A program made the translations under genes and the position numbers. 64,000 nucleotides of DNA, taken from positions 6,266,001-6,330,000 of the forward strand of contig NZ_FNSO01000004.1 in assembly GCF_900105945.1 (NCBI RefSeq), given 5' to 3'. The notes under the pieces are model-generated. The model ran no database searches, had not been told where the DNA came from, and saw nothing but the letters and a program-made list of their open reading frames with translations. Source of the DNA: Amycolatopsis tolypomycina. GTDB taxonomy: Bacteria > Actinomycetota > Actinomycetes > Mycobacteriales > Pseudonocardiaceae. This document shows, in pieces, positions 1 to 64,000 of the stretch. Positions within the stretch are counted from its first letter, which is position 1; each line of letters opens with the position of its first letter.

Positions 1-2328
1 GGTCTGTCGCCGGGCCCCGTCCTCCGGGCGGAGATCGCCCGGCTGGAAGACGTCCGGCTCACCGCGGCGGAGCGGCACGCCCACGCGCGGATCGAGCTCG
101 GACGCCCGGAAACCGCCGTGGGCGATCTTCGCGTGCTGCTAGCCGAACACCCCCTGCGGGAGCAGCTGTGGGTGACGCTGATGCTGGCGTTGCAGCACGC
201 CGGACGGCAGGTGGAGGCGCTCGACGCCTTTTCACTCGCCCGGCAGCACCTCGTGACGGAGCTCGGCGTCGAGCCGGGGGCCCGGCTGCGGCAGGTCCAC
301 CAGGACATCCTCGCCGGCGAGTCCGCCCCGCCCGCCCAGGCGGAGACCGGCGCGTGGCGGCAGCTGCCGATGGACATCGGCGAGTTCGTCGGCCGCGAGG
401 CGGAATTGCGCACGCTGCACGCGCTGGCGGAGCCCGATTCGCCCACGGCGGTGGTGATTTCCGCGATCCACGGGATGGCGGGGGTCGGCAAGACCCGGCT
501 GGCCGTCCACGTCGCCCATCAGCTGGTCAGCACCGGGCGCTTCGACGAAATCCAGCTGTGGGCCGATCTGCGCGGGTTCGACGCCGAGCGGCCACCGGTG
601 GCCTCCACCGCCGTGCTGGAGAACTTCCTGCGCCTGCTCGGCGTGGCGGGGCAGCACATCCCCCAGGAACTGGAGTCGCGAGCCGCGCTCTACCGCTCGC
701 GGCTGGCCGGCCGGCGCGCGCTCGTCCTGCTGGACAACGCCGCGACCGAAGACCAGGTCCGCCACCTGCTGCCCGGTGGCCCCAGCAGTCTGGTGCTGAT
801 CACGAGCCGCCGGAGCCTGTCCGGGCTGGCCGGTGCCCGGGAACTGCCGGTCGACGTGCTTCCGCAGCAGGAAGCGGTCGCTTTGCTGGCCCGGATCGTC
901 GGCGACGACCGCGTCGCCGACGAACCCCGGGCCGCCGCCCGGGTGGCCGAGCTGTGCGGCGGTCTGCCGATCGCGGTCTCGCTGGCCGCGCGGCGGCTGC
1001 GGATGCGTCCGACGTGGACGGTCGAGGACCTCGCCACCAGGCTGCAGGGAACGGACCGCCGGCTCGACCAGCTGGCCCCCGGCACCCACGAGCTGGACGC
1101 CCTGTTCACCATGTCGTACCGGGCCCTGCCACCGGCGCACCAGCGGATGTTCCGGCTGCTCGGGCTCCATCCGGGCAGCGACTTCACCGCCGGGCCGGCC
1201 GCGGCCCTCGCCGCGACGACGCCCGAAGAGGCCGAACTGCAGCTCGAGACATTGCTCGACGAACACCTGCTCGAGCAGACGACCGCGGGCCGGTACCGGT
1301 TCCACGACCTCGTCCGCTCGTTCGCCCGCGCACGGGCGCGGAACCACGAGACCCGGCGGGCGCTGCACCGGCTGCTCACCTGGTACCTGCACGCGGCCGA
1401 ATCCGCTCGTGGTGTCTTCGATCCGCGCCGGGTCCGCATCGTCCCGCTCCACCCGTTGCCGGCGGAGTGCATCGTCCCGCGGTTCGTCGGCCACGAGGAA
1501 GCCCTCGCGTGGTACGAGTCGGAACGCACCACCCTGCGAGCGGTGGTCGAAACCGCCGCCGAAGCCGGTCTTCCGGAGGTGTCCTGGCAGCTGGCGTGGG
1601 TGATGCTCAGCTTCTACTACCGGCGCAGCCACTGGGACGACTGGATCGCGACCTTCCGCGTCGCTTTGGCGGCAACCCGGTCGCTCGGTGAACGACGCGG
1701 TGAAGGCATCATCTGGCGCGGCCTCGGGGTGGCCTACAGCGATCTGCGCCAGTTCGCCACGGCCATCGAGTGCCACCACCGCGCGCAGGCGCTCCTCGCC
1801 GAAGCCGGCGACCGGCACGGCCAGGCCTGGAACCTCAACAACCTCGGCGTCGCGTACGTCGACCTCGGCCGGCTCGCCAAGGCCGCCGGCTGCTTTCACC
1901 GGGCGCTCGCGCTGTTCCGCGAAACCGGCGACCGGCAGGGCGAAGGGCTCAGCCTGAACAACCTCGGCGACACCTACCGGCGGCTCGACGAGCCGGCGCG
2001 GGCCGCCGGCCGGCTCGAGCAGGCGCTCACCGTGCAACGGGAGAACGACGACCGGACCGGCCTGCAGTTCACCCTGGGCACGCTCGGCGACATCCACCAC
2101 GATGCCGGCCGGCACGACCAGGCCCGGCGGCGGTACGAAGAAGCGCTCGCCATCAGCCGGGAACTCGGCGACCAGCGCACGACCGCCCGGATGCTGGCCA
2201 ACCTCGCCCAGGCCCTGGACGCCCAGGGGCACCACGGCCAGGCACGAGCCCGGCGGCAGGAGGCCGTCGCGATCCTGGACGAACTCGGTGACCCACACGC
2301 GGACGTGGTCCGCGAACGGCTCGGGTGA
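1..2328 (+). CDS. AfsR/SARP-type regulator, 5' end missing (BTAD + NB-ARC + TPR)
   Basis: The frame is open from the first base, so the start lies outside the window. About 775 codons are visible. The first ~105 match the bacterial transcriptional activation domain of SARP proteins. An NB-ARC ATPase follows, with a P-loop GMAGVGKTRLA near codon 158 and a Walker-B-like ALVLLDN near codon 240. The C-terminal ~200 residues are tetratricopeptide repeats with recurring NNLG motifs. Such proteins are ATP-dependent activators of antibiotic or developmental genes in actinomycetes; an N-terminal OmpR-like DNA-binding domain should lie upstream. It converges on cobC with a 7-bp gap, so it is probably not part of the cobalamin operon. 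The target genes cannot be told from this sequence. Confidence 0.9.
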   Translation, partial: GLSPGPVLRAEIARLEDVRLTAAERHAHARIELGRPETAVGDLRVLLAEHPLREQLWVTLMLALQHAGRQVEALDAFSLARQHLVTELGVEPGARLRQVHQDILAGESAPPAQAETGAWRQLPMDIGEFVGREAELRTLHALAEPDSPTAVVISAIHGMAGVGKTRLAVHVAHQLVSTGRFDEIQLWADLRGFDAERPPVASTAVLENFLRLLGVAGQHIPQELESRAALYRSRLAGRRALVLLDNAATEDQVRHLLPGGPSSLVLITSRRSLSGLAGARELPVDVLPQQEAVALLARIVGDDRVADEPRAAARVAELCGGLPIAVSLAARRLRMRPTWTVEDLATRLQGTDRRLDQLAPGTHELDALFTMSYRALPPAHQRMFRLLGLHPGSDFTAGPAAALAATTPEEAELQLETLLDEHLLEQTTAGRYRFHDLVRSFARARARNHETRRALHRLLTWYLHAAESARGVFDPRRVRIVPLHPLPAECIVPRFVGHEEALAWYESERTTLRAVVETAAEAGLPEVSWQLAWVMLSFYYRRSHWDDWIATFRVALAATRSLGERRGEGIIWRGLGVAYSDLRQFATAIECHHRAQALLAEAGDRHGQAWNLNNLGVAYVDLGRLAKAAGCFHRALALFRETGDRQGEGLSLNNLGDTYRRLDEPARAAGRLEQALTVQRENDDRTGLQFTLGTLGDIHHDAGRHDQARRRYEEALAISRELGDQRTTARMLANLAQALDAQGHHGQARARRQEAVAILDELGDPHADVVRERLG

Positions 2329-2335
2329 CGGACCG

Positions 2336-3346
2336 TCAGAGGCGCAACGCCGCGAGGAACGCGTCGGTCGTCGCGCGGTCGCGGACCGCCAGCCGCAGGT
2401 GATCCGGGCCGAGGCCGGGAAAAGTGTCCCCGCGCCGCACGGCATAGCCCGCTTCCCGCAGCCGCGCGCGCAGCGAAGCTCCACCGGGAACGCGCACCAG
2501 CACGAAGGGCCCACGCGGATCGCCCAGCACCGGCACACCCGCGGCGGCCAGGCCCGACACGAGGTACTCCCGGTCGGCTTCCGCGGCCACCGCCAGCTTC
2601 TCCGCTTCCTCCAACGCGGACGGACGGCAGCACGCCACCGTCGCCACCCCGGCCAACGTGGACACCGACCACGGCACCTGCACCGCCCGCAGCCGCTCGA
2701 CGACGTCCGCCGGGCCGAGCACGTACCCCGCCCGCAGCCCGGCCAGGCCCCACGTCTTCGTCAGGCTGCGCAGCACGACGACGCCCGGGTGGCCGGCCGC
2801 CAGGCTCTCGATCTCGCCGGGCACCGCGTCCAGGAACGCCTCGTCCACCACGAGCAGCCGCCCGGGGCGCGCCAGGGAAAGCAGCGAGGACGCGGGATGC
2901 AGGACCGACGTCGGATTGGTCGGGTTGCCGACGAACACCAGGTCGGCGTCGGCCGGGACCAGCGCCGGATCGAGGACGAAACCGTCCGCTTCGGACAGGA
3001 TCACCCGCGAGACCGCGTGGCCCGCCGCCCGCAGCGCCGCTTCCGGCTCGGTGAACTGCGGGTGCACGACCACGGCGTGCCGCGGCCGGAAAGCCGAGGC
3101 CAGCAGGGTGAAAGCCTCGGCGGCACCGGCCGTGACCAGGACTTCCGAGGAAGCGCGGCCGTGGCGCGCGGCCACCGCAGCCACAGCATCCACAGTGGAC
3201 GGATAGGCGGCCAGCGAGTCCAAGGCGGACGCCAGTTCGTCCCGCAGCCAAGCCGGCGGCCGCGGCAATCGGACGTTCACGGCGAGGTCGACCAGCCCCG
3301 GCTCGACCTCACGATCGCCGTGGTGGTGCAGGTCGTAGTCAGGCAT
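2336..3346 (-). CDS. cobC: CobC-like PLP aminotransferase (Rv2231c type)
   Basis: A 336-aa fold-type I aminotransferase. The PLP lysine is K197 in SLTKTWGLAGLR, and NPTNP is at 141-145. Members of this family next to cobalamin genes are annotated CobC, or L-threonine-O-3-phosphate decarboxylase, which makes the aminopropanol linker. A histidinol-phosphate aminotransferase relative is the main alternative. The ATG at 3346 overlaps the cobB stop by 8 bases, so the two are translationally coupled. It is last in the leftward arm chelatase-cobO-cobB-cobC. Confidence 0.85.
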   Translation of the reverse strand: MPDYDLHHHGDREVEPGLVDLAVNVRLPRPPAWLRDELASALDSLAAYPSTVDAVAAVAARHGRASSEVLVTAGAAEAFTLLASAFRPRHAVVVHPQFTEPEAALRAAGHAVSRVILSEADGFVLDPALVPADADLVFVGNPTNPTSVLHPASSLLSLARPGRLLVVDEAFLDAVPGEIESLAAGHPGVVVLRSLTKTWGLAGLRAGYVLGPADVVERLRAVQVPWSVSTLAGVATVACCRPSALEEAEKLAVAAEADREYLVSGLAAAGVPVLGDPRGPFVLVRVPGGASLRARLREAGYAVRRGDTFPGLGPDHLRLAVRDRATTDAFLAALRL

Positions 3347-4670
3347 GAGCCCGGACCCGAGCCGCGAACCGCTGAGCCAGCTCCGGATACCCGGCCCAGT
3401 GAACGTGCAGGTAGGACGCGTGCAGCGTCGGCGACGCGAAGCCGTCCAGCTGCCGGTCCCAGCCCCAGGCCGCCGCGGCGCCGTGCGACGGCGTCACCTC
3501 GGTGCGGTGGAACTCGTGCCCTGTCACGCGTTGCCCGGCCGTGGCCAGCACGTTGTCCTCGACGGCGACCGCACGCCGGTAGCCGAGCTTGCCGCGGGCG
3601 GTCATCTTGGCGTCGGCGGGCACCGCGCCGACCATGGGCACGCCGTCCAGCGACTGGCACAGGTACAGCAGGCCCGCGCACTCGGCGCTCACCGGCATCC
3701 CGCCCCGGATCGCCGCAGCGACCGCCGAGCGCAACGCCGTGTTCGCCGACAGTTCCGCCGCGTGCACCTCGGGGAACCCGCCGCCGAAGTACAGGCCGGC
3801 GCACCCGTCGGGCAACGCCTGGTCCCGCAGTGGATCGACGTCCACGACCGAAACCCCGCACGCGGCCAGCAGCTCGACGTTCTCGGTGTACCGGAAGGTG
3901 AACGCCGGCCCGCCGGCCGCCGCGATCGTCACCGGCGGACCGTCCACACCGGACGGTTCCCACGGCGGCGTGGAGAGCCGTGACGCGCCGGACGCGATCC
4001 GCACGATCGCGTCCAGGTCGACGCCGTCCCGCACCCACGCGGCCAGCGCGGGCAGCACGTTCTTCGCCTCCGCGGCCCGTTCCGCGGCCGGCACGAGCCC
4101 GAGGTGCCGGCTCGGCGCGTGGATCTCCTCGTTGCGGTACAACGCCCCCAGCAGCGGAACGCCGGTGGCCTCCAGCGCGGACGCGATCTCGTCGAGGTGC
4201 CGCTGCGAGCCCAGCTTGTTGAGGATGACGCCGGCGAGCCGCACGCGGTTGTCGTAGTGCGCGAAGCCGAGCACTGTCGCGGCGACGCTGCGCGAAGCCG
4301 CCGAAGCGTCGACGACCAGCACGACCGGCGCGTCCAAGACCCTGGCCACGTGCGCGGTCGACGCGTAGCCCTCGGTGCCCAGCGCCCCGTCGAACAGGCC
4401 CATCACGCCTTCGATCACGGCGATGTCGGCGCCGTGGGCACCGTGCCGCAGCAACGGGATCAGCCGATCCTCGCCCTGCAGGAACGGGTCGAGGTTGCGC
4501 GCGGGACGTCCGGTCGCGAGGGCGTGGTAGGACGGATCGATGAAGTCCGGCCCGACCTTGTGCCCGGACACCCGGTGCCCGGCCGCGCGCAGCGCCGCCA
4601 TCAGCCCGGCGGCGATCGTGGTCTTGCCGTGCCCGGAACCGGGCGCGGCGACGACCACCCGCGCTACCAC
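3339..4670 (-). CDS. cobB: Cobyrinate a,c-diamide synthase (glutamine-hydrolysing)
   Basis: 443 aa. It amidates the a and c side chains of (hydrogeno)cobyrinic acid using glutamine and ATP. The N-terminal ATPase domain has a P-loop APGSGHGKTT at residues 9-18. The C-terminal class-I-like amidotransferase domain has the nucleophile Cys in SAECAGLLYL and a late His motif HEFHRTEV. The start is the GTG at 4670: it overlaps the cobO stop by 7 bases and puts the P-loop at the usual N-terminal position. The open frame upstream of that GTG lies inside cobO and is a shadow. Confidence 0.93.
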   Translation of the reverse strand: MVARVVVAAPGSGHGKTTIAAGLMAALRAAGHRVSGHKVGPDFIDPSYHALATGRPARNLDPFLQGEDRLIPLLRHGAHGADIAVIEGVMGLFDGALGTEGYASTAHVARVLDAPVVLVVDASAASRSVAATVLGFAHYDNRVRLAGVILNKLGSQRHLDEIASALEATGVPLLGALYRNEEIHAPSRHLGLVPAAERAAEAKNVLPALAAWVRDGVDLDAIVRIASGASRLSTPPWEPSGVDGPPVTIAAAGGPAFTFRYTENVELLAACGVSVVDVDPLRDQALPDGCAGLYFGGGFPEVHAAELSANTALRSAVAAAIRGGMPVSAECAGLLYLCQSLDGVPMVGAVPADAKMTARGKLGYRRAVAVEDNVLATAGQRVTGHEFHRTEVTPSHGAAAAWGWDRQLDGFASPTLHASYLHVHWAGYPELAQRFAARVRAHA

Positions 4671-5278
4671 TCGATCCCCCGCTGGCCCTTCTGCCCGGCG
4701 TCCATCGGGTGCTTGACCTTGGTCATCTCGGTGACCAGGTCGGCCGCCTCGACGAGCTCCGGCGGCGCGTACCGGCCGGTGATGACGACGTGCTGGTGCC
4801 CCGGCCGCGAGACCAAAGCAGACACGACGTCGTCGACCTCGAGCCAGCCCCACTTGAGCAGGTAGGAGAACTCGTCGAGGACGTAGAAATCGTGGGTCTC
4901 GGCGGCGAGCCGTCGCTTGATCTCCGCCCAGCCCTCACGGGCGTTGGCCGCGTGGTCCTCTTCGGTGCCGGACTTGCGCGCCCAGCTCCAGCCCTCGCCC
5001 ATCTTGTGCCACTCGACCGGCCCGCCCTGGCCAGTGTCCTCGTGCAGCTTCCCCAGCGCGCGGAACGCGGCTTCCTCGCCGACGCGCCACTTCGCCGACT
5101 TGACGAACTGGAACACGCCGATCGACCAGCCCTGGTTCCAGGCCCGCAGCGCCATCCCGAACGCGGCCGTCGACTTGCCCTTCATCTCGCCGGTGTGCAC
5201 GGCGAGCAGCGGCCGGTTGCGGCGCTGGCGCGTGGTCAGGCCGTCGTCCGGGACGGCGTCCGGTTTGCCCTGCGGCAT
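4664..5278 (-). CDS. cobO: Corrinoid adenosyltransferase, CobO/BtuR type
   Basis: 204 aa, the normal length for CobA/CobO/BtuR. It transfers the 5'-deoxyadenosyl group of ATP to cob(I)yrinic acid a,c-diamide. The P-loop GEMKGKST is at 30-37, followed by family signatures FQFVKSAKWRVGEE, a FYVLDEFSYLLKWGW block, and a C-terminal TEMTKVKHP. The ATG at 5278 shares one base with the chelatase stop (TGATG), and the 3' end overlaps cobB, giving a tightly coupled chelatase-cobO-cobB-cobC operon. Confidence 0.95.
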   Translation of the reverse strand: MPQGKPDAVPDDGLTTRQRRNRPLLAVHTGEMKGKSTAAFGMALRAWNQGWSIGVFQFVKSAKWRVGEEAAFRALGKLHEDTGQGGPVEWHKMGEGWSWARKSGTEEDHAANAREGWAEIKRRLAAETHDFYVLDEFSYLLKWGWLEVDDVVSALVSRPGHQHVVITGRYAPPELVEAADLVTEMTKVKHPMDAGQKGQRGIEW

Positions 5279-7224
5279 CAGGCGGCCCTTCCGGTCCGGG
5301 CGCGGACGGCCCCCGCCAGCGCTTCGGCGGCGACGTCGGCGAGGGGGACGTGGTCCGCGCCGAGGTGGGCGGCGAGGTCGGCGGCCAGGCCGAGCCGCAT
5401 CTTGCCGCTCTCGCAGTCCATCACGATCGTCGTGACGCCGCTGAGCAGCCCGGCCGCGGCCTGGGCGCGCGCGACGGCGTCCGGCCCGCTGGTGGCGCGC
5501 CCGTCGGTGACGACGACCAGCAGCGGACGGCGCCGGGGGTCGCGGATCTCCTCGACACGCAGCACGCGCGCGGCTTCCAGGAGTCCTTCGGCCAGCGGCG
5601 TCCGGCCGCCGGTCGGGAGGCCTTCGAGGCGGGACGCGGCCGCGTCGACGCTGATCGTCGGCGGCAGCGCGAGTTCGGCCGCGTCGCCGCGGAAGGTGAC
5701 GAGCCCGACCTTGTCGCGGCGCTGGTAGGCGTCGAGCAGCAGCGACAGGACGGCGGACTTGACCTCGCGCATCCGGGCCTTCGCGCCCATCGAGCCGGAC
5801 GCGTCCACGCAGAAGAGGACGAGGTTGCCTTCACGCCCTTCGCGCAGGGCGTAGCGGACGTCTTCCGGCCGCAGCTTCAGCCCGGCGCCGGCCCGGCCGC
5901 GCGCCTTCTGGTGCGGCGCCGCGGCTTTCACGGTCGCGACCAGGTGGGGCCGGCCTTCGCGGACACTCGCGGGCTGCACGCCGACGGTGCGGCCGCTGTC
6001 GGTGATCGCGCGCGACCGGCGTCCCCGCTCCCCTTCGCCCATGCCCTTCACGCGGAAGACGCGGGCCTTGAACGTCTCGCCGGCGCCCACGGTCTTCTGC
6101 TGGCCGCCCGCGTTCTGCTGCGGCGCGTTTTCGCTGCCCTGCTGCGGTTCGGGGGCCTGCGGTGCTTCCGGTGGCGCCGACCCCGAACCGGGGCCGTCGT
6201 CCTCGGGTCCCGGGTCCGGCTGGGCGTCCTGCAGGGCCTGCTCGAGCTGCTCTTCGGAGATGCCCGGCGCGTCGAACGGGTTGCGGCGGCGCCGGTGCGG
6301 CAGCGCGAGGCGGGCGGCGACGCGGACGTCCTCGGTCGTCACTTCGTCCCGGCCGGCCCAGGCCGCGTGCGCGACCGCGGTGCGCGCGGTGACGATGTCC
6401 GCGCGCATGCCGTCGACCTCGAAGGACGCGCAGACCTCGGCGATCTGGCGCAGGGCCTCGTCGGGGAGCTTGACGGCGGGCAGCAGCCGCTGTGCCGCTT
6501 CGATGTCCGCGGCGAGCCGCGCGTCCTCTTCCGCGTACTGCGCGGCGAAGGCGTCGGGATCGGCTTCGTAGGCCAGGCGGCGGCGGACGACCTCGACGCG
6601 CTGCTCCGGGTCGCGGCTGGAGGCGACCTCGACGGTCAGCCCGAACCGGTCGAGCAGCTGCGGCCGCAGCTCGCCCTCCTCGGGGTTCATGGTGCCGATC
6701 AACACGAACCGCGCCGCGTGCGAGACCGAAACGCCTTCGCGCTCGACGGTCGCGCGCCCCATCGCGGCGGCGTCCAGGAGCGTGTCGACGAGGTGGTCGT
6801 GCAGCAGGTTGACCTCGTCGACGTAGAGCAGCCCGCGGTGGGCGGCGGCGAGCAGGCCGGGCTGGAAGTCCGTGACGCCTTCGGCGAGCGCGCGTTCCAG
6901 GTGCAGGCTGCCGATGACGCGGTCTTCGGCCGCGCCGACGGGGAGTTCGACCAGCTTCGCGGGACGGCGGTGGCTCTTCGCGCCGTCGTGCGGGCCGTCC
7001 GGGCAGCGCGGGTCGGGCGCCGCGGGATCGCAGGAGAACCGGCAGCCGTCGACGACGTCCACGCCGGGCAGGAGGCCCGCGAGCGCGCGGACCATGGTCG
7101 ACTTCGCGGTGCCCTTTTCGCCGCGCACCAGCACCCCGCCGACGGCGGGCGAGATCGAGGAGAGGACCAGCGCCAGGCGCAGGTCCGGCAGCCCGACGAC
7201 GGCGGTGAACGGGTACGGCTTCAA
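5278..7224 (-). CDS. Fused ChlI/ChlD-type metal chelatase ATPase subunit
   Basis: 648 aa. An AAA+ module (P-loop GEKGTAKST at 35-43, Walker B LLYVDEVNLL) is joined by a Pro/Gln-rich linker to a von Willebrand A domain with a MIDAS motif DASGSMG. Actinobacteria often lack cobS/cobT beside cobN, and this protein (Rv2850c type) is thought to power CobN cobalt insertion; that pairing is an inference here. I start it at the TTG at 7224, which has an AGGAG (7230-7234) 5 nt upstream and gives the N-terminus LKPYPFTAVVG. The ATG at 7257 would add 11 residues but has no good ribosome-binding site. Confidence 0.88.
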   Translation of the reverse strand: MKPYPFTAVVGLPDLRLALVLSSISPAVGGVLVRGEKGTAKSTMVRALAGLLPGVDVVDGCRFSCDPAAPDPRCPDGPHDGAKSHRRPAKLVELPVGAAEDRVIGSLHLERALAEGVTDFQPGLLAAAHRGLLYVDEVNLLHDHLVDTLLDAAAMGRATVEREGVSVSHAARFVLIGTMNPEEGELRPQLLDRFGLTVEVASSRDPEQRVEVVRRRLAYEADPDAFAAQYAEEDARLAADIEAAQRLLPAVKLPDEALRQIAEVCASFEVDGMRADIVTARTAVAHAAWAGRDEVTTEDVRVAARLALPHRRRRNPFDAPGISEEQLEQALQDAQPDPGPEDDGPGSGSAPPEAPQAPEPQQGSENAPQQNAGGQQKTVGAGETFKARVFRVKGMGEGERGRRSRAITDSGRTVGVQPASVREGRPHLVATVKAAAPHQKARGRAGAGLKLRPEDVRYALREGREGNLVLFCVDASGSMGAKARMREVKSAVLSLLLDAYQRRDKVGLVTFRGDAAELALPPTISVDAAASRLEGLPTGGRTPLAEGLLEAARVLRVEEIRDPRRRPLLVVVTDGRATSGPDAVARAQAAAGLLSGVTTIVMDCESGKMRLGLAADLAAHLGADHVPLADVAAEALAGAVRARTGRAA

Positions 7225-7291
7225 CAGCGCTCCTGAGGTCGGCGACCGGCCGATCATCGCACAGCGCCCGCCTCGCTTAGGGTGGGAAATC

Positions 7292-8467
7292 GTGCGCGAA
7301 AAATCACGTCCGCCTGCTGCCGGAGCGGACCGGCTGACCGTGGTCGGGATCGGGGCCGACGGCTGGTCCGGGCTGTCGGAACAGGCGCGGGCCGCGGTGC
7401 TCGCCGCCGACGTCGTGCTGGGGGCGCCCCGGCAGCTGGGCTACCTGCCCGAGGACGTCCCGGCGCAGGCGTGGCCGACGCCGTTGCTGCCGGGGCTGGA
7501 CGCCGTCATCGCCGAGCACGAAGGCGCCCGGATCTGCGTCCTGGCCAGCGGAGATCCGTTTTTGTCGGGGGTGGGTGCCACACTGGTGGCCCATGGATAC
7601 GAGGTCGAGGCACTGCCCGCGCTCTCGTCGGTGACACTGGCCCGGGCACGGCTGGGCTGGTCCGCCGAGGAGACCGAGGTGGTCACCATCGTCGGCCGGT
7701 CGTCCGCCCGCGTCGCCCGGGTGCTGGCACCGCGCCGGCGAGTGCTCGTCCTGGGTGCCGACGCGCCCGCTTTGCGCTCCCTGCTCACCGTGCGGGGTTA
7801 TGGCGAGAGCGAGCTGATCGCGTTGGAGAACCTGGGCGGGCCCGACGAGCGCATCTCCGACGGCTGGGCCGGCGATCCCGGACCGCTGACGGTGTTCGCG
7901 CTGGAGTGCGCGGGTCCGGCGTTGCCGCTGATCGGCATCCCGGACGACGTGTACGCCCACGACGGGCAGCTGACCAAACGCGACCTCCGCGTGTCGGCGC
8001 TGGCCCGCCTCGCGCCGAGTCCCGGCGAGCTGTTGTGGGACGTCGGCGCGGGCGCGGGCAGCGTCGGCATCGAGTGGTCGCGGCTGCACGGCCTCAACCG
8101 CGCGATCGCGATCGAGCGCTCGGCGGAGCGTGCCGAACGGATCGGGCGCAACGCATTGGACCTGGGAGTACCGGAATTGGAGGTGGTGACGGGAGAAGCA
8201 CCGGAGGCGCTGAGCGCGCTGCCCGCACCGGACGCGGTCTTCATCGGAGGCGGCGTGACGGCGCCGGGCGTACTGGACGCGTGCGTGGCCACGGGCGCGC
8301 GAGTGGTGGCGCACGGGGTGACGCTGGAGGCCGAGCAGGTCTTGGCCAGGGCGTACGAGGAGCACGGAGGGGAGCTGCTGCGGATCGGTGTCGAGCGGGC
8401 GGCCCCGCTGGGCGGCTTCACGGGCTGGACCCCGGCGCGGGCCGTGACCCAGTGGAGCAGCCGATGA
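7292..8467 (+). CDS. cobL: Precorrin-6Y C5,15-methyltransferase (decarboxylating)
   Basis: 391 aa with two domains. The N-terminal CobE/CbiE-like tetrapyrrole methylase domain has VVGIGADGWSGL and ASGDPFLSGVG. The C-terminal CbiT-like class I SAM methyltransferase begins near DVGAGAGSVGIEW. The product methylates C5 and C15 and decarboxylates the C12 acetate of precorrin-6Y. The GTG at 7292 has a GGTGGG 5 nt upstream. It is the first gene of the rightward arm and overlaps cobM by 4 bases (ATGA). The 67-bp gap to the divergent chelatase gene must hold both promoters. Confidence 0.94.
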   Translation: MREKSRPPAAGADRLTVVGIGADGWSGLSEQARAAVLAADVVLGAPRQLGYLPEDVPAQAWPTPLLPGLDAVIAEHEGARICVLASGDPFLSGVGATLVAHGYEVEALPALSSVTLARARLGWSAEETEVVTIVGRSSARVARVLAPRRRVLVLGADAPALRSLLTVRGYGESELIALENLGGPDERISDGWAGDPGPLTVFALECAGPALPLIGIPDDVYAHDGQLTKRDLRVSALARLAPSPGELLWDVGAGAGSVGIEWSRLHGLNRAIAIERSAERAERIGRNALDLGVPELEVVTGEAPEALSALPAPDAVFIGGGVTAPGVLDACVATGARVVAHGVTLEAEQVLARAYEEHGGELLRIGVERAAPLGGFTGWTPARAVTQWSSR

Positions 8468-9225
8468 CCGTGCACTTCATCGGCGCCGGCCCCGGGGCCG
8501 CCGACCTCATCACCGTGCGGGGCCGCGACCTGCTGGCCCGCTGCGGTGTCTGCCTCTACCCCGGCAGCATGACCCCGCCCGACCTGCTCACGTACTGCCC
8601 GGCCGGCGCCGAGCTGGTCGACACGGCGAACCTGAGCCTCGAGCAGATCGTCGCGAAGCTCGTCGACGCCCACCGCTGCGGGCACGACGTCGCCCGGCTG
8701 TGCTCGGGCGACCCGTCGCTCTACAGCGCCGTCGCCGAGCAGATGCGGCGGCTCGACGCGGCCGGCGTGCCCTACGACGTCGTGCCGGGCGTGCCTGCCT
8801 TCGCCGCGTCGGCCGCGGTGCTGCAGCGGGAACTCACCGTGCCCGAGATCGGGCAGAGCCTGGTGATCACCCGCGTCCAGGCGCGCTCGACGAAGATGCC
8901 GCCCGGCGAGACGCTGGCCGCGTTCGCCGCGACCGGCGCCACGCTCGCGCTGCACCTCGCCGTCAACCACGTCGAGCGGGTGGCCGGGGAGCTGACGCCG
9001 CACTACGGCGCGGACTGTCCCGTCGCCGTCGTCGCGCTCGCCAGCCAGCCCGGGGAAGCCGTCGTGCGCGGGGTGCTGGGCGAGCTGCCCGCGCTGGTGC
9101 GGGCGGCCGGGATGACGCGTGCTGCCACGATCTTCGTCGGGCGGGTGCTCGCCGCCACGAACTTTCCCGACAGCTTCCTCTACTCGAGTGCCCGTGACCG
9201 GGCGAACCAACCGGAGTCGTTGTGA
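8464..9225 (+). CDS. cobM: Precorrin-4 C11-methyltransferase
   Basis: 253 aa, a single tetrapyrrole methylase domain. Near the N-terminus is FIGAGPGAADLITVRG, followed by LCSGDPSLYSA, VVPGVPAFAASAAVL and LALHLAVNH, all typical of CobM/CbiF. It adds the C11 methyl group from SAM. The ATG at 8464 overlaps the cobL stop (ATGA), and its own stop overlaps the next gene's GTG in the same way, so it is the second gene of a strictly coupled operon. Confidence 0.95.
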   Translation: MTVHFIGAGPGAADLITVRGRDLLARCGVCLYPGSMTPPDLLTYCPAGAELVDTANLSLEQIVAKLVDAHRCGHDVARLCSGDPSLYSAVAEQMRRLDAAGVPYDVVPGVPAFAASAAVLQRELTVPEIGQSLVITRVQARSTKMPPGETLAAFAATGATLALHLAVNHVERVAGELTPHYGADCPVAVVALASQPGEAVVRGVLGELPALVRAAGMTRAATIFVGRVLAATNFPDSFLYSSARDRANQPESL

Positions 9226-10238
9226 CGGAACTGCGCTGGGGCCTGCTGGCCGCCGGGACGATCGCCGCCCACTTCGCCGCGGGCGTCGACGAAAGCAAAC
9301 ACGGCGTGCTCGGCGCCGTCGCGGCGCGGGATGCCGGGCGGGCGCGGGAGTTCGCCACGCGCTTCGACATCCCGAAGGCCTACAGCAGCTACGAAGAGCT
9401 CCTCGCCGATCCGGACGTCGACGCCGTGTACGTCTCGACGCCGCACGCGCTCCACAAACAATGGGCCATCGCCGCCGCCGAAGCCGGGAAGCACGTGCTG
9501 TGCGAGAAGCCGCTGACGATCACCGCGGCCGACGCCGAGGAGGTGATCGCCGCCGCGCGGGCGAACGACGTCTTCCTGATGGAGGCGTTCATGTACCGGC
9601 TGCACCCGCAGACGCGGCGGCTGGCCGAGCTGATCTCGTCCGGCGCCATCGGCGAGGTCCGCGCGGTCGACACCACCTTCTCCTTCGACAGCAACCCGGA
9701 GGAGACGGCCCGGCTCAGCGACCCGGCGCTCGGCGGCGGCGGGATCCTCGACGTCGGCTGCTACTGCACGTCCCTGGCGCGCCTGGTCGCGCAGGCGGCG
9801 ACCGGCCAGGACGTCGTCGAGCCGTCCGAGGTCAGCGGGATGGCGCACCTGTCGGCCACCGGCGTCGACGAATGGGCGACCGGGCTGCTGCGGCTGCCCG
9901 GGGACATCCTCGCGACGATCTCGTGCGGCATCCGGCTCACCCGCGAGGACGGCATCCGCGTCTTCGGCTCGGAAGGGCAGATCCACATCCCGCAGCCGGC
10001 GTGGATCCACCCGCTGCGCGGGCCCGGTGTCTCGCGGATCGTCCTGACCCCGGCCGGGGGCGAACCGGAGGTCATCGAGGTCGAAGCCACCCAGGGCGTC
10101 TTCGCGCGCGAGGCGGACCACGTCGCCGCGCACGTCGGAGACCGGCAGGCGCCGGAACTGACCTGGGCCGAGACCCTCGCCAACCTGCGGACGCTGGACC
10201 GCTGGCGCGAGGCCGTCGGCTACGGGCGTTCTTCGTGA
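9222..10238 (+). CDS. Gfo/Idh/MocA-family NAD(P)-dependent oxidoreductase
   Basis: 338 aa. The N-terminal Rossmann fold starts WGLLAAGTIAAHF; the EKPL motif in VLCEKPLTI is the family's conserved lysine segment. The C-terminal alpha/beta domain includes GGGGILDVGCYC. Relatives act on sugars, inositols or trans-dihydrodiols. No step of the known aerobic cobalamin pathway needs such an enzyme. It nevertheless sits between cobM and cobK with 4-base GTGA overlaps at both ends, so it must be translated with them. The substrate is unknown. Confidence 0.9.
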   Translation: MTELRWGLLAAGTIAAHFAAGVDESKHGVLGAVAARDAGRAREFATRFDIPKAYSSYEELLADPDVDAVYVSTPHALHKQWAIAAAEAGKHVLCEKPLTITAADAEEVIAAARANDVFLMEAFMYRLHPQTRRLAELISSGAIGEVRAVDTTFSFDSNPEETARLSDPALGGGGILDVGCYCTSLARLVAQAATGQDVVEPSEVSGMAHLSATGVDEWATGLLRLPGDILATISCGIRLTREDGIRVFGSEGQIHIPQPAWIHPLRGPGVSRIVLTPAGGEPEVIEVEATQGVFAREADHVAAHVGDRQAPELTWAETLANLRTLDRWREAVGYGRSS

Positions 10239-10954
10239 TCCTCATCCTCGGCGGGACCGGCGAAGCCCGGCAGCTCGCCGAAGCGCTCTCCGCGCGCGAA
10301 GTGCGCGTGGTGTCTTCGCTGGCGGGGCGCGTCGCACGGCCGAGGCTTCCCGTCGGCGAAGTGCGCGTCGGCGGCTTCGGGGGCCCGGAGGGGCTCGCTC
10401 GGTACCTGCGCGAAAACCGGGTCGACGCCGTCGTGGACGCGACGCACCCCTTCGCCGAACGCATCGGCGCGAACGCGGCGGCGGCCGCCGAGCTGACGCG
10501 AACGCCGCTGCTCAGGCTCGCGCGGCCCGGCTGGCAGGCGGGCCCCGGGGACGTCTGGCACTGGGCCGACGACCTCGCCGACGCCGCCCGGCAGCTGCCC
10601 GACCTGGGCCGACGCGTGTTCCTCACCAGCGGCCGCCAGGGGCTGCCCGCCTTCGCGCACCTCGACGACCTGTGGTTCCTCATCCGGTGCGTCGACCCGC
10701 CCGGGCCGCCGCTGCCGCGGCACCACGAACTCCTCCTCGCCCGCGGGCCGTACGAGGTCGCCGCCGAGCGGGAGCTGCTGGGCCGGGTCGACGTCCTGGT
10801 CACCAAGGACTCCGGCGGCCCGCAGACCAGCGCGAAGCTGACCGCGGCCCGCGAGCTCGGCAAGCCCGTCGTCGTGATCCGGCGGCCGGCGCGGCCGCGC
10901 ACCGCGACCGCCGAAACCGTCCCCGAAGCCGTCGAATGGGTCCTGCACCGATGA
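10235..10954 (+). CDS. cobK: Precorrin-6A reductase
   Basis: 239 aa. It begins VILILGGTGEARQLAEAL, the NADPH-binding start of CobK/CbiJ, then DATHPFAERIGANA and a late VTKDSGGPQTSAKL block, all family hallmarks. It reduces precorrin-6A to precorrin-6B/6Y with NADPH. The GTG at 10235 overlaps the oxidoreductase stop (GTGA), and its stop overlaps the bluB ATG. Larger overlapping frames on this strand have the wrong codon character and are shadows. Confidence 0.94.
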   Translation: MILILGGTGEARQLAEALSAREVRVVSSLAGRVARPRLPVGEVRVGGFGGPEGLARYLRENRVDAVVDATHPFAERIGANAAAAAELTRTPLLRLARPGWQAGPGDVWHWADDLADAARQLPDLGRRVFLTSGRQGLPAFAHLDDLWFLIRCVDPPGPPLPRHHELLLARGPYEVAAERELLGRVDVLVTKDSGGPQTSAKLTAARELGKPVVVIRRPARPRTATAETVPEAVEWVLHR

Positions 10955-11610
10955 TCGAAGAGTTCTACGAAGTCCTGCGCAAGCGGCGGGACGTCCGCGG
11001 CGAGTTCACCGGCGAGCCGATCCCCGAAGCCACGCTCGTGCGGATCCTCGAGGCCGCGCACGCCGCGCCGAGCGTCGGGCTGACGCAGCCGTGGGACTTC
11101 GTGCTGGTCGACGACGTCGCCACGCGGGAGAAGTTCGCGAAGCACGTCCACGAGGAGCGGGAGGTCTTCGCCGGGCAGCTCGGCGAAGACCGCGCGAGCA
11201 CCTTCGCGAACATCAAGATCGAGGGCATCCTCGAGGCGAGCCTCGGCATCGTCGTCACCTACGACCCCGCGCGCGGTGCGCCCGACGTGCTCGGCCGGCA
11301 CGCCATCGCCGACGCCGGCCTCTACTCGGTGTGCCTCGCCATCCAGAACCTCTGGCTCGCCGCCACCGCGGAAGGCCTGGGCGTCGGCTGGGTCAGCTTC
11401 TACCGCGAGCCGTTCCTGAGCGAGCTGCTCGGCATCCCCGACGGCGTCCGGCCGGTCGCCTGGCTCTGCGCCGGGCCGGTGAGCCGGCTGGAGACCGTGC
11501 CCGACCTGGAACGCCACGGCTGGCGCAGCCGCCGTCCCCTGTCCGCGGCGATACACCACGGGCGGTTCACCCCGCGTGACCCGGGGGCTGCGTCAGCCGC
11601 CGACCTCTGA
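10951..11610 (+). CDS. bluB: 5,6-dimethylbenzimidazole synthase
   Basis: 219 aa, nitroreductase-like flavoprotein. RRDVRGEF near the N-terminus, AAHAAPSVGLTQPWDF, and ENLGVGW-like EGLGVGWVSFY match BluB, which cleaves FMNH2 with oxygen to make the lower ligand DMB. Its presence means the strain can make its own DMB and that the pathway is aerobic. The ATG at 10951 overlaps cobK (ATGA). It is the last gene of the cobL-cobM-oxidoreductase-cobK-bluB arm; 18 bp follow before the next gene on the same strand. Confidence 0.94.
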   Translation: MIEEFYEVLRKRRDVRGEFTGEPIPEATLVRILEAAHAAPSVGLTQPWDFVLVDDVATREKFAKHVHEEREVFAGQLGEDRASTFANIKIEGILEASLGIVVTYDPARGAPDVLGRHAIADAGLYSVCLAIQNLWLAATAEGLGVGWVSFYREPFLSELLGIPDGVRPVAWLCAGPVSRLETVPDLERHGWRSRRPLSAAIHHGRFTPRDPGAASAADL

Positions 11611-11628
11611 CCCGTTAGCGTTGCGCCG

Positions 11629-14600
11629 ATGCGTCTGATTGCCGTAGCGCTGGGGCTGCTCTCGGCCTTGTGCGCGCTGGCTTTCCCCTTCCTGCCGGTG
11701 GTGCAGGACACGGCGGAGGTCGTCTGGCCGACCGGCAGCGACACCCGCTCCGTCAACGCGCCCTTGACCGGGTACTGGGCCCAGGACCTGCGGGCCGAGG
11801 TGCCGTGCGCGACCATCCGCTCGGTCGACGCCCGCACGAACGGTCCCGGCCTGCTGTTCGCCACCGTGCCGGACGGCCGCACCGACCCGAACGCCGGCAA
11901 GGGCGTCGGGCTGCAGCTGCGCATCGACAACGGCGTGCTGTTCGCCTCCAGCCAGGGCCAGCAGATCGCCCAGCAGCCCCTGCCCGCCGACAAGTGCGAC
12001 GTCGAGCTGGACGTCGACGCGACGCAGATGACACTGGCCGTGGCCGGGACGCCCATCTTCCACACCGGCGGCGACGTCCGCCCGCGGCTGGTCGGCATCT
12101 ACTCGTCGATCAACTCGCTCAAGGACCCGATCGCCGGCCTGCACGTCTCGGTCGTGCCGGACACGCGGTACCAGACGTCACCGACCGCGCTGAAGATCGT
12201 CGTCGGCGTGCTCGCCGTGCTGTCGCTGATCGGCTGCCTGATCGCCGTCTGGCGCCGCGACTCCGGGTTCGCGCGCCGCGCCCCGCGCTGGGCGCCGATC
12301 GGCTGGTGGCGGCTGACGCTGCGGGACGTCACGGTGATCGCCGCGCTCGGCGCATGGGTCTTCATCGGCCCGGTGACCTCGGACGACGGCTACATCCTCA
12401 CGATGGCCCGCGTCACCGAGGCCACCGGCTACCTGACGAACTACCACCGCTGGTTCGGCGTCGCGGAGGCGCCGTTCGGCTGGTTCTACCACGTGTTCGA
12501 GCTGATGACGCACGTCAGCACGGTGCCGCCGTGGATCCGGCTGCCGTCGTTCCTGCTCGGCGTGCTCAGCTGGCTGCTGATCAGCCGCGAGGTGATGCCG
12601 CGCCTCGGCAGTCAGATCCGCACCAGCCGCCCGGCCAGCTGGGCCGCGGCGACGGTGTTCCTCATCTGGTGGATGCCCTACAACAACGGCGTCCGCCCGG
12701 AACCGGTGGCCGCGCTCGGCTCGCTGCTGGCGATCTGCGCGGTCGAGCGCACGCTGGTGACGCGCCGGCTGCTGCCGCTGTGCCTCGGGCTGACCGCGGC
12801 CGGGTTCACCCTGGCCGCGACGCCGACCGGGCTGATCGCGGTGGCGCCGTTCCTGGTCGCCGCGCGTCCGCTGTTCAAGCTGGTGCGCCAGCGCGCGAAC
12901 GAGAGCGGCTGGCTCCCGGTCCTCGCGCCGGTCGCCGCCGCCGGGCTGCTGGTGCTGGTCGTGGTGTTCGCCGACCAGACGTTCGCGACCGTGCAGGAGG
13001 CGACCCGGATCCGCACCCAGGTCGGCCCGAACCTGTCGTGGTTCCAGGAGCTCGCGCGCTACCAGCTGCTGTTCGCCGACCTGCCGGACGGCTCGGCACC
13101 ACGCCGGTTCCCGGTGCTGCTGGTCGTGCTGTGCACGGCCACCTGCCTGGTGATGCTGCTGCGTCGCGGCCGCATCCCCGGCGCGTCGCTCGGCCCGGCC
13201 CGCCGCCTGATCGGCACGACGGCGCTGTTCTTCCTGCTGCTGGCCCTGACGCCGACGAAGTGGACGCACCACTTCGGCGCGTTCGCCGCGGTCGGCGCGT
13301 CGATGGCGGCGCTGGCCGCGCTCGCGACCAGCTCCACGGTGCTGCGCTCCAAACGCAACCGCGCGGCCTTTCTCGCGGCGCTGCTGGTGGTCGCCGCGCT
13401 CGCCGCGACCGGCCCGAACACGTACTGGTTCGTCTCGCGGCTCGGCGTCCAGTGGACGAACGTGGCGCCGTCGATCGGCGGCATCCCGCTCTCGACGATC
13501 CTGCTGGCCGCGGCCGCGATCGCCGGGATCTACGCGTTCGTCGAGAACGTCCGCGCGCACCGGCCCGGCCTGCCCGACCAGCCGCAGGAAGGCCGGCTGC
13601 GGGCGCTGCGGCTCGGGTCGCTGTCGCTGGTGGTGGTCTGCGGCCTGGTGGCGGCGGGCGAGTTCGTCACGATGGCGTGGGCGATCCACAACCAGTCCGG
13701 CAGCTACAGCCTGGGCGCGGCCAACATCGGGCACCTGTTCGGCAAGAGCTGCAACCTCTCCGACCACGTGATGGTCGAGCGCGACGCGGCCACGAGCATC
13801 CTGCACCCGCAGGCCGAGCAGCGGACCGTCGCGGAGAAGCCCAAGGAGCCCGAGTCGCCGCTGCCGAACCCCGACCAGGACAACGGCCGCGTCCAGACCG
13901 GTTTCCACACCCGCCCGGTCGACGACAAGGACCCCCTGGCCGAGCCGCCGCACGGGTTCACCCCCGACAAGGTCCCGATGTGGTCGAGCTACCTCGACCC
14001 GGAGACGCGCGCCGGGCGGTTGCGCAGCGACTGGTACGCGCTGACGGAGAAGCCGGCGGACGGCCAGATCGTGGTGGCGACGGCCGGGACGGCCCGCCGT
14101 CCCACGTCGGTCAGCCTCGACTACGGCGTCAACACCCCGGACGGCGTGAAGGTGCTGCGCAGCCAGTTCATGCTCCCGCCGGGCTCGGGCACGGGCGGCT
14201 GGAACGACACCCGCATCAACCTGCGCGACCTGCCGCCGGAGACGAACGCGGTCCGCGTCAACATCGTCGACAACGACCTGACGGAGGACGGCTGGATCGC
14301 CGCCTCGGCACCGCGGGTCCCGACGTTCACGACGCTGACGGACCGCATCGGCTCGAAGCCGGTGTACGTGGACTGGCCCGCTTCGTTCGTGTACCCGTGC
14401 GTCCAGCCGGTGACCAGCCACGACGGCATCTCGCAGGTCCCGGACTACCGCATCACGGCGGGCGGCCTGGCGGACGAGGCCCAGTGGGCGTCCTCGACGA
14501 ACGGCGGCCCGATCGGCTGGCTGGAGGAACTGGCCGAGGAGCCGGAGGTGCCGAGCTACCTGATCGGCCAGCCGAGCCAGTCGTGGGGCCAGCTGCTCCA

Positions 14601-14721
14601 GATCGAGCCGTTCACCGAGGGCATCGCCCCGACGGTGATCCGCGGGGAGAAGACAGTGCCGGGCTGGTGGTCGCCGGGGCCGGGACCGCGCCAGCCGAAC
14701 GGCAAGGACCCGACGCGCTGA
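11629..14721 (+). CDS. Emb-type arabinosyltransferase (GT-C membrane enzyme)
   Basis: 1030 aa. An N-terminal membrane segment is followed by a soluble domain to about residue 185, roughly a dozen hydrophobic helices, then a large C-terminal extracytoplasmic domain. The catalytic DD pair typical of GT-C enzymes is at D252-D253 in TSDDGYILTMARV, and FGWFYHVFELM follows as in EmbA/B/C. These enzymes use decaprenyl-phosphoryl arabinose to build arabinogalactan or lipoarabinomannan. Length and architecture fit EmbC/EmbB; which linkage it makes cannot be told. It is 18 bp after bluB and may be cotranscribed, but it has no role in cobalamin synthesis. Confidence 0.88.
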   Translation: MRLIAVALGLLSALCALAFPFLPVVQDTAEVVWPTGSDTRSVNAPLTGYWAQDLRAEVPCATIRSVDARTNGPGLLFATVPDGRTDPNAGKGVGLQLRIDNGVLFASSQGQQIAQQPLPADKCDVELDVDATQMTLAVAGTPIFHTGGDVRPRLVGIYSSINSLKDPIAGLHVSVVPDTRYQTSPTALKIVVGVLAVLSLIGCLIAVWRRDSGFARRAPRWAPIGWWRLTLRDVTVIAALGAWVFIGPVTSDDGYILTMARVTEATGYLTNYHRWFGVAEAPFGWFYHVFELMTHVSTVPPWIRLPSFLLGVLSWLLISREVMPRLGSQIRTSRPASWAAATVFLIWWMPYNNGVRPEPVAALGSLLAICAVERTLVTRRLLPLCLGLTAAGFTLAATPTGLIAVAPFLVAARPLFKLVRQRANESGWLPVLAPVAAAGLLVLVVVFADQTFATVQEATRIRTQVGPNLSWFQELARYQLLFADLPDGSAPRRFPVLLVVLCTATCLVMLLRRGRIPGASLGPARRLIGTTALFFLLLALTPTKWTHHFGAFAAVGASMAALAALATSSTVLRSKRNRAAFLAALLVVAALAATGPNTYWFVSRLGVQWTNVAPSIGGIPLSTILLAAAAIAGIYAFVENVRAHRPGLPDQPQEGRLRALRLGSLSLVVVCGLVAAGEFVTMAWAIHNQSGSYSLGAANIGHLFGKSCNLSDHVMVERDAATSILHPQAEQRTVAEKPKEPESPLPNPDQDNGRVQTGFHTRPVDDKDPLAEPPHGFTPDKVPMWSSYLDPETRAGRLRSDWYALTEKPADGQIVVATAGTARRPTSVSLDYGVNTPDGVKVLRSQFMLPPGSGTGGWNDTRINLRDLPPETNAVRVNIVDNDLTEDGWIAASAPRVPTFTTLTDRIGSKPVYVDWPASFVYPCVQPVTSHDGISQVPDYRITAGGLADEAQWASSTNGGPIGWLEELAEEPEVPSYLIGQPSQSWGQLLQIEPFTEGIAPTVIRGEKTVPGWWSPGPGPRQPNGKDPTR

Positions 14722-14763
14722 GTGCCCCGGACGGACGGCCGCCAGAGCACGAAACCGGCATCG

Positions 14764-14787
14764 CCCACCCGCAGCCGAGGCGGGCGG
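14764..14787. terminator. Weak GC hairpin between convergent genes
   Basis: CCCGC (14768-14772) pairs with GCGGG (14780-14784) across a 7-nt loop, with two further C-G pairs outside one mismatch. No U-tract follows. It sits between the converging arabinosyltransferase and cobIJ genes, so a bidirectional terminator is plausible, but the stem is short. Confidence 0.35.
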
Positions 14788-14809
14788 TGCCGGGCGTGGC
14801 CGCGCTCGG

Positions 14810-16297
14810 TCAGTAGCTGCGCGGGGTCCAGACGACACCGCCGTCCACGCGGGTGCGGCTGGACCCCACGATCAGCAGGCAGCGCATGTCCACAGTGGAC
14901 GGTTCGAGGTCGCCGAGCGTGGTGATCCGGATGTCCTCCTCCGGGCCGCCCACGTCCCGCGCCACCACGACCGGTGTGGCGGGCGCGCGGTGGCGCAGCA
15001 GCACGGCACGGGCGTCGGCCAGCTGGGTCGTGCGGGTCCGGGACGCCGGGTTGTACAGCGCCAGCACCAGGTCGGCCGCGCCCGCCGCGTCGAGGCGTTT
15101 CTCGATGATCTCCCACGGCTTCAACCGGTCCGACAGCGACAGCACGCAGTAGTCGTGCCCCAGCGGCGCGCCCACCCGGGAAGCCGCCGCCTGGGCCGCC
15201 GTCACGCCCGGGACGATCCGGACGCGGACGCCCGCGCCGTGGCCCTCGGCCACCTGTTCCAGCACCGCCGACGCCATCGCGAACACCCCCGGGTCGCCCG
15301 AGGACACCACGGCGACCCGCGAACCGGACGCGGCCAGGGACAGCGCCTCGCGCGCCCGGTCCGCCTCGACGCGGTTGCCCGACGCGTGCCGCTGCTGGCC
15401 CGCCTTCTGCGGCACCCGCGCCACGTACGGGCCGTACCCGACGACGTGCTCCGCCGCGTCGAGTTCCGAGGCCGCCTCCGGCGTCAGCCACTCCGGGCCC
15501 GCCGGGCCGAGTCCCACGACGACGACTTCGCCACCCGAAGAAGGCGAAGGCACCGGAGCCGACGGAGAAACCCGGGACGCGTAAGCCGGCGAAGGCAGCA
15601 ACGCCAGCGAGAAGTACGGCACCGTCGACGGGTCCACCGAGGCCAGAGGCTCGATCCGCTGCTGCCCCCACGTCGCGCGCTCGACGTAGACGGCGTCGTC
15701 CAGCTTGCCCGCCTCCGCGAACGCCTCCCGCACGGACGAGAACGTCCGGCCCAGTTTCAGCACCGCCGCCGCGTCGGTGTCCGCCAGGCGACGGGCCAGC
15801 TCCGGGGCCGGCAGTGTGCCCGGCAGCACCGTCAGCACCTCGTCGCGCTGTACCAGCGGGCGGCCGATCACCGACGACGCCGCGCTCACCGATGTCACCC
15901 CCGGCACGACCACCGCCTCGAAGCGGCCCGAGAGCCGTTCGTGCATGTACATGTAGGAGCCGTAGAAGAACGGGTCGCCTTCGCAGAGCAGCACCACGTC
16001 GCGGCCCGCGTCGAGGTGCTCGGCCAGCCGCTTCGCGCTCAGCTCGTAGAAGTCGGCGATCGCGCCTTCGTACCCGCCCGGGTGGTCGGTCGTCTCCGTC
16101 GTGACCGGGTAGACGAGCTTCTCCTCGATCTGCCCCTCACGCAGGTACGGCTCGGCGACCGACCGCGCGATGCTGCGGCCGTGCCGCGCGCAGTGGTAGG
16201 CGATCACCGACGCCTCGGAAATGAGGCGCGCCGCCTTGACCGTCATCAGTTCCGGGTCGCCGGGGCCGAGCCCGACGCCGTACAGGGTGCCCGTCAT
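14810..16297 (-). CDS. cobIJ: CobI-CobJ fusion: precorrin-2 C20- and precorrin-3B C17-methyltransferase
   Basis: 495 aa. Residues 1-235 are CobI (GVGLGPGDPELMTVKA, LLCEGDPFFYGSYMYM). A Ser/Pro-rich linker covers 236-256. Residues 257-495 are CobJ (VVGLGPAGPEWLTPEA, VSSGDPGVFAMA, LALYNPASRTRT). One chain therefore carries two SAM methylations, with the CobG step falling between them; such fusions are known in mycobacteria and relatives. The ATG at 16297 overlaps the cobH stop by 4 bases. Confidence 0.95.
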   Translation of the reverse strand: MTGTLYGVGLGPGDPELMTVKAARLISEASVIAYHCARHGRSIARSVAEPYLREGQIEEKLVYPVTTETTDHPGGYEGAIADFYELSAKRLAEHLDAGRDVVLLCEGDPFFYGSYMYMHERLSGRFEAVVVPGVTSVSAASSVIGRPLVQRDEVLTVLPGTLPAPELARRLADTDAAAVLKLGRTFSSVREAFAEAGKLDDAVYVERATWGQQRIEPLASVDPSTVPYFSLALLPSPAYASRVSPSAPVPSPSSGGEVVVVGLGPAGPEWLTPEAASELDAAEHVVGYGPYVARVPQKAGQQRHASGNRVEADRAREALSLAASGSRVAVVSSGDPGVFAMASAVLEQVAEGHGAGVRVRIVPGVTAAQAAASRVGAPLGHDYCVLSLSDRLKPWEIIEKRLDAAGAADLVLALYNPASRTRTTQLADARAVLLRHRAPATPVVVARDVGGPEEDIRITTLGDLEPSTVDMRCLLIVGSSRTRVDGGVVWTPRSY

Positions 16298-16917
16298 TCT
16301 TCGGCGCTCGCGAGGGCGTTGATCGCCGCGACGGCCATCGCGCTGCCGCCGCGACGTCCGTGCACCACCAGGTACGGGGCCGGGGCCCGCTTCGCCAGCT
16401 CCACTTTGGACTCCACGGCTCCGACGAACCCGACCGGGACGCCGATGATCGCCGCGGGCGCGCCGACGCCTTCGTCGAGGATCTCCAGCAGGCGGAACAG
16501 CGCCGTCGGCGCGTTGCCGATCGCCACGACCGAGCCGGGCAGCTTGTCGCGCCACAGTTCCAGCGCCGCCGCCGACCGCGTGGTGCCCATGCGCTCGGCG
16601 AGCCCGGGCACGCTGGGGTCCGACAGGGTGCAGAGCACTTCGTTGTTCGCCGGCAGCCTGCGCCGGGTGACGCCGCTGGCGATCATCTGCGCGTCGCACA
16701 GGATCGGCGCGCCTGCCTCCAGCGCGGCGCGGCCGGACTCGACGACGTCGAGCGTGTAGCGCAGGTCGTCGACCAGATCGACCATGCCGCAGGCGTGGAT
16801 CATCCGGACCGCGCACCCGGCCACGTCGTCGGGCAGGATCGCCAGGTCCGCCTCCTCGCGGATCGTGGCGAACGAGTGCCGGTAGATCTCGGCACCGTCC
16901 CGCAGGTAGTCGATCAC
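16294..16917 (-). CDS. cobH: Precorrin-8X methylmutase
   Basis: 207 aa, the normal length. It moves the C11 methyl to C12, giving hydrogenobyrinate. Visible signatures are EIYRHSFATIREEADL near the N-terminus (with the conserved catalytic-region His), CDAQMIASGV, AIGNAPTALFRLLE and GVPVGFVGAVESK. The GTG at 16917 overlaps the cobG stop (GTGA), and its stop overlaps cobIJ. The three genes form one leftward operon. Confidence 0.95.
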   Translation of the reverse strand: MIDYLRDGAEIYRHSFATIREEADLAILPDDVAGCAVRMIHACGMVDLVDDLRYTLDVVESGRAALEAGAPILCDAQMIASGVTRRRLPANNEVLCTLSDPSVPGLAERMGTTRSAAALELWRDKLPGSVVAIGNAPTALFRLLEILDEGVGAPAAIIGVPVGFVGAVESKVELAKRAPAPYLVVHGRRGGSAMAVAAINALASAEE

Positions 16918-17987
16918 AGGTTCCCTTCCATCTCGTCGAGCGGCACCCACCGGCCGTCGATGCGGTAGCCCCCCGCTTCGGCGACAACGTCCACATGGGA
17001 CTGCGACGGCTTCCCGCACCGCCGTTCGCAGCCCGAGAAGTGTGCGCGCAGACCGGGCCGGAACACGGCGTCGGCCCGGACGTCGGCGCGCGACTTGGCG
17101 CAGCCCGGACGGCCGATGCACGCGGTGGTCCCGAGTGCCTCGCCGCCGAAGCCCAGCCGGTCGAAGACGTCGGCGGGCACGTCCGGCAGCACCACGGACT
17201 TCCAGGGCGTGACCAGCGCCGGGCCGAACTCGGCCAGTGCCCGCGCCTGCGTCGCGGACAGCTGCCCGAAGCGCGGCACGACGGCCGCCGCGAACCCGCT
17301 GTCGCGCTCGATCAGCCCCGCCGGGATCTCCGCCGGGAGCCGCGGCACGGGTGCCCCGCGCCAGGCCGGGTCGTCGAGTTCGGCGACGCGCCAAGCGGAC
17401 CCGCGCACCCGGCCGAACTCCAGCGCGACCTCGACGAGCGTCGCGACGGCGTCGGCGCGGGCCACCCGCCGTCCGGTGTCGCCGCCCGCGAGCAGGAGCG
17501 TGCCGGTGCCGGAATCGAGGGCGTGCCAGCAGACGTCGGCACCTTCGCCGGCGACGTCGCCGCGGCCGTCGTCGAAGGCGAAGAGGAACCGTCCGGGCAG
17601 GTCCGCCAGCTCCGGCGTCGCGCACAGCGCGGCATCGAGGGCGGCCGCCAGCCCGCGGACGTCGGCGCGGCCGCCGCGCAGCCCGCTCAACGGCGACGCG
17701 AGCACGTTGCGGACCCGTTCGTGCGACGGCGAAGGCAGCAGGCCGGCGTCGGTCAGCCGGGCCGCCAGGCCGGGCCGGGTGACGCCGCGCAGCTGGACGT
17801 TGCCGCGCGAGGTGAGGTGGAGTTCGCCGTCGCCGCACGCCTCGGCCGCGTCGGCCAGCGCGCGCAGCTGCACTGCGGAAATCGCGCCGCCGGGCAGCCG
17901 CACGCGGGCCAACGGGCCGTCGGCGGCGTCGTGGGGTGCGGAAACACCGGGGCACGCGTCGGCTCGCACACGTGCTGGGGACGGCAT
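16914..17987 (-). CDS. cobG: Precorrin-3B synthase, ferredoxin-nitrite/sulfite reductase fold
   Basis: 357 aa. CobG hydroxylates C20 of precorrin-3A and forms the gamma-lactone using an Fe4S4 centre. The four cluster cysteines are visible as C-x5-C (TACIGRPGCAKS) and C-x3-C (SGCERRCGKPSQ). N-terminal LTSRGNVQLRGV is the conserved half-domain motif. I start it at the ATG at 17987; the frame further upstream lies in the promoter region and encodes nothing family-like. First gene of cobG-cobH-cobIJ. The oxygen-using CobG confirms the aerobic pathway. Confidence 0.92.
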   Translation of the reverse strand: MPSPARVRADACPGVSAPHDAADGPLARVRLPGGAISAVQLRALADAAEACGDGELHLTSRGNVQLRGVTRPGLAARLTDAGLLPSPSHERVRNVLASPLSGLRGGRADVRGLAAALDAALCATPELADLPGRFLFAFDDGRGDVAGEGADVCWHALDSGTGTLLLAGGDTGRRVARADAVATLVEVALEFGRVRGSAWRVAELDDPAWRGAPVPRLPAEIPAGLIERDSGFAAAVVPRFGQLSATQARALAEFGPALVTPWKSVVLPDVPADVFDRLGFGGEALGTTACIGRPGCAKSRADVRADAVFRPGLRAHFSGCERRCGKPSQSHVDVVAEAGGYRIDGRWVPLDEMEGNL

Positions 17988-17991
17988 GGGG

Positions 17992-18306
17992 TCACTGTAG
18001 CTGGCGGTTTTCCGGCTCCCGCGGCTCCGGACGCGGCCGGATCCGGGCGGTTCCGGCGTCCAGGTCCACGTCACGCCGGGGTGGCGCGCCTTCGGCGTCC
18101 TGCTCGACGAGCATCGACATCGTTTCCCGGTGTTCCAGCTCACGTCGCTTGGTCCCGTACAGGAACGCCGTCGTCTCTTCGAGGTACGTGGCCGACAACC
18201 GTGCTTTGAAGCGCGAGCCGTTCTTGCGCGGCCGCAGCTCGATCGCGGCCATGACCAGCAGGATCACGACGCCGCCCGGAAGGGCGAGGCCCAGCCAAGT
18301 TCCCAT
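17992..18306 (-). CDS. Small single-pass membrane protein, DUF6191-like
   Basis: 104 aa. One N-terminal membrane helix (about residues 5-22: GLALPGGVVILLVMAAIEL) precedes a basic stretch and a charged cytoplasmic tail containing EGAPPRRDVDLDAGTARI. The layout resembles actinobacterial DUF6191 proteins; this is recognised from memory, not searched. The ATG at 18306 follows a GGGG and puts the helix at the N-terminus, so I prefer it to an in-frame TTG at 18336. It ends 4 bp before cobG and may be cotranscribed with it. Function unknown. Confidence 0.7.
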   Translation of the reverse strand: MGTWLGLALPGGVVILLVMAAIELRPRKNGSRFKARLSATYLEETTAFLYGTKRRELEHRETMSMLVEQDAEGAPPRRDVDLDAGTARIRPRPEPREPENRQLQ

Positions 18307-18356
18307 GCCCCGGCGAACCGGGTGACCGCCGGTCAAGTTCCCGAGACCGCAGAACT

Positions 18357-18385
18357 CTGATCAAATGTAGTAGGTGTGCTACATT
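18357..18385 (+). promoter_or_regulatory. Promoter of the ABC exporter operon, overlapped by a palindromic operator
   Basis: A -35-like CTGATC (18357-18362), 17-bp spacer and -10-like TACATT (18380-18385) point at the ABC genes. The 22-bp inverted repeat AATGTAG-N8-CTACATT (18364-18385) fills the spacer and covers the -10. A repressor bound there would block the promoter. The small HTH protein encoded last in the operon is the obvious candidate regulator, which would make it autoregulated; this is inference. Confidence 0.6.
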
Positions 18386-18416
18386 CGATCGCATCAGTCA
18401 GATGGGGGTGACCGAG

Positions 18417-19343
18417 ATGAGAGACCCAGCCGATTCCGTCGTCCGCGTGCGGGGGCTGCGGATGCGGTACGGCACGAACGACGTGCTCCACGGCGTCGAC
18501 TTCGAGGCGTACCGGGGTGAGGTCGTCGGCCTGCTCGGGCCGAACGGCGCGGGCAAGACCACGACGATCGAGATCCTCGAGGGCTTCCGCAGGCGATCGG
18601 CCGGCGAGGTGAGCGTGCTGGGCGTGGACCCGGCGCACGGCGGCGAAGACTGGCGGGCGCGACTGGGGGTCGTGCTCCAGTCCTGGCGCGACCACGGGAA
18701 GTGGCGCGTCCGCGAGCTGCTCGCGCACCTCGGCCGCTACTACGCGCCGTACTCGACGGCGTCGCACCCGCGGCCGTGGGACGCCGACGAGCTGATCGCC
18801 ACGGTCGGGCTCACCGAGCACGCGGACAAGAAGCTCAAGCAGCTCTCCGGCGGCCAGCGGCGGCGGCTCGACGTCGCCATCGGCATCGTCGGGCGGCCCG
18901 AGCTGCTGTTCCTCGACGAGCCGACCGCGGGCTTCGACCCCGAGGCCCGGCGGGAGTTCCACGACCTGGTGCACCGCCTGTCCGACGAGCTCGACACGAC
19001 GATCCTGCTGACCACGCACGACCTCGACGAGGCCGAGAAGCTGGCCGACCGGATCCTCATCCTCAACGGCGGCCGGATCATCGCCGACGGCTCGGCCGAC
19101 CAGCTCAGCCGGCAGATCGCCGGCGAGGCCGAAGTCCGCTGGAGCGTCGGCGGACAGCGCTTCGTCCACTCGACGACCGAAGCGACGAAGTACGTCTACG
19201 ACCTGTTCAAGCAGCACGGCGAGGCGGTGGCGGACCTCGAGGTCCGGCGGGCGTCGCTGGAGGACACCTACATGACGCTGGTCCACCGCGCGGAGACCGG
19301 CGGCGAGACGGAGCTCGGACTCCAGGAAGCGGGTGCGCGATGA
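18417..19343 (+). CDS. ABC transporter ATP-binding protein
   Basis: 308 aa. Walker A GPNGAGKTTT, signature LSGGQRRRLDVAIG, Walker B LLFLDEPTAGFDPEA and the H-loop TTHDLDEAEKLADR are all present. A ~100-residue C-terminal extension follows, as in DrrA-like drug exporter ATPases. I use the ATG at 18417, preceded by GGGGG (18403-18407); the in-frame ATG at 18402 has no ribosome-binding site. The stop overlaps the permease start (ATGA). With the permease and the HTH protein it forms a three-gene exporter operon. The substrate is unknown. Confidence 0.93.
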   Translation: MRDPADSVVRVRGLRMRYGTNDVLHGVDFEAYRGEVVGLLGPNGAGKTTTIEILEGFRRRSAGEVSVLGVDPAHGGEDWRARLGVVLQSWRDHGKWRVRELLAHLGRYYAPYSTASHPRPWDADELIATVGLTEHADKKLKQLSGGQRRRLDVAIGIVGRPELLFLDEPTAGFDPEARREFHDLVHRLSDELDTTILLTTHDLDEAEKLADRILILNGGRIIADGSADQLSRQIAGEAEVRWSVGGQRFVHSTTEATKYVYDLFKQHGEAVADLEVRRASLEDTYMTLVHRAETGGETELGLQEAGAR

Positions 19344-20191
19344 ACGCCAGGACGGCCGCGCTGCGCTCCGGGCTGGCCCGCGGCTGGATCGAGTTCAAGC
19401 AGACGTGGACCAACGCCGAAGACCTGATCAGCCAGCTCGTCTTCACGGTGCTCCTCATCGGCACCGTGTTCTTCATGCGGAACGCGACCCTGCCCGGCAC
19501 GTCGCTCTCCCTCGGCGCCGCGACCGTGCCGGGCCTGCTCGGCGCCGGCATCGTGTTCACCGGCCTGACCGGCGCGGCGGGTTACCTGGCCATCGACCGC
19601 GAGGACGGCACCTTGCTGCGTGCGAAGGCGACCCCGCACGGGATGCTCGGCTACCTGGTCGGGAAGACGACGATGCTGTCGCTCTCCCAGATCACCTCCC
19701 TGGTGGCGGTCCTCATCCCCTGCCTGTTCGTGTTCCCCGGGCTGGCACCCGACGGCGTCCGGGACTACCTGCACCTCGCGTGGGTGCTGGTGATCGGGCT
19801 GTTCGCGACCATGCCGATCGGCGCGGCACTGGGTTCGCTGGCCGGCAGCTCGCGCTCCACGGGCCTGATCGTGCTGCCGGTGATGGGCCTGGGCGCGATC
19901 TCGGGGATCTTCTACCCGATCACGGCGCTCCCGGAGTGGGTCCAGGGCGTCGCGCAGGTGTTCCCGATGTACTGGCTGGGCCTCGGGATGCGCTCGGCGC
20001 TGCTGCCGGACACCGCGCTCGCCGCGGAGATCGGCCAGTCGTGGCGGCCGCTGCCGACCCTGGCGGTGCTCGTGGCGTGGTCTGTGATCGGATTGGTGCT
20101 CGCGCCGATCCTGCTCCGCCGCATGGCCCGGCGCGAAGCGGGTTCGTCGCTGGCCCAGCGGCGGCAGAAGGCCATGCAGCGTGTGGGGTAG
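19340..20191 (+). CDS. ABC-2 type transporter permease
   Basis: 283 aa with about six hydrophobic segments, near residues 30-47, 63-82, 105-130, 143-165, 175-195 and 240-265. It has the layout of ABC-2 membrane domains that pair as dimers with a DrrA-like ATPase. The ATG at 19340 overlaps the ATPase stop by 4 bases. The C-terminus is basic (RRMARREAGSSLAQRRQKAM). The stop TAG at 20189-20191 runs directly into the next gene. Confidence 0.9.
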   Translation: MNARTAALRSGLARGWIEFKQTWTNAEDLISQLVFTVLLIGTVFFMRNATLPGTSLSLGAATVPGLLGAGIVFTGLTGAAGYLAIDREDGTLLRAKATPHGMLGYLVGKTTMLSLSQITSLVAVLIPCLFVFPGLAPDGVRDYLHLAWVLVIGLFATMPIGAALGSLAGSSRSTGLIVLPVMGLGAISGIFYPITALPEWVQGVAQVFPMYWLGLGMRSALLPDTALAAEIGQSWRPLPTLAVLVAWSVIGLVLAPILLRRMARREAGSSLAQRRQKAMQRVG

Positions 20192-20193
20192 TG

Positions 20194-20427
20194 ATGAGTG
20201 AGGTCGTCTACAACCGGATCGCGATGCTGCGCGCGGAACGGTCGATCTCGCGGCGGCAGCTGGCCGAGGCCCTCGGCGTGCACTACCAGACGATCGGCTA
20301 CCTCGAGCGCGGCGAGTACAGCCCTTCGCTGTACCTGGCGCTGCGGATCGCGGAGTTCTTCGAGGTGTCCGTGGAAGTGCTGTTCTCGACGAAGCCCTTC
20401 CCGCGGCTGGGCGAGCGGTCCGCCTAG
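20194..20427 (+). CDS. Small XRE-family HTH regulator
   Basis: 77 aa, nearly all one helix-turn-helix of the Cro/C1 type: RAERSISRRQLAEALGVHYQ, then GYLERGEYSPSLYLALRIAE. The ATG at 20194 lies 2 bp past the permease stop; an in-frame GTG at 20191 is a possible alternative. It is widely seen after ABC-2 exporters as a short regulator. It is the best candidate to bind the palindrome at 18364-18385. Its last 4 bases overlap the end of the convergent gene. Confidence 0.88.
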   Translation: MSEVVYNRIAMLRAERSISRRQLAEALGVHYQTIGYLERGEYSPSLYLALRIAEFFEVSVEVLFSTKPFPRLGERSA

Positions 20428-21326
20428 GGCCGGGTGAGCTCGGCCTCGGCGAGCGCCCGGACGACGTCGGCGCGTCGTCCGGGCGACTCGCGCACCGTCC
20501 GGCTCAGCTCGACGTGCAGGAACACCGTGTCGTCCGCCGCCGCCAGCTTGCCCTGGACGTTCTTCGTCCCTTCAAGCGCTCCGCAGCGCTCCTCCCAGGC
20601 CCGGCACACCGCGAAGCCGTCCGCGGTCAGGCGGGTCGCCGTCCGGCGGGCCGCGTCGCCCGCCACCGCCGCTCCCGCCGAGAGCACGACGTCCGTCGAC
20701 GGCAGGTTGTCGTCGTGGAAGCCGTGCAGCTGGACCTGGGCCAGCCCGCGCCCGGCCAGTGCCGAAGCCACGACGTGGAACACCGAATCCTCTTCGTGCG
20801 CGACATCGGCCTTGCTGTCGTCGGCCTTGCGGTGCGCGCCCGCCACCAGCAGCACCGCGCCCGGCGTGCGGCGGAACAGGTCGACGCCCAGCAGCTCGGT
20901 CCGCAGGTCGAACGCCGGGTGGGGCACCTCCACGGCCAGCGACGGCGGCGCCGACCGGTCGATCACGTACATCCCCCACGCCCGCTCGGTGCCGGGCTCG
21001 TTCACCGCGACCGTGTACGGCCGCCCGGTCGCCGGGTCGACGCCGTCACGCACGGAGAAACCGAGTTTTTCGAAATCCGCGGCGCCGTGACGGTCCAAAA
21101 GCGCAGCGAAACCGGCCGCCGCCGTACGACGTTCGTCGGATTTCGGTGAGCGGTACTCCTGGTCCGCGGACAGCGTGCCGGTGAAGTCGGTCACCAGGGA
21201 ATCCAAACCGGCCTCCGGGGCGGGTTTCGGCGGCACGTCGTCACCCAGCGTCAGCACCAGGGTGAGGACCAGGCCCAGAGCAACGGCCACGCCGGCCACG
21301 CTGAGCAACATCCGCGGTCGGCTCAT
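20424..21326 (-). CDS. Membrane-anchored protein, putative zinc hydrolase
   Basis: 300 aa. An N-terminal hydrophobic segment (about 6-28) acts as an anchor or signal, then a Pro-rich linker and a ~260-residue extracytoplasmic domain. Within it, H136 and E144 (VEVPHPAFDLRTELLG) and H201/H204 (QLHGFHDDN), with AGAHRKADDSKADVAHEEDS between, are spaced like the metal ligands of N-formylglutamate amidohydrolase or poly-gamma-glutamate hydrolase folds. I do not firmly recognise the family; the zinc-hydrolase reading is inference. The ATG at 21326 is used; two GTG codons precede it. It is divergent from the PgsBC operon with a 195-bp shared upstream region. Confidence 0.6.
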   Translation of the reverse strand: MSRPRMLLSVAGVAVALGLVLTLVLTLGDDVPPKPAPEAGLDSLVTDFTGTLSADQEYRSPKSDERRTAAAGFAALLDRHGAADFEKLGFSVRDGVDPATGRPYTVAVNEPGTERAWGMYVIDRSAPPSLAVEVPHPAFDLRTELLGVDLFRRTPGAVLLVAGAHRKADDSKADVAHEEDSVFHVVASALAGRGLAQVQLHGFHDDNLPSTDVVLSAGAAVAGDAARRTATRLTADGFAVCRAWEERCGALEGTKNVQGKLAAADDTVFLHVELSRTVRESPGRRADVVRALAEAELTRP

Positions 21327-21521
21327 CACCACCCGGAGTGTACTGATTCACCCATTCGTTAGCCTTAGTCGCCATTTGTCCCCCGATGGGGGCGGTTGTA
21401 ACGTCACCCAAGACAACATTGATACCTTCATGTAACCCGAACGGGTGGGGTGCTTCGGTAATGGCCGCGGTCCGGGCGATCCCCGGGAACCGCACGACTT
21501 GAAGGGCCTGGGGAGACCCTC
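21327..21521. promoter_or_regulatory. Divergent control region with two hairpins
   Basis: 195 bp between the divergent putative hydrolase and the Cache/HAMP gene. A hairpin CCCCC-GAT-GGGGG lies at 21380-21392. A larger two-stem hairpin pairs GCGGT/ACCGC (21467-21471 with 21489-21493) and CCGGG/CCCGG (21472-21476 with 21482-21486). GGGAG at 21511-21515 is the ribosome-binding site for the TTG at 21522. I see no clean -35/-10 pair and no riboswitch I can name. Confidence 0.4.
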
Positions 21522-23882
21522 TTGAACCAGCACGAAGTACGCACGGCGCGGCTGCGCGCCCAGATTCCCGAGGCGGGGTTCCCCCGCGGCGCCGGCGTCG
21601 CCTCCGCGACCACGTTCGTCCTGTTGCTGCTCATCGCCGCCTTCACCGCGCTCTACCTGTCCACGGCGGGTCCGCTGGCCCTGGTCCGCGCGAACGACGC
21701 CGCCGGCCGTGTGCCCGACGAGGTGACCGCGGGCCAGCAGCGCACCACCGCCGGCATCGCGCAGAGCGTCGCGACTTCGGCGACGGCCGCCGCCGGCGAC
21801 CTGCAGGTCGCGACCGGCTCCGGCGTGTTCGACACGGCGGACGACACCGCCCTCCTCACCCGGCTGGGTGAAACGTACGACGACTGGCGCGGGATCGCCG
21901 TCTACGACCCGGCCGCGCAGAAGGTCCTGGCCACCCGGGGCGAGCCGGTGCCCGTCGAGACGCTGCGCGGGGTCGCCGTCGCGAACCTCACCGTCCGCCC
22001 GGTCGCCCGCCCCGGCGACACCCCGCTCGTGCTGACCGCGCTCCCGCTCACCGGCCCCCGCAGCGGCAAGCTCCTCGTCGTCTCGACGGCGCTGCGCACC
22101 ACCGCGGGCGACCTCGACGAGGCCAGCGGGCAGCAGGTCCGCCTGGTCACCGCGGACGGCGCGGTCCTGCACACGCACGGCTCCGACGTCGCCGCGACCG
22201 ACGCCCCCGCCCAGGAGCTGCTCGCCCGCGCCGCCACCGCGGCCGCGGCCGGGCAGTCCGGCGTCCTCACCGGAGCCGCCGTCGCCGAGAAGACGGAGAA
22301 GGGCCAGGAGCGGGCCCCGGTCGTCGCCTACGCCCCGGTCTCCCCCGCGGGCATCGGCGGCAGCCTCGGCCTGTCCGTCGTGGCGTTCAGCCGCGCCCCG
22401 GTCGAGGCCGTGCCGGTGCGCTGGCCGGGCCTGGTCCCCGCCGCCGCGCTGCTCGTGCTGGCCGTCGCGGGCTTCGTCCTGCTGCGCCGCACGGTCGTCG
22501 CGCCGATCCGCCGGCTGCGCACCGACGCGCTCGCCGTCGCCGCCGGGGTGCTCGGCAAGCCGGTCCGGCAGTCGCGGATCCGGGAGGTCAACCGCGTCAC
22601 CGCCGCGCTCGAGCGGTCACGGGCGAAGCTGCGCCGCCGCAAGCCCGCGCCGCGGGTCCGCCCGTTCCTGTCCGCCCAGCTCGTCATCGCGCTGGTCGCG
22701 CTGGCCCTGCTCGGCTGGTCCGGCGCGGTCGCCGCGACGCTCGGCCGTCAGCACGCCGAGGTGTCGCCGACCATGCTCAGCGAGCACGGGCTCCGCGTCA
22801 CGCGCTCGGCCGACACCCTGCGCCGCAGCCTCGCCGAAGGCCTCACCGACCTGCAGTCCGTCGCCCGGCTCGGCAAGGGCAAGGAGCCCGGCGAGCTGCG
22901 GGGCATGCTCGACCGGCTCGCCGGCACCGAAAGCCGGTTCCGCAGCGTCTACGTCGCCGACGCCGAAGGCGCGGTCCGGCTGCTGGCCGGGCGCGAGTCG
23001 CTGCGCGACCCCGGGAAGCTGCCCGACGGCGAAGGCCTGCGCCAGCACAACACCAGCGGCCGCGTCCCGGTCGTCTACGCCTTCACGCCGTTGCCGGATT
23101 CGAAGAACGTCCTGGTCGGCGAGTACGACGTGCCGCGCATGGCCGGCCTGCTCGGCTCCGCGGTCGGCCGCGTCCGCGTGGTCGACGAGGGCAGGCGCAC
23201 GATCGCCGACACCGAGGGCTACCTCGCGTTTTCGCCGCTGTCCGACCCGGCGCTGATCAAGAACGCCGACGCCGCGCAGGCGGGCAAGGACGCCCGCGAG
23301 ACGACGTCGTCCGCGCTCGTCGCGGCGCAGCGGCTGGCCGACAAGGGCAACGCCGCGACGCTGAAGTGGGTCGTCGTCGCCGAGCAGCCGATCGGCTCGC
23401 TCGGGCTCGCGGACAACACCGTGCGCTCGGGCGCGCGGGTCGCCGCCCTGCTCACCGCCGTCGTCGCGTTGCTGCTGTTCGCCTGGCACCTGCTGGTCGT
23501 CGTGCGGCCGCTGCGGCGGGTCGGCGACCAGGCGCGGCGGATCGCGGGCGGCGACACCGGCACCGTGGTCTACCCGCAGCGCCAGGACGAGATCGGCACC
23601 GTCGCCTCCTGCGTCGAGATCTGCCGCCAGGCCCTGACCGACGGCCGCGACCGGCTCGGGGAGGTCCGGCGGCCGGCCGGCGCGGCGACCGACGAGACCG
23701 AGCTGCTGCAGAAGATCGTGGACGAGCCGGCGCCCCGGGCCCGGCCCCAGCGGAGACAGCCGCCGCACGCGGCCCGTCCCGCCCGGCCGCGCCCGCAGGC
23801 GCCCCCGCGGGTCCCCGCCCGCACGCCCGAGGAAAAGGCCAAGAGCGACTACCTCAGCTGGCTGGACGGGGCCGGGGTCTGA
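21522..23882 (+). CDS. Two-pass-repeat membrane sensor-like protein with HAMP segments, no kinase
   Basis: 786 aa. A transmembrane helix near 30-50, an extracytoplasmic ~240-residue sensor-like domain, a second helix near 305-320 and a short HAMP-like segment. Then the pattern repeats: helix ~389-405, outer domain, helix ~645-665, HAMP (RRVGDQARRIAGGDTGTVVY). The C-terminus is a Pro/Arg-rich cytoplasmic tail ending SDYLSWLDGAGV. No kinase, methyl-accepting or cyclase domain follows, so it is not a conventional receptor. The start is the TTG at 21522 with GGGAG upstream. One base separates it from pgsB, so it is the first gene of that operon. Confidence 0.75.
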   Translation: MNQHEVRTARLRAQIPEAGFPRGAGVASATTFVLLLLIAAFTALYLSTAGPLALVRANDAAGRVPDEVTAGQQRTTAGIAQSVATSATAAAGDLQVATGSGVFDTADDTALLTRLGETYDDWRGIAVYDPAAQKVLATRGEPVPVETLRGVAVANLTVRPVARPGDTPLVLTALPLTGPRSGKLLVVSTALRTTAGDLDEASGQQVRLVTADGAVLHTHGSDVAATDAPAQELLARAATAAAAGQSGVLTGAAVAEKTEKGQERAPVVAYAPVSPAGIGGSLGLSVVAFSRAPVEAVPVRWPGLVPAAALLVLAVAGFVLLRRTVVAPIRRLRTDALAVAAGVLGKPVRQSRIREVNRVTAALERSRAKLRRRKPAPRVRPFLSAQLVIALVALALLGWSGAVAATLGRQHAEVSPTMLSEHGLRVTRSADTLRRSLAEGLTDLQSVARLGKGKEPGELRGMLDRLAGTESRFRSVYVADAEGAVRLLAGRESLRDPGKLPDGEGLRQHNTSGRVPVVYAFTPLPDSKNVLVGEYDVPRMAGLLGSAVGRVRVVDEGRRTIADTEGYLAFSPLSDPALIKNADAAQAGKDARETTSSALVAAQRLADKGNAATLKWVVVAEQPIGSLGLADNTVRSGARVAALLTAVVALLLFAWHLLVVVRPLRRVGDQARRIAGGDTGTVVYPQRQDEIGTVASCVEICRQALTDGRDRLGEVRRPAGAATDETELLQKIVDEPAPRARPQRRQPPHAARPARPRPQAPPRVPARTPEEKAKSDYLSWLDGAGV

Positions 23883-23883
23883 C

Positions 23884-25062
23884 GTGACGTTCCTCTACGT
23901 CGTGCTGGTCACAGCGTCGGCGGTGATGCTGGCCGCCGGGATCGCCGAGCAGCGGCAGCACTACCGGCACCTGCACAGCATCCCGACGCGCGTGCTGGTC
24001 AACGGCATCCGCGGCAAGTCGTCCATCACCCGCCTCTGCGCGGGTGCGCTGCGCGGCGGCGGGCTCGTCACCACGGCGAAGACCACCGGGACGGCGGCCC
24101 GCTTCATCCACCCGGACGGCAGCGAGGAACCGGTCTACCGCAAGTTCGGCATCGCCAACGTCGTCGAGCAGATCGGCATCGTCCGCCGGGCCGCCGCGTA
24201 CCGGCCCGACGCGCTGGTCATCGAGTGCATGGCCGTCATGCCGGACCTGCAGGAGATCAACCAGAGCAAGCTGATCCGCTCGACCATCGGCGTGCTCTGC
24301 AACGTCCGCGAGGACCACCTCGCCGAGATGGGCCCGACGCTCGACGACGTCGCGCGCTCGCTGAGCCGCTCCATGCCGGTCGGCGGGATCTGCCTGACCG
24401 CGGAGAAGGACCGGCTGCACATCCTCCAGGAGGAGGCGGACAAGCGGAACTGCGAGCTCATCGCCGTCGACCCCGAGTCGGTCACCGACGCCGAGATGCG
24501 CGGCTTCGGCTGGATCACGTTCAAGGAGAACGTCGCCATCGCGCTGGCCGTGGCGGAGCTGCTCAACGTCAACCGGCAGCTCGCTCTCGAAGGCATGTGG
24601 GCCGCGCCGCCGGACCCGGGCGTGCTGCAGGTCCACCGGTACCGGGCCGGACGCCGTCACCTGCGGTTCGCGAACGTCTTCGCCGCGAACGACCCCGAGT
24701 CGACGTTGCTGAACATCGACCAGCTCCGCCGCCAGGGCGCGATCACCGACCCGCTGCACGTGATCATCAACTGCCGCCCGGACCGCGTCGAACGCAACGG
24801 CCAGATGGGCGCGCTCATCCCGGAGATCGCCCCGGAACGCGTGGTGCTGATCGGTGAGCCGACGCGGAGTGCCCGCGTCGCGATCCCGAGCGAGTGGCAC
24901 GACCGCGTCGTCGACCTCGGCGGCTCGCGGTCGCCGCGCGAGCTGCTGCGCGGGATCGTCGGCGGCGTCGGGCGGCAGGCGTCGCTCGTCGCCATCGGCA
25001 ACATCCACGGCCAGGGGGAACTGCTCATCGAGGAACTCGCCAAACTGGAACCGGTCGCCTGA
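23884..25062 (+). CDS. pgsB: Poly-gamma-glutamate synthase subunit PgsB/CapB
   Basis: 392 aa, the usual PgsB length. An N-terminal membrane helix (about 3-20) is followed by a Mur-ligase-like ATP-binding domain with P-loop NGIRGKSSITR (40-50), a TAKTTGTAARF segment, VIECMAVMPDLQEINQSKL, and NVREDHLAEMGPT. These are the motifs of the amide ligase that polymerises glutamate on the inner membrane face. The GTG at 23884 is one base after the preceding stop; its own stop shares a base with pgsC (TGATG). The polymer made here is not shown by sequence. Confidence 0.92.
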   Translation: MTFLYVVLVTASAVMLAAGIAEQRQHYRHLHSIPTRVLVNGIRGKSSITRLCAGALRGGGLVTTAKTTGTAARFIHPDGSEEPVYRKFGIANVVEQIGIVRRAAAYRPDALVIECMAVMPDLQEINQSKLIRSTIGVLCNVREDHLAEMGPTLDDVARSLSRSMPVGGICLTAEKDRLHILQEEADKRNCELIAVDPESVTDAEMRGFGWITFKENVAIALAVAELLNVNRQLALEGMWAAPPDPGVLQVHRYRAGRRHLRFANVFAANDPESTLLNIDQLRRQGAITDPLHVIINCRPDRVERNGQMGALIPEIAPERVVLIGEPTRSARVAIPSEWHDRVVDLGGSRSPRELLRGIVGGVGRQASLVAIGNIHGQGELLIEELAKLEPVA

Positions 25063-25544
25063 TGCTCACCACGTCCCTCGCCCCCGAGGTCGCCACCGTC
25101 GGCCTGGCCATCGGCCTGCTGCTGTCGCTGGTCTGCTACCTGACGACGAACCTGTCGCCCGGCGGCATGATCACGCCGGGCTGGATCGCGCTGACCATGG
25201 TGGAGGACTACCGCCGCGCGGCGATCATCGTGCTGATGACGGCGCTGACGTTCGGCGGCACGAAGGTGCTGCAGCGCGTGGTGATCCTCTACGGCAAGCG
25301 GCTGTTCGCCGCGGTCGTGCTGCTCGGGGTCGTGCTGCAGACGACGTTGCTGCTCGTGCTGCAGGCCGACTTCCCGCTCCTGTTCGTGCACCAGACCCTC
25401 GGGTTCGTCGTGCCCGGCCTGGTCGCCTACCAGCTGGTGCGGCAGAAGCCGGTGGCCACGATGCTCGCCACCGGCGGCGTCAGCCTGGCCTGCTACGCGG
25501 TCCTGATCAGCGGTGTGCTGGTCGGGCTGGTCCCGGTGGTGTGA
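25062..25544 (+). CDS. pgsC: Poly-gamma-glutamate synthase membrane subunit PgsC/CapC
   Basis: 160 aa, the usual PgsC size, with about five hydrophobic helices. The conserved N-terminal part LLLSLVCYLTTNLSPGGMIT and PGWIAL match PgsC/CapC, which forms the membrane complex with PgsB. The ATG at 25062 overlaps the pgsB stop by one base. Only 7 bp separate its stop from the next start. No PgsA/CapA or PgsE gene follows, which is unusual for a capsule-type locus. Confidence 0.9.
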   Translation: MLTTSLAPEVATVGLAIGLLLSLVCYLTTNLSPGGMITPGWIALTMVEDYRRAAIIVLMTALTFGGTKVLQRVVILYGKRLFAAVVLLGVVLQTTLLLVLQADFPLLFVHQTLGFVVPGLVAYQLVRQKPVATMLATGGVSLACYAVLISGVLVGLVPVV

Positions 25545-25551
25545 GGTGACG

Positions 25552-26559
25552 ATGCGCAGGGCGGTCCGGATCGGCGTGCTGGCCGCGGTCATCGGCGTGT
25601 CCGGCGCGGCCGCGTTGTACGTGGCGCGCGGCCAGGAGCAGGAGATCACGGCGATCTCGGCGTCGGCCGCCCCGACCGGCGCGGCGGTCACCGGCGGGTA
25701 CACCTACGAGCGGCTCGACAAGCCGGCCCGGACGGTGGTCCGCGACGCGGCGGGCGCCCAGCTCGCGTCCTTCACCGACGGCTCCCGCACGGTGCTGCTG
25801 ACCGGCCGGTCGCGGACGTTCACCGAGCCGAAGTTCACCAAGGTCAGCGTCACCTCGACGGCCTGGATCCGGCTCGCCCCGCAGCCGTGGCAGGCCGGCG
25901 CGGAGAAGGAGAAGTGGTTCACCGACTGGCTGCCGAAGGCGGTCGGCGACACCGACCCGGACGTCCTGGCCATCGCCCTGCAGTACACCGACGGCGCGGC
26001 CGACCAGATCGCGAAGAAGCTGCGGGTCGGCGGGGACGCCAACTTCGGCCCGGACAGCGCCGAGGGGCGGCTCGAGAAGTCAGATTTCTACGACTACCTG
26101 GGCATCGGCTGGGACTTCCCGGGTGGGGTCCACGAGGCGGCGGAGCCGGCCCGGGCGCGGTCGCTGGACTGTTCCGGGTTCGTGCGGATGGTCTACGGCT
26201 ACCGGTCGGGCTACCCGCTGCTGGGCACGAACACGAAGGGCTCTGGCCTGCCGCGTCGCGCGTGGGCGATGTCGGAGCTGGGGCCGGGCACCGAGGTCGT
26301 CCGCGACGAGAAGAAGCAGGCGACGGACTTCAGCACGCTCCAACCGGGTGACGTGCTGTTCTTCAACCTGGAGCCGAACCTGGGGCCGCAGGTGTCGCAC
26401 ACCGGCATCTACCTGGGCATCGACAGCGACGGGCACCACCGCGTGCTGTCCAGCCGGAAGGTCGCCAACGGGCCGACGTTCGGCGACGCCGGCGGGGTGT
26501 CGCTGATCGACGGGTCCGGCACGTACGCCAAGGCGTTCCGCGCGGCCAAGCGGCTCTGA
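25552..26559 (+). CDS. Secreted NlpC/P60-family hydrolase
   Basis: 335 aa. An N-terminal membrane anchor or signal sits at 5-25. A ~170-residue region without a recognised domain is followed by an NlpC/P60 domain with the catalytic Cys207 in LDCSGFV and His283 in VSHTGIYLG; the third polar residue is probably H295 or H296. These enzymes cut gamma-D-Glu-diamino acid bonds in peptidoglycan or gamma-glutamyl polymers. The ATG at 25552 has GAGGTG upstream; a GTG at 25546 is an alternative. Placed directly after pgsC, it may trim or release the polymer; that role is inferred. Confidence 0.88.
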   Translation: MRRAVRIGVLAAVIGVSGAAALYVARGQEQEITAISASAAPTGAAVTGGYTYERLDKPARTVVRDAAGAQLASFTDGSRTVLLTGRSRTFTEPKFTKVSVTSTAWIRLAPQPWQAGAEKEKWFTDWLPKAVGDTDPDVLAIALQYTDGAADQIAKKLRVGGDANFGPDSAEGRLEKSDFYDYLGIGWDFPGGVHEAAEPARARSLDCSGFVRMVYGYRSGYPLLGTNTKGSGLPRRAWAMSELGPGTEVVRDEKKQATDFSTLQPGDVLFFNLEPNLGPQVSHTGIYLGIDSDGHHRVLSSRKVANGPTFGDAGGVSLIDGSGTYAKAFRAAKRL

Positions 26560-26598
26560 GGCGCGCCCGACGTCACCTTGACGCCGCCTGCGTCCGCA

Positions 26599-26758
26599 CC
26601 GGAGAGTGGGTGCGATACCCACGCGTCGGCAGGTGGAGGAACCCGGTGAGAGTCCGGGGCGGTCCCGCCACTGTCACCGGAGAGACTGCTCTCCGGGAGC
26701 CAGGAACTCCGGCCGGCGCGCCCGTCTACCCGGGGCGCGGACCCCGAGGAGGAACCTC
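26599..26758 (+). promoter_or_regulatory. Cobalamin riboswitch with ribosome-binding-site hairpin, leader of cobN
   Basis: The aptamer runs from 26599 to 26712. P1 is CCGGAG (26599-26604) with CTCCGG (26707-26712), the core has GGTGAGAGTCCGGGGCGG and CCCGCCACTGT, and the B12 box GAGCCAGGAACTC is at 26697-26709. The expression platform offers three hairpins. A pairs 26717-26723 with 26733-26739. B is CGGGG (26731-26735) with CCCCG (26742-26746). C is CGAGG (26745-26749) with CCTCG (26755-26759) and puts the AGGAGG ribosome-binding site and the first base of the GTG into a hairpin. B excludes both A and C. Translational repression by B12 is therefore likely. Confidence 0.93.
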
Positions 26759-29700
26759 GTGATCCTGCTTCTGTCCACTTCGGACACCGACCTGCTCAGC
26801 GCCCGCTCCGCCGAGGGCCCGTACCGGCTGGCGAACCCGTCGCGGATCGACGTCGCCGAGCTGCCGGGCCTGCTCGACGGCGTGCGCATCGTGGTCGTCC
26901 GCATCCTCGGCACCCCGCGGACGTGGCAGGACGGCCTCGACACGCTGCGGGCGTCCGGCGCGCACGTCGTCGTCCTGGGCGGGGAGCAGACCCCGGACGC
27001 CGAGCTGATGAAGCTCTCGACCGTGCCGATCGGCATCGCCGCGGAGGCCCACGCCTACCTCGCGCAGGGCGGCCCGGCGAACCTGACCCAGCTGCACCGG
27101 TTCCTCTCCGACACGCTCCTGCTCACCGGCGACGGCTTCGAGCCGCCCGCGGCGCAGCCCGCGTGGGGCGTGCTCGAACGTCCTTCGCGCGGTGACGGCC
27201 CGGTCATCGGGATCCTCTACTACCGGGCGCACCACCTGTCCGGGAACACGGCGTTCGTGCACGCCCTCGCCGACGAGATCGAGGCCGCGGGCGGGCGCGC
27301 GTTGCCGATCTACTGCGCTTCGCTGCGGACGCGCGAGCCGGAGATGATGGCCGAGCTGGCTTCCGTGGACGCCCTGCTGGTCACCGTGCTCGCGGCCGGC
27401 GGCACGCGGCCGTCCGAGGCAGGCGCCGGCGGAAACGACGAGGCCTGGGACGTCGCCGAGATGGCCGCCCTCGACGTCCCGATCCTGCAGGCGCTGTGCC
27501 TGACCAGCGACCGCGAGACGTGGGCGGCCAACGACGACGGCCTCTCGCCGCTCGACGCCGGCAACCAGATGGCCGTGCCGGAGTTCGACGGGCGGCTGAT
27601 CACGGTGCCGTTCTCGTTCAAGGAGCTCGACGAAGACGGCCTCCCCCGGTACGTGCCGGACGCCGAGCGCGCGTCCCGCGTCGCCCGCATCGCGCTGGCG
27701 CACGCGCGGCTGCGGCACACGCCGCCTTCGCAGCGTCGCATCGCGCTGATGCTGTCCGCGTACCCGACGAAGCACTCTCGCGTCGGCAACGCGGTCGGGC
27801 TGGACACGCCCGCGTCGGCGATCGAGCTGCTGCGGCGGATGCGCGCGGTGGGCTACGACCTGGGGCCGGACGCGTTCCCCGGCGTCGACCCGACCGGCAC
27901 CGACCAGCCCGACGGCGACGCCCTGATCCACGCCCTGATCGCCGCGGGTGGCCAGGACCCGGAGTGGCTGACCGAGGAACAGCTCGCCGGGAACCCGATC
28001 CGCGTCCCCGCCGAGCGCTACCGGCAGTGGTTCGACGCTCTCCCGGCCGACCTGCGTGAGGGCGTCGAAGAACACTGGGGCCCGGCGCCGGGCGAGCTGT
28101 ACGTCGACAACGGCGACATCGTGCTGGCGTCCCTGCAGAGCGGCAACGTGATCATCATGATCCAGCCGCCGCGCGGGTTCGGCGAGAACCCGGTCGCGAT
28201 CTACCACAACCCGGACCTGCCGCCGAGCCACCACTACCTGGCCGCCTACCGGTGGCTGGAAGAGGAGTTCGGCGCGCACGCCGTCGTCCACCTGGGCAAG
28301 CACGGGTCCCTCGAATGGCTGCCGGGCAAGACAGCGGGGCTTTCGGCGTCGTGCGCGCCGGACGCCGTGCTCGGGAACCTGCCGCTGGTCTACCCGTTCC
28401 TGATCAACGACCCGGGCGAGGGCGCGCAGGCGAAGCGGCGGGCGCACGCGACGATCGTCGACCACCTGATCCCGCCGATGGCGCGCGCGGAGTCCTACGG
28501 CGACATGGCGCGGCTGGAGCAGCTGCTCGACGAGCACGCGAACATCGCGGCGATGGACCCGGCGAAGCTGCCGGCCGTGCGCCAGCAGATCTGGACGCTG
28601 ATCCAGGCCGCGAAGCTCGACCACGACCTCGGCGTCGAAGAACGGCCGCACGACGCGGAGTTCGACGACTTCCTGCTGCACATCGACGGCTGGCTGTGCG
28701 AGGTCAAGGACGCCCAGATCCGCGACGGGCTGCACGTCCTGGGCGCGGCGCCGGTCGGCGAAGCGCGCGTCAACCTGGTGCTGGCGATGCTGCGGGCGTC
28801 GCAGATGTGGGGCGGCAAGCAGGGCGCGGTGCCGGGCCTGCGGTCGGCGCTGGGGCTCAAGGAAGACGCCCCGATGTCCGAAGTGGACGCGGTCGAGAAG
28901 ACGGCCCGCGAGCTCGTCCAGACGATGGAGATGCGGGGCTGGGACGCGACGGCGGTCGCGTCGGTCGCCCCGGACCCGCAGGTCGCGAAGGTGCTTTCCT
29001 TCGCGGCCGAGGAAATCGTGCCCCGGCTCGCGGGGACGTCCGCCGAGCTGGACGCGGTGCTGCACGCGCTCGACGGCGGCTACATCCCGGCCGGGCCCAG
29101 CGGGTCGCCGCTGCGCGGGCTGATCAACGTGCTGCCGACCGGCCGGAACTTCTACACGGTCGACCCGAAGGCGATCCCGAGCCGGCTCGCCTGGGAAACC
29201 GGGCAGGCCCTCGCCGATTCACTTCTTCGCCGGTACCGCGAGGACACCGGCGACTGGCCCCGGTCGGTCGGGCTGTCGGTGTGGGGCACGTCGGCGATGC
29301 GGACGTCCGGCGACGACGCGGCGGAAGTGCTGGCGCTGCTGGGCGTCCAGCCGGTGTGGGACGAGGCTTCGCGGCGCGTCACGGGCATCGAGGCGATCCC
29401 CCTTGCCGAGCTGGGCCGGCCCCGGATCGACGTCACGGTCCGGATCAGTGGCTTCTTCCGGGACGCGTTCCCGCACGTGATCACGCTTCTCGACGACGCG
29501 GTCCGGCTGGTGGCCTCGTTGGACGAACCGCACGACGAGAACTACGTCCGCGCGCACGTGGCTTCCGACCTGGCCACCCACGGCGACGCCCGGCGCGCGA
29601 CGACGCGGATCTTCGGGTCGAAGCCGGGCGCGTACGGCGCGGGCCTGCTGCCCCTGATGGACAGCGGGAACTGGCGCGACGACAAGGACCTGGCCGAGGT

Positions 29701-30322
29701 GTACGCGGTGTGGGGCGGCTTCGCGTACGGCCGCGACCTCGACGGCCGCCCGGCGCGCGAGGACATGGAGAGCTCGTACAAGCGCATCGTGGTGGCGGCG
29801 AAGAACACCGACACGCGCGAGCACGACATCGCGGACTCCGACGACTACTTCCAGTACCACGGCGGCATGATCGCGACGGTCCGCGCACTGACCGGCGCGG
29901 CACCGGCGTCCTACGTGGGCGACAGCACGTCGCCGGACGCGGTCCGCACCCGCACGCTGGGCGAGGAGACGGCCCGGGTGTTCCGCGCCCGGGTGGTGAA
30001 CCCCCGCTGGCTGGCGGCGATGCGGCGCCACGGCTACAAGGGCGCGTTCGAGCTGGCGGCCACAGTGGACTACCTGTTCGGCTTCGACGCCACGGCCGGG
30101 GTGGTCGGCGACTGGATGTACGAGAAGCTGACCGAGTCGTACGTGCTGGACGAGGTGAACCAGGAGTTCCTGCGCCAGGCCAACCCGTGGGCGTTGCGCG
30201 GGATCGTCGAGCGGCTCAACGAGGCGGCGGACCGCGGCCTGTGGGCGGACCCGGATCCGGAGCTGCTCGCGAAGATGCGCGAGGTGTACCTGTCGCTGGA
30301 AGGCGACCTCGAGGCGGAGTAG
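26759..30322 (+). CDS. cobN: Cobaltochelatase subunit CobN
   Basis: 1187 aa, within the family range. It is the large subunit that inserts Co2+ into hydrogenobyrinate a,c-diamide. The hallmark motif HLGKHGSLEWLPGK is near residue 520, with YHNPDLPPSHHYLAAYRW just before and VSVWGTSAMRTSGDD-like SVWGTSAMRT later. I start it at the GTG at 26759, with AGGAGG 6 nt upstream; the longer frame reads through the riboswitch and is not real. The ATPase partner is probably the ChlI/ChlD-type gene at 5278-7224. Confidence 0.96.
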   Translation: MILLLSTSDTDLLSARSAEGPYRLANPSRIDVAELPGLLDGVRIVVVRILGTPRTWQDGLDTLRASGAHVVVLGGEQTPDAELMKLSTVPIGIAAEAHAYLAQGGPANLTQLHRFLSDTLLLTGDGFEPPAAQPAWGVLERPSRGDGPVIGILYYRAHHLSGNTAFVHALADEIEAAGGRALPIYCASLRTREPEMMAELASVDALLVTVLAAGGTRPSEAGAGGNDEAWDVAEMAALDVPILQALCLTSDRETWAANDDGLSPLDAGNQMAVPEFDGRLITVPFSFKELDEDGLPRYVPDAERASRVARIALAHARLRHTPPSQRRIALMLSAYPTKHSRVGNAVGLDTPASAIELLRRMRAVGYDLGPDAFPGVDPTGTDQPDGDALIHALIAAGGQDPEWLTEEQLAGNPIRVPAERYRQWFDALPADLREGVEEHWGPAPGELYVDNGDIVLASLQSGNVIIMIQPPRGFGENPVAIYHNPDLPPSHHYLAAYRWLEEEFGAHAVVHLGKHGSLEWLPGKTAGLSASCAPDAVLGNLPLVYPFLINDPGEGAQAKRRAHATIVDHLIPPMARAESYGDMARLEQLLDEHANIAAMDPAKLPAVRQQIWTLIQAAKLDHDLGVEERPHDAEFDDFLLHIDGWLCEVKDAQIRDGLHVLGAAPVGEARVNLVLAMLRASQMWGGKQGAVPGLRSALGLKEDAPMSEVDAVEKTARELVQTMEMRGWDATAVASVAPDPQVAKVLSFAAEEIVPRLAGTSAELDAVLHALDGGYIPAGPSGSPLRGLINVLPTGRNFYTVDPKAIPSRLAWETGQALADSLLRRYREDTGDWPRSVGLSVWGTSAMRTSGDDAAEVLALLGVQPVWDEASRRVTGIEAIPLAELGRPRIDVTVRISGFFRDAFPHVITLLDDAVRLVASLDEPHDENYVRAHVASDLATHGDARRATTRIFGSKPGAYGAGLLPLMDSGNWRDDKDLAEVYAVWGGFAYGRDLDGRPAREDMESSYKRIVVAAKNTDTREHDIADSDDYFQYHGGMIATVRALTGAAPASYVGDSTSPDAVRTRTLGEETARVFRARVVNPRWLAAMRRHGYKGAFELAATVDYLFGFDATAGVVGDWMYEKLTESYVLDEVNQEFLRQANPWALRGIVERLNEAADRGLWADPDPELLAKMREVYLSLEGDLEAE

Positions 30323-30329
30323 CGGAAAC

Positions 30330-30346
30330 GCCCGGGAAACGCGGGC
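30330..30346 (+). terminator. Short GC hairpin after cobN
   Basis: GCCCG (30330-30334) pairs with CGGGC (30342-30346) around a 7-nt loop. It sits 8 bp past the cobN stop, in the 41-bp gap before the next gene. There is no U-tract, so it is only a possible terminator. Confidence 0.35.
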
Positions 30347-30363
30347 CTCGGTTGGGTGGCGGC

Positions 30364-32205
30364 ATGATCACCGCCGCTCCCCCGAAAACCCGCTCCTGGG
30401 CGCTCCCGCTCGTCTGCCTAGGCGCCGCCGTCCTCTACGCCTGGAAGATCGGCGACGGCCAGTTCGGCAACACCTACTATTCGGCCGCCGCCAAGTCGAT
30501 GACGGAGAGCTTCACCAACTTCCTCTTCGGCTCCTTCGACCCCTACGGCGTCGTCACGGTCGACAAACCGCCGTTCGCGCTCTGGCCGCAGGCGCTCTCC
30601 GTGCTGGTGTTCGGCTATCACGGCTGGGCGCTCCTGCTGCCGCAGGTGCTCGAAGGCGTCGCCGCGGTGTTCCTGCTGCACCGGACGGTCCGGCGGTGGG
30701 CAGGCGAGAACGTCGCCCTGCTCGCCGCGGTCATCCTGGCGCTCACGCCGGTGACCGTGATCATCAACCGCGACAACAACCCCGACACCCTGCTCGTCCT
30801 GTTCCTGGTCGCCGCCGCGTACGCGCTGACCCGCGCACTCGAGGACGGGCGGAGATGGCTGTTCTGGTGCGCGTTCTTCGTCGGCTGCGGCTTCCTGACG
30901 AAGATGCTCCAGGCGTGGATCGTCGTGCCCGCCTTCGCCGTCGCGTACTTCGCCGGGACGGCCGGGCCGGTCCGGCGCCGGCTCCTCGACCTGCTCGGCG
31001 CCGGGGTCGTGCTGGTCGTCTCGTCGTTCTGGTGGATCGCCCTCTACGACTGGTGGCCCGGCACCAAGCCGTACATGGGCGGCAGCGACGACGGCTCCGC
31101 GTGGGACCTCGTGTTCGGCTACAACGGCTTCGGCCGCCTCTCCGGCGACGGTGAAGGCGGCGGCATGATGATCATGCGGAACGGGCAGCGGACCATGTCG
31201 TCGTTCGGCGGCGACCCCGGGCCCGGCCGGATGTTCAACGACCTCGTCGGCGGGCAGATCTCGTGGCTGCTGCCGCTCGCGCTGCTCGTCCTGGTCGTCA
31301 TCGGGCGCCGGTGGCGCGACGCCGGCTGGCTGCTCTGGGGCGGCTGGCTGCTGGTGACGACCGCCGTCTTCAGCTTCGCCGGCGGCATCTGGCACCCGTA
31401 CTACACGACGGCGATGGCGCCGGCCGTCGCCGCGGTCTCCGCCGCCGGCCTCGCGCTGCTGTGGCGGCACCACCGGCGGACCCTGCTGCCATTGGCGATC
31501 GCGCTGACCGCGGCCTGGGCGTTCGTGCTGGCGTCGCGGGACACGTCCTTCCACGGCTGGACGCGCTGGGCCGTGCTCGGCACGGCCGTCGCCGCCGTCG
31601 CCGGGCTCCTGGCCACGCGCAGCCGGCTGACGCTCGTGGCCGGGCTGGTGCCGCTGCTGCTCACCCCCGCCGTCTGGTCGTCCGCCGCGGCGCAGAGCAC
31701 CTCCGCCGGGACGCTGCCCGCCGCCGGGCCCGCCACGGGACCCGGGCCGATGCCGCCGCCGTCGCCCGGCGGGCCGCAACCCCGGCTGATGCTCGCGGGC
31801 AGCGACGGCAGCACCACGCTGTCCGACGAGCAACGCCGCATCCTCGACTACGCCCGCGCGAACGGCACCGAGATCACCCTGGCGGTGAACGCCGAAGCGG
31901 GCACGGTCGCGCCGTTCCTCATCGACTCCGACACGACCGTGATCGGCATGGGCGGCTTCGGCGGCCGCGACGACGCGCCGTCGGTCGCGCAGCTCGACCG
32001 CTGGCTCGCCGAAGGCAAGCTGCGGTTCGTGCTGAGCGGCGCGGGTGCCCCGCAGGGCGGGCCGCCGCGGAGTCCCGCGCAGGACGCCCGGCAGCGCTGG
32101 ATCGACCGGCACTGCACGGTCGTCGACCCGGCGGCCTACGGCGGGCGGGCCCCGGCCGGCCGGGTGCGGCTCGCCGGCGGCGCGGACACCCTCTACCGGT
32201 GCTAA
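30364..32205 (+). CDS. GT-C membrane glycosyltransferase, ArnT/PMT-like
   Basis: 613 aa with about 10-12 hydrophobic helices over residues 10-440. The first extracytoplasmic loop carries the acidic pattern seen in the family, and DKPPFALWPQALS is the characteristic ArnT/GT39-like motif; RDNNPDTLL follows. The C-terminal ~170 residues are soluble and start with a Pro/Gly-rich linker. Such enzymes move a sugar from a polyprenyl-phosphate donor onto lipid, polymer or protein at the outer membrane face. Donor and acceptor are unknown. A two-component system follows on the same strand 35 bp later. Confidence 0.87.
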   Translation: MITAAPPKTRSWALPLVCLGAAVLYAWKIGDGQFGNTYYSAAAKSMTESFTNFLFGSFDPYGVVTVDKPPFALWPQALSVLVFGYHGWALLLPQVLEGVAAVFLLHRTVRRWAGENVALLAAVILALTPVTVIINRDNNPDTLLVLFLVAAAYALTRALEDGRRWLFWCAFFVGCGFLTKMLQAWIVVPAFAVAYFAGTAGPVRRRLLDLLGAGVVLVVSSFWWIALYDWWPGTKPYMGGSDDGSAWDLVFGYNGFGRLSGDGEGGGMMIMRNGQRTMSSFGGDPGPGRMFNDLVGGQISWLLPLALLVLVVIGRRWRDAGWLLWGGWLLVTTAVFSFAGGIWHPYYTTAMAPAVAAVSAAGLALLWRHHRRTLLPLAIALTAAWAFVLASRDTSFHGWTRWAVLGTAVAAVAGLLATRSRLTLVAGLVPLLLTPAVWSSAAAQSTSAGTLPAAGPATGPGPMPPPSPGGPQPRLMLAGSDGSTTLSDEQRRILDYARANGTEITLAVNAEAGTVAPFLIDSDTTVIGMGGFGGRDDAPSVAQLDRWLAEGKLRFVLSGAGAPQGGPPRSPAQDARQRWIDRHCTVVDPAAYGGRAPAGRVRLAGGADTLYRC

Positions 32206-32240
32206 CGGCGAAGAAGCACCGCCGCGGCGATCATCGGGGC

Positions 32241-32897
32241 ATGCGGGTCCTGGTGGTGGAGGACGAGCCGATGCTCGCGGACGCGATCGCGGAGTGGCTG
32301 CGCGAAGACGCCCACGCGGTCGACATCGCCCACGACGGCGGCGCGGCGCTCGAGCGGATCGCCGTGCACAGCTACGACGTCGTCGTGCTCGACCGCGACC
32401 TGCCGGTCGTGCACGGCGACGACGTCTGCCACGAGCTGGTGTCGGCGCGGGCGGACACGCGCGTGCTGATGCTGACCGCGGCCGCGGAGGTCACCGACCG
32501 CGTCGCCGGGCTGTCCCTCGGCGCCGACGACTACCTGGCGAAGCCGTTCGCGTTCCCCGAGCTGGCCGCGCGCATCCAGTCGCTCGGCCGCCGCTGCCGC
32601 CCGGCCGCGCCGCCGGTGCTGCGCCGCTCCGGCGTCACCCTCGACCCGGCGCGGCACGAGGTGTTCCGCGACGGGCGCTACCTGCCACTGTCCAAAAAGG
32701 AGTTCGCCGTGCTCGCCGAGCTGCTGCGCGCCGACGGCGCCACCGTGTCCGCCGAACACCTGCTGGAGAAGGCGTGGGACGAGCACGCGGACCCGTTCAC
32801 CGGCGCCGTCCGGCTGACGATCCTCAAGCTGCGCCGCAAGCTCGGCGACCCGCCCCTGGTGGAGACGGTCACCGGCGTCGGCTACCGCCTCCGGTGA
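32241..32897 (+). CDS. OmpR/PhoB-family response regulator
   Basis: 218 aa. The receiver domain starts MRVLVVEDEP. The acidic pair is E7/D8, the phospho-acceptor is D51 in VVVLDRDLP, and the conserved Lys is in DDYLAKPF. The C-terminal winged helix ends VETVTGVGYRLR, as in OmpR-type regulators. The ATG at 32241 lies 36 bp past the glycosyltransferase stop, so cotranscription is possible. Its stop overlaps the kinase start by 4 bases (GTGA). Confidence 0.94.
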   Translation: MRVLVVEDEPMLADAIAEWLREDAHAVDIAHDGGAALERIAVHSYDVVVLDRDLPVVHGDDVCHELVSARADTRVLMLTAAAEVTDRVAGLSLGADDYLAKPFAFPELAARIQSLGRRCRPAAPPVLRRSGVTLDPARHEVFRDGRYLPLSKKEFAVLAELLRADGATVSAEHLLEKAWDEHADPFTGAVRLTILKLRRKLGDPPLVETVTGVGYRLR

Positions 32898-33967
32898 ACC
32901 TCCGCCTGCGGCTGACCGTGCTCTACGGCGGCCTGTTCCTGCTGGCGGGCGTGGCGCTGCTGGGCGTCACGTACCTGCTGTTCACCCGCCAGGTCGGGCA
33001 GCGGGTGACGGTGATCTCGGGCTACCCGCCGCCCGGCGCGCCCCCGCTGCCGTCACTGGAGGCGCTGGACAACCAGGCCCAGCAGCTGCGCGCGGCGGCG
33101 GCGACGTCGTTGCTGACGCAGGGCGCGATCGCGCTCGCCGCGGTGGCGGTACTGGCGGCCGGCCTCGGCTGGCTGGTGGCGGGGCGCGCCCTGGCCCCGT
33201 TGCGCCAGGTCACGGAATCCGCGCGCCGCATCGCCGCGGCCGCCGACCCGGGCGGGCACGCGCGGATCGCCCTGCGCGGGCCCGAAGACGAGGTGAAGAA
33301 CCTGGCGGACGCGTTCGACGTGATGGTCGAGCGCCTGGACCGCTCGTTCGACGCGCAACGCCGCTTCGTCGCGAACGCCTCGCACGAGCTGCGCACCCCA
33401 CTGACGCTGAACCGGTCACTGGTCGAGGTGGCAATGCGCCGCGGCAGCGACGTCCGCGAGCTCGGCGGCAAGCTGCTGCGGATCAACGCCCGCCACGAGC
33501 GGCTGATCACCGGGTTGCTGCTGCTGGCGAAGTCGGAGAGCGCACTGACCGAGCGCAGCCCGGTGGACCTGGCAGCGGTGGCGGCGCACGTGGCCCCGGC
33601 CTCGGCGGAGCAGTCACTGGCCGAGGCAACGACAATCGGCGACGCGCTGCTCCTGGAACGGCTGGCGCACAACCTGGTGGAGAACGCAACGCGCCACAAC
33701 GTGCCCGACGGCTGGGTGCGCGTGACGACCAGGTCGGTACCGGGCGGCGTGGAGCTGGAGGTGGCCAACAGCGGACCGGTGATCCCGCAGGAGGAGGTGC
33801 CGGCCCTGTTCGACCCGTTCCACCGCCGGGCGCGCGTGGCGGCGGAGGGCGCGGGGCTGGGGTTGTCGATCGTCCGCTCGGTGGCGCACGCCCACGGCGG
33901 CGAGGTGGTGGCACGGGCCCGCGAGACGGGCGGGCTGGTGGTGGTCGTGTCGCTGCCGGCGGCGTGA
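32894..33967 (+). CDS. Sensor histidine kinase
   Basis: 357 aa. Two membrane helices (about 8-30 and 75-97) flank a ~45-residue periplasmic loop, too short for a large ligand domain. A HAMP segment follows, then the phospho-acceptor His164 in NASHELRTPL. The ATPase has its N box HNLVENATRHN and the G box GAGLGLSIVRSVAHAHGG. It is translationally coupled to the response regulator and is its evident partner. Signal and targets are unknown. Confidence 0.93.
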   Translation: MNLRLRLTVLYGGLFLLAGVALLGVTYLLFTRQVGQRVTVISGYPPPGAPPLPSLEALDNQAQQLRAAAATSLLTQGAIALAAVAVLAAGLGWLVAGRALAPLRQVTESARRIAAAADPGGHARIALRGPEDEVKNLADAFDVMVERLDRSFDAQRRFVANASHELRTPLTLNRSLVEVAMRRGSDVRELGGKLLRINARHERLITGLLLLAKSESALTERSPVDLAAVAAHVAPASAEQSLAEATTIGDALLLERLAHNLVENATRHNVPDGWVRVTTRSVPGGVELEVANSGPVIPQEEVPALFDPFHRRARVAAEGAGLGLSIVRSVAHAHGGEVVARARETGGLVVVVSLPAA

Positions 33968-34003
33968 GGCATCGCCGGCTGGCGCATTCGTCGCGGCCGG
34001 CTT

Positions 34004-34245
34004 GGCTTGCCGGGTCGGCACCTCACTGCCGGCGGCGAGAAGTCGCGGCGCCGGGCGGCCTGCCGGGCCGGCACCTCGCTGCCGGCGGCGACAAGTCGCG
34101 GCGCCGAGCGGCTTGCCGGTCGTCGCGTTCCCCGCCAGCGCTTGCCGGGCGGCACCCCAGATCCGCGAAGCAGGCGGCCTGCCGGGCCGGCACCTCGCTG
34201 CCGGCGGGCGAAATTCGTCGTCGTCGGCTTGGCCTGCCGGACAAG
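34004..34245. repeat. Imperfect direct repeats, 53-bp period
   Basis: Units beginning GGCYTGCCGG start at 34004, 34057, 34110, 34176 and 34231, with a partial unit near 34139. The first two are close copies: CGGCACCTC, CTGCCGGCGGCGA and AAGTCGCGGCGCCG recur at the same offsets. The period is 53, 53, 66 and 55 bases. Because 53 is not a multiple of three and no start or domain is visible, I take it as non-coding. It fills the 33968-34290 gap and ends where the broken chitinase begins. Confidence 0.75.
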
Positions 34246-34289
34246 TTTCGGATATTCCGGTGCTTTTCGCCCGCGCCTTCCCCCTACGT

Positions 34290-35219
34290 CCGCCGTCTCC
34301 GCCGACACCGCGGTCGCGGGGGTGATCTCGCGCATCCGCGGCGCGGGCGGCGACGTCTCGGTGTCCGTCGGCGGCTACGGCGGCACCAAGCTCGGGCAGA
34401 CCTGCGGCACGGTGGCCGCCGCGTACCAGCAGGTCATCACCCAGTACTCGCTCAAGGCGATCGACTTCGACCTCGAAGAGCCCGAGTACGAGAACACGGC
34501 CGCGATCGCCAACGAGCTCGGCGCCGCGAAGACGTTGCAGGCGAACAACCCCGGCCTGTTCGTGTCGGTGACCATGCCGGGCACCGCGGCCGGCACCGGC
34601 TGGTTCGGCACGCAACTGCTCGACCAGGCCAAGGCGATCGGGTTCACGCCGGACAACTTCTCGATCATGCCGTTCGACGGCGGCTTCACCGGCGGCTCGT
34701 CGCAGGTGTCGGCGCTGGAGGCGTTCCACGGCCTGCTGATGTCGCACCTGGGCTGGGACAGCGCGACCGCGTACGCGCACGAAGGCTTCTCCGGCATGAA
34801 CGGCAAGTCGGACGCGGCCGAGGTGTTCTCCACCGCCGACTTCCAGACGGTGTACGACTACGCGACCGGTCACGGCCTCGGCCGCTTCACGTTCTGGTCG
34901 GTCAACCGGGACCGCGCCTGCGTCGGCACGACGGACAACGGTGTCTGCAGCAGACGTCCCGCAGAACGACTGGGACTTCACGAGGTTCAGCGTCCGCTTC
35001 GCCGGGGCGACCCCACCGCAGACGACCCCGACCACGACGCCCACCACGCCGGGCGGCGGCTCGTGCGCCGCGGCGGAGTGGGACCGGACGAAGGTCTACG
35101 TCAAGGACGACGTCGTCTCGCACAACAGCCACCAGTGGACCGCCAAGTGGTGGACGCAGGGCGAGGAGCCCGGGACCACCGGCGAATGGGGCGTCTGGCA
35201 GGACAACGGCGCCTGCTGA
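34290..35219 (+). pseudogene. GH18 chitinase remnant, 5'-truncated and frameshifted, with chitin-binding end
   Basis: Homology starts near 34303 with no start codon, ribosome-binding site or signal peptide: the 5' part of the gene is missing. GVISRIRGAGGDVSVSVGGY and the GH18 acid motif IDFDLE remain, as does MPFDGGF. The catalytic domain runs in one frame to about 34945. The sequence then continues in another frame (PQNDWDFTRF), through a Thr/Pro linker to a CBM5/12-like domain (AAAEWDRTKVYVKDDVVSH, WWTQGEEPGTTGEWG) ending at 35219. A small indel near 34940-34950 explains the shift. It cannot make a secreted chitinase as it stands. Confidence 0.85.
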
Positions 35220-35229
35220 CCCGGAAGCC

Positions 35230-36321
35230 TCAGAAGTCGAGGTGGGTGTTCTCGCGCTGGACCTCTCGCGTCAGCGCGGGCACCTCGACGACGTGCCGTC
35301 CGGCCTCCCGCAGCAGCTCGGTGCCCCGGGCGTCGACGAAGACGGGCGGCTCGCGCCAGGCGAACACGACCCGCGGGATCCCGGCGTCGAGGATCAGCCG
35401 GGTGCAGCTGCGCGGGTGGGAACTGCGGTGGCTGCACGGTTCCAGTGAGCTGTACATGGTCGCGCCGGCCAGCCGCGGGTCGCCGGCGCACTTGGCCAGC
35501 GCGGCTTCTTCGGCGTGGTTGTTCGGGTCGCCCTCGCCGGAGTGCCCGGTGGCGACGACCTCGCCATCGGCGTCGGTGATCACGGCGCCGACCCGGAAGG
35601 TGTGGCTGGGCGGGCATTCGGCGGCGAGCGCGATGGCTTCCCGGAGGCGCCGGACGTCCCGGCCGGTCGGTTCGGCGGCGGCGCGGTATTCGAGGATCGC
35701 CATCCCCTGCAGCTCGTTCGCGGCGGTCAGGACGAGCGGCCGCGGGAAGAGCCCGGGCCCGACGAACTTCGGCGCGTCCGGCTGCCCGACGAAGAACGGC
35801 GCGATCGCCAGCCGCAGCTCGTCGGCGAGGCCTTCGGTGAGGAACCGCGTGTGGATCGCCCCACCGCCCTCGACCAGCAGGCGTTCGATGCCGCGCGCGC
35901 CGAGGTCGTCGAGGATCCGCCCGAAGTCCGGCGGATCCCCGGCGTCGACGACGGTGGCGACGCCCTTGAGCGCATCAGCGGCCCCGGGCGGCGCGTAGAC
36001 GATCTTTTCGGTGTCCCCGACGGTGAAGAACTGCGCGTCCGGATCGAGGCCGCGGGTGGTCACGGTGACCTTGGCGGGCTGTTCGGGCTTCCCCCGGTCG
36101 AGCCGTTGCCGCCGCAGCTCGGGCGAGCGGACGAGCAGCCGCGGGTTGTCGGCCCGCACCGTCCCGGCCCCGACGAAGACGGCGTCGGCCTCGGCCCGCA
36201 GCCGGTCGACGACCGCGAAATCGTCCTCTGTGGACAGAACAAGCCGCTCGGGCGAGGTGTCGTCGAGGTAGCCGTCGAGCGACTGCGCGGCGGACAGCAG
36301 AACGTGCGGCCGGGAGATCAC
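35230..36321 (-). CDS. RibD-like protein with reductase domain first and deaminase domain last
   Basis: 363 aa. Residues 1-~215 are a RibD_C/DHFR-like reductase domain (SRPHVLLSAAQSLDGYLDD, VFVGAGTVRADNPRLL, LLVEGGGAIHTRFL). Residues ~235-363 are a cytidine-deaminase-like zinc domain with the ligands in NNHAEEAAL and in EPCSHRSSHPRSC. Classical RibD has the opposite order. Likely substrates are pyrimidine intermediates of riboflavin or a related pathway, but this is inference. The start is the GTG at 36321, with the reductase motif immediately after it; the open frame upstream has no domain. Confidence 0.85.
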   Translation of the reverse strand: MISRPHVLLSAAQSLDGYLDDTSPERLVLSTEDDFAVVDRLRAEADAVFVGAGTVRADNPRLLVRSPELRRQRLDRGKPEQPAKVTVTTRGLDPDAQFFTVGDTEKIVYAPPGAADALKGVATVVDAGDPPDFGRILDDLGARGIERLLVEGGGAIHTRFLTEGLADELRLAIAPFFVGQPDAPKFVGPGLFPRPLVLTAANELQGMAILEYRAAAEPTGRDVRRLREAIALAAECPPSHTFRVGAVITDADGEVVATGHSGEGDPNNHAEEAALAKCAGDPRLAGATMYSSLEPCSHRSSHPRSCTRLILDAGIPRVVFAWREPPVFVDARGTELLREAGRHVVEVPALTREVQRENTHLDF

Positions 36322-36410
36322 CCGGCCCAGTATGCCGTAACGCCGGGGGCGGTCCCCGCGTCCTACGACGTATCCCCCTGTCGTGCCCATCCCCCTGGAG
36401 CTTTTCGACC

Positions 36411-36662
36411 ATGACAACGCGAGGCTGGTACAAGGAGCGGACGCTCACCACGGTCGACACGGTCGGCCGGGAAGTGTCGGTGACGACCGGACTCACCCGC
36501 GACCCCGAAGGCCGCCTGGTCGCGGCCATCGCCATCAGCGACGGACCGACCGCGATCTACGCGTATTCCGGCAGCACCGGCGAGCCCACCGAGCTGGTCG
36601 CCAACGCAGCGGACACGGTCACGGAGCTTCGCAAGCTGGCAGGTGTCCCGCCGGCCCGCTGA
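36411..36662 (+). CDS. Hypothetical protein, 83 aa
   Basis: A small acidic-to-neutral protein starting at the ATG at 36411 with a GGAG about 12 nt upstream. Codon use is normal for the genome (strong GC third-position bias). It has no membrane segment or motif I recognise; ITT/TGL and AIAISDGPTAIYAYSG suggest a beta-rich fold. It is divergent from the RibD-like gene with an 89-bp gap. Existence is likely, function unknown. Confidence 0.55.
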   Translation: MTTRGWYKERTLTTVDTVGREVSVTTGLTRDPEGRLVAAIAISDGPTAIYAYSGSTGEPTELVANAADTVTELRKLAGVPPAR

Positions 36663-36948
36663 TACTGAAATTGACACCGCCGCGCCCGGGCTGGTGCTTC
36701 GGCGCGCTCCGGCGGGCGCGGGCCACTGCGGTTGCGCGTCACGCCCCGGGCGCGGTCCCGGCCCGGTCCACGGCCTTGAACCGGCCGAGCAGCGCCTGCC
36801 CGGCCGGCGAGTCCGCATCGAACGCGATGAGCCCGGCGAGGGCCGCCGCGTCCGCGCATTCCGCCGTCCCGGGCGCGGGAGCTCGGGATGCGGAGGAGTT
36901 CGACCCGCCGGATGTCCGCCGCGGCGACCGGGAGGAGCACCGGGGGGG
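36663..36948. other. 286-bp gap with a possible gene remnant
   Basis: No complete gene. On the minus strand, one frame reads ADAAALAGLIAFDADSPAGQ and then continues to a TGA at about 36739. It looks like the C-terminal end of a protein, but no start or ribosome-binding site precedes it. It may be the stump of a lost gene downstream of the ProA-like gene. The rest shows nothing I can name. Confidence 0.35.
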
Positions 36949-38181
36949 TCAGCCCGGCAGGACCGCGTACTGGCGGACGTAGAGGTCCGTGTACGTCACC
37001 GGGCCGCGCGGGCCGGGGACCTTGTCGAGGTTGATGCCGGTTTCCGGGACGGCGAGCAGCTTGAAGCCGTCGAGGAGGCGGGTCGGGGCGTTCCAGAAGA
37101 CGCCGGTGCCGGTGTAGCCGTCGAAGAAGGCGTCGGCGGCCGACTCGTCCTCGGTGGCGATGCCCGCCGCCAGGCCGGAGGTGCGCTCGTTGGCGATCTC
37201 GACGGCGTCGCCGAGCGAGCCGACCTTCGCGACCGTGACGGTCGCCTCGCGGTCGGAGTCCAGCGCCCATTCGTAGCCGATGGGGTGCTCGTGCGGGGCC
37301 AGCGACGGGGTGACGCCGCGCTCGGCGAGGGCCTCCGAGAGAGCGGGCCAGGCGTCGTCGTGGATGTCCTCGTGGATGAGGAGCAGGTTCAGCCGGTTGC
37401 AGACGCCCAGCCGGTCGAGGCTGGCGTGCACGAGGTCGCGCGCCTTGGTGACGTCCGCCCCGCGGTCGACGTAGAGGACGCCGCCGCCATCGGCGTGGGC
37501 GAGGGTGCGCACGCCGTGGACCGCGGCTTCGGTGGCGAGGGCGCGGGTGCTGTCGCCGCTGCCGCGCAGGATGACCAGCGGCACGAGGCCGGGCAGCCGC
37601 ACGAGCGCGGACGCCGCCTCCCGCTCGACCCGCGGGACGAGCTGGACGCAGTCGGCGTCGATGCCCGCTTCCGCCAGCGCGGGCGCGATGACGACCTCAC
37701 GCAGCCGCTGTGCCGAACCGAGCGCGGCCGAGCCGGTGCGCAGGACGCCGGCGTTGCGCGACTTGACCAGCTGGGATGCCACGTCGACGGTGACGTTCGG
37801 CCGCGCCTCGTAGTTCGCGCCGATGACGCCGACCGGCCGCCGCCGCTCGACCAGCCGCAGCCCATCGTCCAGGGTGGACACCTCGACGGAACGCTCCTGG
37901 TGCGGGGCGCCGGCGAGCAGCCGCAGCTGTTCGGCCATGCCGGTGAGACGCTCGGGGGTGATGGTGAGCCGGTCGAGCAGGCCGGCGCTCATCCCGTCGG
38001 CCTTCGCGCGCTCGACGTCGGCCTGGTTGGCTTCGAGGATCTCGTCGCGGTGCGCGAGCAGCCGTTCGGCCATCCCGGTGAGGGCGGCATCGACGGCCTG
38101 AGCGCTCGCAGCGGCCAGCGACGGCGCGGCCAGCTTCGCAGCCCGTGCGCACTCCTCGACGGCCTTGGCGACCTCGTCCAT
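36949..38181 (-). CDS. Glutamate-5-semialdehyde dehydrogenase-like protein (ProA family)
   Basis: 410 aa, the usual ProA length. GVIGANYEARPNVTVDVA is the ProA signature and the presumed catalytic Cys lies in LGVCNRLNLLLIH. VLYVDRGADVTKARDL and ETGINLDKVPGPRGP also align with ProA, but the last motif differs from the usual ARGPMGL ending. It could be ProA or a divergent paralogue. The ATG at 38181 has GGAGGGAG 8 nt upstream. No proB is adjacent. proA is not assigned as a symbol because proB is absent and motifs diverge. Confidence 0.85.
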   Translation of the reverse strand: MDEVAKAVEECARAAKLAAPSLAAASAQAVDAALTGMAERLLAHRDEILEANQADVERAKADGMSAGLLDRLTITPERLTGMAEQLRLLAGAPHQERSVEVSTLDDGLRLVERRRPVGVIGANYEARPNVTVDVASQLVKSRNAGVLRTGSAALGSAQRLREVVIAPALAEAGIDADCVQLVPRVEREAASALVRLPGLVPLVILRGSGDSTRALATEAAVHGVRTLAHADGGGVLYVDRGADVTKARDLVHASLDRLGVCNRLNLLLIHEDIHDDAWPALSEALAERGVTPSLAPHEHPIGYEWALDSDREATVTVAKVGSLGDAVEIANERTSGLAAGIATEDESAADAFFDGYTGTGVFWNAPTRLLDGFKLLAVPETGINLDKVPGPRGPVTYTDLYVRQYAVLPG

Positions 38182-38530
38182 CGTTTCGTCTCCCTCCGCG
38201 CGGACCACCAGTTTGCCGCATGCACGACACCGGCCGGTTGGCGGCTCCACCGCCGGTCACCAGCGGCGGCCGCCGTTCGCCGGTGCGCACCCACGGCCGG
38301 GCGGCTTGCGCCGGGACGCCGGGCGGGCGGCTTCCCCGCCGATCGGCGGGACCGGCAGCCGCGATGGGGCCGGCGACGGCGCCCGCCCACGCCACAGCAG
38401 CCGCCCACGCCACAGCAGCCGCAACGGCGAACCGGCGACCTGCGCCGACCGGCCAACACCCACCGCGACAGCGGCCATCGACCGGCGCCCGGGCCGGGAG
38501 CCGCCGCGACGGCGACCAGCGTCGGCGGCG
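38182..38530. other. 349-bp gene-free gap with a small tandem repeat
   Basis: I see no gene. An 18-bp unit, CCGCCCACGCCACAGCAG, occurs twice head to tail at 38383-38400 and 38401-38418. The rest is GC-rich, with many CGG and GCC runs and no clear hairpin terminator. The promoter of the ProA-like gene must lie at its left end. Confidence 0.5.
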
Positions 38531-39304
38531 CTACTTGGCTACGGGCTCCAGGAGCCACAGCGCGCCGGCCAGGAGGCAGCTGATCGTGGCCACCGCGAAG
38601 ACCAGGATCCACAGGATCGGCGGCACCGCGGTGAGGCGGCCCAGCTGGTCCGCGTCGGAGTCGCGGGCCTGGCCGCGGCGTCGCTTGATCTGCAGCTCGG
38701 CCACCGGGCGCACGCCTCCGAACAGCAGGAACCACGTCACCAGGTAGCTGAACGGCGCCTGGACCTCGACCGGCGCGACGAACGCGACCAGTGCGAGCAC
38801 CGCCGCGCTGGCGACGACCGTGAACACCCCGTAGGCGTTGCGGACCATCACCAGCACGCCGAGCAGCAGGAGCGCGATCAGGACCAGCACCGTGCCGACC
38901 AGATCCGCGCCCAGCAGGCTGGCGAACAGCAGCCCCAGGGCCGACGGCGCCAGGTAGCCGGCCATCGCGGTGAAGGCCATGCCCGGCCCCTCGGGCTTGC
39001 CGCGCGAGACGGTGACGCCCGAGGTGTCCGAGTGCAGCTTGATGCCCTGCAGGCGCCGTCCGACCAGGACCGCGGCCAGCGCGTGGCCGGCCTCGTGCAC
39101 CATCGTGACGACGTTGCGCGCGCGCCGCCACGCCGTGCCGCCGACCAGCACGACCAGCAGTGCGACACCACCGGCGACCAGCGTGATCACCGCGGGGGCC
39201 TGGGCCTGTTCGAGCAGCGTGGGGTTGGTGGCGGCAGCCGCGTGGAACGCTGACAGGGCGTCACCGGCCGGGCCGCCGAGCGCGAGGGGAACGGGCGAGC
39301 TCAC
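38531..39304 (-). CDS. M50-like membrane metalloprotease
   Basis: 257 aa with about six hydrophobic helices. HEAGH (MVHEAGHALAAV, near residue 70) is the HExxH zinc motif placed at a membrane helix, as in M50B-like intramembrane proteases. A second conserved block lies around the AMAGYLAPSALGLL segment. No PDZ domain is present. It starts at the GTG at 39304 with GAGGTG upstream. Substrate and signal are unknown; anti-sigma factor or membrane-protein cleavage would fit the family. Confidence 0.85.
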   Translation of the reverse strand: MSSPVPLALGGPAGDALSAFHAAAATNPTLLEQAQAPAVITLVAGGVALLVVLVGGTAWRRARNVVTMVHEAGHALAAVLVGRRLQGIKLHSDTSGVTVSRGKPEGPGMAFTAMAGYLAPSALGLLFASLLGADLVGTVLVLIALLLLGVLVMVRNAYGVFTVVASAAVLALVAFVAPVEVQAPFSYLVTWFLLFGGVRPVAELQIKRRRGQARDSDADQLGRLTAVPPILWILVFAVATISCLLAGALWLLEPVAK

Positions 39305-39511
39305 CCGGACACCTCACCACAGGCGATATCTGGCTACTGTGAGTCCCCACCGATCGCCGCTTCGCGGGTTCCGGTATTGGGTCGTGACGCTCTCCTCTCT
39401 GTTGGGGCGACCAGGATGGACCGGCCGGCGCGCCGAGGCATCGCGGCCCGAACGGGGATCCGACTTCCGGCAAGCGGGCTCAGCCGCCAGCGTGCCGCCA
39501 CTTACGTCAGG

Positions 39512-40417
39512 TCATCGCGACTCTCGCATCCGGGCCTCTCCCTCCACGCGGAACAGGAACGACACCCAGCTGCGGAACGGCGCCCAGGCCTGGGCGATCT
39601 CCGCCAGTTCCTCGGCTCCCGCCTCCGGGAGGTGGTACGCGTCGCGCAGGATCTCGTGGAGGCGGGTTTCTCCGTGGGGGAACACGTCCGGGTGGCCGGC
39701 TCCGCGGATCAGCGTCAGCTCCGCGCTGAAGCGGCCGATGCCCGGCAGCAGCTGCAGCTCCTTCAACGCCTCCTCGGCCGGCATGGCGCGCAACGCCGCC
39801 GCATCCAGCTTTCCCTCGGCCGCCGCCTCGGCTATCGCTCGGAGGCGGGGCAGCTTCGAGCCCGGGAGGCCCGGCAGGTACTCCAGCTTCGCCAGTGCCG
39901 CCGGGGCCGGGAACGCCCTCAGCCTGCAGCCGCCCACGTCGACCTCCGTGCCGTGGCGCTCGGTCAGGCGACGGCGCAGCCGGACCGCCTGCGTCATCCA
40001 GATGCGGTGGCTCAGCACCGCCCAGCACGCCGCCTCGTACGGCGATGCGAACAGCACCGGGCGCAGCCCCGGATGTAGTGCCTGCAGCAGCGACACCACC
40101 GGATCGCGGGCGCCGGCCTCCGGGAACGCCGTGCCGTCGATGTCCAGCGAACACATCCGCCGCACCTGGGCCACCACCGCTTCGGTGTGCTCGGCCGGGC
40201 CGTGGACCTCGACCGTGACCTCGCCGGGCGATCTCTGCCGCAGCACCGCTCCCACCGGCGTCCATGCGCCCTCCACCGCGAACGCCACCCGGAGTGCGCC
40301 GGGCTCGGATTCCGGCTGCCCGGCGGGGGCGAAGCCGGTCAGGAAGCGGGCCGCCGCGGCCAGGTCGAACTCGCCCTGCACCGTGAGCTCGCCGCAGGGG
40401 CGGGAAATCGTCGTCAT
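39512..40417 (-). CDS. HhH-GPD DNA glycosylase, AlkA-like
   Basis: 301 aa. An N-terminal AlkA-N-like domain (to about residue 95) precedes an HhH-GPD fold with the helix-hairpin-helix LQLLPGIGRFSAELTLIRGA and the downstream Asp in GAGHPDVFPHGET. The family excises alkylated bases. The glycine-proline-aspartate region is normal, so the enzyme is probably active. It stands alone; no ada or alkB gene is adjacent. The ATG at 40417 is preceded by AGGAGGAAAG. Confidence 0.87.
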   Translation of the reverse strand: MTTISRPCGELTVQGEFDLAAAARFLTGFAPAGQPESEPGALRVAFAVEGAWTPVGAVLRQRSPGEVTVEVHGPAEHTEAVVAQVRRMCSLDIDGTAFPEAGARDPVVSLLQALHPGLRPVLFASPYEAACWAVLSHRIWMTQAVRLRRRLTERHGTEVDVGGCRLRAFPAPAALAKLEYLPGLPGSKLPRLRAIAEAAAEGKLDAAALRAMPAEEALKELQLLPGIGRFSAELTLIRGAGHPDVFPHGETRLHEILRDAYHLPEAGAEELAEIAQAWAPFRSWVSFLFRVEGEARMRESR

Positions 40418-40510
40418 CTTTCCTCCTCGGATCGGATCGGAACCTTGCCTGCGACGTTAGGAAGGGGGACCGACAATTCCGGGGGTCGAACGCCTGAACG
40501 CGGATTTGTT

Positions 40511-40524
40511 CACTCGATCGAGTG
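40511..40524 (+). promoter_or_regulatory. Perfect 14-bp palindrome upstream of the methyltransferase
   Basis: CACTCGATCGAGTG is a perfect inverted repeat with no spacer, 47 bp before the methyltransferase GTG. Its form suits a dimeric regulator such as TetR. No regulator gene is adjacent to it, and I cannot place a good -35/-10 pair relative to it. Confidence 0.45.
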
Positions 40525-40570
40525 GGCGGGGAGTTGGCATACTGCCGGTATCCGAAAGTCAGGAGGACCC

Positions 40571-41320
40571 GTGCCGACCAGCGCTTCCGACCGCCTCCGG
40601 TCCCTGCTCGGGACGCCGGCCGAGACGGAGAACGGCTACCTCGACCTGCTGGGCGCCGCGGACCAGGCCGGTCCGCCGACCGGGCTCACGCAGCGCCTGA
40701 TGCGCACGACCCTGCTCCCGCAGGTCTACGAGCGGTACTGGCGCCCCGCTCTCGGCCGGGCGCTCAAAGGCCCGCTCGGGCCGAGCATGGCGGGGGAAGT
40801 CCGGCTCGCCGTGCGGCACCTCGCCCTGCAACCGGGCCACACCGTGCTCGACGTGGCCTGCGGCACCGGCCGGTTCACCCGCGCGTTCGGCGCGGCCGTC
40901 GGCCCGGACGGGCTCGCCATCGGGCTCGACGGCGCCCGCACCATGCTCGCCAAAGCCGTGGCCGAGGGCGGTCCGGACACCGTCGCCTACCTGCGCGCGG
41001 ATGCGGTGCACCTCCCGCTGAAGCCGTCCACAGTGGACGGCGTCTGCTGCTTCGCCGCGCTCCACATGTTCGCCGAGCCGGAGACCGCGTTGGACTCCTT
41101 CGCGCGCGTGCTGAAACCGGGTGGCCGGATCGTGCTGCTGACCAGCGCCCGCCGCAGCCGGCAGCCCGCCCGCCTGCTCGAATCGGCCGGCGGGCTGGTG
41201 AGCGGCCAGAAGATGTTCGACCGCGGGGAAATCGCGGCGAACCTGCGCGCCCGCGGCTTCACGGAGATCACCGAGCGGTACGCCGGCGTCACGCAGATCG
41301 TGGCGGGCCGGCTCGGCTGA
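40571..41320 (+). CDS. Class I SAM-dependent methyltransferase
   Basis: 249 aa. Motif I is LDVACGTGRFTRAF, motif II includes VAYLRADAVHLPL, and a post-motif FARVLKPGGRIVLLT completes the class I fold. The preceding ~70 residues form a helical cap like that of UbiE-type small-molecule methyltransferases. The GTG at 40571 has a perfect AGGAGG (40561-40566) 4 nt upstream. The substrate is unknown, and neighbours give no pathway clue. Confidence 0.9.
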   Translation: MPTSASDRLRSLLGTPAETENGYLDLLGAADQAGPPTGLTQRLMRTTLLPQVYERYWRPALGRALKGPLGPSMAGEVRLAVRHLALQPGHTVLDVACGTGRFTRAFGAAVGPDGLAIGLDGARTMLAKAVAEGGPDTVAYLRADAVHLPLKPSTVDGVCCFAALHMFAEPETALDSFARVLKPGGRIVLLTSARRSRQPARLLESAGGLVSGQKMFDRGEIAANLRARGFTEITERYAGVTQIVAGRLG

Positions 41321-41359
41321 GCACCGCGGATTGTCGGGGGTCCCGGTTAGCATCGCCCC

Positions 41360-42682
41360 ATGACCCACACCGCCCCCGTCCCGCCCGACGACAGCTACCT
41401 GCGTTCCCTGGTCGAGGCCACCGCCGACGCCGTCACGGCCGCCGAACCGCTGTCCTCGCCACACACCGGCGCGGACGAGGCGACGCGGGCCGAAGTGACG
41501 GCCGCGGTCGAACGCACTTCACCCGATCTGGTGGCGTTGAGCCAAGATCTGCACGGCCACCCCGAAGAGGGGTTCGCCGAGCACCGGTCGGTCCGCGCCC
41601 TCGCCGACCTGTTGCACCGCCACGGCCACGAAGCCACGGTCGGCGTCGGCGGGCTCGACACCGCGCTGCGCGTCAGCACACCGGCGCAAGCGGGCCCGCA
41701 CATCGCGGTGCTCGCCGAGTACGACGCGCTGCCCGGGCTCGGCCACGCGTGCGGCCACAACGTCATCTGCACCACCGCCGCGGGCGGCTTCCTCGGCGCC
41801 GCCACCGTCGCCGAGCGGCTCGGCGGCCGCGTCAGCCTGATCGGCACGCCCGCCGAGGAAGGCGGGGGCGGCAAGGAGATCCTCGCCCGCGCCGGCGTGT
41901 TCGACGACGTCGACGCGGTGATCATGCTGCACCCGTTCAGCCACGACATCGCGTTGCACCCGTTCCTCGGGCGGCGTCAGCTGGAGATGGTCTTCCACGG
42001 CGTCGGCGCGCACGCGAGCGCCCAGCCGTTCATGGGCCGCAACGCGCTCGACGCCGCCGTCGCCGCGTACCAAGGCGTCGCCGCCCTGCGCCAGCAGCTT
42101 CCGCAGAGCGATCGCGTCCACGGCGTGTTCACCGACGGCGGCGCCCGGCCCAACGTCATCCCGGCGCGGGCCGCGTTGCTGTTCTACCTGCGGTCCCAGA
42201 CCCCGGAGACCCTGCGCGACCTCGCCGCGCGCATGACGTCGATCGCCGAAGGCGCCGCGGCGATGACCGGCTGCGGTGTCGAGCTGATCTGGGACGCCCA
42301 GGCGGCCTACCTGCCGATCCGGTTCAACACCGCGCTCGCCGGCCGCTGGTCGGCCAACCAAGTGATCACCGGCCGCAAGCCACTGCCACCGGGCATCGTG
42401 CCGGAGTCGCTCACCGGCTCGACCGACCTGGGCAACCTGTCGTACCGCATGCCGGCGTTGCACCCCATGCTCGCGGTCTCGGGTCCGACGGTGGCGTTGC
42501 ACACCAAGGAGTTCGCGGCCGCGGCGGGGTCGGAGACAGGCGACGCGGGAGTCCGGGACGGCGCACTCGGGCTCGCCCTCACCGCCGCCGACTATCTCGG
42601 CGACGCCGAGCTGCGGCAGGCCGTGCACGACGAGTTCGAGGCGGCGGGAGGTGCGCTGGACGTCCCGTCGTTCTTCGCCTGA
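41360..42682 (+). CDS. M20-family amidohydrolase
   Basis: 440 aa. The metal-site motifs are LAEYDALPGLGHACGHNV and GTPAEEGGGGK; the dimerisation domain includes GVGAHASAQPFMGRNALDA. The order and spacing match aminoacylase/AbgB-like M20D peptidases, which cut N-acyl or aminobenzoyl-glutamate bonds. The ~50-residue N-terminal tail is unusually long and helical. It starts at the ATG at 41360, 39 bp after the methyltransferase. The substrate is unknown. Confidence 0.9.
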   Translation: MTHTAPVPPDDSYLRSLVEATADAVTAAEPLSSPHTGADEATRAEVTAAVERTSPDLVALSQDLHGHPEEGFAEHRSVRALADLLHRHGHEATVGVGGLDTALRVSTPAQAGPHIAVLAEYDALPGLGHACGHNVICTTAAGGFLGAATVAERLGGRVSLIGTPAEEGGGGKEILARAGVFDDVDAVIMLHPFSHDIALHPFLGRRQLEMVFHGVGAHASAQPFMGRNALDAAVAAYQGVAALRQQLPQSDRVHGVFTDGGARPNVIPARAALLFYLRSQTPETLRDLAARMTSIAEGAAAMTGCGVELIWDAQAAYLPIRFNTALAGRWSANQVITGRKPLPPGIVPESLTGSTDLGNLSYRMPALHPMLAVSGPTVALHTKEFAAAAGSETGDAGVRDGALGLALTAADYLGDAELRQAVHDEFEAAGGALDVPSFFA

Positions 42683-42685
42683 CAC

Positions 42686-42735
42686 CTGAGGATCGGCTGA
42701 GTTTTCTCAGCTGATTCTTCTCAGCAAAGCCTGAG
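42686..42735. repeat. Cluster of CTGAG/CTCAG elements before htrA
   Basis: Five copies of the pentamer lie within 50 bp: CTGAG at 42686 and 42697, CTCAG at 42706 and 42720, CTGAG at 42731. They build alternative hairpins: GCTGAG-TTTT-CTCAGC (42696-42711) and CTCAG-N6-CTGAG (42720-42735). They follow the M20 gene and precede the HtrA-like protease by 45 bp. They could end transcription or bind a stress regulator. Confidence 0.5.
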
Positions 42736-42780
42736 GTGTTTCCACAGGCTGCTCACAAGCACGGGCGCGAATCTTGTCCC

Positions 42781-43803
42781 ATGACCGAGAACGAGAGTCG
42801 GCCCGGCCCCGCCTCACCCGGTGGGCACCAGCCGCACCAGCACACCAACCCGCAGTACGGGCCGTACGCGCAGCACGCCTACCAGCAGCAGGCGCCGCCG
42901 AATCCGCTCTTCACGCCGCCGCCGGGTCCTCAGGCGCCCACGGCGCTGAAGGCCAAGCCGCGCAAGGGCGGCCGCGTCGCGATGATCGTCAGCGCGACCG
43001 CGCTCGGTGCCGCGCTGGTCGGTGGCGTAGGCGGCGCGGCGATCGTCGGGCTCACGACGAACTCGGCGGACGGCGCGACGACGTCGGTCACCACGCCGGC
43101 GGCGAACGGGCAGACGGTCTCGAACCCGACCTCCGGCGACGTCAGCGCCGTCGCGGCGAAGGTGACGCCGAGCGTCGTCCAGATCAACGTCACGACCGAC
43201 CAGGGCGAGGCCATCGGCTCCGGCGTCATCCTCACCTCCGACGGCCGGATCCTGACCAACGCGCACGTCGTGAACGGCGCCCAGAACGTCGTCATCACCA
43301 CATCCGACGGCAAGAAGTACCAGGCCAGCGTGGTCGGCGCGGACACCAAGGCGGACATCGCCGTGGTCCAGGCCCAAAACGCCAGCGGCTTGACGGCGGC
43401 GAGCCTGGGCGACTCGAGCAAGCTTGTCGTCGGCCAGGAAGTGGTCGCGATCGGCTCGCCGGGCGGCCTGCAGAACACCGTCACCACCGGCATCGTCAGC
43501 GCGCTGAACCGGAACCTGTCCGACATCGGGCAGGGCGAGCAGCAGCAGCGCTCGCCGTTCAGCCGCACGTCGAACCAGAGCGAAGACTCGCCCAGCTACA
43601 CCGCGATCCAGACCGACGCCGCGATCAACCAGGGCAACTCCGGCGGCGCGCTGGTCGACGCCCAGGGCAACGTGATCGGCATCAACTCGGCGCTCTACAG
43701 CCCGTCGGCTTCGGCCAACGGCGCGGCGGGCAGCGTCGGGATCGGCTTCGCCATCCCGATCAACGACGCCAAGAAGATCGTCGACCAGATCGTGAACAAC
43801 TAG
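42781..43803 (+). CDS. HtrA/DegP-like membrane-anchored serine protease lacking PDZ
   Basis: 340 aa. The cytoplasmic N-terminus (1-~62) is rich in Pro, Gln and His. A membrane helix covers ~65-91, then a Thr-rich linker, then the trypsin fold with the triad H162 (TNAHVV), D192 (ADIAVV) and S287 (GNSGGA). The protein stops right after the protease domain, so the C-terminal PDZ of most HtrA proteins is missing. The ATG at 42781 is preferred to an in-frame ATG at 42736 because the protein-like codon pattern begins there. Likely envelope protein quality control. Confidence 0.9.
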   Translation: MTENESRPGPASPGGHQPHQHTNPQYGPYAQHAYQQQAPPNPLFTPPPGPQAPTALKAKPRKGGRVAMIVSATALGAALVGGVGGAAIVGLTTNSADGATTSVTTPAANGQTVSNPTSGDVSAVAAKVTPSVVQINVTTDQGEAIGSGVILTSDGRILTNAHVVNGAQNVVITTSDGKKYQASVVGADTKADIAVVQAQNASGLTAASLGDSSKLVVGQEVVAIGSPGGLQNTVTTGIVSALNRNLSDIGQGEQQQRSPFSRTSNQSEDSPSYTAIQTDAAINQGNSGGALVDAQGNVIGINSALYSPSASANGAAGSVGIGFAIPINDAKKIVDQIVNN

Positions 43804-43864
43804 GACGCGGACGGGCCGTGGTCGGGGCGGCCCGTCCCCCCGCTTCGGGGAGCGGGAGAACACG

Positions 43865-43911
43865 CGAAGGCCGTTTCGAGAGTCAATCGGGGGCTCTCGA
43901 AACGGCCTTCG
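43865..43911. terminator. Strong bidirectional terminator, 18-bp perfect stem
   Basis: CGAAGGCCGTTTCGAGAG (43865-43882) pairs perfectly with 43894-43911 around an 11-nt loop. It lies between the convergent htrA-like and DUF3224 genes, 61 bp past the first and 7 bp before the second. There is no long U-tract, which is common in actinomycetes. Confidence 0.85.
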
Positions 43912-43917
43912 TGCTGC

Positions 43918-44295
43918 TCACAGCTCGTACGTGAGCGTGAAGGTGTGGTTCTGCCCGGCGTCGATCTCGATGCTCGCCGTCCCGGAGATCCCGGTCAGCT
44001 CGCCGAAGCCCGAGCCGGTGAGGATCTTCAGCGTCAGACCGGAGTCGTCGGCCGAGTGGTGCAGGACGAAGCCGCCCTTGCGACCGTCGACCGAGACCTC
44101 GAGACGTTCGAAGGCGACGTACGCGCGCGAAGCAGCGTTGGACGCCGACAGCATCTCGACGGTGCTGGTTCCCTCGACCGCGCCGGTGAACGTCTTGGCG
44201 ATCGCCACCCGGGCGAATTCCGTGCCGGCGGCCTCGTCGGAGGCCTGCGGCTCCCACTTGTCGAGGACGAACGACGCGGTGGCAGTGCTGGTCAT
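43918..44295 (-). CDS. DUF3224 protein
   Basis: 125 aa, all in one small beta-barrel-like domain. AKTFTGAVEGTSTVEML, AFERLEVSVDGRKGGFVLHH, GSGFGELTGISGTASIE and the overall length match DUF3224 (lipocalin-like). The starting ATG at 44295 is 12 bp after a GAAAGGAAA. Function unknown; the family is common in actinobacteria. Confidence 0.85.
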   Translation of the reverse strand: MTSTATASFVLDKWEPQASDEAAGTEFARVAIAKTFTGAVEGTSTVEMLSASNAASRAYVAFERLEVSVDGRKGGFVLHHSADDSGLTLKILTGSGFGELTGISGTASIEIDAGQNHTFTLTYEL

Positions 44296-44362
44296 GGCTG
44301 GTTTCCTTTCGCGGATGCCCCCAGCCTGCCAGCCATACCTGACAGGTTGCGTCAGGTATTCC

Positions 44363-45889
44363 TCAGCGCCTCCGGTTGCCGAACAACCCGCGCGTGATCT
44401 CCCGGCCGAGCGCGCTCGCCGCGGACCGCATGAACGACTTCACGGCCGGGTTCTTCATCGCGGACTCGAGGAAGCCGGGCTCGTCCTTCGCGGGCGGCGG
44501 CGGTTCCGGAGCGGCCTCGGGCGATGGCGGAGGAGCCGCGGCGACCTTCGCGGCCAGCTTCTCGTACGCCGATTCCCGGTCGATCGTCTCGGCGTACTTC
44601 GCGTGCAGATCGGACGAAGACACCGCCGCGGCGACGGCCTCGTCGCCGATCGAGCCCATCTTCGACCGCGGCGCCCGCAGCCGCGTCCACGCCACCGGCG
44701 TCGGCGCACCCCGCTCCGACAGCACCGTGACGACGGCCTCGCCGATGCCCAGCGACGTCAACGCCGTGTCGAGCTCGTAGAACTTCGTCTTCGGGTAGGT
44801 CTTCACCGTCTTGGCCAGCGCCGCCTGATCGTCCGGGGTGAACGCCCGCAGCGCATGCTGGATCCGCGCGCCGAGCTGCGAAAGCACGGCGTTCGGGATG
44901 TCCGTGGGCAGCTGCGTGCAGAAGAAGACGCCGACCCCTTTCGACCGGATCAGCTTCACGGTCTGCTCGATGCGCTCGAGGAACGCCTTCGACGCGTCGG
45001 CGAACAGCAGGTGGGCCTCGTCGAAGAAGAACACGAGCTTCGGCTGGTCGAGGTCGCCCTCCTCGGGCAGCTCCTCGAACAGCTCGGCCAGCAGCCACAT
45101 CAGGAACGTCGAGAACAGCGCCGGCTTGGCCTGCAGGTTGTCCAGCTCCAGCAGCGTCACGACGCCCTTGCCGTCGCGGGCGCGCATGAGGTCGTGCACG
45201 TCCAGCTCGGGCTCGCCGAAGAAGTCCTCGCCGCCCTGGGCCTCCAGATTGGACAGCGCACGCAGGATCACCCCGGCCGTCGCCGCCGAGACCCCGCCGA
45301 TGCCCTTGAGGTCCTCCTTGCCCTCGTCGCCGGTCAGGTGCGTGATCACCGACCGGAGGTCCTTCGTGTCCAGCAGCGCAAGGCCGCGCTGGTCGGCCCA
45401 GTGGAAGATGAGCCCGAGCGTCGACTCCTGCGTCTCGTTCAGCCCCAGCACCTTGGCCAACAGCACCGGCCCGAAGCTCGTGACCGTCGCCCGGATCGGC
45501 GAGCCCTTCCCACCCGTGCCCAGCGACAGGAACTGCACCGGGAACGCCGCGCCCGCCCAGTCGTCACCGAGCTCCTGGGCACGCTTCGTGACCTTGTCGT
45601 TCGCCTCGCCGGCCGCGGCCAGCCCCGACAGGTCGCCCTTGACGTCGGCGAGCACCACCGGCACACCGGCCGCCGACAGCTGCTCGGAGATCAGCTGCAA
45701 CGTCTTCGTCTTGCCCGTGCCGGTCGCCCCCGCGACCAGCCCGTGCCGGTTCAGCGTGGCCAGCGGCAGGCGCACGGCCGCCGCCGCGTCCACCTGCCCG
45801 TCGATCACCACCGCGCCCAGCTCCAACGCGGCGCCCTCACTCGCATAACCGGCGGCGATCTCGCTCGCCGGCGACCCCTGCTCGGTCAC
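44363..45889 (-). CDS. HerA/DUF853-type helicase-like ATPase
   Basis: 508 aa. Walker A GATGTGKTKTLQL is near residue 52, Walker B is KLVFFFDEAHLLF, and CTQLPTDIPNAVLSQLGAR is a conserved sensor-region motif of the DUF853 group of HerA-like ATPases. The C-terminal part has a Pro/Glu-rich linker and a short basic tail. It lacks the nuclease partner NurA nearby. The GTG at 45889 has GGGGAG 7 nt upstream; residues before it in the same frame are not conserved. Role in DNA transfer or repair is unknown. Confidence 0.88.
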   Translation of the reverse strand: MTEQGSPASEIAAGYASEGAALELGAVVIDGQVDAAAAVRLPLATLNRHGLVAGATGTGKTKTLQLISEQLSAAGVPVVLADVKGDLSGLAAAGEANDKVTKRAQELGDDWAGAAFPVQFLSLGTGGKGSPIRATVTSFGPVLLAKVLGLNETQESTLGLIFHWADQRGLALLDTKDLRSVITHLTGDEGKEDLKGIGGVSAATAGVILRALSNLEAQGGEDFFGEPELDVHDLMRARDGKGVVTLLELDNLQAKPALFSTFLMWLLAELFEELPEEGDLDQPKLVFFFDEAHLLFADASKAFLERIEQTVKLIRSKGVGVFFCTQLPTDIPNAVLSQLGARIQHALRAFTPDDQAALAKTVKTYPKTKFYELDTALTSLGIGEAVVTVLSERGAPTPVAWTRLRAPRSKMGSIGDEAVAAAVSSSDLHAKYAETIDRESAYEKLAAKVAAAPPPSPEAAPEPPPPAKDEPGFLESAMKNPAVKSFMRSAASALGREITRGLFGNRRR

Positions 45890-45991
45890 TCGCAGCTCCC
45901 CGATCGTGTGTCCTGGACCACATTGGGAGCGTAACGCGCCGTACGCGCAGGTAACGCCCTTCACATCCCCGTGTCGGGTTAGGGTCACCAG

Positions 45992-46600
45992 GTGACCGAC
46001 CGCCTAGTCTGGATCGACTGCGAAATGACGGGGCTCGACCTCGGCAAAGAAGCGTTGATCGAAATCGCCGCCCTCGTCACCGACGCGGACCTCAACGTGC
46101 TCGGCGAAGGAGTCGACATCGTCATCCACGCCGACGAGGACAAACTCGCCGGGATGCCCGAAGTCGTCCGCGAGATGCACGCCCACTCCGGCCTCACCGA
46201 AGAAGTCCGCCGCTCCACCGTGACCCTCGAAGAAGCCGAACGCCGCGTCCTCGACTACATCCGCGAGCACGTCCCCGAATCCGGCACCGCACCCCTCGCC
46301 GGCAACTCCATCGCCACCGACCGCGGCTTCATCGCCCGCGACATGCCCGCCCTCGACGCCCACCTCCACTACCGCATGGTCGACGTCTCCTCCGTCAAGG
46401 AACTCGTCCGCCGCTGGTACCCGCGCATCTACTACGCCAAGCCCGAGAAAGGCCTCGCCCACCGCGCACTCGCCGACATCCGCGAATCCATCGGCGAACT
46501 CGACTACTACCGGCGCGTCGCCTTCGTCCCCCAGCCCGGCCCCACCAGCGACGAAGCCAAGGCCGCCGCCGCTGAAGTGCAGGAACAGCACCAAAGGTGA
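45992..46600 (+). CDS. orn: Oligoribonuclease
   Basis: 202 aa, a DEDDh 3'-5' exonuclease of the Orn type. [10 protein letters not shown] carries the first two acids, [16 protein letters not shown] the third, and [15 protein letters not shown] the His and last Asp. Orn finishes RNA decay by degrading 2- to 5-mers, including pGpG from c-di-GMP. It starts at the GTG at 45992, divergent from the HerA-like gene with a 102-bp gap. Highly conserved and probably essential. Confidence 0.96.
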
Positions 46601-46605
46601 CCCCC

Positions 46606-46635
46606 TGAAAACCGGTCGAGGGCACCCGCTACGAT
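46606..46635 (+). promoter_or_regulatory. Probable promoter of tRNA-His
   Basis: TGAAAA (46606-46611), an 18-bp spacer and TACGAT (46630-46635), 42 bp before the tRNA. The same CCCCCTGAAA block stands upstream of tRNA-Lys, which supports a shared promoter element. Confidence 0.5.
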
Positions 46636-46677
46636 TACAGCCAGCGAGGTGATCGCAAGCGGATCCCCTCGGCGATG

Positions 46678-46753
46678 GTGGGCGTAGCTCAGCTGGTAGA
46701 GCACCTGGTTGTGGTCCAGGAGGTCGCGGGTTCGAAACCCGTCGCTCACCCCA
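46678..46753 (+). tRNA. tRNA-His (GTG)
   Basis: The acceptor stem is GTGGGCG (46678-46684) with CGCTCAC (46743-46749), including one G-U pair. The anticodon stem is CCTGG/CCAGG (46704-46708, 46716-46720), with anticodon GTG at 46711-46713. The T loop reads GGGTTCGAAACCC. A G at 46677 can be the extra G-1 of tRNA-His, paired to C73 at 46750, and CCA is encoded at 46751-46753. The protein-like frame across it is not real. Confidence 0.97.
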
Positions 46754-46812
46754 TCACCCCAGTTTGGTCGGGCCCTGGCGGGCCCTCCCCCGAGCTGGGG
46801 TTTCGCCTTTTT

Positions 46813-46856
46813 GTGGGGGTCGAACCCCCACACCCCCGCCGGGGGCTCGCCCCCGG
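46813..46856. terminator. Two GC-rich palindromes downstream of tRNA-His
   Basis: GTGGGGG-TCGAA-CCCCCAC (46813-46831) and CCGGGGG-CTCG-CCCCCGG (46839-46856) are perfect hairpins, preceded by CCCCAG/CTGGGG arms at about 46760-46800. They fill the 206-bp gap between tRNA-His and the carrier gene, and probably end the tRNA transcript. The rest of the gap holds no gene I can see. Confidence 0.7.
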
Positions 46857-46959
46857 ACCCCCATCCGTGTGGCTGAGTTGCGTTGCCGGGTGCCGATTGT
46901 GCAGTTGGTCCTTTTTGGGGCCTTTGCGTTGGTCCGTTCGTGGTAGGGCTCACGACTGG

Positions 46960-48411
46960 ATGGCTCAGCGTGCGGGGTTGGGGGTCTCGTTGCACCTTGG
47001 GGTGGTGGAACGTTCAGGTGCGAAGGTCAGGGGTCGGAAGAAGAAGCTTCGGTATGAGGACATCACCGTTGTCGATCAGTCGCTGCTGAAGCGGGCTGTG
47101 GGGGCTGCCGCTCTGGGCAATGCCATGGAGTGGTTCGACTTCGGTGTCTATGCCTACATTGCCGACACCATTGCCGAGGTTTTCTTTCCGGCCAGTGTCT
47201 CGCCCGGGGTTCGGCTGATCGGGACCTTCGGGGCCTTCACCGCCGCCTTCCTGATGCGGCCCCTCGGAGGGCTCGTGTTCGGGCCGCTGGGGGATCGGAT
47301 CGGGCGGCAGAAGGTTCTCGCCGTCACCATGATCATGATGGCCATCGGGACCCTGTGCATCGGGTTGATCCCGTCGTACAGCTCCATTGGGGTCTGGTCG
47401 CCGATTCTGCTGGTGCTTGCGCGGATGGTTCAGGGGTTCTCCACCGGTGGGGAGTACGGGGGCGCGACCACCTTCATCGCCGAGTACTCGCCCGACAAAC
47501 GGCGGGGGTTCATGGGGTCCTGGCTCGAGTTCGGGACGCTGTCCGGGTACGTGCTCGGGGCGTCCGTCGTCACCGGGATGAAGGCCTGGGTGCCGCACGA
47601 GACGCTGCTCGACTGGGGGTGGCGGGTTCCGTTCCTGGTCGCCGGGCCGCTCGGCATCATCGGGCTCTACATGCGGCTCAAGCTGGAAGAGACGCCGGCG
47701 TTCCAGAAGCACGCCGAGGAGGCCGAGAAGCGAGGACGGTCCGGGGAGCCGTTCTGGAAGATGTTCACCCAGTACTGGCCCGCGCTGCTCATCTGCGTCG
47801 GCCTGGTGCTCGTGTTCAACGTCACCGACTACATGCTGCTGTCGTACATGCCGACGTACCTGTCCGAGCAGCTGCACCTCGACGCCACCCACGGGCTGCT
47901 GCTGATCATCGTCGTCATGGTCGTGATGATGCTCATCATCATGGTCGGCGGGCGGATCACCGACCACGTCGGCCGCAAGCCCGTGATGATGGCCGGCTGC
48001 CTCGGGTTCCTCGTGCTGTCGTGGCCGCTGATGCTGCTCGTGCACGACGGCGGCCTCGTCCTCACCTTCCTCGGGCTCATGGGCCTCGGCCTGCTGCTGC
48101 TCTGCTTCGAGGTGTCGATGCCCGCGGCGCTGCCCGCGCTGTTCCCCACGGCCATCCGCTACGGCGCGCTGTCCATCGCGTTCAACATCTCGGTGTCGCT
48201 CTTCGGCGGCACGACGCCGCTGGTGATGCAGTCGCTGATCTCCGCCACCGGCCACGACTTCTGGCCGGCCTGGTACCTGATGGCGGCGGGCGCGATCGGC
48301 GCCGTCGCGGTGTTCTTCAGCCGCGAGACGGCGAACAAGCCGCTGTGGGGCTCGGGGCCGGCGGTGTCGACCGAGGCCGAGGCGCGGGAGCTGGTCCGCG
48401 GGTCGGGCTAG
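46960..48411 (+). CDS. MFS transporter, ProP/metabolite:H+ symporter type
   Basis: About 483 aa with 12 predicted helices. GNAMEWFDFGVYAYIA is the family's signature, then FLMRPLGGLVFGPLGDRIGR (motif A) and the RxxQGFSTGGEYGGA segment. It probably imports an osmolyte or organic acid with protons. The start is uncertain: the ATG at 46960 gives a ~40-residue basic cytoplasmic leader, while the GTG at 47002 would be shorter and follows GGGGTG. A longer frame running back through tRNA-His is false. Confidence 0.87.
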   Translation: MAQRAGLGVSLHLGVVERSGAKVRGRKKKLRYEDITVVDQSLLKRAVGAAALGNAMEWFDFGVYAYIADTIAEVFFPASVSPGVRLIGTFGAFTAAFLMRPLGGLVFGPLGDRIGRQKVLAVTMIMMAIGTLCIGLIPSYSSIGVWSPILLVLARMVQGFSTGGEYGGATTFIAEYSPDKRRGFMGSWLEFGTLSGYVLGASVVTGMKAWVPHETLLDWGWRVPFLVAGPLGIIGLYMRLKLEETPAFQKHAEEAEKRGRSGEPFWKMFTQYWPALLICVGLVLVFNVTDYMLLSYMPTYLSEQLHLDATHGLLLIIVVMVVMMLIIMVGGRITDHVGRKPVMMAGCLGFLVLSWPLMLLVHDGGLVLTFLGLMGLGLLLLCFEVSMPAALPALFPTAIRYGALSIAFNISVSLFGGTTPLVMQSLISATGHDFWPAWYLMAAGAIGAVAVFFSRETANKPLWGSGPAVSTEAEARELVRGSG

Positions 48412-49595
48412 TTCGCCGCCGTCCGCCACTCGTCCCAGGACAGCTGCCACACGCTCCAGCCGTCGGTCGGCTCGAGCTTCGGGCCACCGCTGTTCTGCAC
48501 CGTGATGATGTCACCCTTCTTCGAGGTGTCCATCAGCCACTTCGTGTTCTCGGTGGACAGGTTCAGGCAGCCGTGGCTGACGTTGCTGTGGCCCTGCTGC
48601 CGCACCGACCACGGCGCGGAGTGGTAGAAGATGCCGCTCCAGGACAGGCGGACCGCGTACTGGACGAAGGTGCTGTAGCCGCCGGGAGCGTCCTCGGGCA
48701 CGCCGTAGGTGGCGGAGTTCATCGTGTAGCCGGTGTGCTCGCTCATCACGGTGTAGGTGCCCTGCGGGGTGTTGTGCCCGGGCTTGCCCATGGAGGTCGG
48801 CATGGTCTTGACCTCCTTGTCGTTGATGCTGACCTTCATCTGGTGCGTCCCGCCGTCGGCGACGGCGACGAGCTTGTCGCCGACCGTGCCGGTGACGGTC
48901 TTGTCCTCGCGGCCGTAGCTGCCGCCCCCGAGCGGCTTGCCGTAGACGGCGGCGTCGACCTTGATCTTCGTGCCGCTCTTCCAGTAGTCCTTCGGCCGCC
49001 AGGTGACCTGCTTGTCGCCGGACCAGCGGAAGGCACCCTCGGCGGCCGGCTCCGCGGTGACCTTCAGGGCCTTCTCGGCCGCGGGCTTGTCGGTGACGTT
49101 GCCGGTGAAGGTGAAGATCAGCGGCAGCCCGACCCCGACCGTCTCGCCCTCGACGAGGTTGACCGAGACGCCGAGCTGCCGGGCGGGCTTCACGGTGCTG
49201 AAGGTCGACTCCGACGTCACCGGCTTGCCATCGGTGCCGGTGGCGGTCGCGGTCAGCTTGTAGGTCTTGTTGTAGCCGAGCGGCTCGGCGGAGTCCCACC
49301 CGGAGCCGTCGGCCCGCGCCTTGCCGGCGACGGGCTTGCCATCGGCCCCGGTGAGCTTGACGTCCCCGACCTTCCCGTCCTTGACGGCGACGCTGACCGG
49401 CTCCCCCGGCGCAACGTCCTTCGCATCCTTGGCGGGCGTCAGGCTGAGCACGGCGGGCTTCGGCGCAGGCTTGGTTTCGCCGGCCGGCGGCGCCGTCTGC
49501 TTCGGAGGTTCACCCGAAGGGTTACCGCTGCACCCGGCCACCGTGAGGCCGATCACCCCCGCGGCCACCAGCAGCCGCGCCTTCATACCCCGCAT
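48408..49595 (-). CDS. L,D-transpeptidase lipoprotein with Ig-like domains
   Basis: 395 aa. A lipoprotein signal with the lipobox VAGC is near residues 15-24. A Pro/Lys/Thr linker follows, then two Ig-like domains (about 50-240), then the YkuD catalytic domain with NVSHGCLNLS (His and Cys nucleophile) and a short C-terminal Trp-rich subdomain. The layout is that of LdtMt2-type enzymes that make 3-3 peptidoglycan cross-links. The ATG at 49595 has GGCGGGTGGG upstream; ATG 49586 is also possible. Convergent with the MFS gene, overlapping it by 4 bases. Confidence 0.92.
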   Translation of the reverse strand: MRGMKARLLVAAGVIGLTVAGCSGNPSGEPPKQTAPPAGETKPAPKPAVLSLTPAKDAKDVAPGEPVSVAVKDGKVGDVKLTGADGKPVAGKARADGSGWDSAEPLGYNKTYKLTATATGTDGKPVTSESTFSTVKPARQLGVSVNLVEGETVGVGLPLIFTFTGNVTDKPAAEKALKVTAEPAAEGAFRWSGDKQVTWRPKDYWKSGTKIKVDAAVYGKPLGGGSYGREDKTVTGTVGDKLVAVADGGTHQMKVSINDKEVKTMPTSMGKPGHNTPQGTYTVMSEHTGYTMNSATYGVPEDAPGGYSTFVQYAVRLSWSGIFYHSAPWSVRQQGHSNVSHGCLNLSTENTKWLMDTSKKGDIITVQNSGGPKLEPTDGWSVWQLSWDEWRTAAN

Positions 49596-49693
49596 GCCCA
49601 CCCGCCTGTTTCGCCGTCGATGTCCGGCTCCAGTGTGCCCGACCAGCCGGGACACCGGGGCGGCAATGCCGGAACCCGCTTAGGGGACCCCCC

Positions 49694-49724
49694 TGAAACA
49701 GGCCTCGGCGCGGGGTGCTAATCT
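49694..49724 (+). promoter_or_regulatory. Probable promoter of tRNA-Lys
   Basis: TGAAAC (49694-49699), a 19-bp spacer and TAATCT (49719-49724), 37 bp before the tRNA. It shares the CCCCCTGAAA block with the tRNA-His promoter. Confidence 0.5.
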
Positions 49725-49761
49725 TTTCCACGTCGCCGAGGGAAGCCTCCGGCAGACACCG

Positions 49762-49834
49762 GCGCCATTAGCTCAATTGGCAGAGCAGCTGGCTCTTAAC
49801 CAGCGGGTTCGGGGTTCGAGTCCCTGATGGCGCA
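49762..49834 (+). tRNA. tRNA-Lys (CTT)
   Basis: 73 nt. The acceptor stem is GCGCCAT (49762-49768) with ATGGCGC (49827-49833) and discriminator A. The anticodon stem is GCTGG/CCAGC (49788-49792, 49800-49804) and the anticodon is CTT at 49795-49797. The T arm reads GGGGTTCGAGTCCC. CCA is not encoded. An integrase gene next to its 3' end suggests it is, or was, an integration site. Confidence 0.96.
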
Positions 49835-49842
49835 CAGTTGGA

Positions 49843-49902
49843 AAGCAAAGCCCACCAACAGATTCCCTGCAATTTAGGGGTCACTGTTGGTGGGCTTTGC
49901 TT
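49843..49902. terminator. 19-bp perfect inverted repeat between tRNA-Lys and the integrase
   Basis: AAGCAAAGCCCACCAACAG (49843-49861) pairs perfectly with 49884-49902 around a 22-nt loop. It begins 8 bp past tRNA-Lys and ends 39 bp before the integrase stop, which converges on it. It probably ends both transcripts; it could also belong to the attachment site. Confidence 0.75.
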
Positions 49903-49941
49903 CTGCGTGCAGCCCGGGTGCAGCCGACGTGTCGCCCCGAT

Positions 49942-51257
49942 TCAGTGACTGGCCGTCACCAGCCGTGCCCGTGGTGACCCGCTGCGCTGACGGGGCACCA
50001 CCACCTTGTGGATCTTGGCCCCGTGCTGGTACCCCGCGCGCCGGACCAGCGCCGCCGTCGCATCCGCCGCCTGCTGCGCCAGGCAGGGCGGGACACTGGT
50101 GTAGGTGTCCGCGGTGAGCACGATGCTGGAATGCCCGAGCAGGGCCTGCACCACCTGCAGCTCGTTCCCGGCCGCCAGCGACAGGGTCGCCGCACCATGC
50201 CGCAGGTCATGGAACCGGATCGGCGGCAAGCCGGCCTCGTCCACCAGAGCCTGGAAGGTGCGGGAGACGTAGCTCGGGCTCCACGACCGGCCCTGATCAT
50301 GAGAGAACACCCAATCCCCAGCCGGGTCCTCCCGGGCAAGCCGGCGCAGCAAGGCAGTCGTCCCCCGATCCAACGCGACGATCCGGCAGCTGGCGTCTGT
50401 CTTCGGCAGGCATACACCCCGGCCATCACGTTCGACCAGCTGCCGCACCACCGACAACGTCCGATTTGCCAGATCGACATCGCACCAGCGCAGACCGACC
50501 GCCTCCCCACGTCGCAACCCCAGCAGAGCCGCCACGTGATAGAGCGGGTACAGCTGGTGATCGCGGACCTGCTCGAGGAACGTCGCGGTCTGCTCGGCCG
50601 TCCACACCGCAACCGCCGGACGTTCCCCGGTCCGGCGCCACAGCTCGACCCGGGCCTCGGTCCACACCACCGCCCGAGGGCGACGCGCCGAGGGCAACTC
50701 CACCCACCGCGCCGGATTGTGCGTGATCAATCCACGCCGGATCGCACCGTTGAGCGCGGCCCGCAGCACCTCACGAATCCGCTGCACCGTCGTCGGCGAC
50801 AACGGCCGCGACCGCACCACGTTCGCCCGCAACAACGCCGTGAACGCCGCCTGCACCTTCCCGATCGTCAGCTCCGGCAGCGCGAACCCACCCAACCGCG
50901 GCTGCAGATAGTCACGGATCAGCTGCTCATACAGCTGACGTGTCGACGGCCGGAGCGTGTTCCTCGTCGCCAGCCACACATCCAGCCACTGGCCCACCGT
51001 CACCAAGGCCCGCCCAGGATCCACATCGTCACCCAGCCAGAACCCCCGCGCACGTTCCGCCGCAGCCCGCGACGCAAACCCGCCACGCTGCACCCAACGA
51101 CGACCACCGTCCCGGCCCGCCGCCAGCTCGACCACGAAATACCACCGCCCGTGCCCACGCTCACCAGCCGCGGACAACGCAACCCCCAGCGGCGACCATC
51201 GTCCGGATTGACGCAACCACACCGCTTGAACACCCGCCCACCTGATCGCTTCGTCAT
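49942..51257 (-). pseudogene. Tyrosine-type integrase, N-terminus frameshifted
   Basis: The true start appears to be the ATG at 51257, with GGAGGA at 51261-51266. It begins MTKRSGGRVFKRCGCVNPDD, as phage/ICE integrases of actinomycetes do. After CPRL, near 51160-51170, the reading frame is lost. The rest is in another frame, starting ERGHGRWYFVVELAAG. One extra G in the ctggtgag stretch would restore it. The SAM-like core and catalytic domain are complete: R in GLRRGEAVGL, HDLRH, GHSS, and the Tyr in TADTYTSV. A truncated start is possible, so weak activity cannot be excluded. Confidence 0.85.
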
Positions 51258-52127
51258 GATTCCTCCGTCCACAGAGCACACCAACACATCAACGATGCGC
51301 GCGTCATGCGAAACTCTCCAGTTTCGACGACAAGACAAATTGCGCGACGGAGCCCAAGACCATGGGATTTCCGAGACGAGGCGTACTCGATACTGTCGGC
51401 CACGCCTACCGACCCGTCACGCCTGCTCGCCTGCCCCAGTGCGAACAGGCTGCGTGATCGCCCGAGCTACACAGGGTCAGTGACGCAAAGTGCCACGGTG
51501 GGCGATCTGGCTTACTAGGTCAGCCCCGGCGTACCAGAGGTTCGATCTCACGCTGTTCGGCAGCAGGTTGCTCCCAGGCCTCCGAGCCCCGTCCCAGATC
51601 ACCTGCACACGACGCCGCGGTGTCACGGGCGCTCGAAGTCCCGGTCCTGCCGGAGATCGCGGGTTGGCAGCACGGTGTGCCTTCTCGGGGTCGCGCCGGA
51701 CGATGATCCGGAACAACGGCGCCGGCACGACCGCGACAACAGGCCGTCACCGCTCTCCCATAGCAGCTGCAGGTAGCCGTTGATGAGGCGGTTGGGACCG
51801 GTGTCGAGGATCGTGCGGCCAACTCATCGGTGCACCAACGCCTAATACCCTGATGGGACGGTCGTACGCGTCAAACCTGGGACAGCGCGCTGAACAAGCT
51901 TACGGTATCTCGCCGCTAAAATGCTCGAAAATGGCCGAATTTGCTTACTTGTAGATGCAGTAGCAAATCGCTGACACTCACATTAAGACAAGAACGACCC
52001 GCAAGATATTCATCAGCTTTTCACCAGAGTTCCACCTGGCGATCTGGACAGAGGCGACCACCAAGGAGCTCATACAGAATCGATCTGAACCGATTCGGAC
52101 AATCGATTATCTTTGAGACACCTACCA
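51258..52127. other. 870-bp decayed, AT-richer stretch
   Basis: No complete gene is visible. A 7-bp hairpin CGAAACT-CTCC-AGTTTCG lies at 51309-51326, upstream of the integrase start. The minus strand around 51600-51810 contains a protein-like fragment (LDTGPNRLINGYLQLLWE) broken by stops, probably a dead gene. From about 51900 the sequence becomes much richer in A and T than the chromosome to the left, which suggests foreign DNA. Confidence 0.5.
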
Positions 52128-52517
52128 TCACCTCTTTGACATCGTCGAAATGCCACCCGATGCCATAGAGAACAGGCGGTAAAGCGCCTTTCTAACATCC
52201 GAATCTCGATCAAGTCGTTCCAATGACGTGAATCTCATCGGATCAAGGTCGACCGTAGCGACTCCGCCCGCATCCTCACTGTTCGAGGCGGAGAAGATCG
52301 CCAAGCATCGATAGGCTCGCACGGATCCCTCCCTCTCCTCGCGCATCAGCGACTGCAGAAACACGCTATCATCCTCAACCTGGCCACGAAGAGCACTGAC
52401 CGAGGTCCAACGAGCAGAAAAACCCTGCCGCTCCGCATCCAATTGAATTTCTACCAAAGTATCAAAATCAATTCGACATATACGGAAGTCCGGATCGGCC
52501 GAACTAATCATTGTCAT
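52128..52517 (-). CDS. Candidate immunity protein for the orphan RHS toxin tip
   Basis: 129 aa, acidic, no signal peptide or membrane segment, no recognised family. It starts at the ATG at 52517, 7 bp after the stop of the orphan toxin tip, with GAGGA inside the toxin's 3' end. Position, size, cytosolic nature and lower GC are what is expected of an immunity gene for a polymorphic toxin. The role rests on context only. Confidence 0.65.
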   Translation of the reverse strand: MTMISSADPDFRICRIDFDTLVEIQLDAERQGFSARWTSVSALRGQVEDDSVFLQSLMREEREGSVRAYRCLAIFSASNSEDAGGVATVDLDPMRFTSLERLDRDSDVRKALYRLFSMASGGISTMSKR

Positions 52518-52524
52518 CTAAGAA

Positions 52525-53904
52525 CTATCCTCCACCGTAGACGTCGATACGAATGGGCGTATTTGGATCAAGGCTTCCATTGCTGATTCTTCTTTGGATT
52601 TCATCCCATCGATGATGTCCACCTAGAATCGTGCCACTTCGCGATACTACGATCCCCTCCCCTTCTGCCACTCCGTTGATGCCACGCAGAAGCTCTTCGT
52701 TGCTCAATTCCTCATGATACCACTGCGACGCAGGGTCTCGAGTCGCTTGACCAGGCCTGTACTTCCCGGCCAGATCAGCAGCCTTTTCAGTGCGCTGCGA
52801 CCAGTTGCCACTTGCAGCAGCAACCTTGCCTGCCTTCGCAGCTTCCTCAGCGGCCTTGCCAACCTTCCCTAAGCCGCCACCCGGAACCATCGAAGCAGCC
52901 AGTCCCACACATGCATCAGTATGACCTGTCGCACACTCGGGGATGTCCGCGAGGAAGACATTATAAATAAAGCCCGCTAATCCAGTGAGTTTCCCACCCA
53001 TTCGACATTCATCTGCAGAGCCTCCCAGCGCATCGCACACCAGAGTGTTCGGCCAATCGGCAGTCGCAGCGAAGTCTATCGCTTCCTGCCACGTCAGTGC
53101 GCTGGACCCTTTATAACCGGAGTCAACGAACATCTTAAATTGTTCCTTGGACAGCCCGTGGCCTGCTGCGGGCCTCGCAAGCATTTCCTCGCGCGGGGAA
53201 CGCTGGCGCTGTACAGGGGCGCGTTTCCAGTTGGTCTTGACTCCGGCGTTGTAGTTCCGGGCCCGCGCGGCCTTGGCTGGGCTCATGCTGGCGATCGCGT
53301 CCTGGCCGATCCAGGCGGGGCGGCCATCCATCTGAAGGATCAGACCACTTGGGTCACTGAAGTTGATCGGCGAGTTGTTGGCGTAGCTGTAGCCGTTGAT
53401 CTGCTGCGGACTGAAGAAGTCCGTGATCAGGTCGAGGGAGACGAACCGGCCCAGGTCGGCGTCGTAGTCGCGGGCGCCGAGATGAGTCAAGCCGGTTGCC
53501 TGATCGATCGTGCCGCCGACGAACCCGCGTTCACCGGGCAACTCACCGCTCATTCCACGCGGAGACCCGAACGGCGTCTGCCGACGCTGCTGGACCTTCG
53601 GCTCGGCGGTGTCGTCGGTGACGCTGATCGCGATCTGGGTCGTGCCCTGGTGGTCACCGGCCAGCCAGCTCAGCTTTCCACCAGTCCGCACCGCAACCAT
53701 CGCGCCACCGTGGCTGTAGTAGCGGGTCGTCTTAGCGGTCCCGGACTGCTTGTCGACCCGGACCTCCTGATCACCCAGATACAGGGTCGTGCCGGTGGGA
53801 TCCCGACGAATCAACCGCCCACCGTCGGCGTCGTAGAGAAAGCTGGTCTGCGAGCTCCCCTCGGTGACCGTGCTGAGCCGACTCTCCGTGTCCCAGTCCA
53901 GCAT
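52525..53904 (-). CDS. Orphan RHS tip: conserved core end fused to a ParB-like toxin domain
   Basis: 459 aa. Residues 1-~186 repeat the end of the RHS core of the downstream-numbered full gene, ending with NGYSYANNSPINFSDPSGL. The tip (~187-459) is unrelated to the full gene's tip. It ends with GIVVSRSGTILGGHHRWDEI, which resembles the ParB/sulfiredoxin-like nuclease motif seen in some polymorphic toxins. No ribosome-binding site or signal peptide precedes it. The upstream RHS sequence stops at 54042 after an out-of-frame deletion, so it is probably silent unless recombined. Confidence 0.75.
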   Translation of the reverse strand: MLDWDTESRLSTVTEGSSQTSFLYDADGGRLIRRDPTGTTLYLGDQEVRVDKQSGTAKTTRYYSHGGAMVAVRTGGKLSWLAGDHQGTTQIAISVTDDTAEPKVQQRRQTPFGSPRGMSGELPGERGFVGGTIDQATGLTHLGARDYDADLGRFVSLDLITDFFSPQQINGYSYANNSPINFSDPSGLILQMDGRPAWIGQDAIASMSPAKAARARNYNAGVKTNWKRAPVQRQRSPREEMLARPAAGHGLSKEQFKMFVDSGYKGSSALTWQEAIDFAATADWPNTLVCDALGGSADECRMGGKLTGLAGFIYNVFLADIPECATGHTDACVGLAASMVPGGGLGKVGKAAEEAAKAGKVAAASGNWSQRTEKAADLAGKYRPGQATRDPASQWYHEELSNEELLRGINGVAEGEGIVVSRSGTILGGHHRWDEIQRRISNGSLDPNTPIRIDVYGGG

Positions 53905-54023
53905 TTGCTGCGCCGTGGCGCCAGGGCGGGTCTTGGTGTTGCCGACCTGGTCGTACGTGTACTGGCTCGTGCCGGCGGAACCGGACGAGGTGACGGAGTT
54001 CAGGATGTGCGGTTTCGGGGTTC
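53374..54023. repeat. 650-bp perfect direct repeat, copy 1 (orphan side)
   Basis: Identical to 55436-56085 at an offset of 2062 bp over every base I compared. It is followed by 19 bp (54024-54042) equal to 56261-56279, so copy 1 has lost 175 bp at a TTC microhomology. It covers the end of the RHS core, just before the variable toxin tip. Confidence 0.95.
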
Positions 54024-54088
54024 GGTCAGCCGTTGCAGGTAGCCATCTCGGATCCCCTCACCGAGCACAACAAGATATCTTTAGCAGA

Positions 54089-54469
54089 TCAGCCACCATA
54101 GAGCTTCTCGCGCATCCGATCGTTCATCAAATATATCCGTCGATGCAGGTACCCCGGCCATTCCTTATCAGTATCACCAAGATACTTGACAACTTCGAAA
54201 ACTACATCCTTATCCAGAAGTCCAACGGTTGCAGATTCGACATCAGAGACTAGTTCATTGAGATCGTCATCGACAAGGTGATTATCCTCTGATATGCACG
54301 CGTGAATTACCACCCTTTGCGCCTTCACCTCCACACTGACTCCGAGCAATTCAGGCCCAAGCAATCCAACAGAGGCCTGAAGAACTATTCCAACCGCATC
54401 ACTCTCCCAAACGTCGAAACCCTCACCCTTCTCGACCCGCGGAGCAGAGTCCGGCCGATCAATTCCCAT
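54089..54469 (-). CDS. Candidate immunity protein for the full-length RHS toxin
   Basis: 126 aa, acidic, no signal or membrane helix, no family recognised. It follows the RHS gene on the same strand, 96 bp past its stop, the usual place for an immunity gene. I use the ATG at 54469, preceded by GGGGTAAAGG; a TTG at 54487 is an in-frame alternative. GC is lower than in the RHS core. Confidence 0.65.
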   Translation of the reverse strand: MGIDRPDSAPRVEKGEGFDVWESDAVGIVLQASVGLLGPELLGVSVEVKAQRVVIHACISEDNHLVDDDLNELVSDVESATVGLLDKDVVFEVVKYLGDTDKEWPGYLHRRIYLMNDRMREKLYGG

Positions 54470-54565
54470 ACCTTTACCCCATTGCAAAATAGTTCACAAC
54501 CTCACCATGGGCCCCGCACAGTGTACCGCACAGGCAATCACGCTCGCCGCCGCTACCGTGGACCA

Positions 54566-57500
54566 CTATCCACCTAGCTTCGGATTAGTCGGAACAATGC
54601 TCGGACTCTGCGTACCTTTCATCATGAATATATTGGTCGGCTGATTCGGGAAATTGTTGGCGGGGTTGTGATTATACCCAACCACTCCGTCATATCGAAA
54701 TATAACATTCCCACTCGGAAGTACGTTTAGCACGCGGACGTTACCAGATTTGTAGGCGTCGAATACCTCTTGCGCTTCCTGCATTGACCTGAAATAGCTC
54801 TTCCCCGAGTACAGACGGTCGCCCATGATATGCCTACCTTGCCTCTGCAAACTCAACGCCGAACCGATTTGGGGGATAGATATTGTCACCCCCTTGCTGT
54901 TTGTCAGGAAACTCGGCGTCTTCATATTCTTGCCTAATGCTGCAGCACCGATGGCGATCCCACCATCGGCCGCCGCCGCCATAAATGCACATTTGACCCA
55001 ATCAGGACATCCGTCTGCCTCATTGATGTTCATCGCGACAATCTGCGCCCATACCAGACAGTCATCGCCGTCGAGGTTGCTGGCGACGCATTGCGCATGA
55101 ACCTCGTCGAGGACCGCTGGCCCTCCACCTTCTTCATACGCTTCCAACGCCATGTTCAGGCGAACCTGACCAGATGAGCGCCGCATATCGTCATCCGTGG
55201 AAACCGTGTTCGTGTAGTCGAGGTCGTCACGCTGCTTACGGCTCAGATGCTGCCCCTTGACAACGCCTTTCCTGACCAACTGGTCTTTGCTGTAGTGCCC
55301 GTTGATGTCAGCACCGTGTCCGCCGCCAATTGCCGGTGCTGATGGGTTGATCCCGCAGTCCCCGCGCCAGCCAACGCAATAGCCGGGCTTGTCTTCGGGC
55401 CGGAGTCCACTGGGATCGCTGAACGTGATGGGACTGTTGTTGGCGTAGCTGTAGCCGTTGATCTGCTGCGGACTGAAGAAGTCCGTGATCAGGTCGAGGG
55501 AGACGAACCGGCCCAGGTCGGCGTCGTAGTCGCGGGCGCCGAGATGAGTCAAGCCGGTTGCCTGATCGATCGTGCCGCCGACGAACCCGCGTTCACCGGG
55601 CAACTCACCGCTCATTCCACGCGGAGACCCGAACGGCGTCTGCCGACGCTGCTGGACCTTCGGCTCGGCGGTGTCGTCGGTGACGCTGATCGCGATCTGG
55701 GTCGTGCCCTGGTGGTCACCGGCCAGCCAGCTCAGCTTTCCACCAGTCCGCACCGCAACCATCGCGCCACCGTGGCTGTAGTAGCGGGTCGTCTTAGCGG
55801 TCCCGGACTGCTTGTCGACCCGGACCTCCTGATCACCCAGATACAGGGTCGTGCCGGTGGGATCCCGACGAATCAACCGCCCACCGTCGGCGTCGTAGAG
55901 AAAGCTGGTCTGCGAGCTCCCCTCGGTGACCGTGCTGAGCCGACTCTCCGTGTCCCAGTCCAGCATTTGCTGCGCCGTGGCGCCAGGGCGGGTCTTGGTG
56001 TTGCCGACCTGGTCGTACGTGTACTGGCTCGTGCCGGCGGAACCGGACGAGGTGACGGAGTTCAGGATGTGCGGTTTCGGGGTTCCGGGCGCGGCGTAGG
56101 TGTAGCGGCGGATGACATCGCCGGTGGCGTTGTGCTGGGTGTCCGTGGTGCGGTTACCGGACTTGTCGTAGGTGAAAGACTGCCAGTAGCGGGCCGGGCC
56201 ACCCAACCCGCCCGTGGCCGGGTCGGTGCTGCACGGTTCGCTGGCCGGCGTCCAGGCTTCGGTCAGCCGTTGCAGGTAGTCGTAGCGGAAGCACTGGGTG
56301 TCGGCGGCTTGGTCGAGTGGGGTGTTGGCGATCGAGGTGATGGCGCCGGCGGGGTTGTAGGTGTAGTGGTTGTCGGCCTGCATAGGGTGGGCGACTTCGG
56401 CGTCGACGATGGTGCGGTCGAGCCGACGGGTGTTCGTGTCGTAGTAGGCCGACAGCCAGGCTCGGTGGCCGGTGACGCCGAGCTGGAGGCGCTGCAGTTC
56501 CCCGTACTTGGTGTAGTCGGACGCGGTGACGTATTCCTGGGTGCCGTTGTTGATCCCACCGCTGGTGGTGAGCGCATTGCCCAGGTCGTCGTGGACGTAG
56601 AGCATGCTTTCGACGGGGAGGTCTCCCGCTTTCGGGATGCTGGCGCCGCCCAGGGTGCCGTCTTCGGCGTAGGTGGTGTTCGTGACGTAGGTGCCGGCCA
56701 GCTGGGTGCCTTCGCTATCGGGGATAATGGTTCCCAAGATGGCAGGCTGGCCGAGCGGGCTGTACGCGTAGACCTTTTTGGTGTAGGCGTTGCCGTTGAC
56801 CCAGCGGGTCGAAGACGCGGGCTGCCCGACGCCCTTGTAGGCGGTGTCGTAGGCCCATTCGGCGAGCTTGGTCCCGGTGGTGCTGCCCTGGTAGAGCCCC
56901 GTCCTGCGCCCGAGGTGGTCGTAGCTGTAGGCAAGCGTGACGTTGCGCGCGTCGGTGCTCGTGGCCAGCTGGTTGAGCTTGTCGTAGGTGTAGGTCGTGG
57001 TTCCGCGGTCAGGGTCGACGGCTTGGTTCAGCGAGCCGTGCAGGTCGTAGCCGTAGGACCAGTGGTTGCCGCTGGAGTCGGTGACACCGCCGAGCTTGCC
57101 TGCGGGGGTGTAGGCGTAGGTCGTTTCGTCGTAGTCACCGGTCGGCGTGGTGCCGTGGTACTGGCGGAGGTTACGAGTGTGGCCACGGGCGTCGGTGATC
57201 GTGGTGGTCGGGGTGCCGCCGCCGGGTGGGGTGATACTGATCCGGTCGCCGCCGTAGGTCGTGGTGGTGCGCCAGCGTTCGTTGGCGTCGGTCTTGTAGA
57301 TGGCTGCGACGGGGCGTTCCGCGCCGTCGAACTCGGTGGTGGTGAAGCCGGGGATCTCGGTGTCGTCGGCGATCCACAGGTCGGTGTCGACCGGCTGGTC
57401 GTTGTAGAACGGCTGGGTCGTCTTGAATGTGCGGCCGTGGGAGTCGTAACGGGTGTCGACCAGCAGCCGGCCACCGCCGGGCACCGGGGTCTGGACCTGC

Positions 57501-60379
57501 CGGGTGCGGTAGAGGCTGTCGAGGATCGTGGTCGAGGTGGTGAAGTTGCCGTTGGGGCCGACCCGGGTGGTCGAGACGGCGCTGGGCCGGTCGTTGCGGA
57601 TGTCGTAGGTGAACCGGGCGGTCCCTTGCGGTTTTGACGAGCGAGGGCGGTTCGGCGCCCAGACCTCAGTGGTGCGTCCCAGTGCGTCGTAAGTGGTCTC
57701 GGTGGCCCAGTTGTTGAGGTCGGTGACGGTTCGCGGTGTCCCCCACGCGGGCTCATAGACCCTGGTGGTCTTCTGGTTGAGCGCGTTGGTGAGCACCAGC
57801 TGGGTCACCGGCCCGCCGGTCGTCGGGGTGTAGGTGGACCTCGTTGTGTTGCCGTCCGCGTCGGTGACCGCGGTCGCGCGTCCGTGCACGTCGTAGGTGG
57901 TGGTGGCGACGGTCCGGTACCGCGGGGTGGCCCCGTCGTAGTGGTCGATTTCTTCGGCGAGGGTGATGTCACCCTTGGTCGGCGGGGTGCCGTTGGCTTG
58001 CGGCGTGCTGGGGGCCTGCGGGGTTCCGTCGCCGCGCGTGTCGTAGGAGGCGAGGGTGTCGGACACCGTGTCGCGCGGGTACTGCGGGGTTTGGCCGCAG
58101 TTGACGGCGGTGGTCTCGACACGCGAAGCGAACTGCATCAGCCACAGCGCGGTGTTCTGCGCGTAGGTCGTGGTCGTGCACTGGTCGTCGTCGGCGACGT
58201 TGATGTCACCGAGGTCGTTGACCTTGGTCGGCAACCCGTATTGGTCGTAGTCGGTGGTGACCTTGGTCGTGCGCCATCCGCCGGCGGCGAGTGCGGTGAA
58301 GGTGCGTTCGGTTCCGGCGTGCACGAGGTAGGCGTTGAACGGTCCCCGGGTGGCGGTGGGGCCGGTCCAGCTCGGATCCGTGATGGACTTGCTGACTACT
58401 GGCCCGTTCTCGCCGTTCTTCGTCACGCTTTCGAAGGAGAAGCCACGCAGCCAGTCTTCGTCGGCATGGCTACCTCCCTCACTGTCGGACAGCGTGACCG
58501 TGCGGGTTTTGTCGTCGGGGAGCTTGTCCCCGTTCATGCCGCGGTAGTAGCGGCTCTCGGCGTAGCTGGTGGGGCCGGTGAGGTCGTCGGGCTTGCCGGT
58601 GCGGACGATGACCCGGTCAAAACCGCGGAAGTCGTCCCAGGTCTTCTTGTCCTCGGGTGTGAACTCGGACGTGCTGAAGTGCCACGCCGCACCGTCGGGG
58701 TACTCGTAGCTGGTGACCTGCTCGGAACTGGAGCTGATCCGATCGGACTGGACGACCGAGGCGACGACGTACTTGTTGAAGTAGTCGGTGCGTTCGGCGT
58801 AGTTGCGTTTCGCCCACGTCGCCGGGTAGCACCGCTTGGTGTTCTTCTCCGGCTTGTCCGGCAACGCCCCAGGACCGCAGTCGGGTGCCGCGTAGTTGAT
58901 GGTCGTGACGCCACCGGATTCGGACACGATGGCCGAGAGCCGGTAGCGGTTGAGCGGGCCGATGCCGTCGGACACGTCGCCCTTGTCGGCCCGGTTGGCC
59001 AGCTTCTTGCCCTCGAACGTGACGGCGGGCAGCGCGATCGGGGTGCCGACGAGGCCGGCGTGGGTGATGCTCTTCAGCCAGAGCGCAGCTTTCTCACCGT
59101 CACCGGGGTCCGGGAAGGACTGCTCGAGCGTCCAGCTGTCGACGTCGGCGTAGCCGGTGCCGTTGCGGACCTTGGTCGTGATCTTGGCGAGCCGTTTGGT
59201 GGACCAGAATGTCGGGGAGTAATGGTCCTTGCAGTTGGTCGCTCCGCAACGCTCAGCGAGCGGGACGTCCGGCCAGTTCTCCGGATGGTCGAAATTGCAC
59301 AGGTTGCTGCCGGGCACACAGCGATCCGCAGTCTCGAAAACGACCTTGCCCGACGCCGGCGCGGTGTCGTTCTGGCGCAGCCCGTACTGGACCTCTTTGA
59401 GGGTTCCGCCGCGGACATAGGACACCGGTGTGTCCTTGACGTTCTGGCCGTAGGTCCCGGTCTCGACTTCGTAGGTGTAGAGGATCATGTTGCCGTGCCG
59501 GTCGATGACCTTGTCCAGGTTCCACCGGTAGCCCTGCACGCACGAGGAGTTGGCGAAAACGTCGTCGCCCGCGTGGCACGGCTCGCCTGCGTCGTCGCCG
59601 TAGACCGGCACGGTCCAGGTCGAATTCGCCCCTGAGGTGACGCCGAAGAAGTATTGGGTCCCGTCCAGCGTGGTGATTTTCCACGCCTCGCCGTCGTGGG
59701 CGCCGTTTCCTGCGCCGGTGAGGTGTTCGATGCGGGCACCGTTGTCGGATTTCTGGCGCCAGACCTTCTTGTCGGTGTCGTGAATCAGGGGGCCACCGCT
59801 GCCGTTGTAGGAGGCCGTGGCGTTGTCGCTCTTCCAGCACAGGTCACCCACCTGCGGTGGCGTTGTTCCGCCTTCTTTGTCGTCGACACACGAGCCGTAG
59901 GTGCGTTCGATGAAGCCGGGGTTGAGCTCCCAGCCGTCGCCGATCCAGGAGGCTTGGTTGTTCGTCACGCTGGTGCGCCCGTCGATCTCGGCCGAGTTGT
60001 AACCGAGCGCGAGATCAGGTACCAGTCCGCCGGCAGCCGGCGGCACGCGCAACGGATAGGACCAGGTGAAGTCGCCGGTCTGTTCCGATACATCCCAGGT
60101 CGCCGCGGGCGACAACGAGGTCGCCTTGCTGGTTCCTCCGCCGTCCGGCGTAGTCGATCCGCTGCTTTGGTTACCGCTCAGAGCGTGCACACTGGCGTCG
60201 TCGGGAGCCCGTGGGGTCATGGTCTGTTTGGTGACGGGTGTGGATGGCGTTTGCGGCAGCGGGACGCTGGGACCGCCGGCGGCATCCGCGATGCCGGTTG
60301 CGCTGACCATTGTCATCACCAAGGTGCAGGTCAACGCCATGGTGAGCGTTCTCGGACGGCTGAAGGCGGCCGGTCGCAT
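54566..60379 (-). CDS. Secreted RHS/YD-repeat polymorphic toxin
   Basis: 1937 aa. A signal peptide covers about 1-34. An SpvB/TcB-like N-terminal segment follows (YPLRVPPAAGGLVPDLALGY, IGDGWEL). Many YD repeats fill ~830-1640 and the core ends GYSYANNSPITFSDPSGL near 1658. The last ~279 residues are the variable tip, ending with GRHIMGDRLYSGKSYFRSM and a late IVPTNP; this resembles the Ntox50/BECR-type RNase toxins, at moderate confidence. The RHS shell is expected to wrap the tip. The ATG at 60379 has GGAGG upstream. Its immunity gene is probably the next gene. Confidence 0.93.
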   Translation of the reverse strand: MRPAAFSRPRTLTMALTCTLVMTMVSATGIADAAGGPSVPLPQTPSTPVTKQTMTPRAPDDASVHALSGNQSSGSTTPDGGGTSKATSLSPAATWDVSEQTGDFTWSYPLRVPPAAGGLVPDLALGYNSAEIDGRTSVTNNQASWIGDGWELNPGFIERTYGSCVDDKEGGTTPPQVGDLCWKSDNATASYNGSGGPLIHDTDKKVWRQKSDNGARIEHLTGAGNGAHDGEAWKITTLDGTQYFFGVTSGANSTWTVPVYGDDAGEPCHAGDDVFANSSCVQGYRWNLDKVIDRHGNMILYTYEVETGTYGQNVKDTPVSYVRGGTLKEVQYGLRQNDTAPASGKVVFETADRCVPGSNLCNFDHPENWPDVPLAERCGATNCKDHYSPTFWSTKRLAKITTKVRNGTGYADVDSWTLEQSFPDPGDGEKAALWLKSITHAGLVGTPIALPAVTFEGKKLANRADKGDVSDGIGPLNRYRLSAIVSESGGVTTINYAAPDCGPGALPDKPEKNTKRCYPATWAKRNYAERTDYFNKYVVASVVQSDRISSSSEQVTSYEYPDGAAWHFSTSEFTPEDKKTWDDFRGFDRVIVRTGKPDDLTGPTSYAESRYYRGMNGDKLPDDKTRTVTLSDSEGGSHADEDWLRGFSFESVTKNGENGPVVSKSITDPSWTGPTATRGPFNAYLVHAGTERTFTALAAGGWRTTKVTTDYDQYGLPTKVNDLGDINVADDDQCTTTTYAQNTALWLMQFASRVETTAVNCGQTPQYPRDTVSDTLASYDTRGDGTPQAPSTPQANGTPPTKGDITLAEEIDHYDGATPRYRTVATTTYDVHGRATAVTDADGNTTRSTYTPTTGGPVTQLVLTNALNQKTTRVYEPAWGTPRTVTDLNNWATETTYDALGRTTEVWAPNRPRSSKPQGTARFTYDIRNDRPSAVSTTRVGPNGNFTTSTTILDSLYRTRQVQTPVPGGGRLLVDTRYDSHGRTFKTTQPFYNDQPVDTDLWIADDTEIPGFTTTEFDGAERPVAAIYKTDANERWRTTTTYGGDRISITPPGGGTPTTTITDARGHTRNLRQYHGTTPTGDYDETTYAYTPAGKLGGVTDSSGNHWSYGYDLHGSLNQAVDPDRGTTTYTYDKLNQLATSTDARNVTLAYSYDHLGRRTGLYQGSTTGTKLAEWAYDTAYKGVGQPASSTRWVNGNAYTKKVYAYSPLGQPAILGTIIPDSEGTQLAGTYVTNTTYAEDGTLGGASIPKAGDLPVESMLYVHDDLGNALTTSGGINNGTQEYVTASDYTKYGELQRLQLGVTGHRAWLSAYYDTNTRRLDRTIVDAEVAHPMQADNHYTYNPAGAITSIANTPLDQAADTQCFRYDYLQRLTEAWTPASEPCSTDPATGGLGGPARYWQSFTYDKSGNRTTDTQHNATGDVIRRYTYAAPGTPKPHILNSVTSSGSAGTSQYTYDQVGNTKTRPGATAQQMLDWDTESRLSTVTEGSSQTSFLYDADGGRLIRRDPTGTTLYLGDQEVRVDKQSGTAKTTRYYSHGGAMVAVRTGGKLSWLAGDHQGTTQIAISVTDDTAEPKVQQRRQTPFGSPRGMSGELPGERGFVGGTIDQATGLTHLGARDYDADLGRFVSLDLITDFFSPQQINGYSYANNSPITFSDPSGLRPEDKPGYCVGWRGDCGINPSAPAIGGGHGADINGHYSKDQLVRKGVVKGQHLSRKQRDDLDYTNTVSTDDDMRRSSGQVRLNMALEAYEEGGGPAVLDEVHAQCVASNLDGDDCLVWAQIVAMNINEADGCPDWVKCAFMAAAADGGIAIGAAALGKNMKTPSFLTNSKGVTISIPQIGSALSLQRQGRHIMGDRLYSGKSYFRSMQEAQEVFDAYKSGNVRVLNVLPSGNVIFRYDGVVGYNHNPANNFPNQPTNIFMMKGTQSPSIVPTNPKLGG
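55436..56085. repeat. 650-bp perfect direct repeat, copy 2 (inside the full RHS gene)
   Basis: The partner of 53374-54023. It encodes the last ~217 residues of the RHS core up to the tip junction. Recombination with copy 1 would delete 2062 bp, removing the native tip and its immunity gene and joining the orphan tip in frame. Confidence 0.95.
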
Positions 60380-60450
60380 CGTTCCTCCAGGGACGGTGAA
60401 AGGTCGGGATGAGTCCGGAGCAGGACTCGGGGGTGCGGTCCTACGACCGA

Positions 60451-63400
60451 TCAGCCCGGAGGTGCTGGGAACGCCGGCGTTACGTCGGGCAGCGTCGTCA
60501 GGGTGTAACCAAGAACGGTGTCGACCGTGCCGCCGTAGCAGTCGGATGAGTTCGCGGTGATGGTGTCGACACCGGGAAAGACACAGCGGTAGAGGGGCTG
60601 ACCGGCCATCCCGTTCGGTGGTGCGGTCCAGATTTCACCGATCGTGCCGAGCACGGTCTTTCCGTCGCAGGTGGCGTCGGTGGAGAGGAACTTGTCGAAG
60701 TCGTTGGCGCAGCTGAGCAAGGGCCGGGTGCCGGGTTGGGAGACCAGGGGCAGGTAGCCCTGGAACACCGTGGCCGTGTAGCCAGGCAACCCACCGCCTG
60801 TGGTGGCCATCCGATCCAACGCCCGGTTGTTGTCGGATGCGGACAACGCCGCATAGGCGATGGTGTAGCCGAGGATGACCTCGCGTGTCGCGCCACCACA
60901 GTCCGGCTGCCGGCTGTCGAACCGCTCCGCGCCGGTGTTGCAGCGGTAGATCGCGGCGCTGGGGAGGTTGCTCGGTTGCTGGGTGAACACCTTGCCGATG
61001 GGGCCGTTGACGGTCTTGCCTTCGCAGGCGTTGTCGGTCGAAGTGAATCCATCAGCGCCGTCTTGGCACGAGTAGAGCGTCGTGGTGCTGGCACTGTCCC
61101 CGCTGACGAGCATGCCGAGCGTCTCTTCGACGTGGTAGCCGGTCAAGGCCGGGCCATCGGTGGCACCGGTGTAGTGCTCACCGGCTCCGTTGACGTACCG
61201 GCCGAGCTGGCCGGCAGCGACCGTGGGCCACGTAGCGTTCTTCGCGATCGAAGCCTCGGTGAGGACGCCGTAGCTGCTGGACACCTCGTCGATGCTGCCG
61301 GGGAAGAAGTCCGCGGCCACGCCGTTCAGCAGGTCACGGCCGACGGTCAAACCGCTGGTCGCGGCCCACGGTGACACGTTGGCACGAGAACCACCGAGCT
61401 GTCCGTCGACGTACAGCCGAAGTTGCCCGGCACCTTCGTCGTAAACCCCTGTCAGGTGCGTCCACCGGTTGAGCACCGGAGTCTGGAACGAAGCGGCGTA
61501 GGCGAACGGGGAAGAGTCCTGGTCCGCCGCCGGCGTGCCGAACACCCAGCGGTTGAGCTCAGGCCGGTACTGCAGGACGAACCCGCTCATCCGGGCCCCG
61601 TCTTGGCCGAGGACGGTCGCGACCTTGTCCGTGCGCGACAACTTCGCCCAGGCCGACACGCTGAAGCTCGCGGTCATCGGTACTCCGACGCCAGGTGTCT
61701 TCGCTTGCCCGGTGGTGCCGTCGAGCTGCAGCCCCTTTCCGCTGATCCCGGCAGCCGACGTGACGCCGCCGGAGAGGACCGCGTCGTTGTGCCGCCACGA
61801 ATAGTCCTTGCCTGTTCCGGCATCGAAGTGCCAATCCCCTGCCGGTGCTTCGACGACATCCCCCGTCACCTTGCGGACCTCACCGTCGCTCAGTGCTCGT
61901 CCGAACACCCGGACGTCGTCGATCGGGCCGGGGAAGAACCCCGTGTCGAAGCCGTTCCACTTGCCACTTCCCAGCGTGAACGGGCCGGTGACGCCGGCCA
62001 AGGTGACACCGACCTGGACCGTGGTAAGCGCGCCGTTGACGTAGAGCTTGATGACGTGCTGCGCCGCGTCGTAGCTCATCGCGAGATGGGTCCACTCATT
62101 CGTGACCACCGCGACGTTCGACACAACGGCCGTGACGGCCGGGTTGTTTTGATCGGACTGCGGGATCACTACGGCCCACTTGCGCAATGTGCCGTTGTAC
62201 TGCACCTGGAACCCGCTGACCGCCGCGCCGCTCTGACCGAAAACGGTGTAGTTGGCGCCGTCCGCCTTGGACAGAACCGTCCAGGCGGAGATCGAGAAGC
62301 TCTGGCCGGTGTTGACGACCTGCCCGGACGTGACGGCATGCCCGGTGACGCCGTCCAGCCAGGCTCCGCCGCCGCTGCGGCCTCCGGCCCATCGATAGCC
62401 TCCGCTCAGGACGGCGTCATGGCCTTGACCACTCATGTCCTGAACCCGCGCTGCGCCGACGTTCTGATCGAAGTCCCACTTCGCGACGTTCGCGGTCGGC
62501 AAGGTGGCCGGGCTCGTATCCAGAGCCGGATACGAGCCGTAGAGCGAGGAGATGTGATCGCGGTCCAAGGTGCCCGCGTAGAGGCGGACATCGTCGATGG
62601 AGCCGGGCCAGAACTGCGCTGCCTGACCCGCTTCTTTCCCCCGCCCGAAGGCGGCGCCGCCGGTGGCCTGCCAAGCCGTGTTCACGGTGCCGTCACCGAC
62701 CCGCTCGCCGTCCACGTACAGCCACGTTTTGCGGGACTGCTTGTCGTAGACGCCGGTCAGGTGCGTCCACGTGTTGATCTCAGCGGACAAGGTCGACACG
62801 GCCGCCCTTGTCACGACGGCGGTGTCGCTGTCGGACTCGGCCATCTCGAACACCCACTTGCCACAGGCGTTCGAGTCGCCTGGCATGCCGTCGAAACAGA
62901 ACGCGCTCATGTCATCCGCGACGTGCCCGAGGCGGAACTTGCTGGCCCGGCTGCCATCGACGCTGACCGCGGTGAACTTCGATACCACGTCGCTCTTGCG
63001 GTCGAGGTACACCCACGCCGAAACGGTGAAGCTGTCGTCGGTGCGCAGGTCGACGCCGGCGGTGGAGACGGCACCGGTACTGCCGTCGAGCTTCGCTGCG
63101 TTGCCGACCCGGCCTGGCATCAGCTTCGCCCCGGCGTTAAGTGTGCCGGGCCGCGCGCCGATGGAGTCGGCGGTGTTGGTGCCGCTCGATTCGTCGAACT
63201 GCCAGTCGTGCACCAGGGCGAGGTCGCGGCCGGACATGGCGCGAATCTCGTCGGTGAACAGGGCGCGGCTGTAGACCTTGATGTCATCGGCCGCACCGAC
63301 CAGCTGGTTGGCCCAGGTGCCGGCCCACTTCGCGCGGCCGATGTCGAACTCGCCGGTGGCGTTCCACGGCGTGCTCATCACCCCTGTCGCCGAGAGCGTG

Positions 63401-64000
63401 CCGTTGACGAACAGCTGCATCTCGCCCGTGGAAGCGTTGTAGGTCGCGGCGAGGTGGGTCCACACCCCGGTCTGGACCGGCTGCGCCGACCGCACCCGGG
63501 GCGTCGAGGACGGGGAGTCGGCATCGCTGCCGTTCATGCCGAACGCCCACCGGTCGTCGGTGGACCCGCTGTAACCGAGGGTGAACGCAGGGGCCCGGGT
63601 GCCGTTCTGGCTGGCGACCGCACCCCAGTCCGCGGTCTTGCTGCCCAGCTTGACCCAGGCGGTGACCGAGAAGCTTTTCCCGGTGTCGACGGCCGGAGCT
63701 GAGCTGATGTAGCCAATGGAGCCGTTGAAGCTCGCGGCGAGGTCGCTGGGGTCCGGGTTGTTGGTCTGGCCCGGCGCCCAGTCCACGCGGCCGTTCACCG
63801 TGCCGTTCTTTCCGTTGCCGGAAGCGTCCTGGGTGTTGCCGTCGAGTTTCCAGGTCGCGGCGGTGACGTTGTTCTGCGCGACGATGCCCTGGATTTCGTT
63901 GGCGGCCAGAGGACGGGTGTAGGCGCGGACCTCGTCGATGTCGCCTGTCCAGAAGCCTGTGGCGGCACCGTATTGCCCGCGGCCGATCACGAACGGGCCG
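60451..64000 (-). CDS. Large LamG-repeat secreted protein, 5' end outside the window
   Basis: The frame is open to the right edge, so about 1183 residues of a longer protein are seen. It holds the end of one LamG/concanavalin-like domain and four full ones, each with SFSVSAW-like and WTHL...Y......LYVNG motifs and a final DIDEVR-like strand. The C-terminal ~260 residues are two Cys-paired repeats (SC..D.F.STD..C.GKTV, then YRC..., dC.G, LGYT) of unknown family. It ends 71 bp before the RHS ATG on the same strand and may be cotranscribed. A surface adhesin or carbohydrate-binding partner is plausible. Confidence 0.85.
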   Translation of the reverse strand, partial: GPFVIGRGQYGAATGFWTGDIDEVRAYTRPLAANEIQGIVAQNNVTAATWKLDGNTQDASGNGKNGTVNGRVDWAPGQTNNPDPSDLAASFNGSIGYISSAPAVDTGKSFSVTAWVKLGSKTADWGAVASQNGTRAPAFTLGYSGSTDDRWAFGMNGSDADSPSSTPRVRSAQPVQTGVWTHLAATYNASTGEMQLFVNGTLSATGVMSTPWNATGEFDIGRAKWAGTWANQLVGAADDIKVYSRALFTDEIRAMSGRDLALVHDWQFDESSGTNTADSIGARPGTLNAGAKLMPGRVGNAAKLDGSTGAVSTAGVDLRTDDSFTVSAWVYLDRKSDVVSKFTAVSVDGSRASKFRLGHVADDMSAFCFDGMPGDSNACGKWVFEMAESDSDTAVVTRAAVSTLSAEINTWTHLTGVYDKQSRKTWLYVDGERVGDGTVNTAWQATGGAAFGRGKEAGQAAQFWPGSIDDVRLYAGTLDRDHISSLYGSYPALDTSPATLPTANVAKWDFDQNVGAARVQDMSGQGHDAVLSGGYRWAGGRSGGGAWLDGVTGHAVTSGQVVNTGQSFSISAWTVLSKADGANYTVFGQSGAAVSGFQVQYNGTLRKWAVVIPQSDQNNPAVTAVVSNVAVVTNEWTHLAMSYDAAQHVIKLYVNGALTTVQVGVTLAGVTGPFTLGSGKWNGFDTGFFPGPIDDVRVFGRALSDGEVRKVTGDVVEAPAGDWHFDAGTGKDYSWRHNDAVLSGGVTSAAGISGKGLQLDGTTGQAKTPGVGVPMTASFSVSAWAKLSRTDKVATVLGQDGARMSGFVLQYRPELNRWVFGTPAADQDSSPFAYAASFQTPVLNRWTHLTGVYDEGAGQLRLYVDGQLGGSRANVSPWAATSGLTVGRDLLNGVAADFFPGSIDEVSSSYGVLTEASIAKNATWPTVAAGQLGRYVNGAGEHYTGATDGPALTGYHVEETLGMLVSGDSASTTTLYSCQDGADGFTSTDNACEGKTVNGPIGKVFTQQPSNLPSAAIYRCNTGAERFDSRQPDCGGATREVILGYTIAYAALSASDNNRALDRMATTGGGLPGYTATVFQGYLPLVSQPGTRPLLSCANDFDKFLSTDATCDGKTVLGTIGEIWTAPPNGMAGQPLYRCVFPGVDTITANSSDCYGGTVDTVLGYTLTTLPDVTPAFPAPPG

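What the first reader, a model, noticed from the sequence alone, without database searches (positions are those of the whole stretch)
52128..60379. RHS toxin-tip switching cassette: full gene plus orphan tip joined by a 650-bp perfect repeat
The full RHS gene ends in one tip with one immunity candidate. Just downstream is a second tip with a different toxin domain and its own immunity candidate, carrying the last 650 bp of the RHS core. The two core copies are identical over 650 bp (53374-54023 and 55436-56085). One crossover would delete 2062 bp and put the new tip in frame on the secreted shell, with its immunity gene directly behind. The perfect identity implies recent duplication or continued gene conversion. 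Orphan RHS tips are known in Gram-negatives; a cassette this clean in an actinomycete is worth testing.
Basis: partly seen in the sequence, partly recalled or inferred. Interest (0 to 1): 0.75.

Follow-up and report, generated by a model that had tools for sequence, protein, structure and literature searches.

The report
Displaced RHS toxin tip, actinomycete island
A soil actinomycete (Amycolatopsis) carries a large secreted toxin gene with a second, disconnected toxin end stored behind it, sharing a perfect 650-base overlap that could let the bacterium swap one toxin for the other; the arrangement is known from gut bacteria, and here it sits on a mobile-looking DNA island.

Summary
Observation confirmed: two identical 650-nt direct repeats (53374-54023, 55436-56085; spacing 2062), the only full-length copies in the 10.4-Mb genome. 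The downstream copy heads an intact orphan tip (ParB-like toxin domain, no start codon before the core) with its own immunity gene. The pair looks real: the domain occurs in 39 long actinobacterial proteins, and the immunity gene follows it in other genera. The main tip is an Ntox50 toxin. Frames match, so one crossover could swap tips, deleting the main tip and its immunity gene.

Best reading: C-terminal displacement, an old tip shunted downstream by a new one, as in enterobacterial rhs. The repeat's 5' edge is a deletion scar. Two relatives with the same tRNA-Lys locus carry other tips; A. bullii and an unrelated RHS locus (G074, 419 bp, 1 difference) show the same layout. Continual gene conversion is not a rule: the A. 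bullii copies are 88% alike.

Beyond the finding: the locus is a 17.9-kb island in tRNA-Lys with integrase, duplicated 43-nt tRNA end and, in relatives, matching empty sites; no such site was found around the A. bullii gene. Switching is unproven; no reads or sister strains were available. A new member of a known kind.

The parts
49762..49835 (+). tRNA-Lys (CTT), integration site of the island; its last 43 nt (49793-49835) are attL
49942..51279 (-). tyrosine recombinase (integrase), 445 aa, next to attL
   Evidence: Pfam Phage_integrase E=3.5e-21; NCBIfam Xer-like matches below their cut-offs
52128..52517 (-). immB: immunity candidate of the orphan tip, 129 aa, no Pfam family
   Evidence: 166 proteins found, own included; directly behind the same toxin in other genera
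52525..53904 (-). orphan tip ORF (459 aa from the first start codon, an internal ATG of the core): core end + linker + toxin
52528..52815 (-). orphan toxin domain (96 aa) with GGHHRWDE motif, ParB-like
   Evidence: 39 long proteins match it, the Kitasatospora query included; alignment A2; weak ParB/sulfiredoxin fold matches
52816..53340 (-). linker of orphan tip, shared with the full-length gene of Amycolatopsis sp. A133 and with the A. bullii orphan
   Evidence: tblastn 76% over 160 aa and 84% over 170 aa
53374..54023 (-). repeat copy 2: last 650 nt of the RHS core (short of its final 30 nt or so) in front of the orphan tip
54021..54042 (-). 22-nt remnant of core sequence found further upstream in the main gene (56258-56279); marks a 175-bp deletion with a 3-nt overlap
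54089..54487 (-). immA: immunity candidate of the main tip, 132 aa
   Evidence: weak relatives behind the same toxin in L101 and L102, not recognised in L100
54566..60379 (-). main RHS gene, 1937 aa, SpvB domain, YD repeats, RHS core, N-terminus that reads like a signal peptide (by eye)
54566..55402 (-). main tip: linker plus Ntox50 toxin domain
   Evidence: Pfam PF15542, 32.3 bits for the toxin part alone, cut-off 22.2
55436..56085 (-). repeat copy 1, inside the main gene
60451..64000 (-). large secreted-looking repeat protein upstream of RHS, called LamG-type here by eye and recall (about 2267 aa; mechanical start outside the window at 67251); NCBIfam gave no family for the part in the window
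   Evidence: conserved beside RHS in relatives

Best explanation
A displaced ('orphan') RHS tip. The gene once ended in the ParB-like tip; homologous recombination in the conserved core loaded a new tip (Ntox50) with its immunity gene and shunted the old tip, its immunity gene and a core fragment downstream. Later the core fragment lost 175 bp at its 5' side, leaving 650 identical bases. The main gene makes a Sec-type secreted RHS shell that carries Ntox50; the orphan cannot be exported as it stands. A crossover between the repeats could re-load the old tip at the cost of the main tip and its immunity gene. All of this lies on a 17.9-kb integrative island in tRNA-Lys. Shown: anatomy, repeat, scar, conserved toxin/immunity pairing, tip polymorphism in relatives, island borders. 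Inferred: order of events, export route, toxicity, immunity, any switching.
For: Exact repeat, same frame. Orphan toxin and immB are a conserved pair: 39 proteins of 1318 to 2908 aa, the query included, match the toxin domain; in 6 of the 12 immB loci returned by the family search, own included, the toxin lies directly upstream; in 4 of the 8 genomes of the class search I looked at the new loci, and immB follows in 4 of 4. Tip polymorphism: A133, at the same tRNA-Lys locus, has a core about 92% identical in protein but the orphan-type linker and another C-terminus; G065, same locus, has the start of the main-type linker (60% over 48 aa) and another C-terminus; A. bullii has a main and an orphan tip whose C-terminal ends match neither tip here. 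Same layout elsewhere: A. bullii 682 bp at 88%, G074 419 bp with 1 difference, G029 501 bp at 90%. G+C drops from 0.65-0.66 (core) to 0.55-0.58 (tips) and 0.50-0.52 (immunity genes). Deletion scar in the orphan core. Island: 43-nt tRNA end duplicated 17,933 bp apart, integrase beside the tRNA, and in two relatives the native tRNA flank seen at empty sites lies just beyond the second copy.
Against: No strain of the same species and no reads were available, so the ancestral state (core plus ParB-like tip) is inferred; A133 shares the linker but not the toxin. The complete orphan tip (linker plus this toxin) was not seen on a full-length gene in the loci examined. 100% identity needs a recent event or a conversion; they cannot be told apart here. 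In 6 of the 12 immB loci no such toxin was recognised upstream, and one of the four further toxin copies is broken by a stop. immA is supported only weakly. The A. bullii gene pair has no tRNA-Lys att copy in the 32.9 kb of its contig that I held, and its tRNA-Lys lies on another contig, so the same island is not shown there.
Confidence: 0.82

Rival explanations
1. An actively used switch: a fraction of cells recombine the repeats, display the orphan toxin and attack unswitched kin, and the repeat is kept identical by use.
For: 650 bp of perfect homology, same frame, intact orphan frame and immunity gene. In Salmonella a 522-bp, 95% repeat is the proposed site of exactly this in evolved lineages, with a junction detected (PMC3967940, passages). 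A near-perfect repeat also occurs at the unrelated G074 locus.
Against: No recombined junction could be looked for. A. bullii copies are 88% alike, so homogenisation is not general. Deletion loses immA; without prior duplication it is one-way.
Confidence: 0.25
2. The orphan is kept for immB (protection from strains that carry this common toxin) or acts as an internal toxin-antitoxin pair; the core repeat is a passenger.
For: immB stands without a recognisable toxin in 6 of 12 loci; toxin and immB are widespread in actinobacteria. Salmonella rhs toxins, main and orphan, were reported to work as internal toxin-antitoxin pairs (PMC7043789, passages).
Against: The toxin half is an intact frame close to its relatives (63 to 74% identity in a 10-sequence alignment), which pure immunity would not need; but a recent origin would also explain that. 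No expression data. Promoter-like sites were near chance: 3 found, 1.3 expected, sd 1.1.
Confidence: 0.3
3. Assembly artefact: a repeat duplicated or mis-joined by the assembler.
For: Perfect identity is what an artefact would give; reads could not be seen.
Against: Copies have different flanks on both sides, the second copy carries a private 175-bp deletion scar, the contig is 8.17 Mb and the window has no N, and other species' assemblies show the same layout.
Confidence: 0.03
4. The orphan arose from a tandem array of two RHS islands at tRNA-Lys (an A133-like type-A island with the ParB-like tip and a G065-like type-B island with the main-type linker), followed by deletion between them.
For: The island's tRNA-proximal end is of the same class as A133's, and right of the second att copy lies a remnant of the other class, as in G065 (62 of 69 nt). 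A133 carries the orphan-type linker, G065 the start of the main-type linker.
Against: The start of the main-type linker is common in the clade (43 to 58% over 41 to 74 aa in most of L009-L014, L027-L029 and others), so it does not single out G065. The exact order of deletions does not follow simply. The stretch around the 46-nt spacer 54043-54088 matches nothing but itself in the loci held.
Confidence: 0.15

Closest known systems
Enterobacterial rhs loci with dissociated C-terminal tips (Jackson et al. 2009, PMC2935791; passages seen)
   Same: Full gene followed by dissociated tips that carry core fragments; within each E. coli strain compared, attached and dissociated cores were identical (91.6% amino acid identity in Serratia marcescens); core and tips differ in G+C; circular intermediate and single crossover proposed.
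   Different: Actinomycete, SpvB-type secreted RHS gene; [quoted passage not shown]
Salmonella Typhimurium LT2 main rhs and orphan rhs-CT (Koskiniemi et al. 2014, PMC3967940; passages seen)
   Same: Main plus one orphan with immunity genes; 522-bp shared core (95%); fusion by homologous recombination, junction detected; orphan without start and export signals.
   Different: Enterobacterial Rhs thought to be exported by T6SS; recombination shown there, only possible here; here 650 bp at 100%.
CDI orphan cdiA-CT/cdiI modules (Poole et al. 2011, PMC3150448, passages) and cdi loci on tRNA islands (PMC4927057, passages)
   Same: Orphan toxin/immunity pairs behind a full gene; islands at tRNA 3' ends whose toxin/immunity pairs vary within an island family.
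   Different: CdiA/CdiB two-partner system of Gram-negatives, VENN border instead of DPxGL.
Polymorphic toxin families Ntox50 and Tox-ParB (Zhang et al. 2012, PMC3482391; passages)
   Same: Main tip scores above the Ntox50 cut-off; orphan toxin has a GHHR motif like the DGHHR motif given for Tox-ParB, and weak ParB-fold matches.
   Different: Orphan toxin reaches no Pfam cut-off (best DR2241, 14.7 bits against 26.4); immB has no match at all.

Membership tests
RHS polymorphic toxin | RHS core-associated domain and YD repeats, variable C-terminus after DPxGL | tested here: met
   TIGR03696 and TIGR01643 over cut-off; RHS_repeat over cut-off; tips differ after DPSGL
T6SS-type (PAAR) enterobacterial Rhs | PAAR domain at the N-terminus | tested here: not met
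   Pfam scan at E<=0.1 gave RHS_repeat, Ntox50 and SpvB only; N-terminus reads like a signal peptide by eye
Orphan (displaced) rhs-CT/rhsI module | Downstream of a full gene, same strand, with a core fragment near-identical to it | tested here: met
   650 of 650 nt
Orphan (displaced) rhs-CT/rhsI module | Non-homologous tip with its own immunity gene | tested here: met
   No cross-match of the two tips at E<=0.01 on L086, which holds the main tip and most of the orphan tip; toxin/immB pairing conserved. Immunity activity itself untested
Orphan (displaced) rhs-CT/rhsI module | Lacks own start and export signals | tested here: met
   Stop upstream in frame, first start codon inside the core
Orphan (displaced) rhs-CT/rhsI module | Same toxin found on full-length genes elsewhere | tested here: met
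   39 proteins of 1318 to 2908 aa, the Kitasatospora query included
Orphan (displaced) rhs-CT/rhsI module | Recombination with the main gene in a population | not testable with these tools
   No reads, no sister strains
Ntox50 toxin | Score above curated cut-off | tested here: met
   32.3 bits against 22.2
Tox-ParB | ParB-like fold with GHHR motif | tested here: inconclusive
tRNA-integrated genomic island | Duplicated tRNA 3' end, adjacent integrase, empty sites in relatives | tested here: met
   43-nt exact repeat in own, G065, A133; integrase; first 70 nt after the tRNA at sites G070, G025, G017 against those beyond the second copy in A133 and G065: 54 to 62 identical, against at most 46 between this native flank and element ends. 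In the own genome the far flank is another element end, not the native flank
tRNA-integrated genomic island | Excision as a circle | not testable with these tools
   No reads

The most novel reading that the evidence does not exclude
RHS genes of this Amycolatopsis clade travel as integrase-bearing tRNA-Lys islands, and the excised or tandemly inserted islands supply the circular donor that the 2009 displacement model had to postulate: site-specific integration brings a new core-plus-tip next to a resident one, and homologous recombination in the core then loads the new tip and leaves the old one as an orphan.
Probability: 0.17. Interest if true: 0.65.

Novelty: new member of a known kind. Interest (0 to 1): 0.42.

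Why it matters
It carries the displaced-tip arrangement, worked out in enterobacteria, to a secreted SpvB-type RHS gene of an actinomycete, with an unusually clean, recent repeat that makes switching directly testable. The tRNA-Lys island with its own integrase offers a concrete possible source for the circular donors that tip exchange is thought to need, and the orphan pair defines an immunity family without a Pfam name (166 proteins found, own included).

Tried and rejected
Continual gene conversion as the reason for identity: rejected as a rule (A. bullii 88%), not excluded here. A foreign origin of the repeat segment: identity of own to A133 falls only from 90.5% (core) to 88.5% (repeat), no sharp step; to G065 it falls more, from 90.0 to 83.1%. 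A promoter in front of the orphan: promoter-like and terminator-like sites near chance. Structure of the orphan toxin: two models, mean pLDDT 65 and 61, too weak to stand alone. Solved relatives: none for a 105-aa stretch holding the orphan toxin; for the Ntox50 part MafB2 8hhj at E=0.04 and two weaker rows. RHS as general cargo of tRNA-Lys islands: by eye from the listings (cut short), I saw an RHS core end within about 20 kb behind tRNA-Lys in G000, G010, G039, G065 and G066 out of 44 genomes, so this is not a rule of the genus. Other short RHS frames fetched: L070 and L072 had no self-repeat of 80 nt or more; L067 had none either; L068 (581 bp, 78%), L069 (131 bp, 92%), L071 (465 bp, 88%, 10 kb apart) and L073 (557 bp, 76%) have self-repeats that I did not resolve and did not count as orphan cassettes.
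Full report
What is there. The two 650-nt segments are identical and offset by 2062. They are the only full-length copies in the genome, which is G000, 10.36 Mb in 4 contigs; the window is C4:6266001-6330000. The nearest named relatives of the locus are Amycolatopsis bullii and Amycolatopsis sp. A133, and the genome search counts them in the same genus, so the organism is taken to be an Amycolatopsis. G039 and G066 are taken as A. bullii and A133 from matching contig lengths and places.

Parts. The main RHS gene (54566-60379, minus strand) has an SpvB domain, YD repeats and the RHS core-associated domain and begins with a stretch that looks like a signal peptide (by eye). Its tip holds Ntox50 above the curated cut-off. 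The orphan ORF (52525-53904) has the core end and another tip. Upstream of the repeat its frame is closed by a stop, and its first start codon lies inside the core. So it is not expected to be made as an exported protein. Two small genes follow the two tips.

How the repeat arose. The spacer between immA and the repeat is 65 nt. Its last part, with the first 3 nt of the repeat, is a 22-nt perfect copy of core sequence that in the main gene begins 194 nt upstream of the repeat start; in the orphan that distance is 19 nt, so 175 bp are missing. The orphan therefore once held at least about 844 bp of core, and the edge of the repeat is a scar. With 0 differences in 650 the 95% upper bound on divergence is 0.46%, against 75 of 650 to A133, the nearest relative. 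The event, or a conversion, is recent compared with the split of these species.

Relatives. At the same tRNA-Lys locus A133 carries the orphan-type linker on its full-length gene with another C-terminus, and G065 carries the start of the main-type linker (48 aa at 60%) with another C-terminus. A. bullii has the same gene pair (LamG-type gene and RHS) with a main tip and an orphan whose C-terminal ends match neither tip here; Pfam finds nothing in those two tips. The main-type linker start is common in more distant relatives too. The core is about 88 to 91% identical in DNA between the four species. Thus tips are exchanged at the core end, and apparently again between linker and toxin. In A. 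bullii main and orphan cores differ at 77 of 650 sites, and the orphan is nearest to the main gene of G065 (60 of 650); this speaks against steady homogenisation. In the tree of these six segments the two own copies pair with A133.

How common in the genus. Scanning 44 genomes for the core-associated domain (21, 23, the second listing cut short), I found by eye 4, this one included, with a short second core end within 7 kb downstream of a long one: G000, G039, G029 and G074. Direct repeats between main and orphan: G039 682 bp at 88%, G029 501 bp at 90%, G074 419 bp at 99.8% with different tips behind. A 4.7-kb contig of G063, outside the 44, has 126 bp at 94%. So the layout recurs, with near-perfect repeats in 2 of 4.

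The island. The last 43 nt of tRNA-Lys recur exactly 17,933 bp away, 475 bp beyond the mechanical start of the LamG-type gene. A tyrosine recombinase lies beside the tRNA. G065 and A133 have the same duplication, 16,442 and 15,906 bp apart; in A133 the integrase match is a short C-terminal piece near a transposase-like ORF. In G070, G025 and G017 tRNA-Lys is followed directly by a terminator-like flank, and no second att copy lies in the 17 to 18 kb fetched. That flank lies just beyond the second copy in A133 and G065: 54 to 62 of the first 70 nt identical, against at most 46 between this flank and element ends. This is the picture of an integrated island. In the own genome the far flank is instead of the class that follows tRNA-Lys in G065, G039 and G044 (61 to 62 of 69 nt), a hint of an earlier second island, so the native flank was not seen there. 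Of the 30 loci returned, I classed 18 by their first 32 nt as the native type, 11 as one of two element classes and 1 as other (by eye). Against the island as a general carrier: in the 32.9 kb of the A. bullii contig that I held there is no att copy with up to 6 mismatches, and its tRNA-Lys lies on another contig.

Mechanism and prior work. Jackson et al. 2009 proposed that tips are displaced by a single crossover with a circle carrying core and tip, and reported identical attached and dissociated cores in E. coli (passages). Poole et al. 2011 showed functional orphan CDI modules and noted that simple deletion would remove immunity (passages). Koskiniemi et al. 2014 detected the fusion junction in Salmonella with a 522-bp, 95% repeat (passages). 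Our locus matches these in layout. cdi loci on tRNA islands, with variable toxin/immunity pairs, are also known (PMC4927057, passages). In the search listings (open-access full texts only) I saw no title on RHS orphans in actinomycetes; this does not establish absence from print.

Verdict. It is a new member of a known kind, made more interesting by the island and integrase.

Noticed in passing
49793-49835 and L023:3726-3768: 43-nt exact duplication of the tRNA-Lys end bounding a 17.9-kb island with integrase, RHS genes and LamG-type gene; copies of the tRNA end occur away from the tRNA gene in many of the 80 genomes, so tRNA-Lys looks like an island hotspot in the genus.
   Followed up: partly
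L023:3769-3849: Right of the second att copy lies a remnant resembling the integrase-proximal end of the G065 RHS island, suggesting a former tandem island.
   Followed up: partly
L065:8562-8980 and 14840-15258: Unrelated RHS locus in another Amycolatopsis (G074): 419-bp repeat with one difference, main and orphan tips, two related small genes behind the main tip (73% DNA repeat) and a transposase-like ORF between.
   Followed up: partly
L051 (A133), about 4100-5500: Only a short C-terminal piece of the integrase is matched in the A133 island, next to a transposase-like ORF, so that island may be stuck.
   Followed up: no
52128-52517: immB belongs to a 129-aa family without Pfam name, 166 proteins found; the organisms named in the listing are, as I read them, all actinobacteria; often no such toxin is recognised beside it.
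   Followed up: partly
L142 (G039:C11:66000-85000): In A. bullii another RHS gene (core end at C11:75254) lies about 6.5 kb behind tRNA-Lys, while the counterpart of this locus sits on a different contig without an att copy.
   Followed up: no
54569-54922: The HxVP motif quoted for Ntox50 in PMC3482391 appears to read SIVP here (by eye); effect on activity unknown.
   Followed up: no
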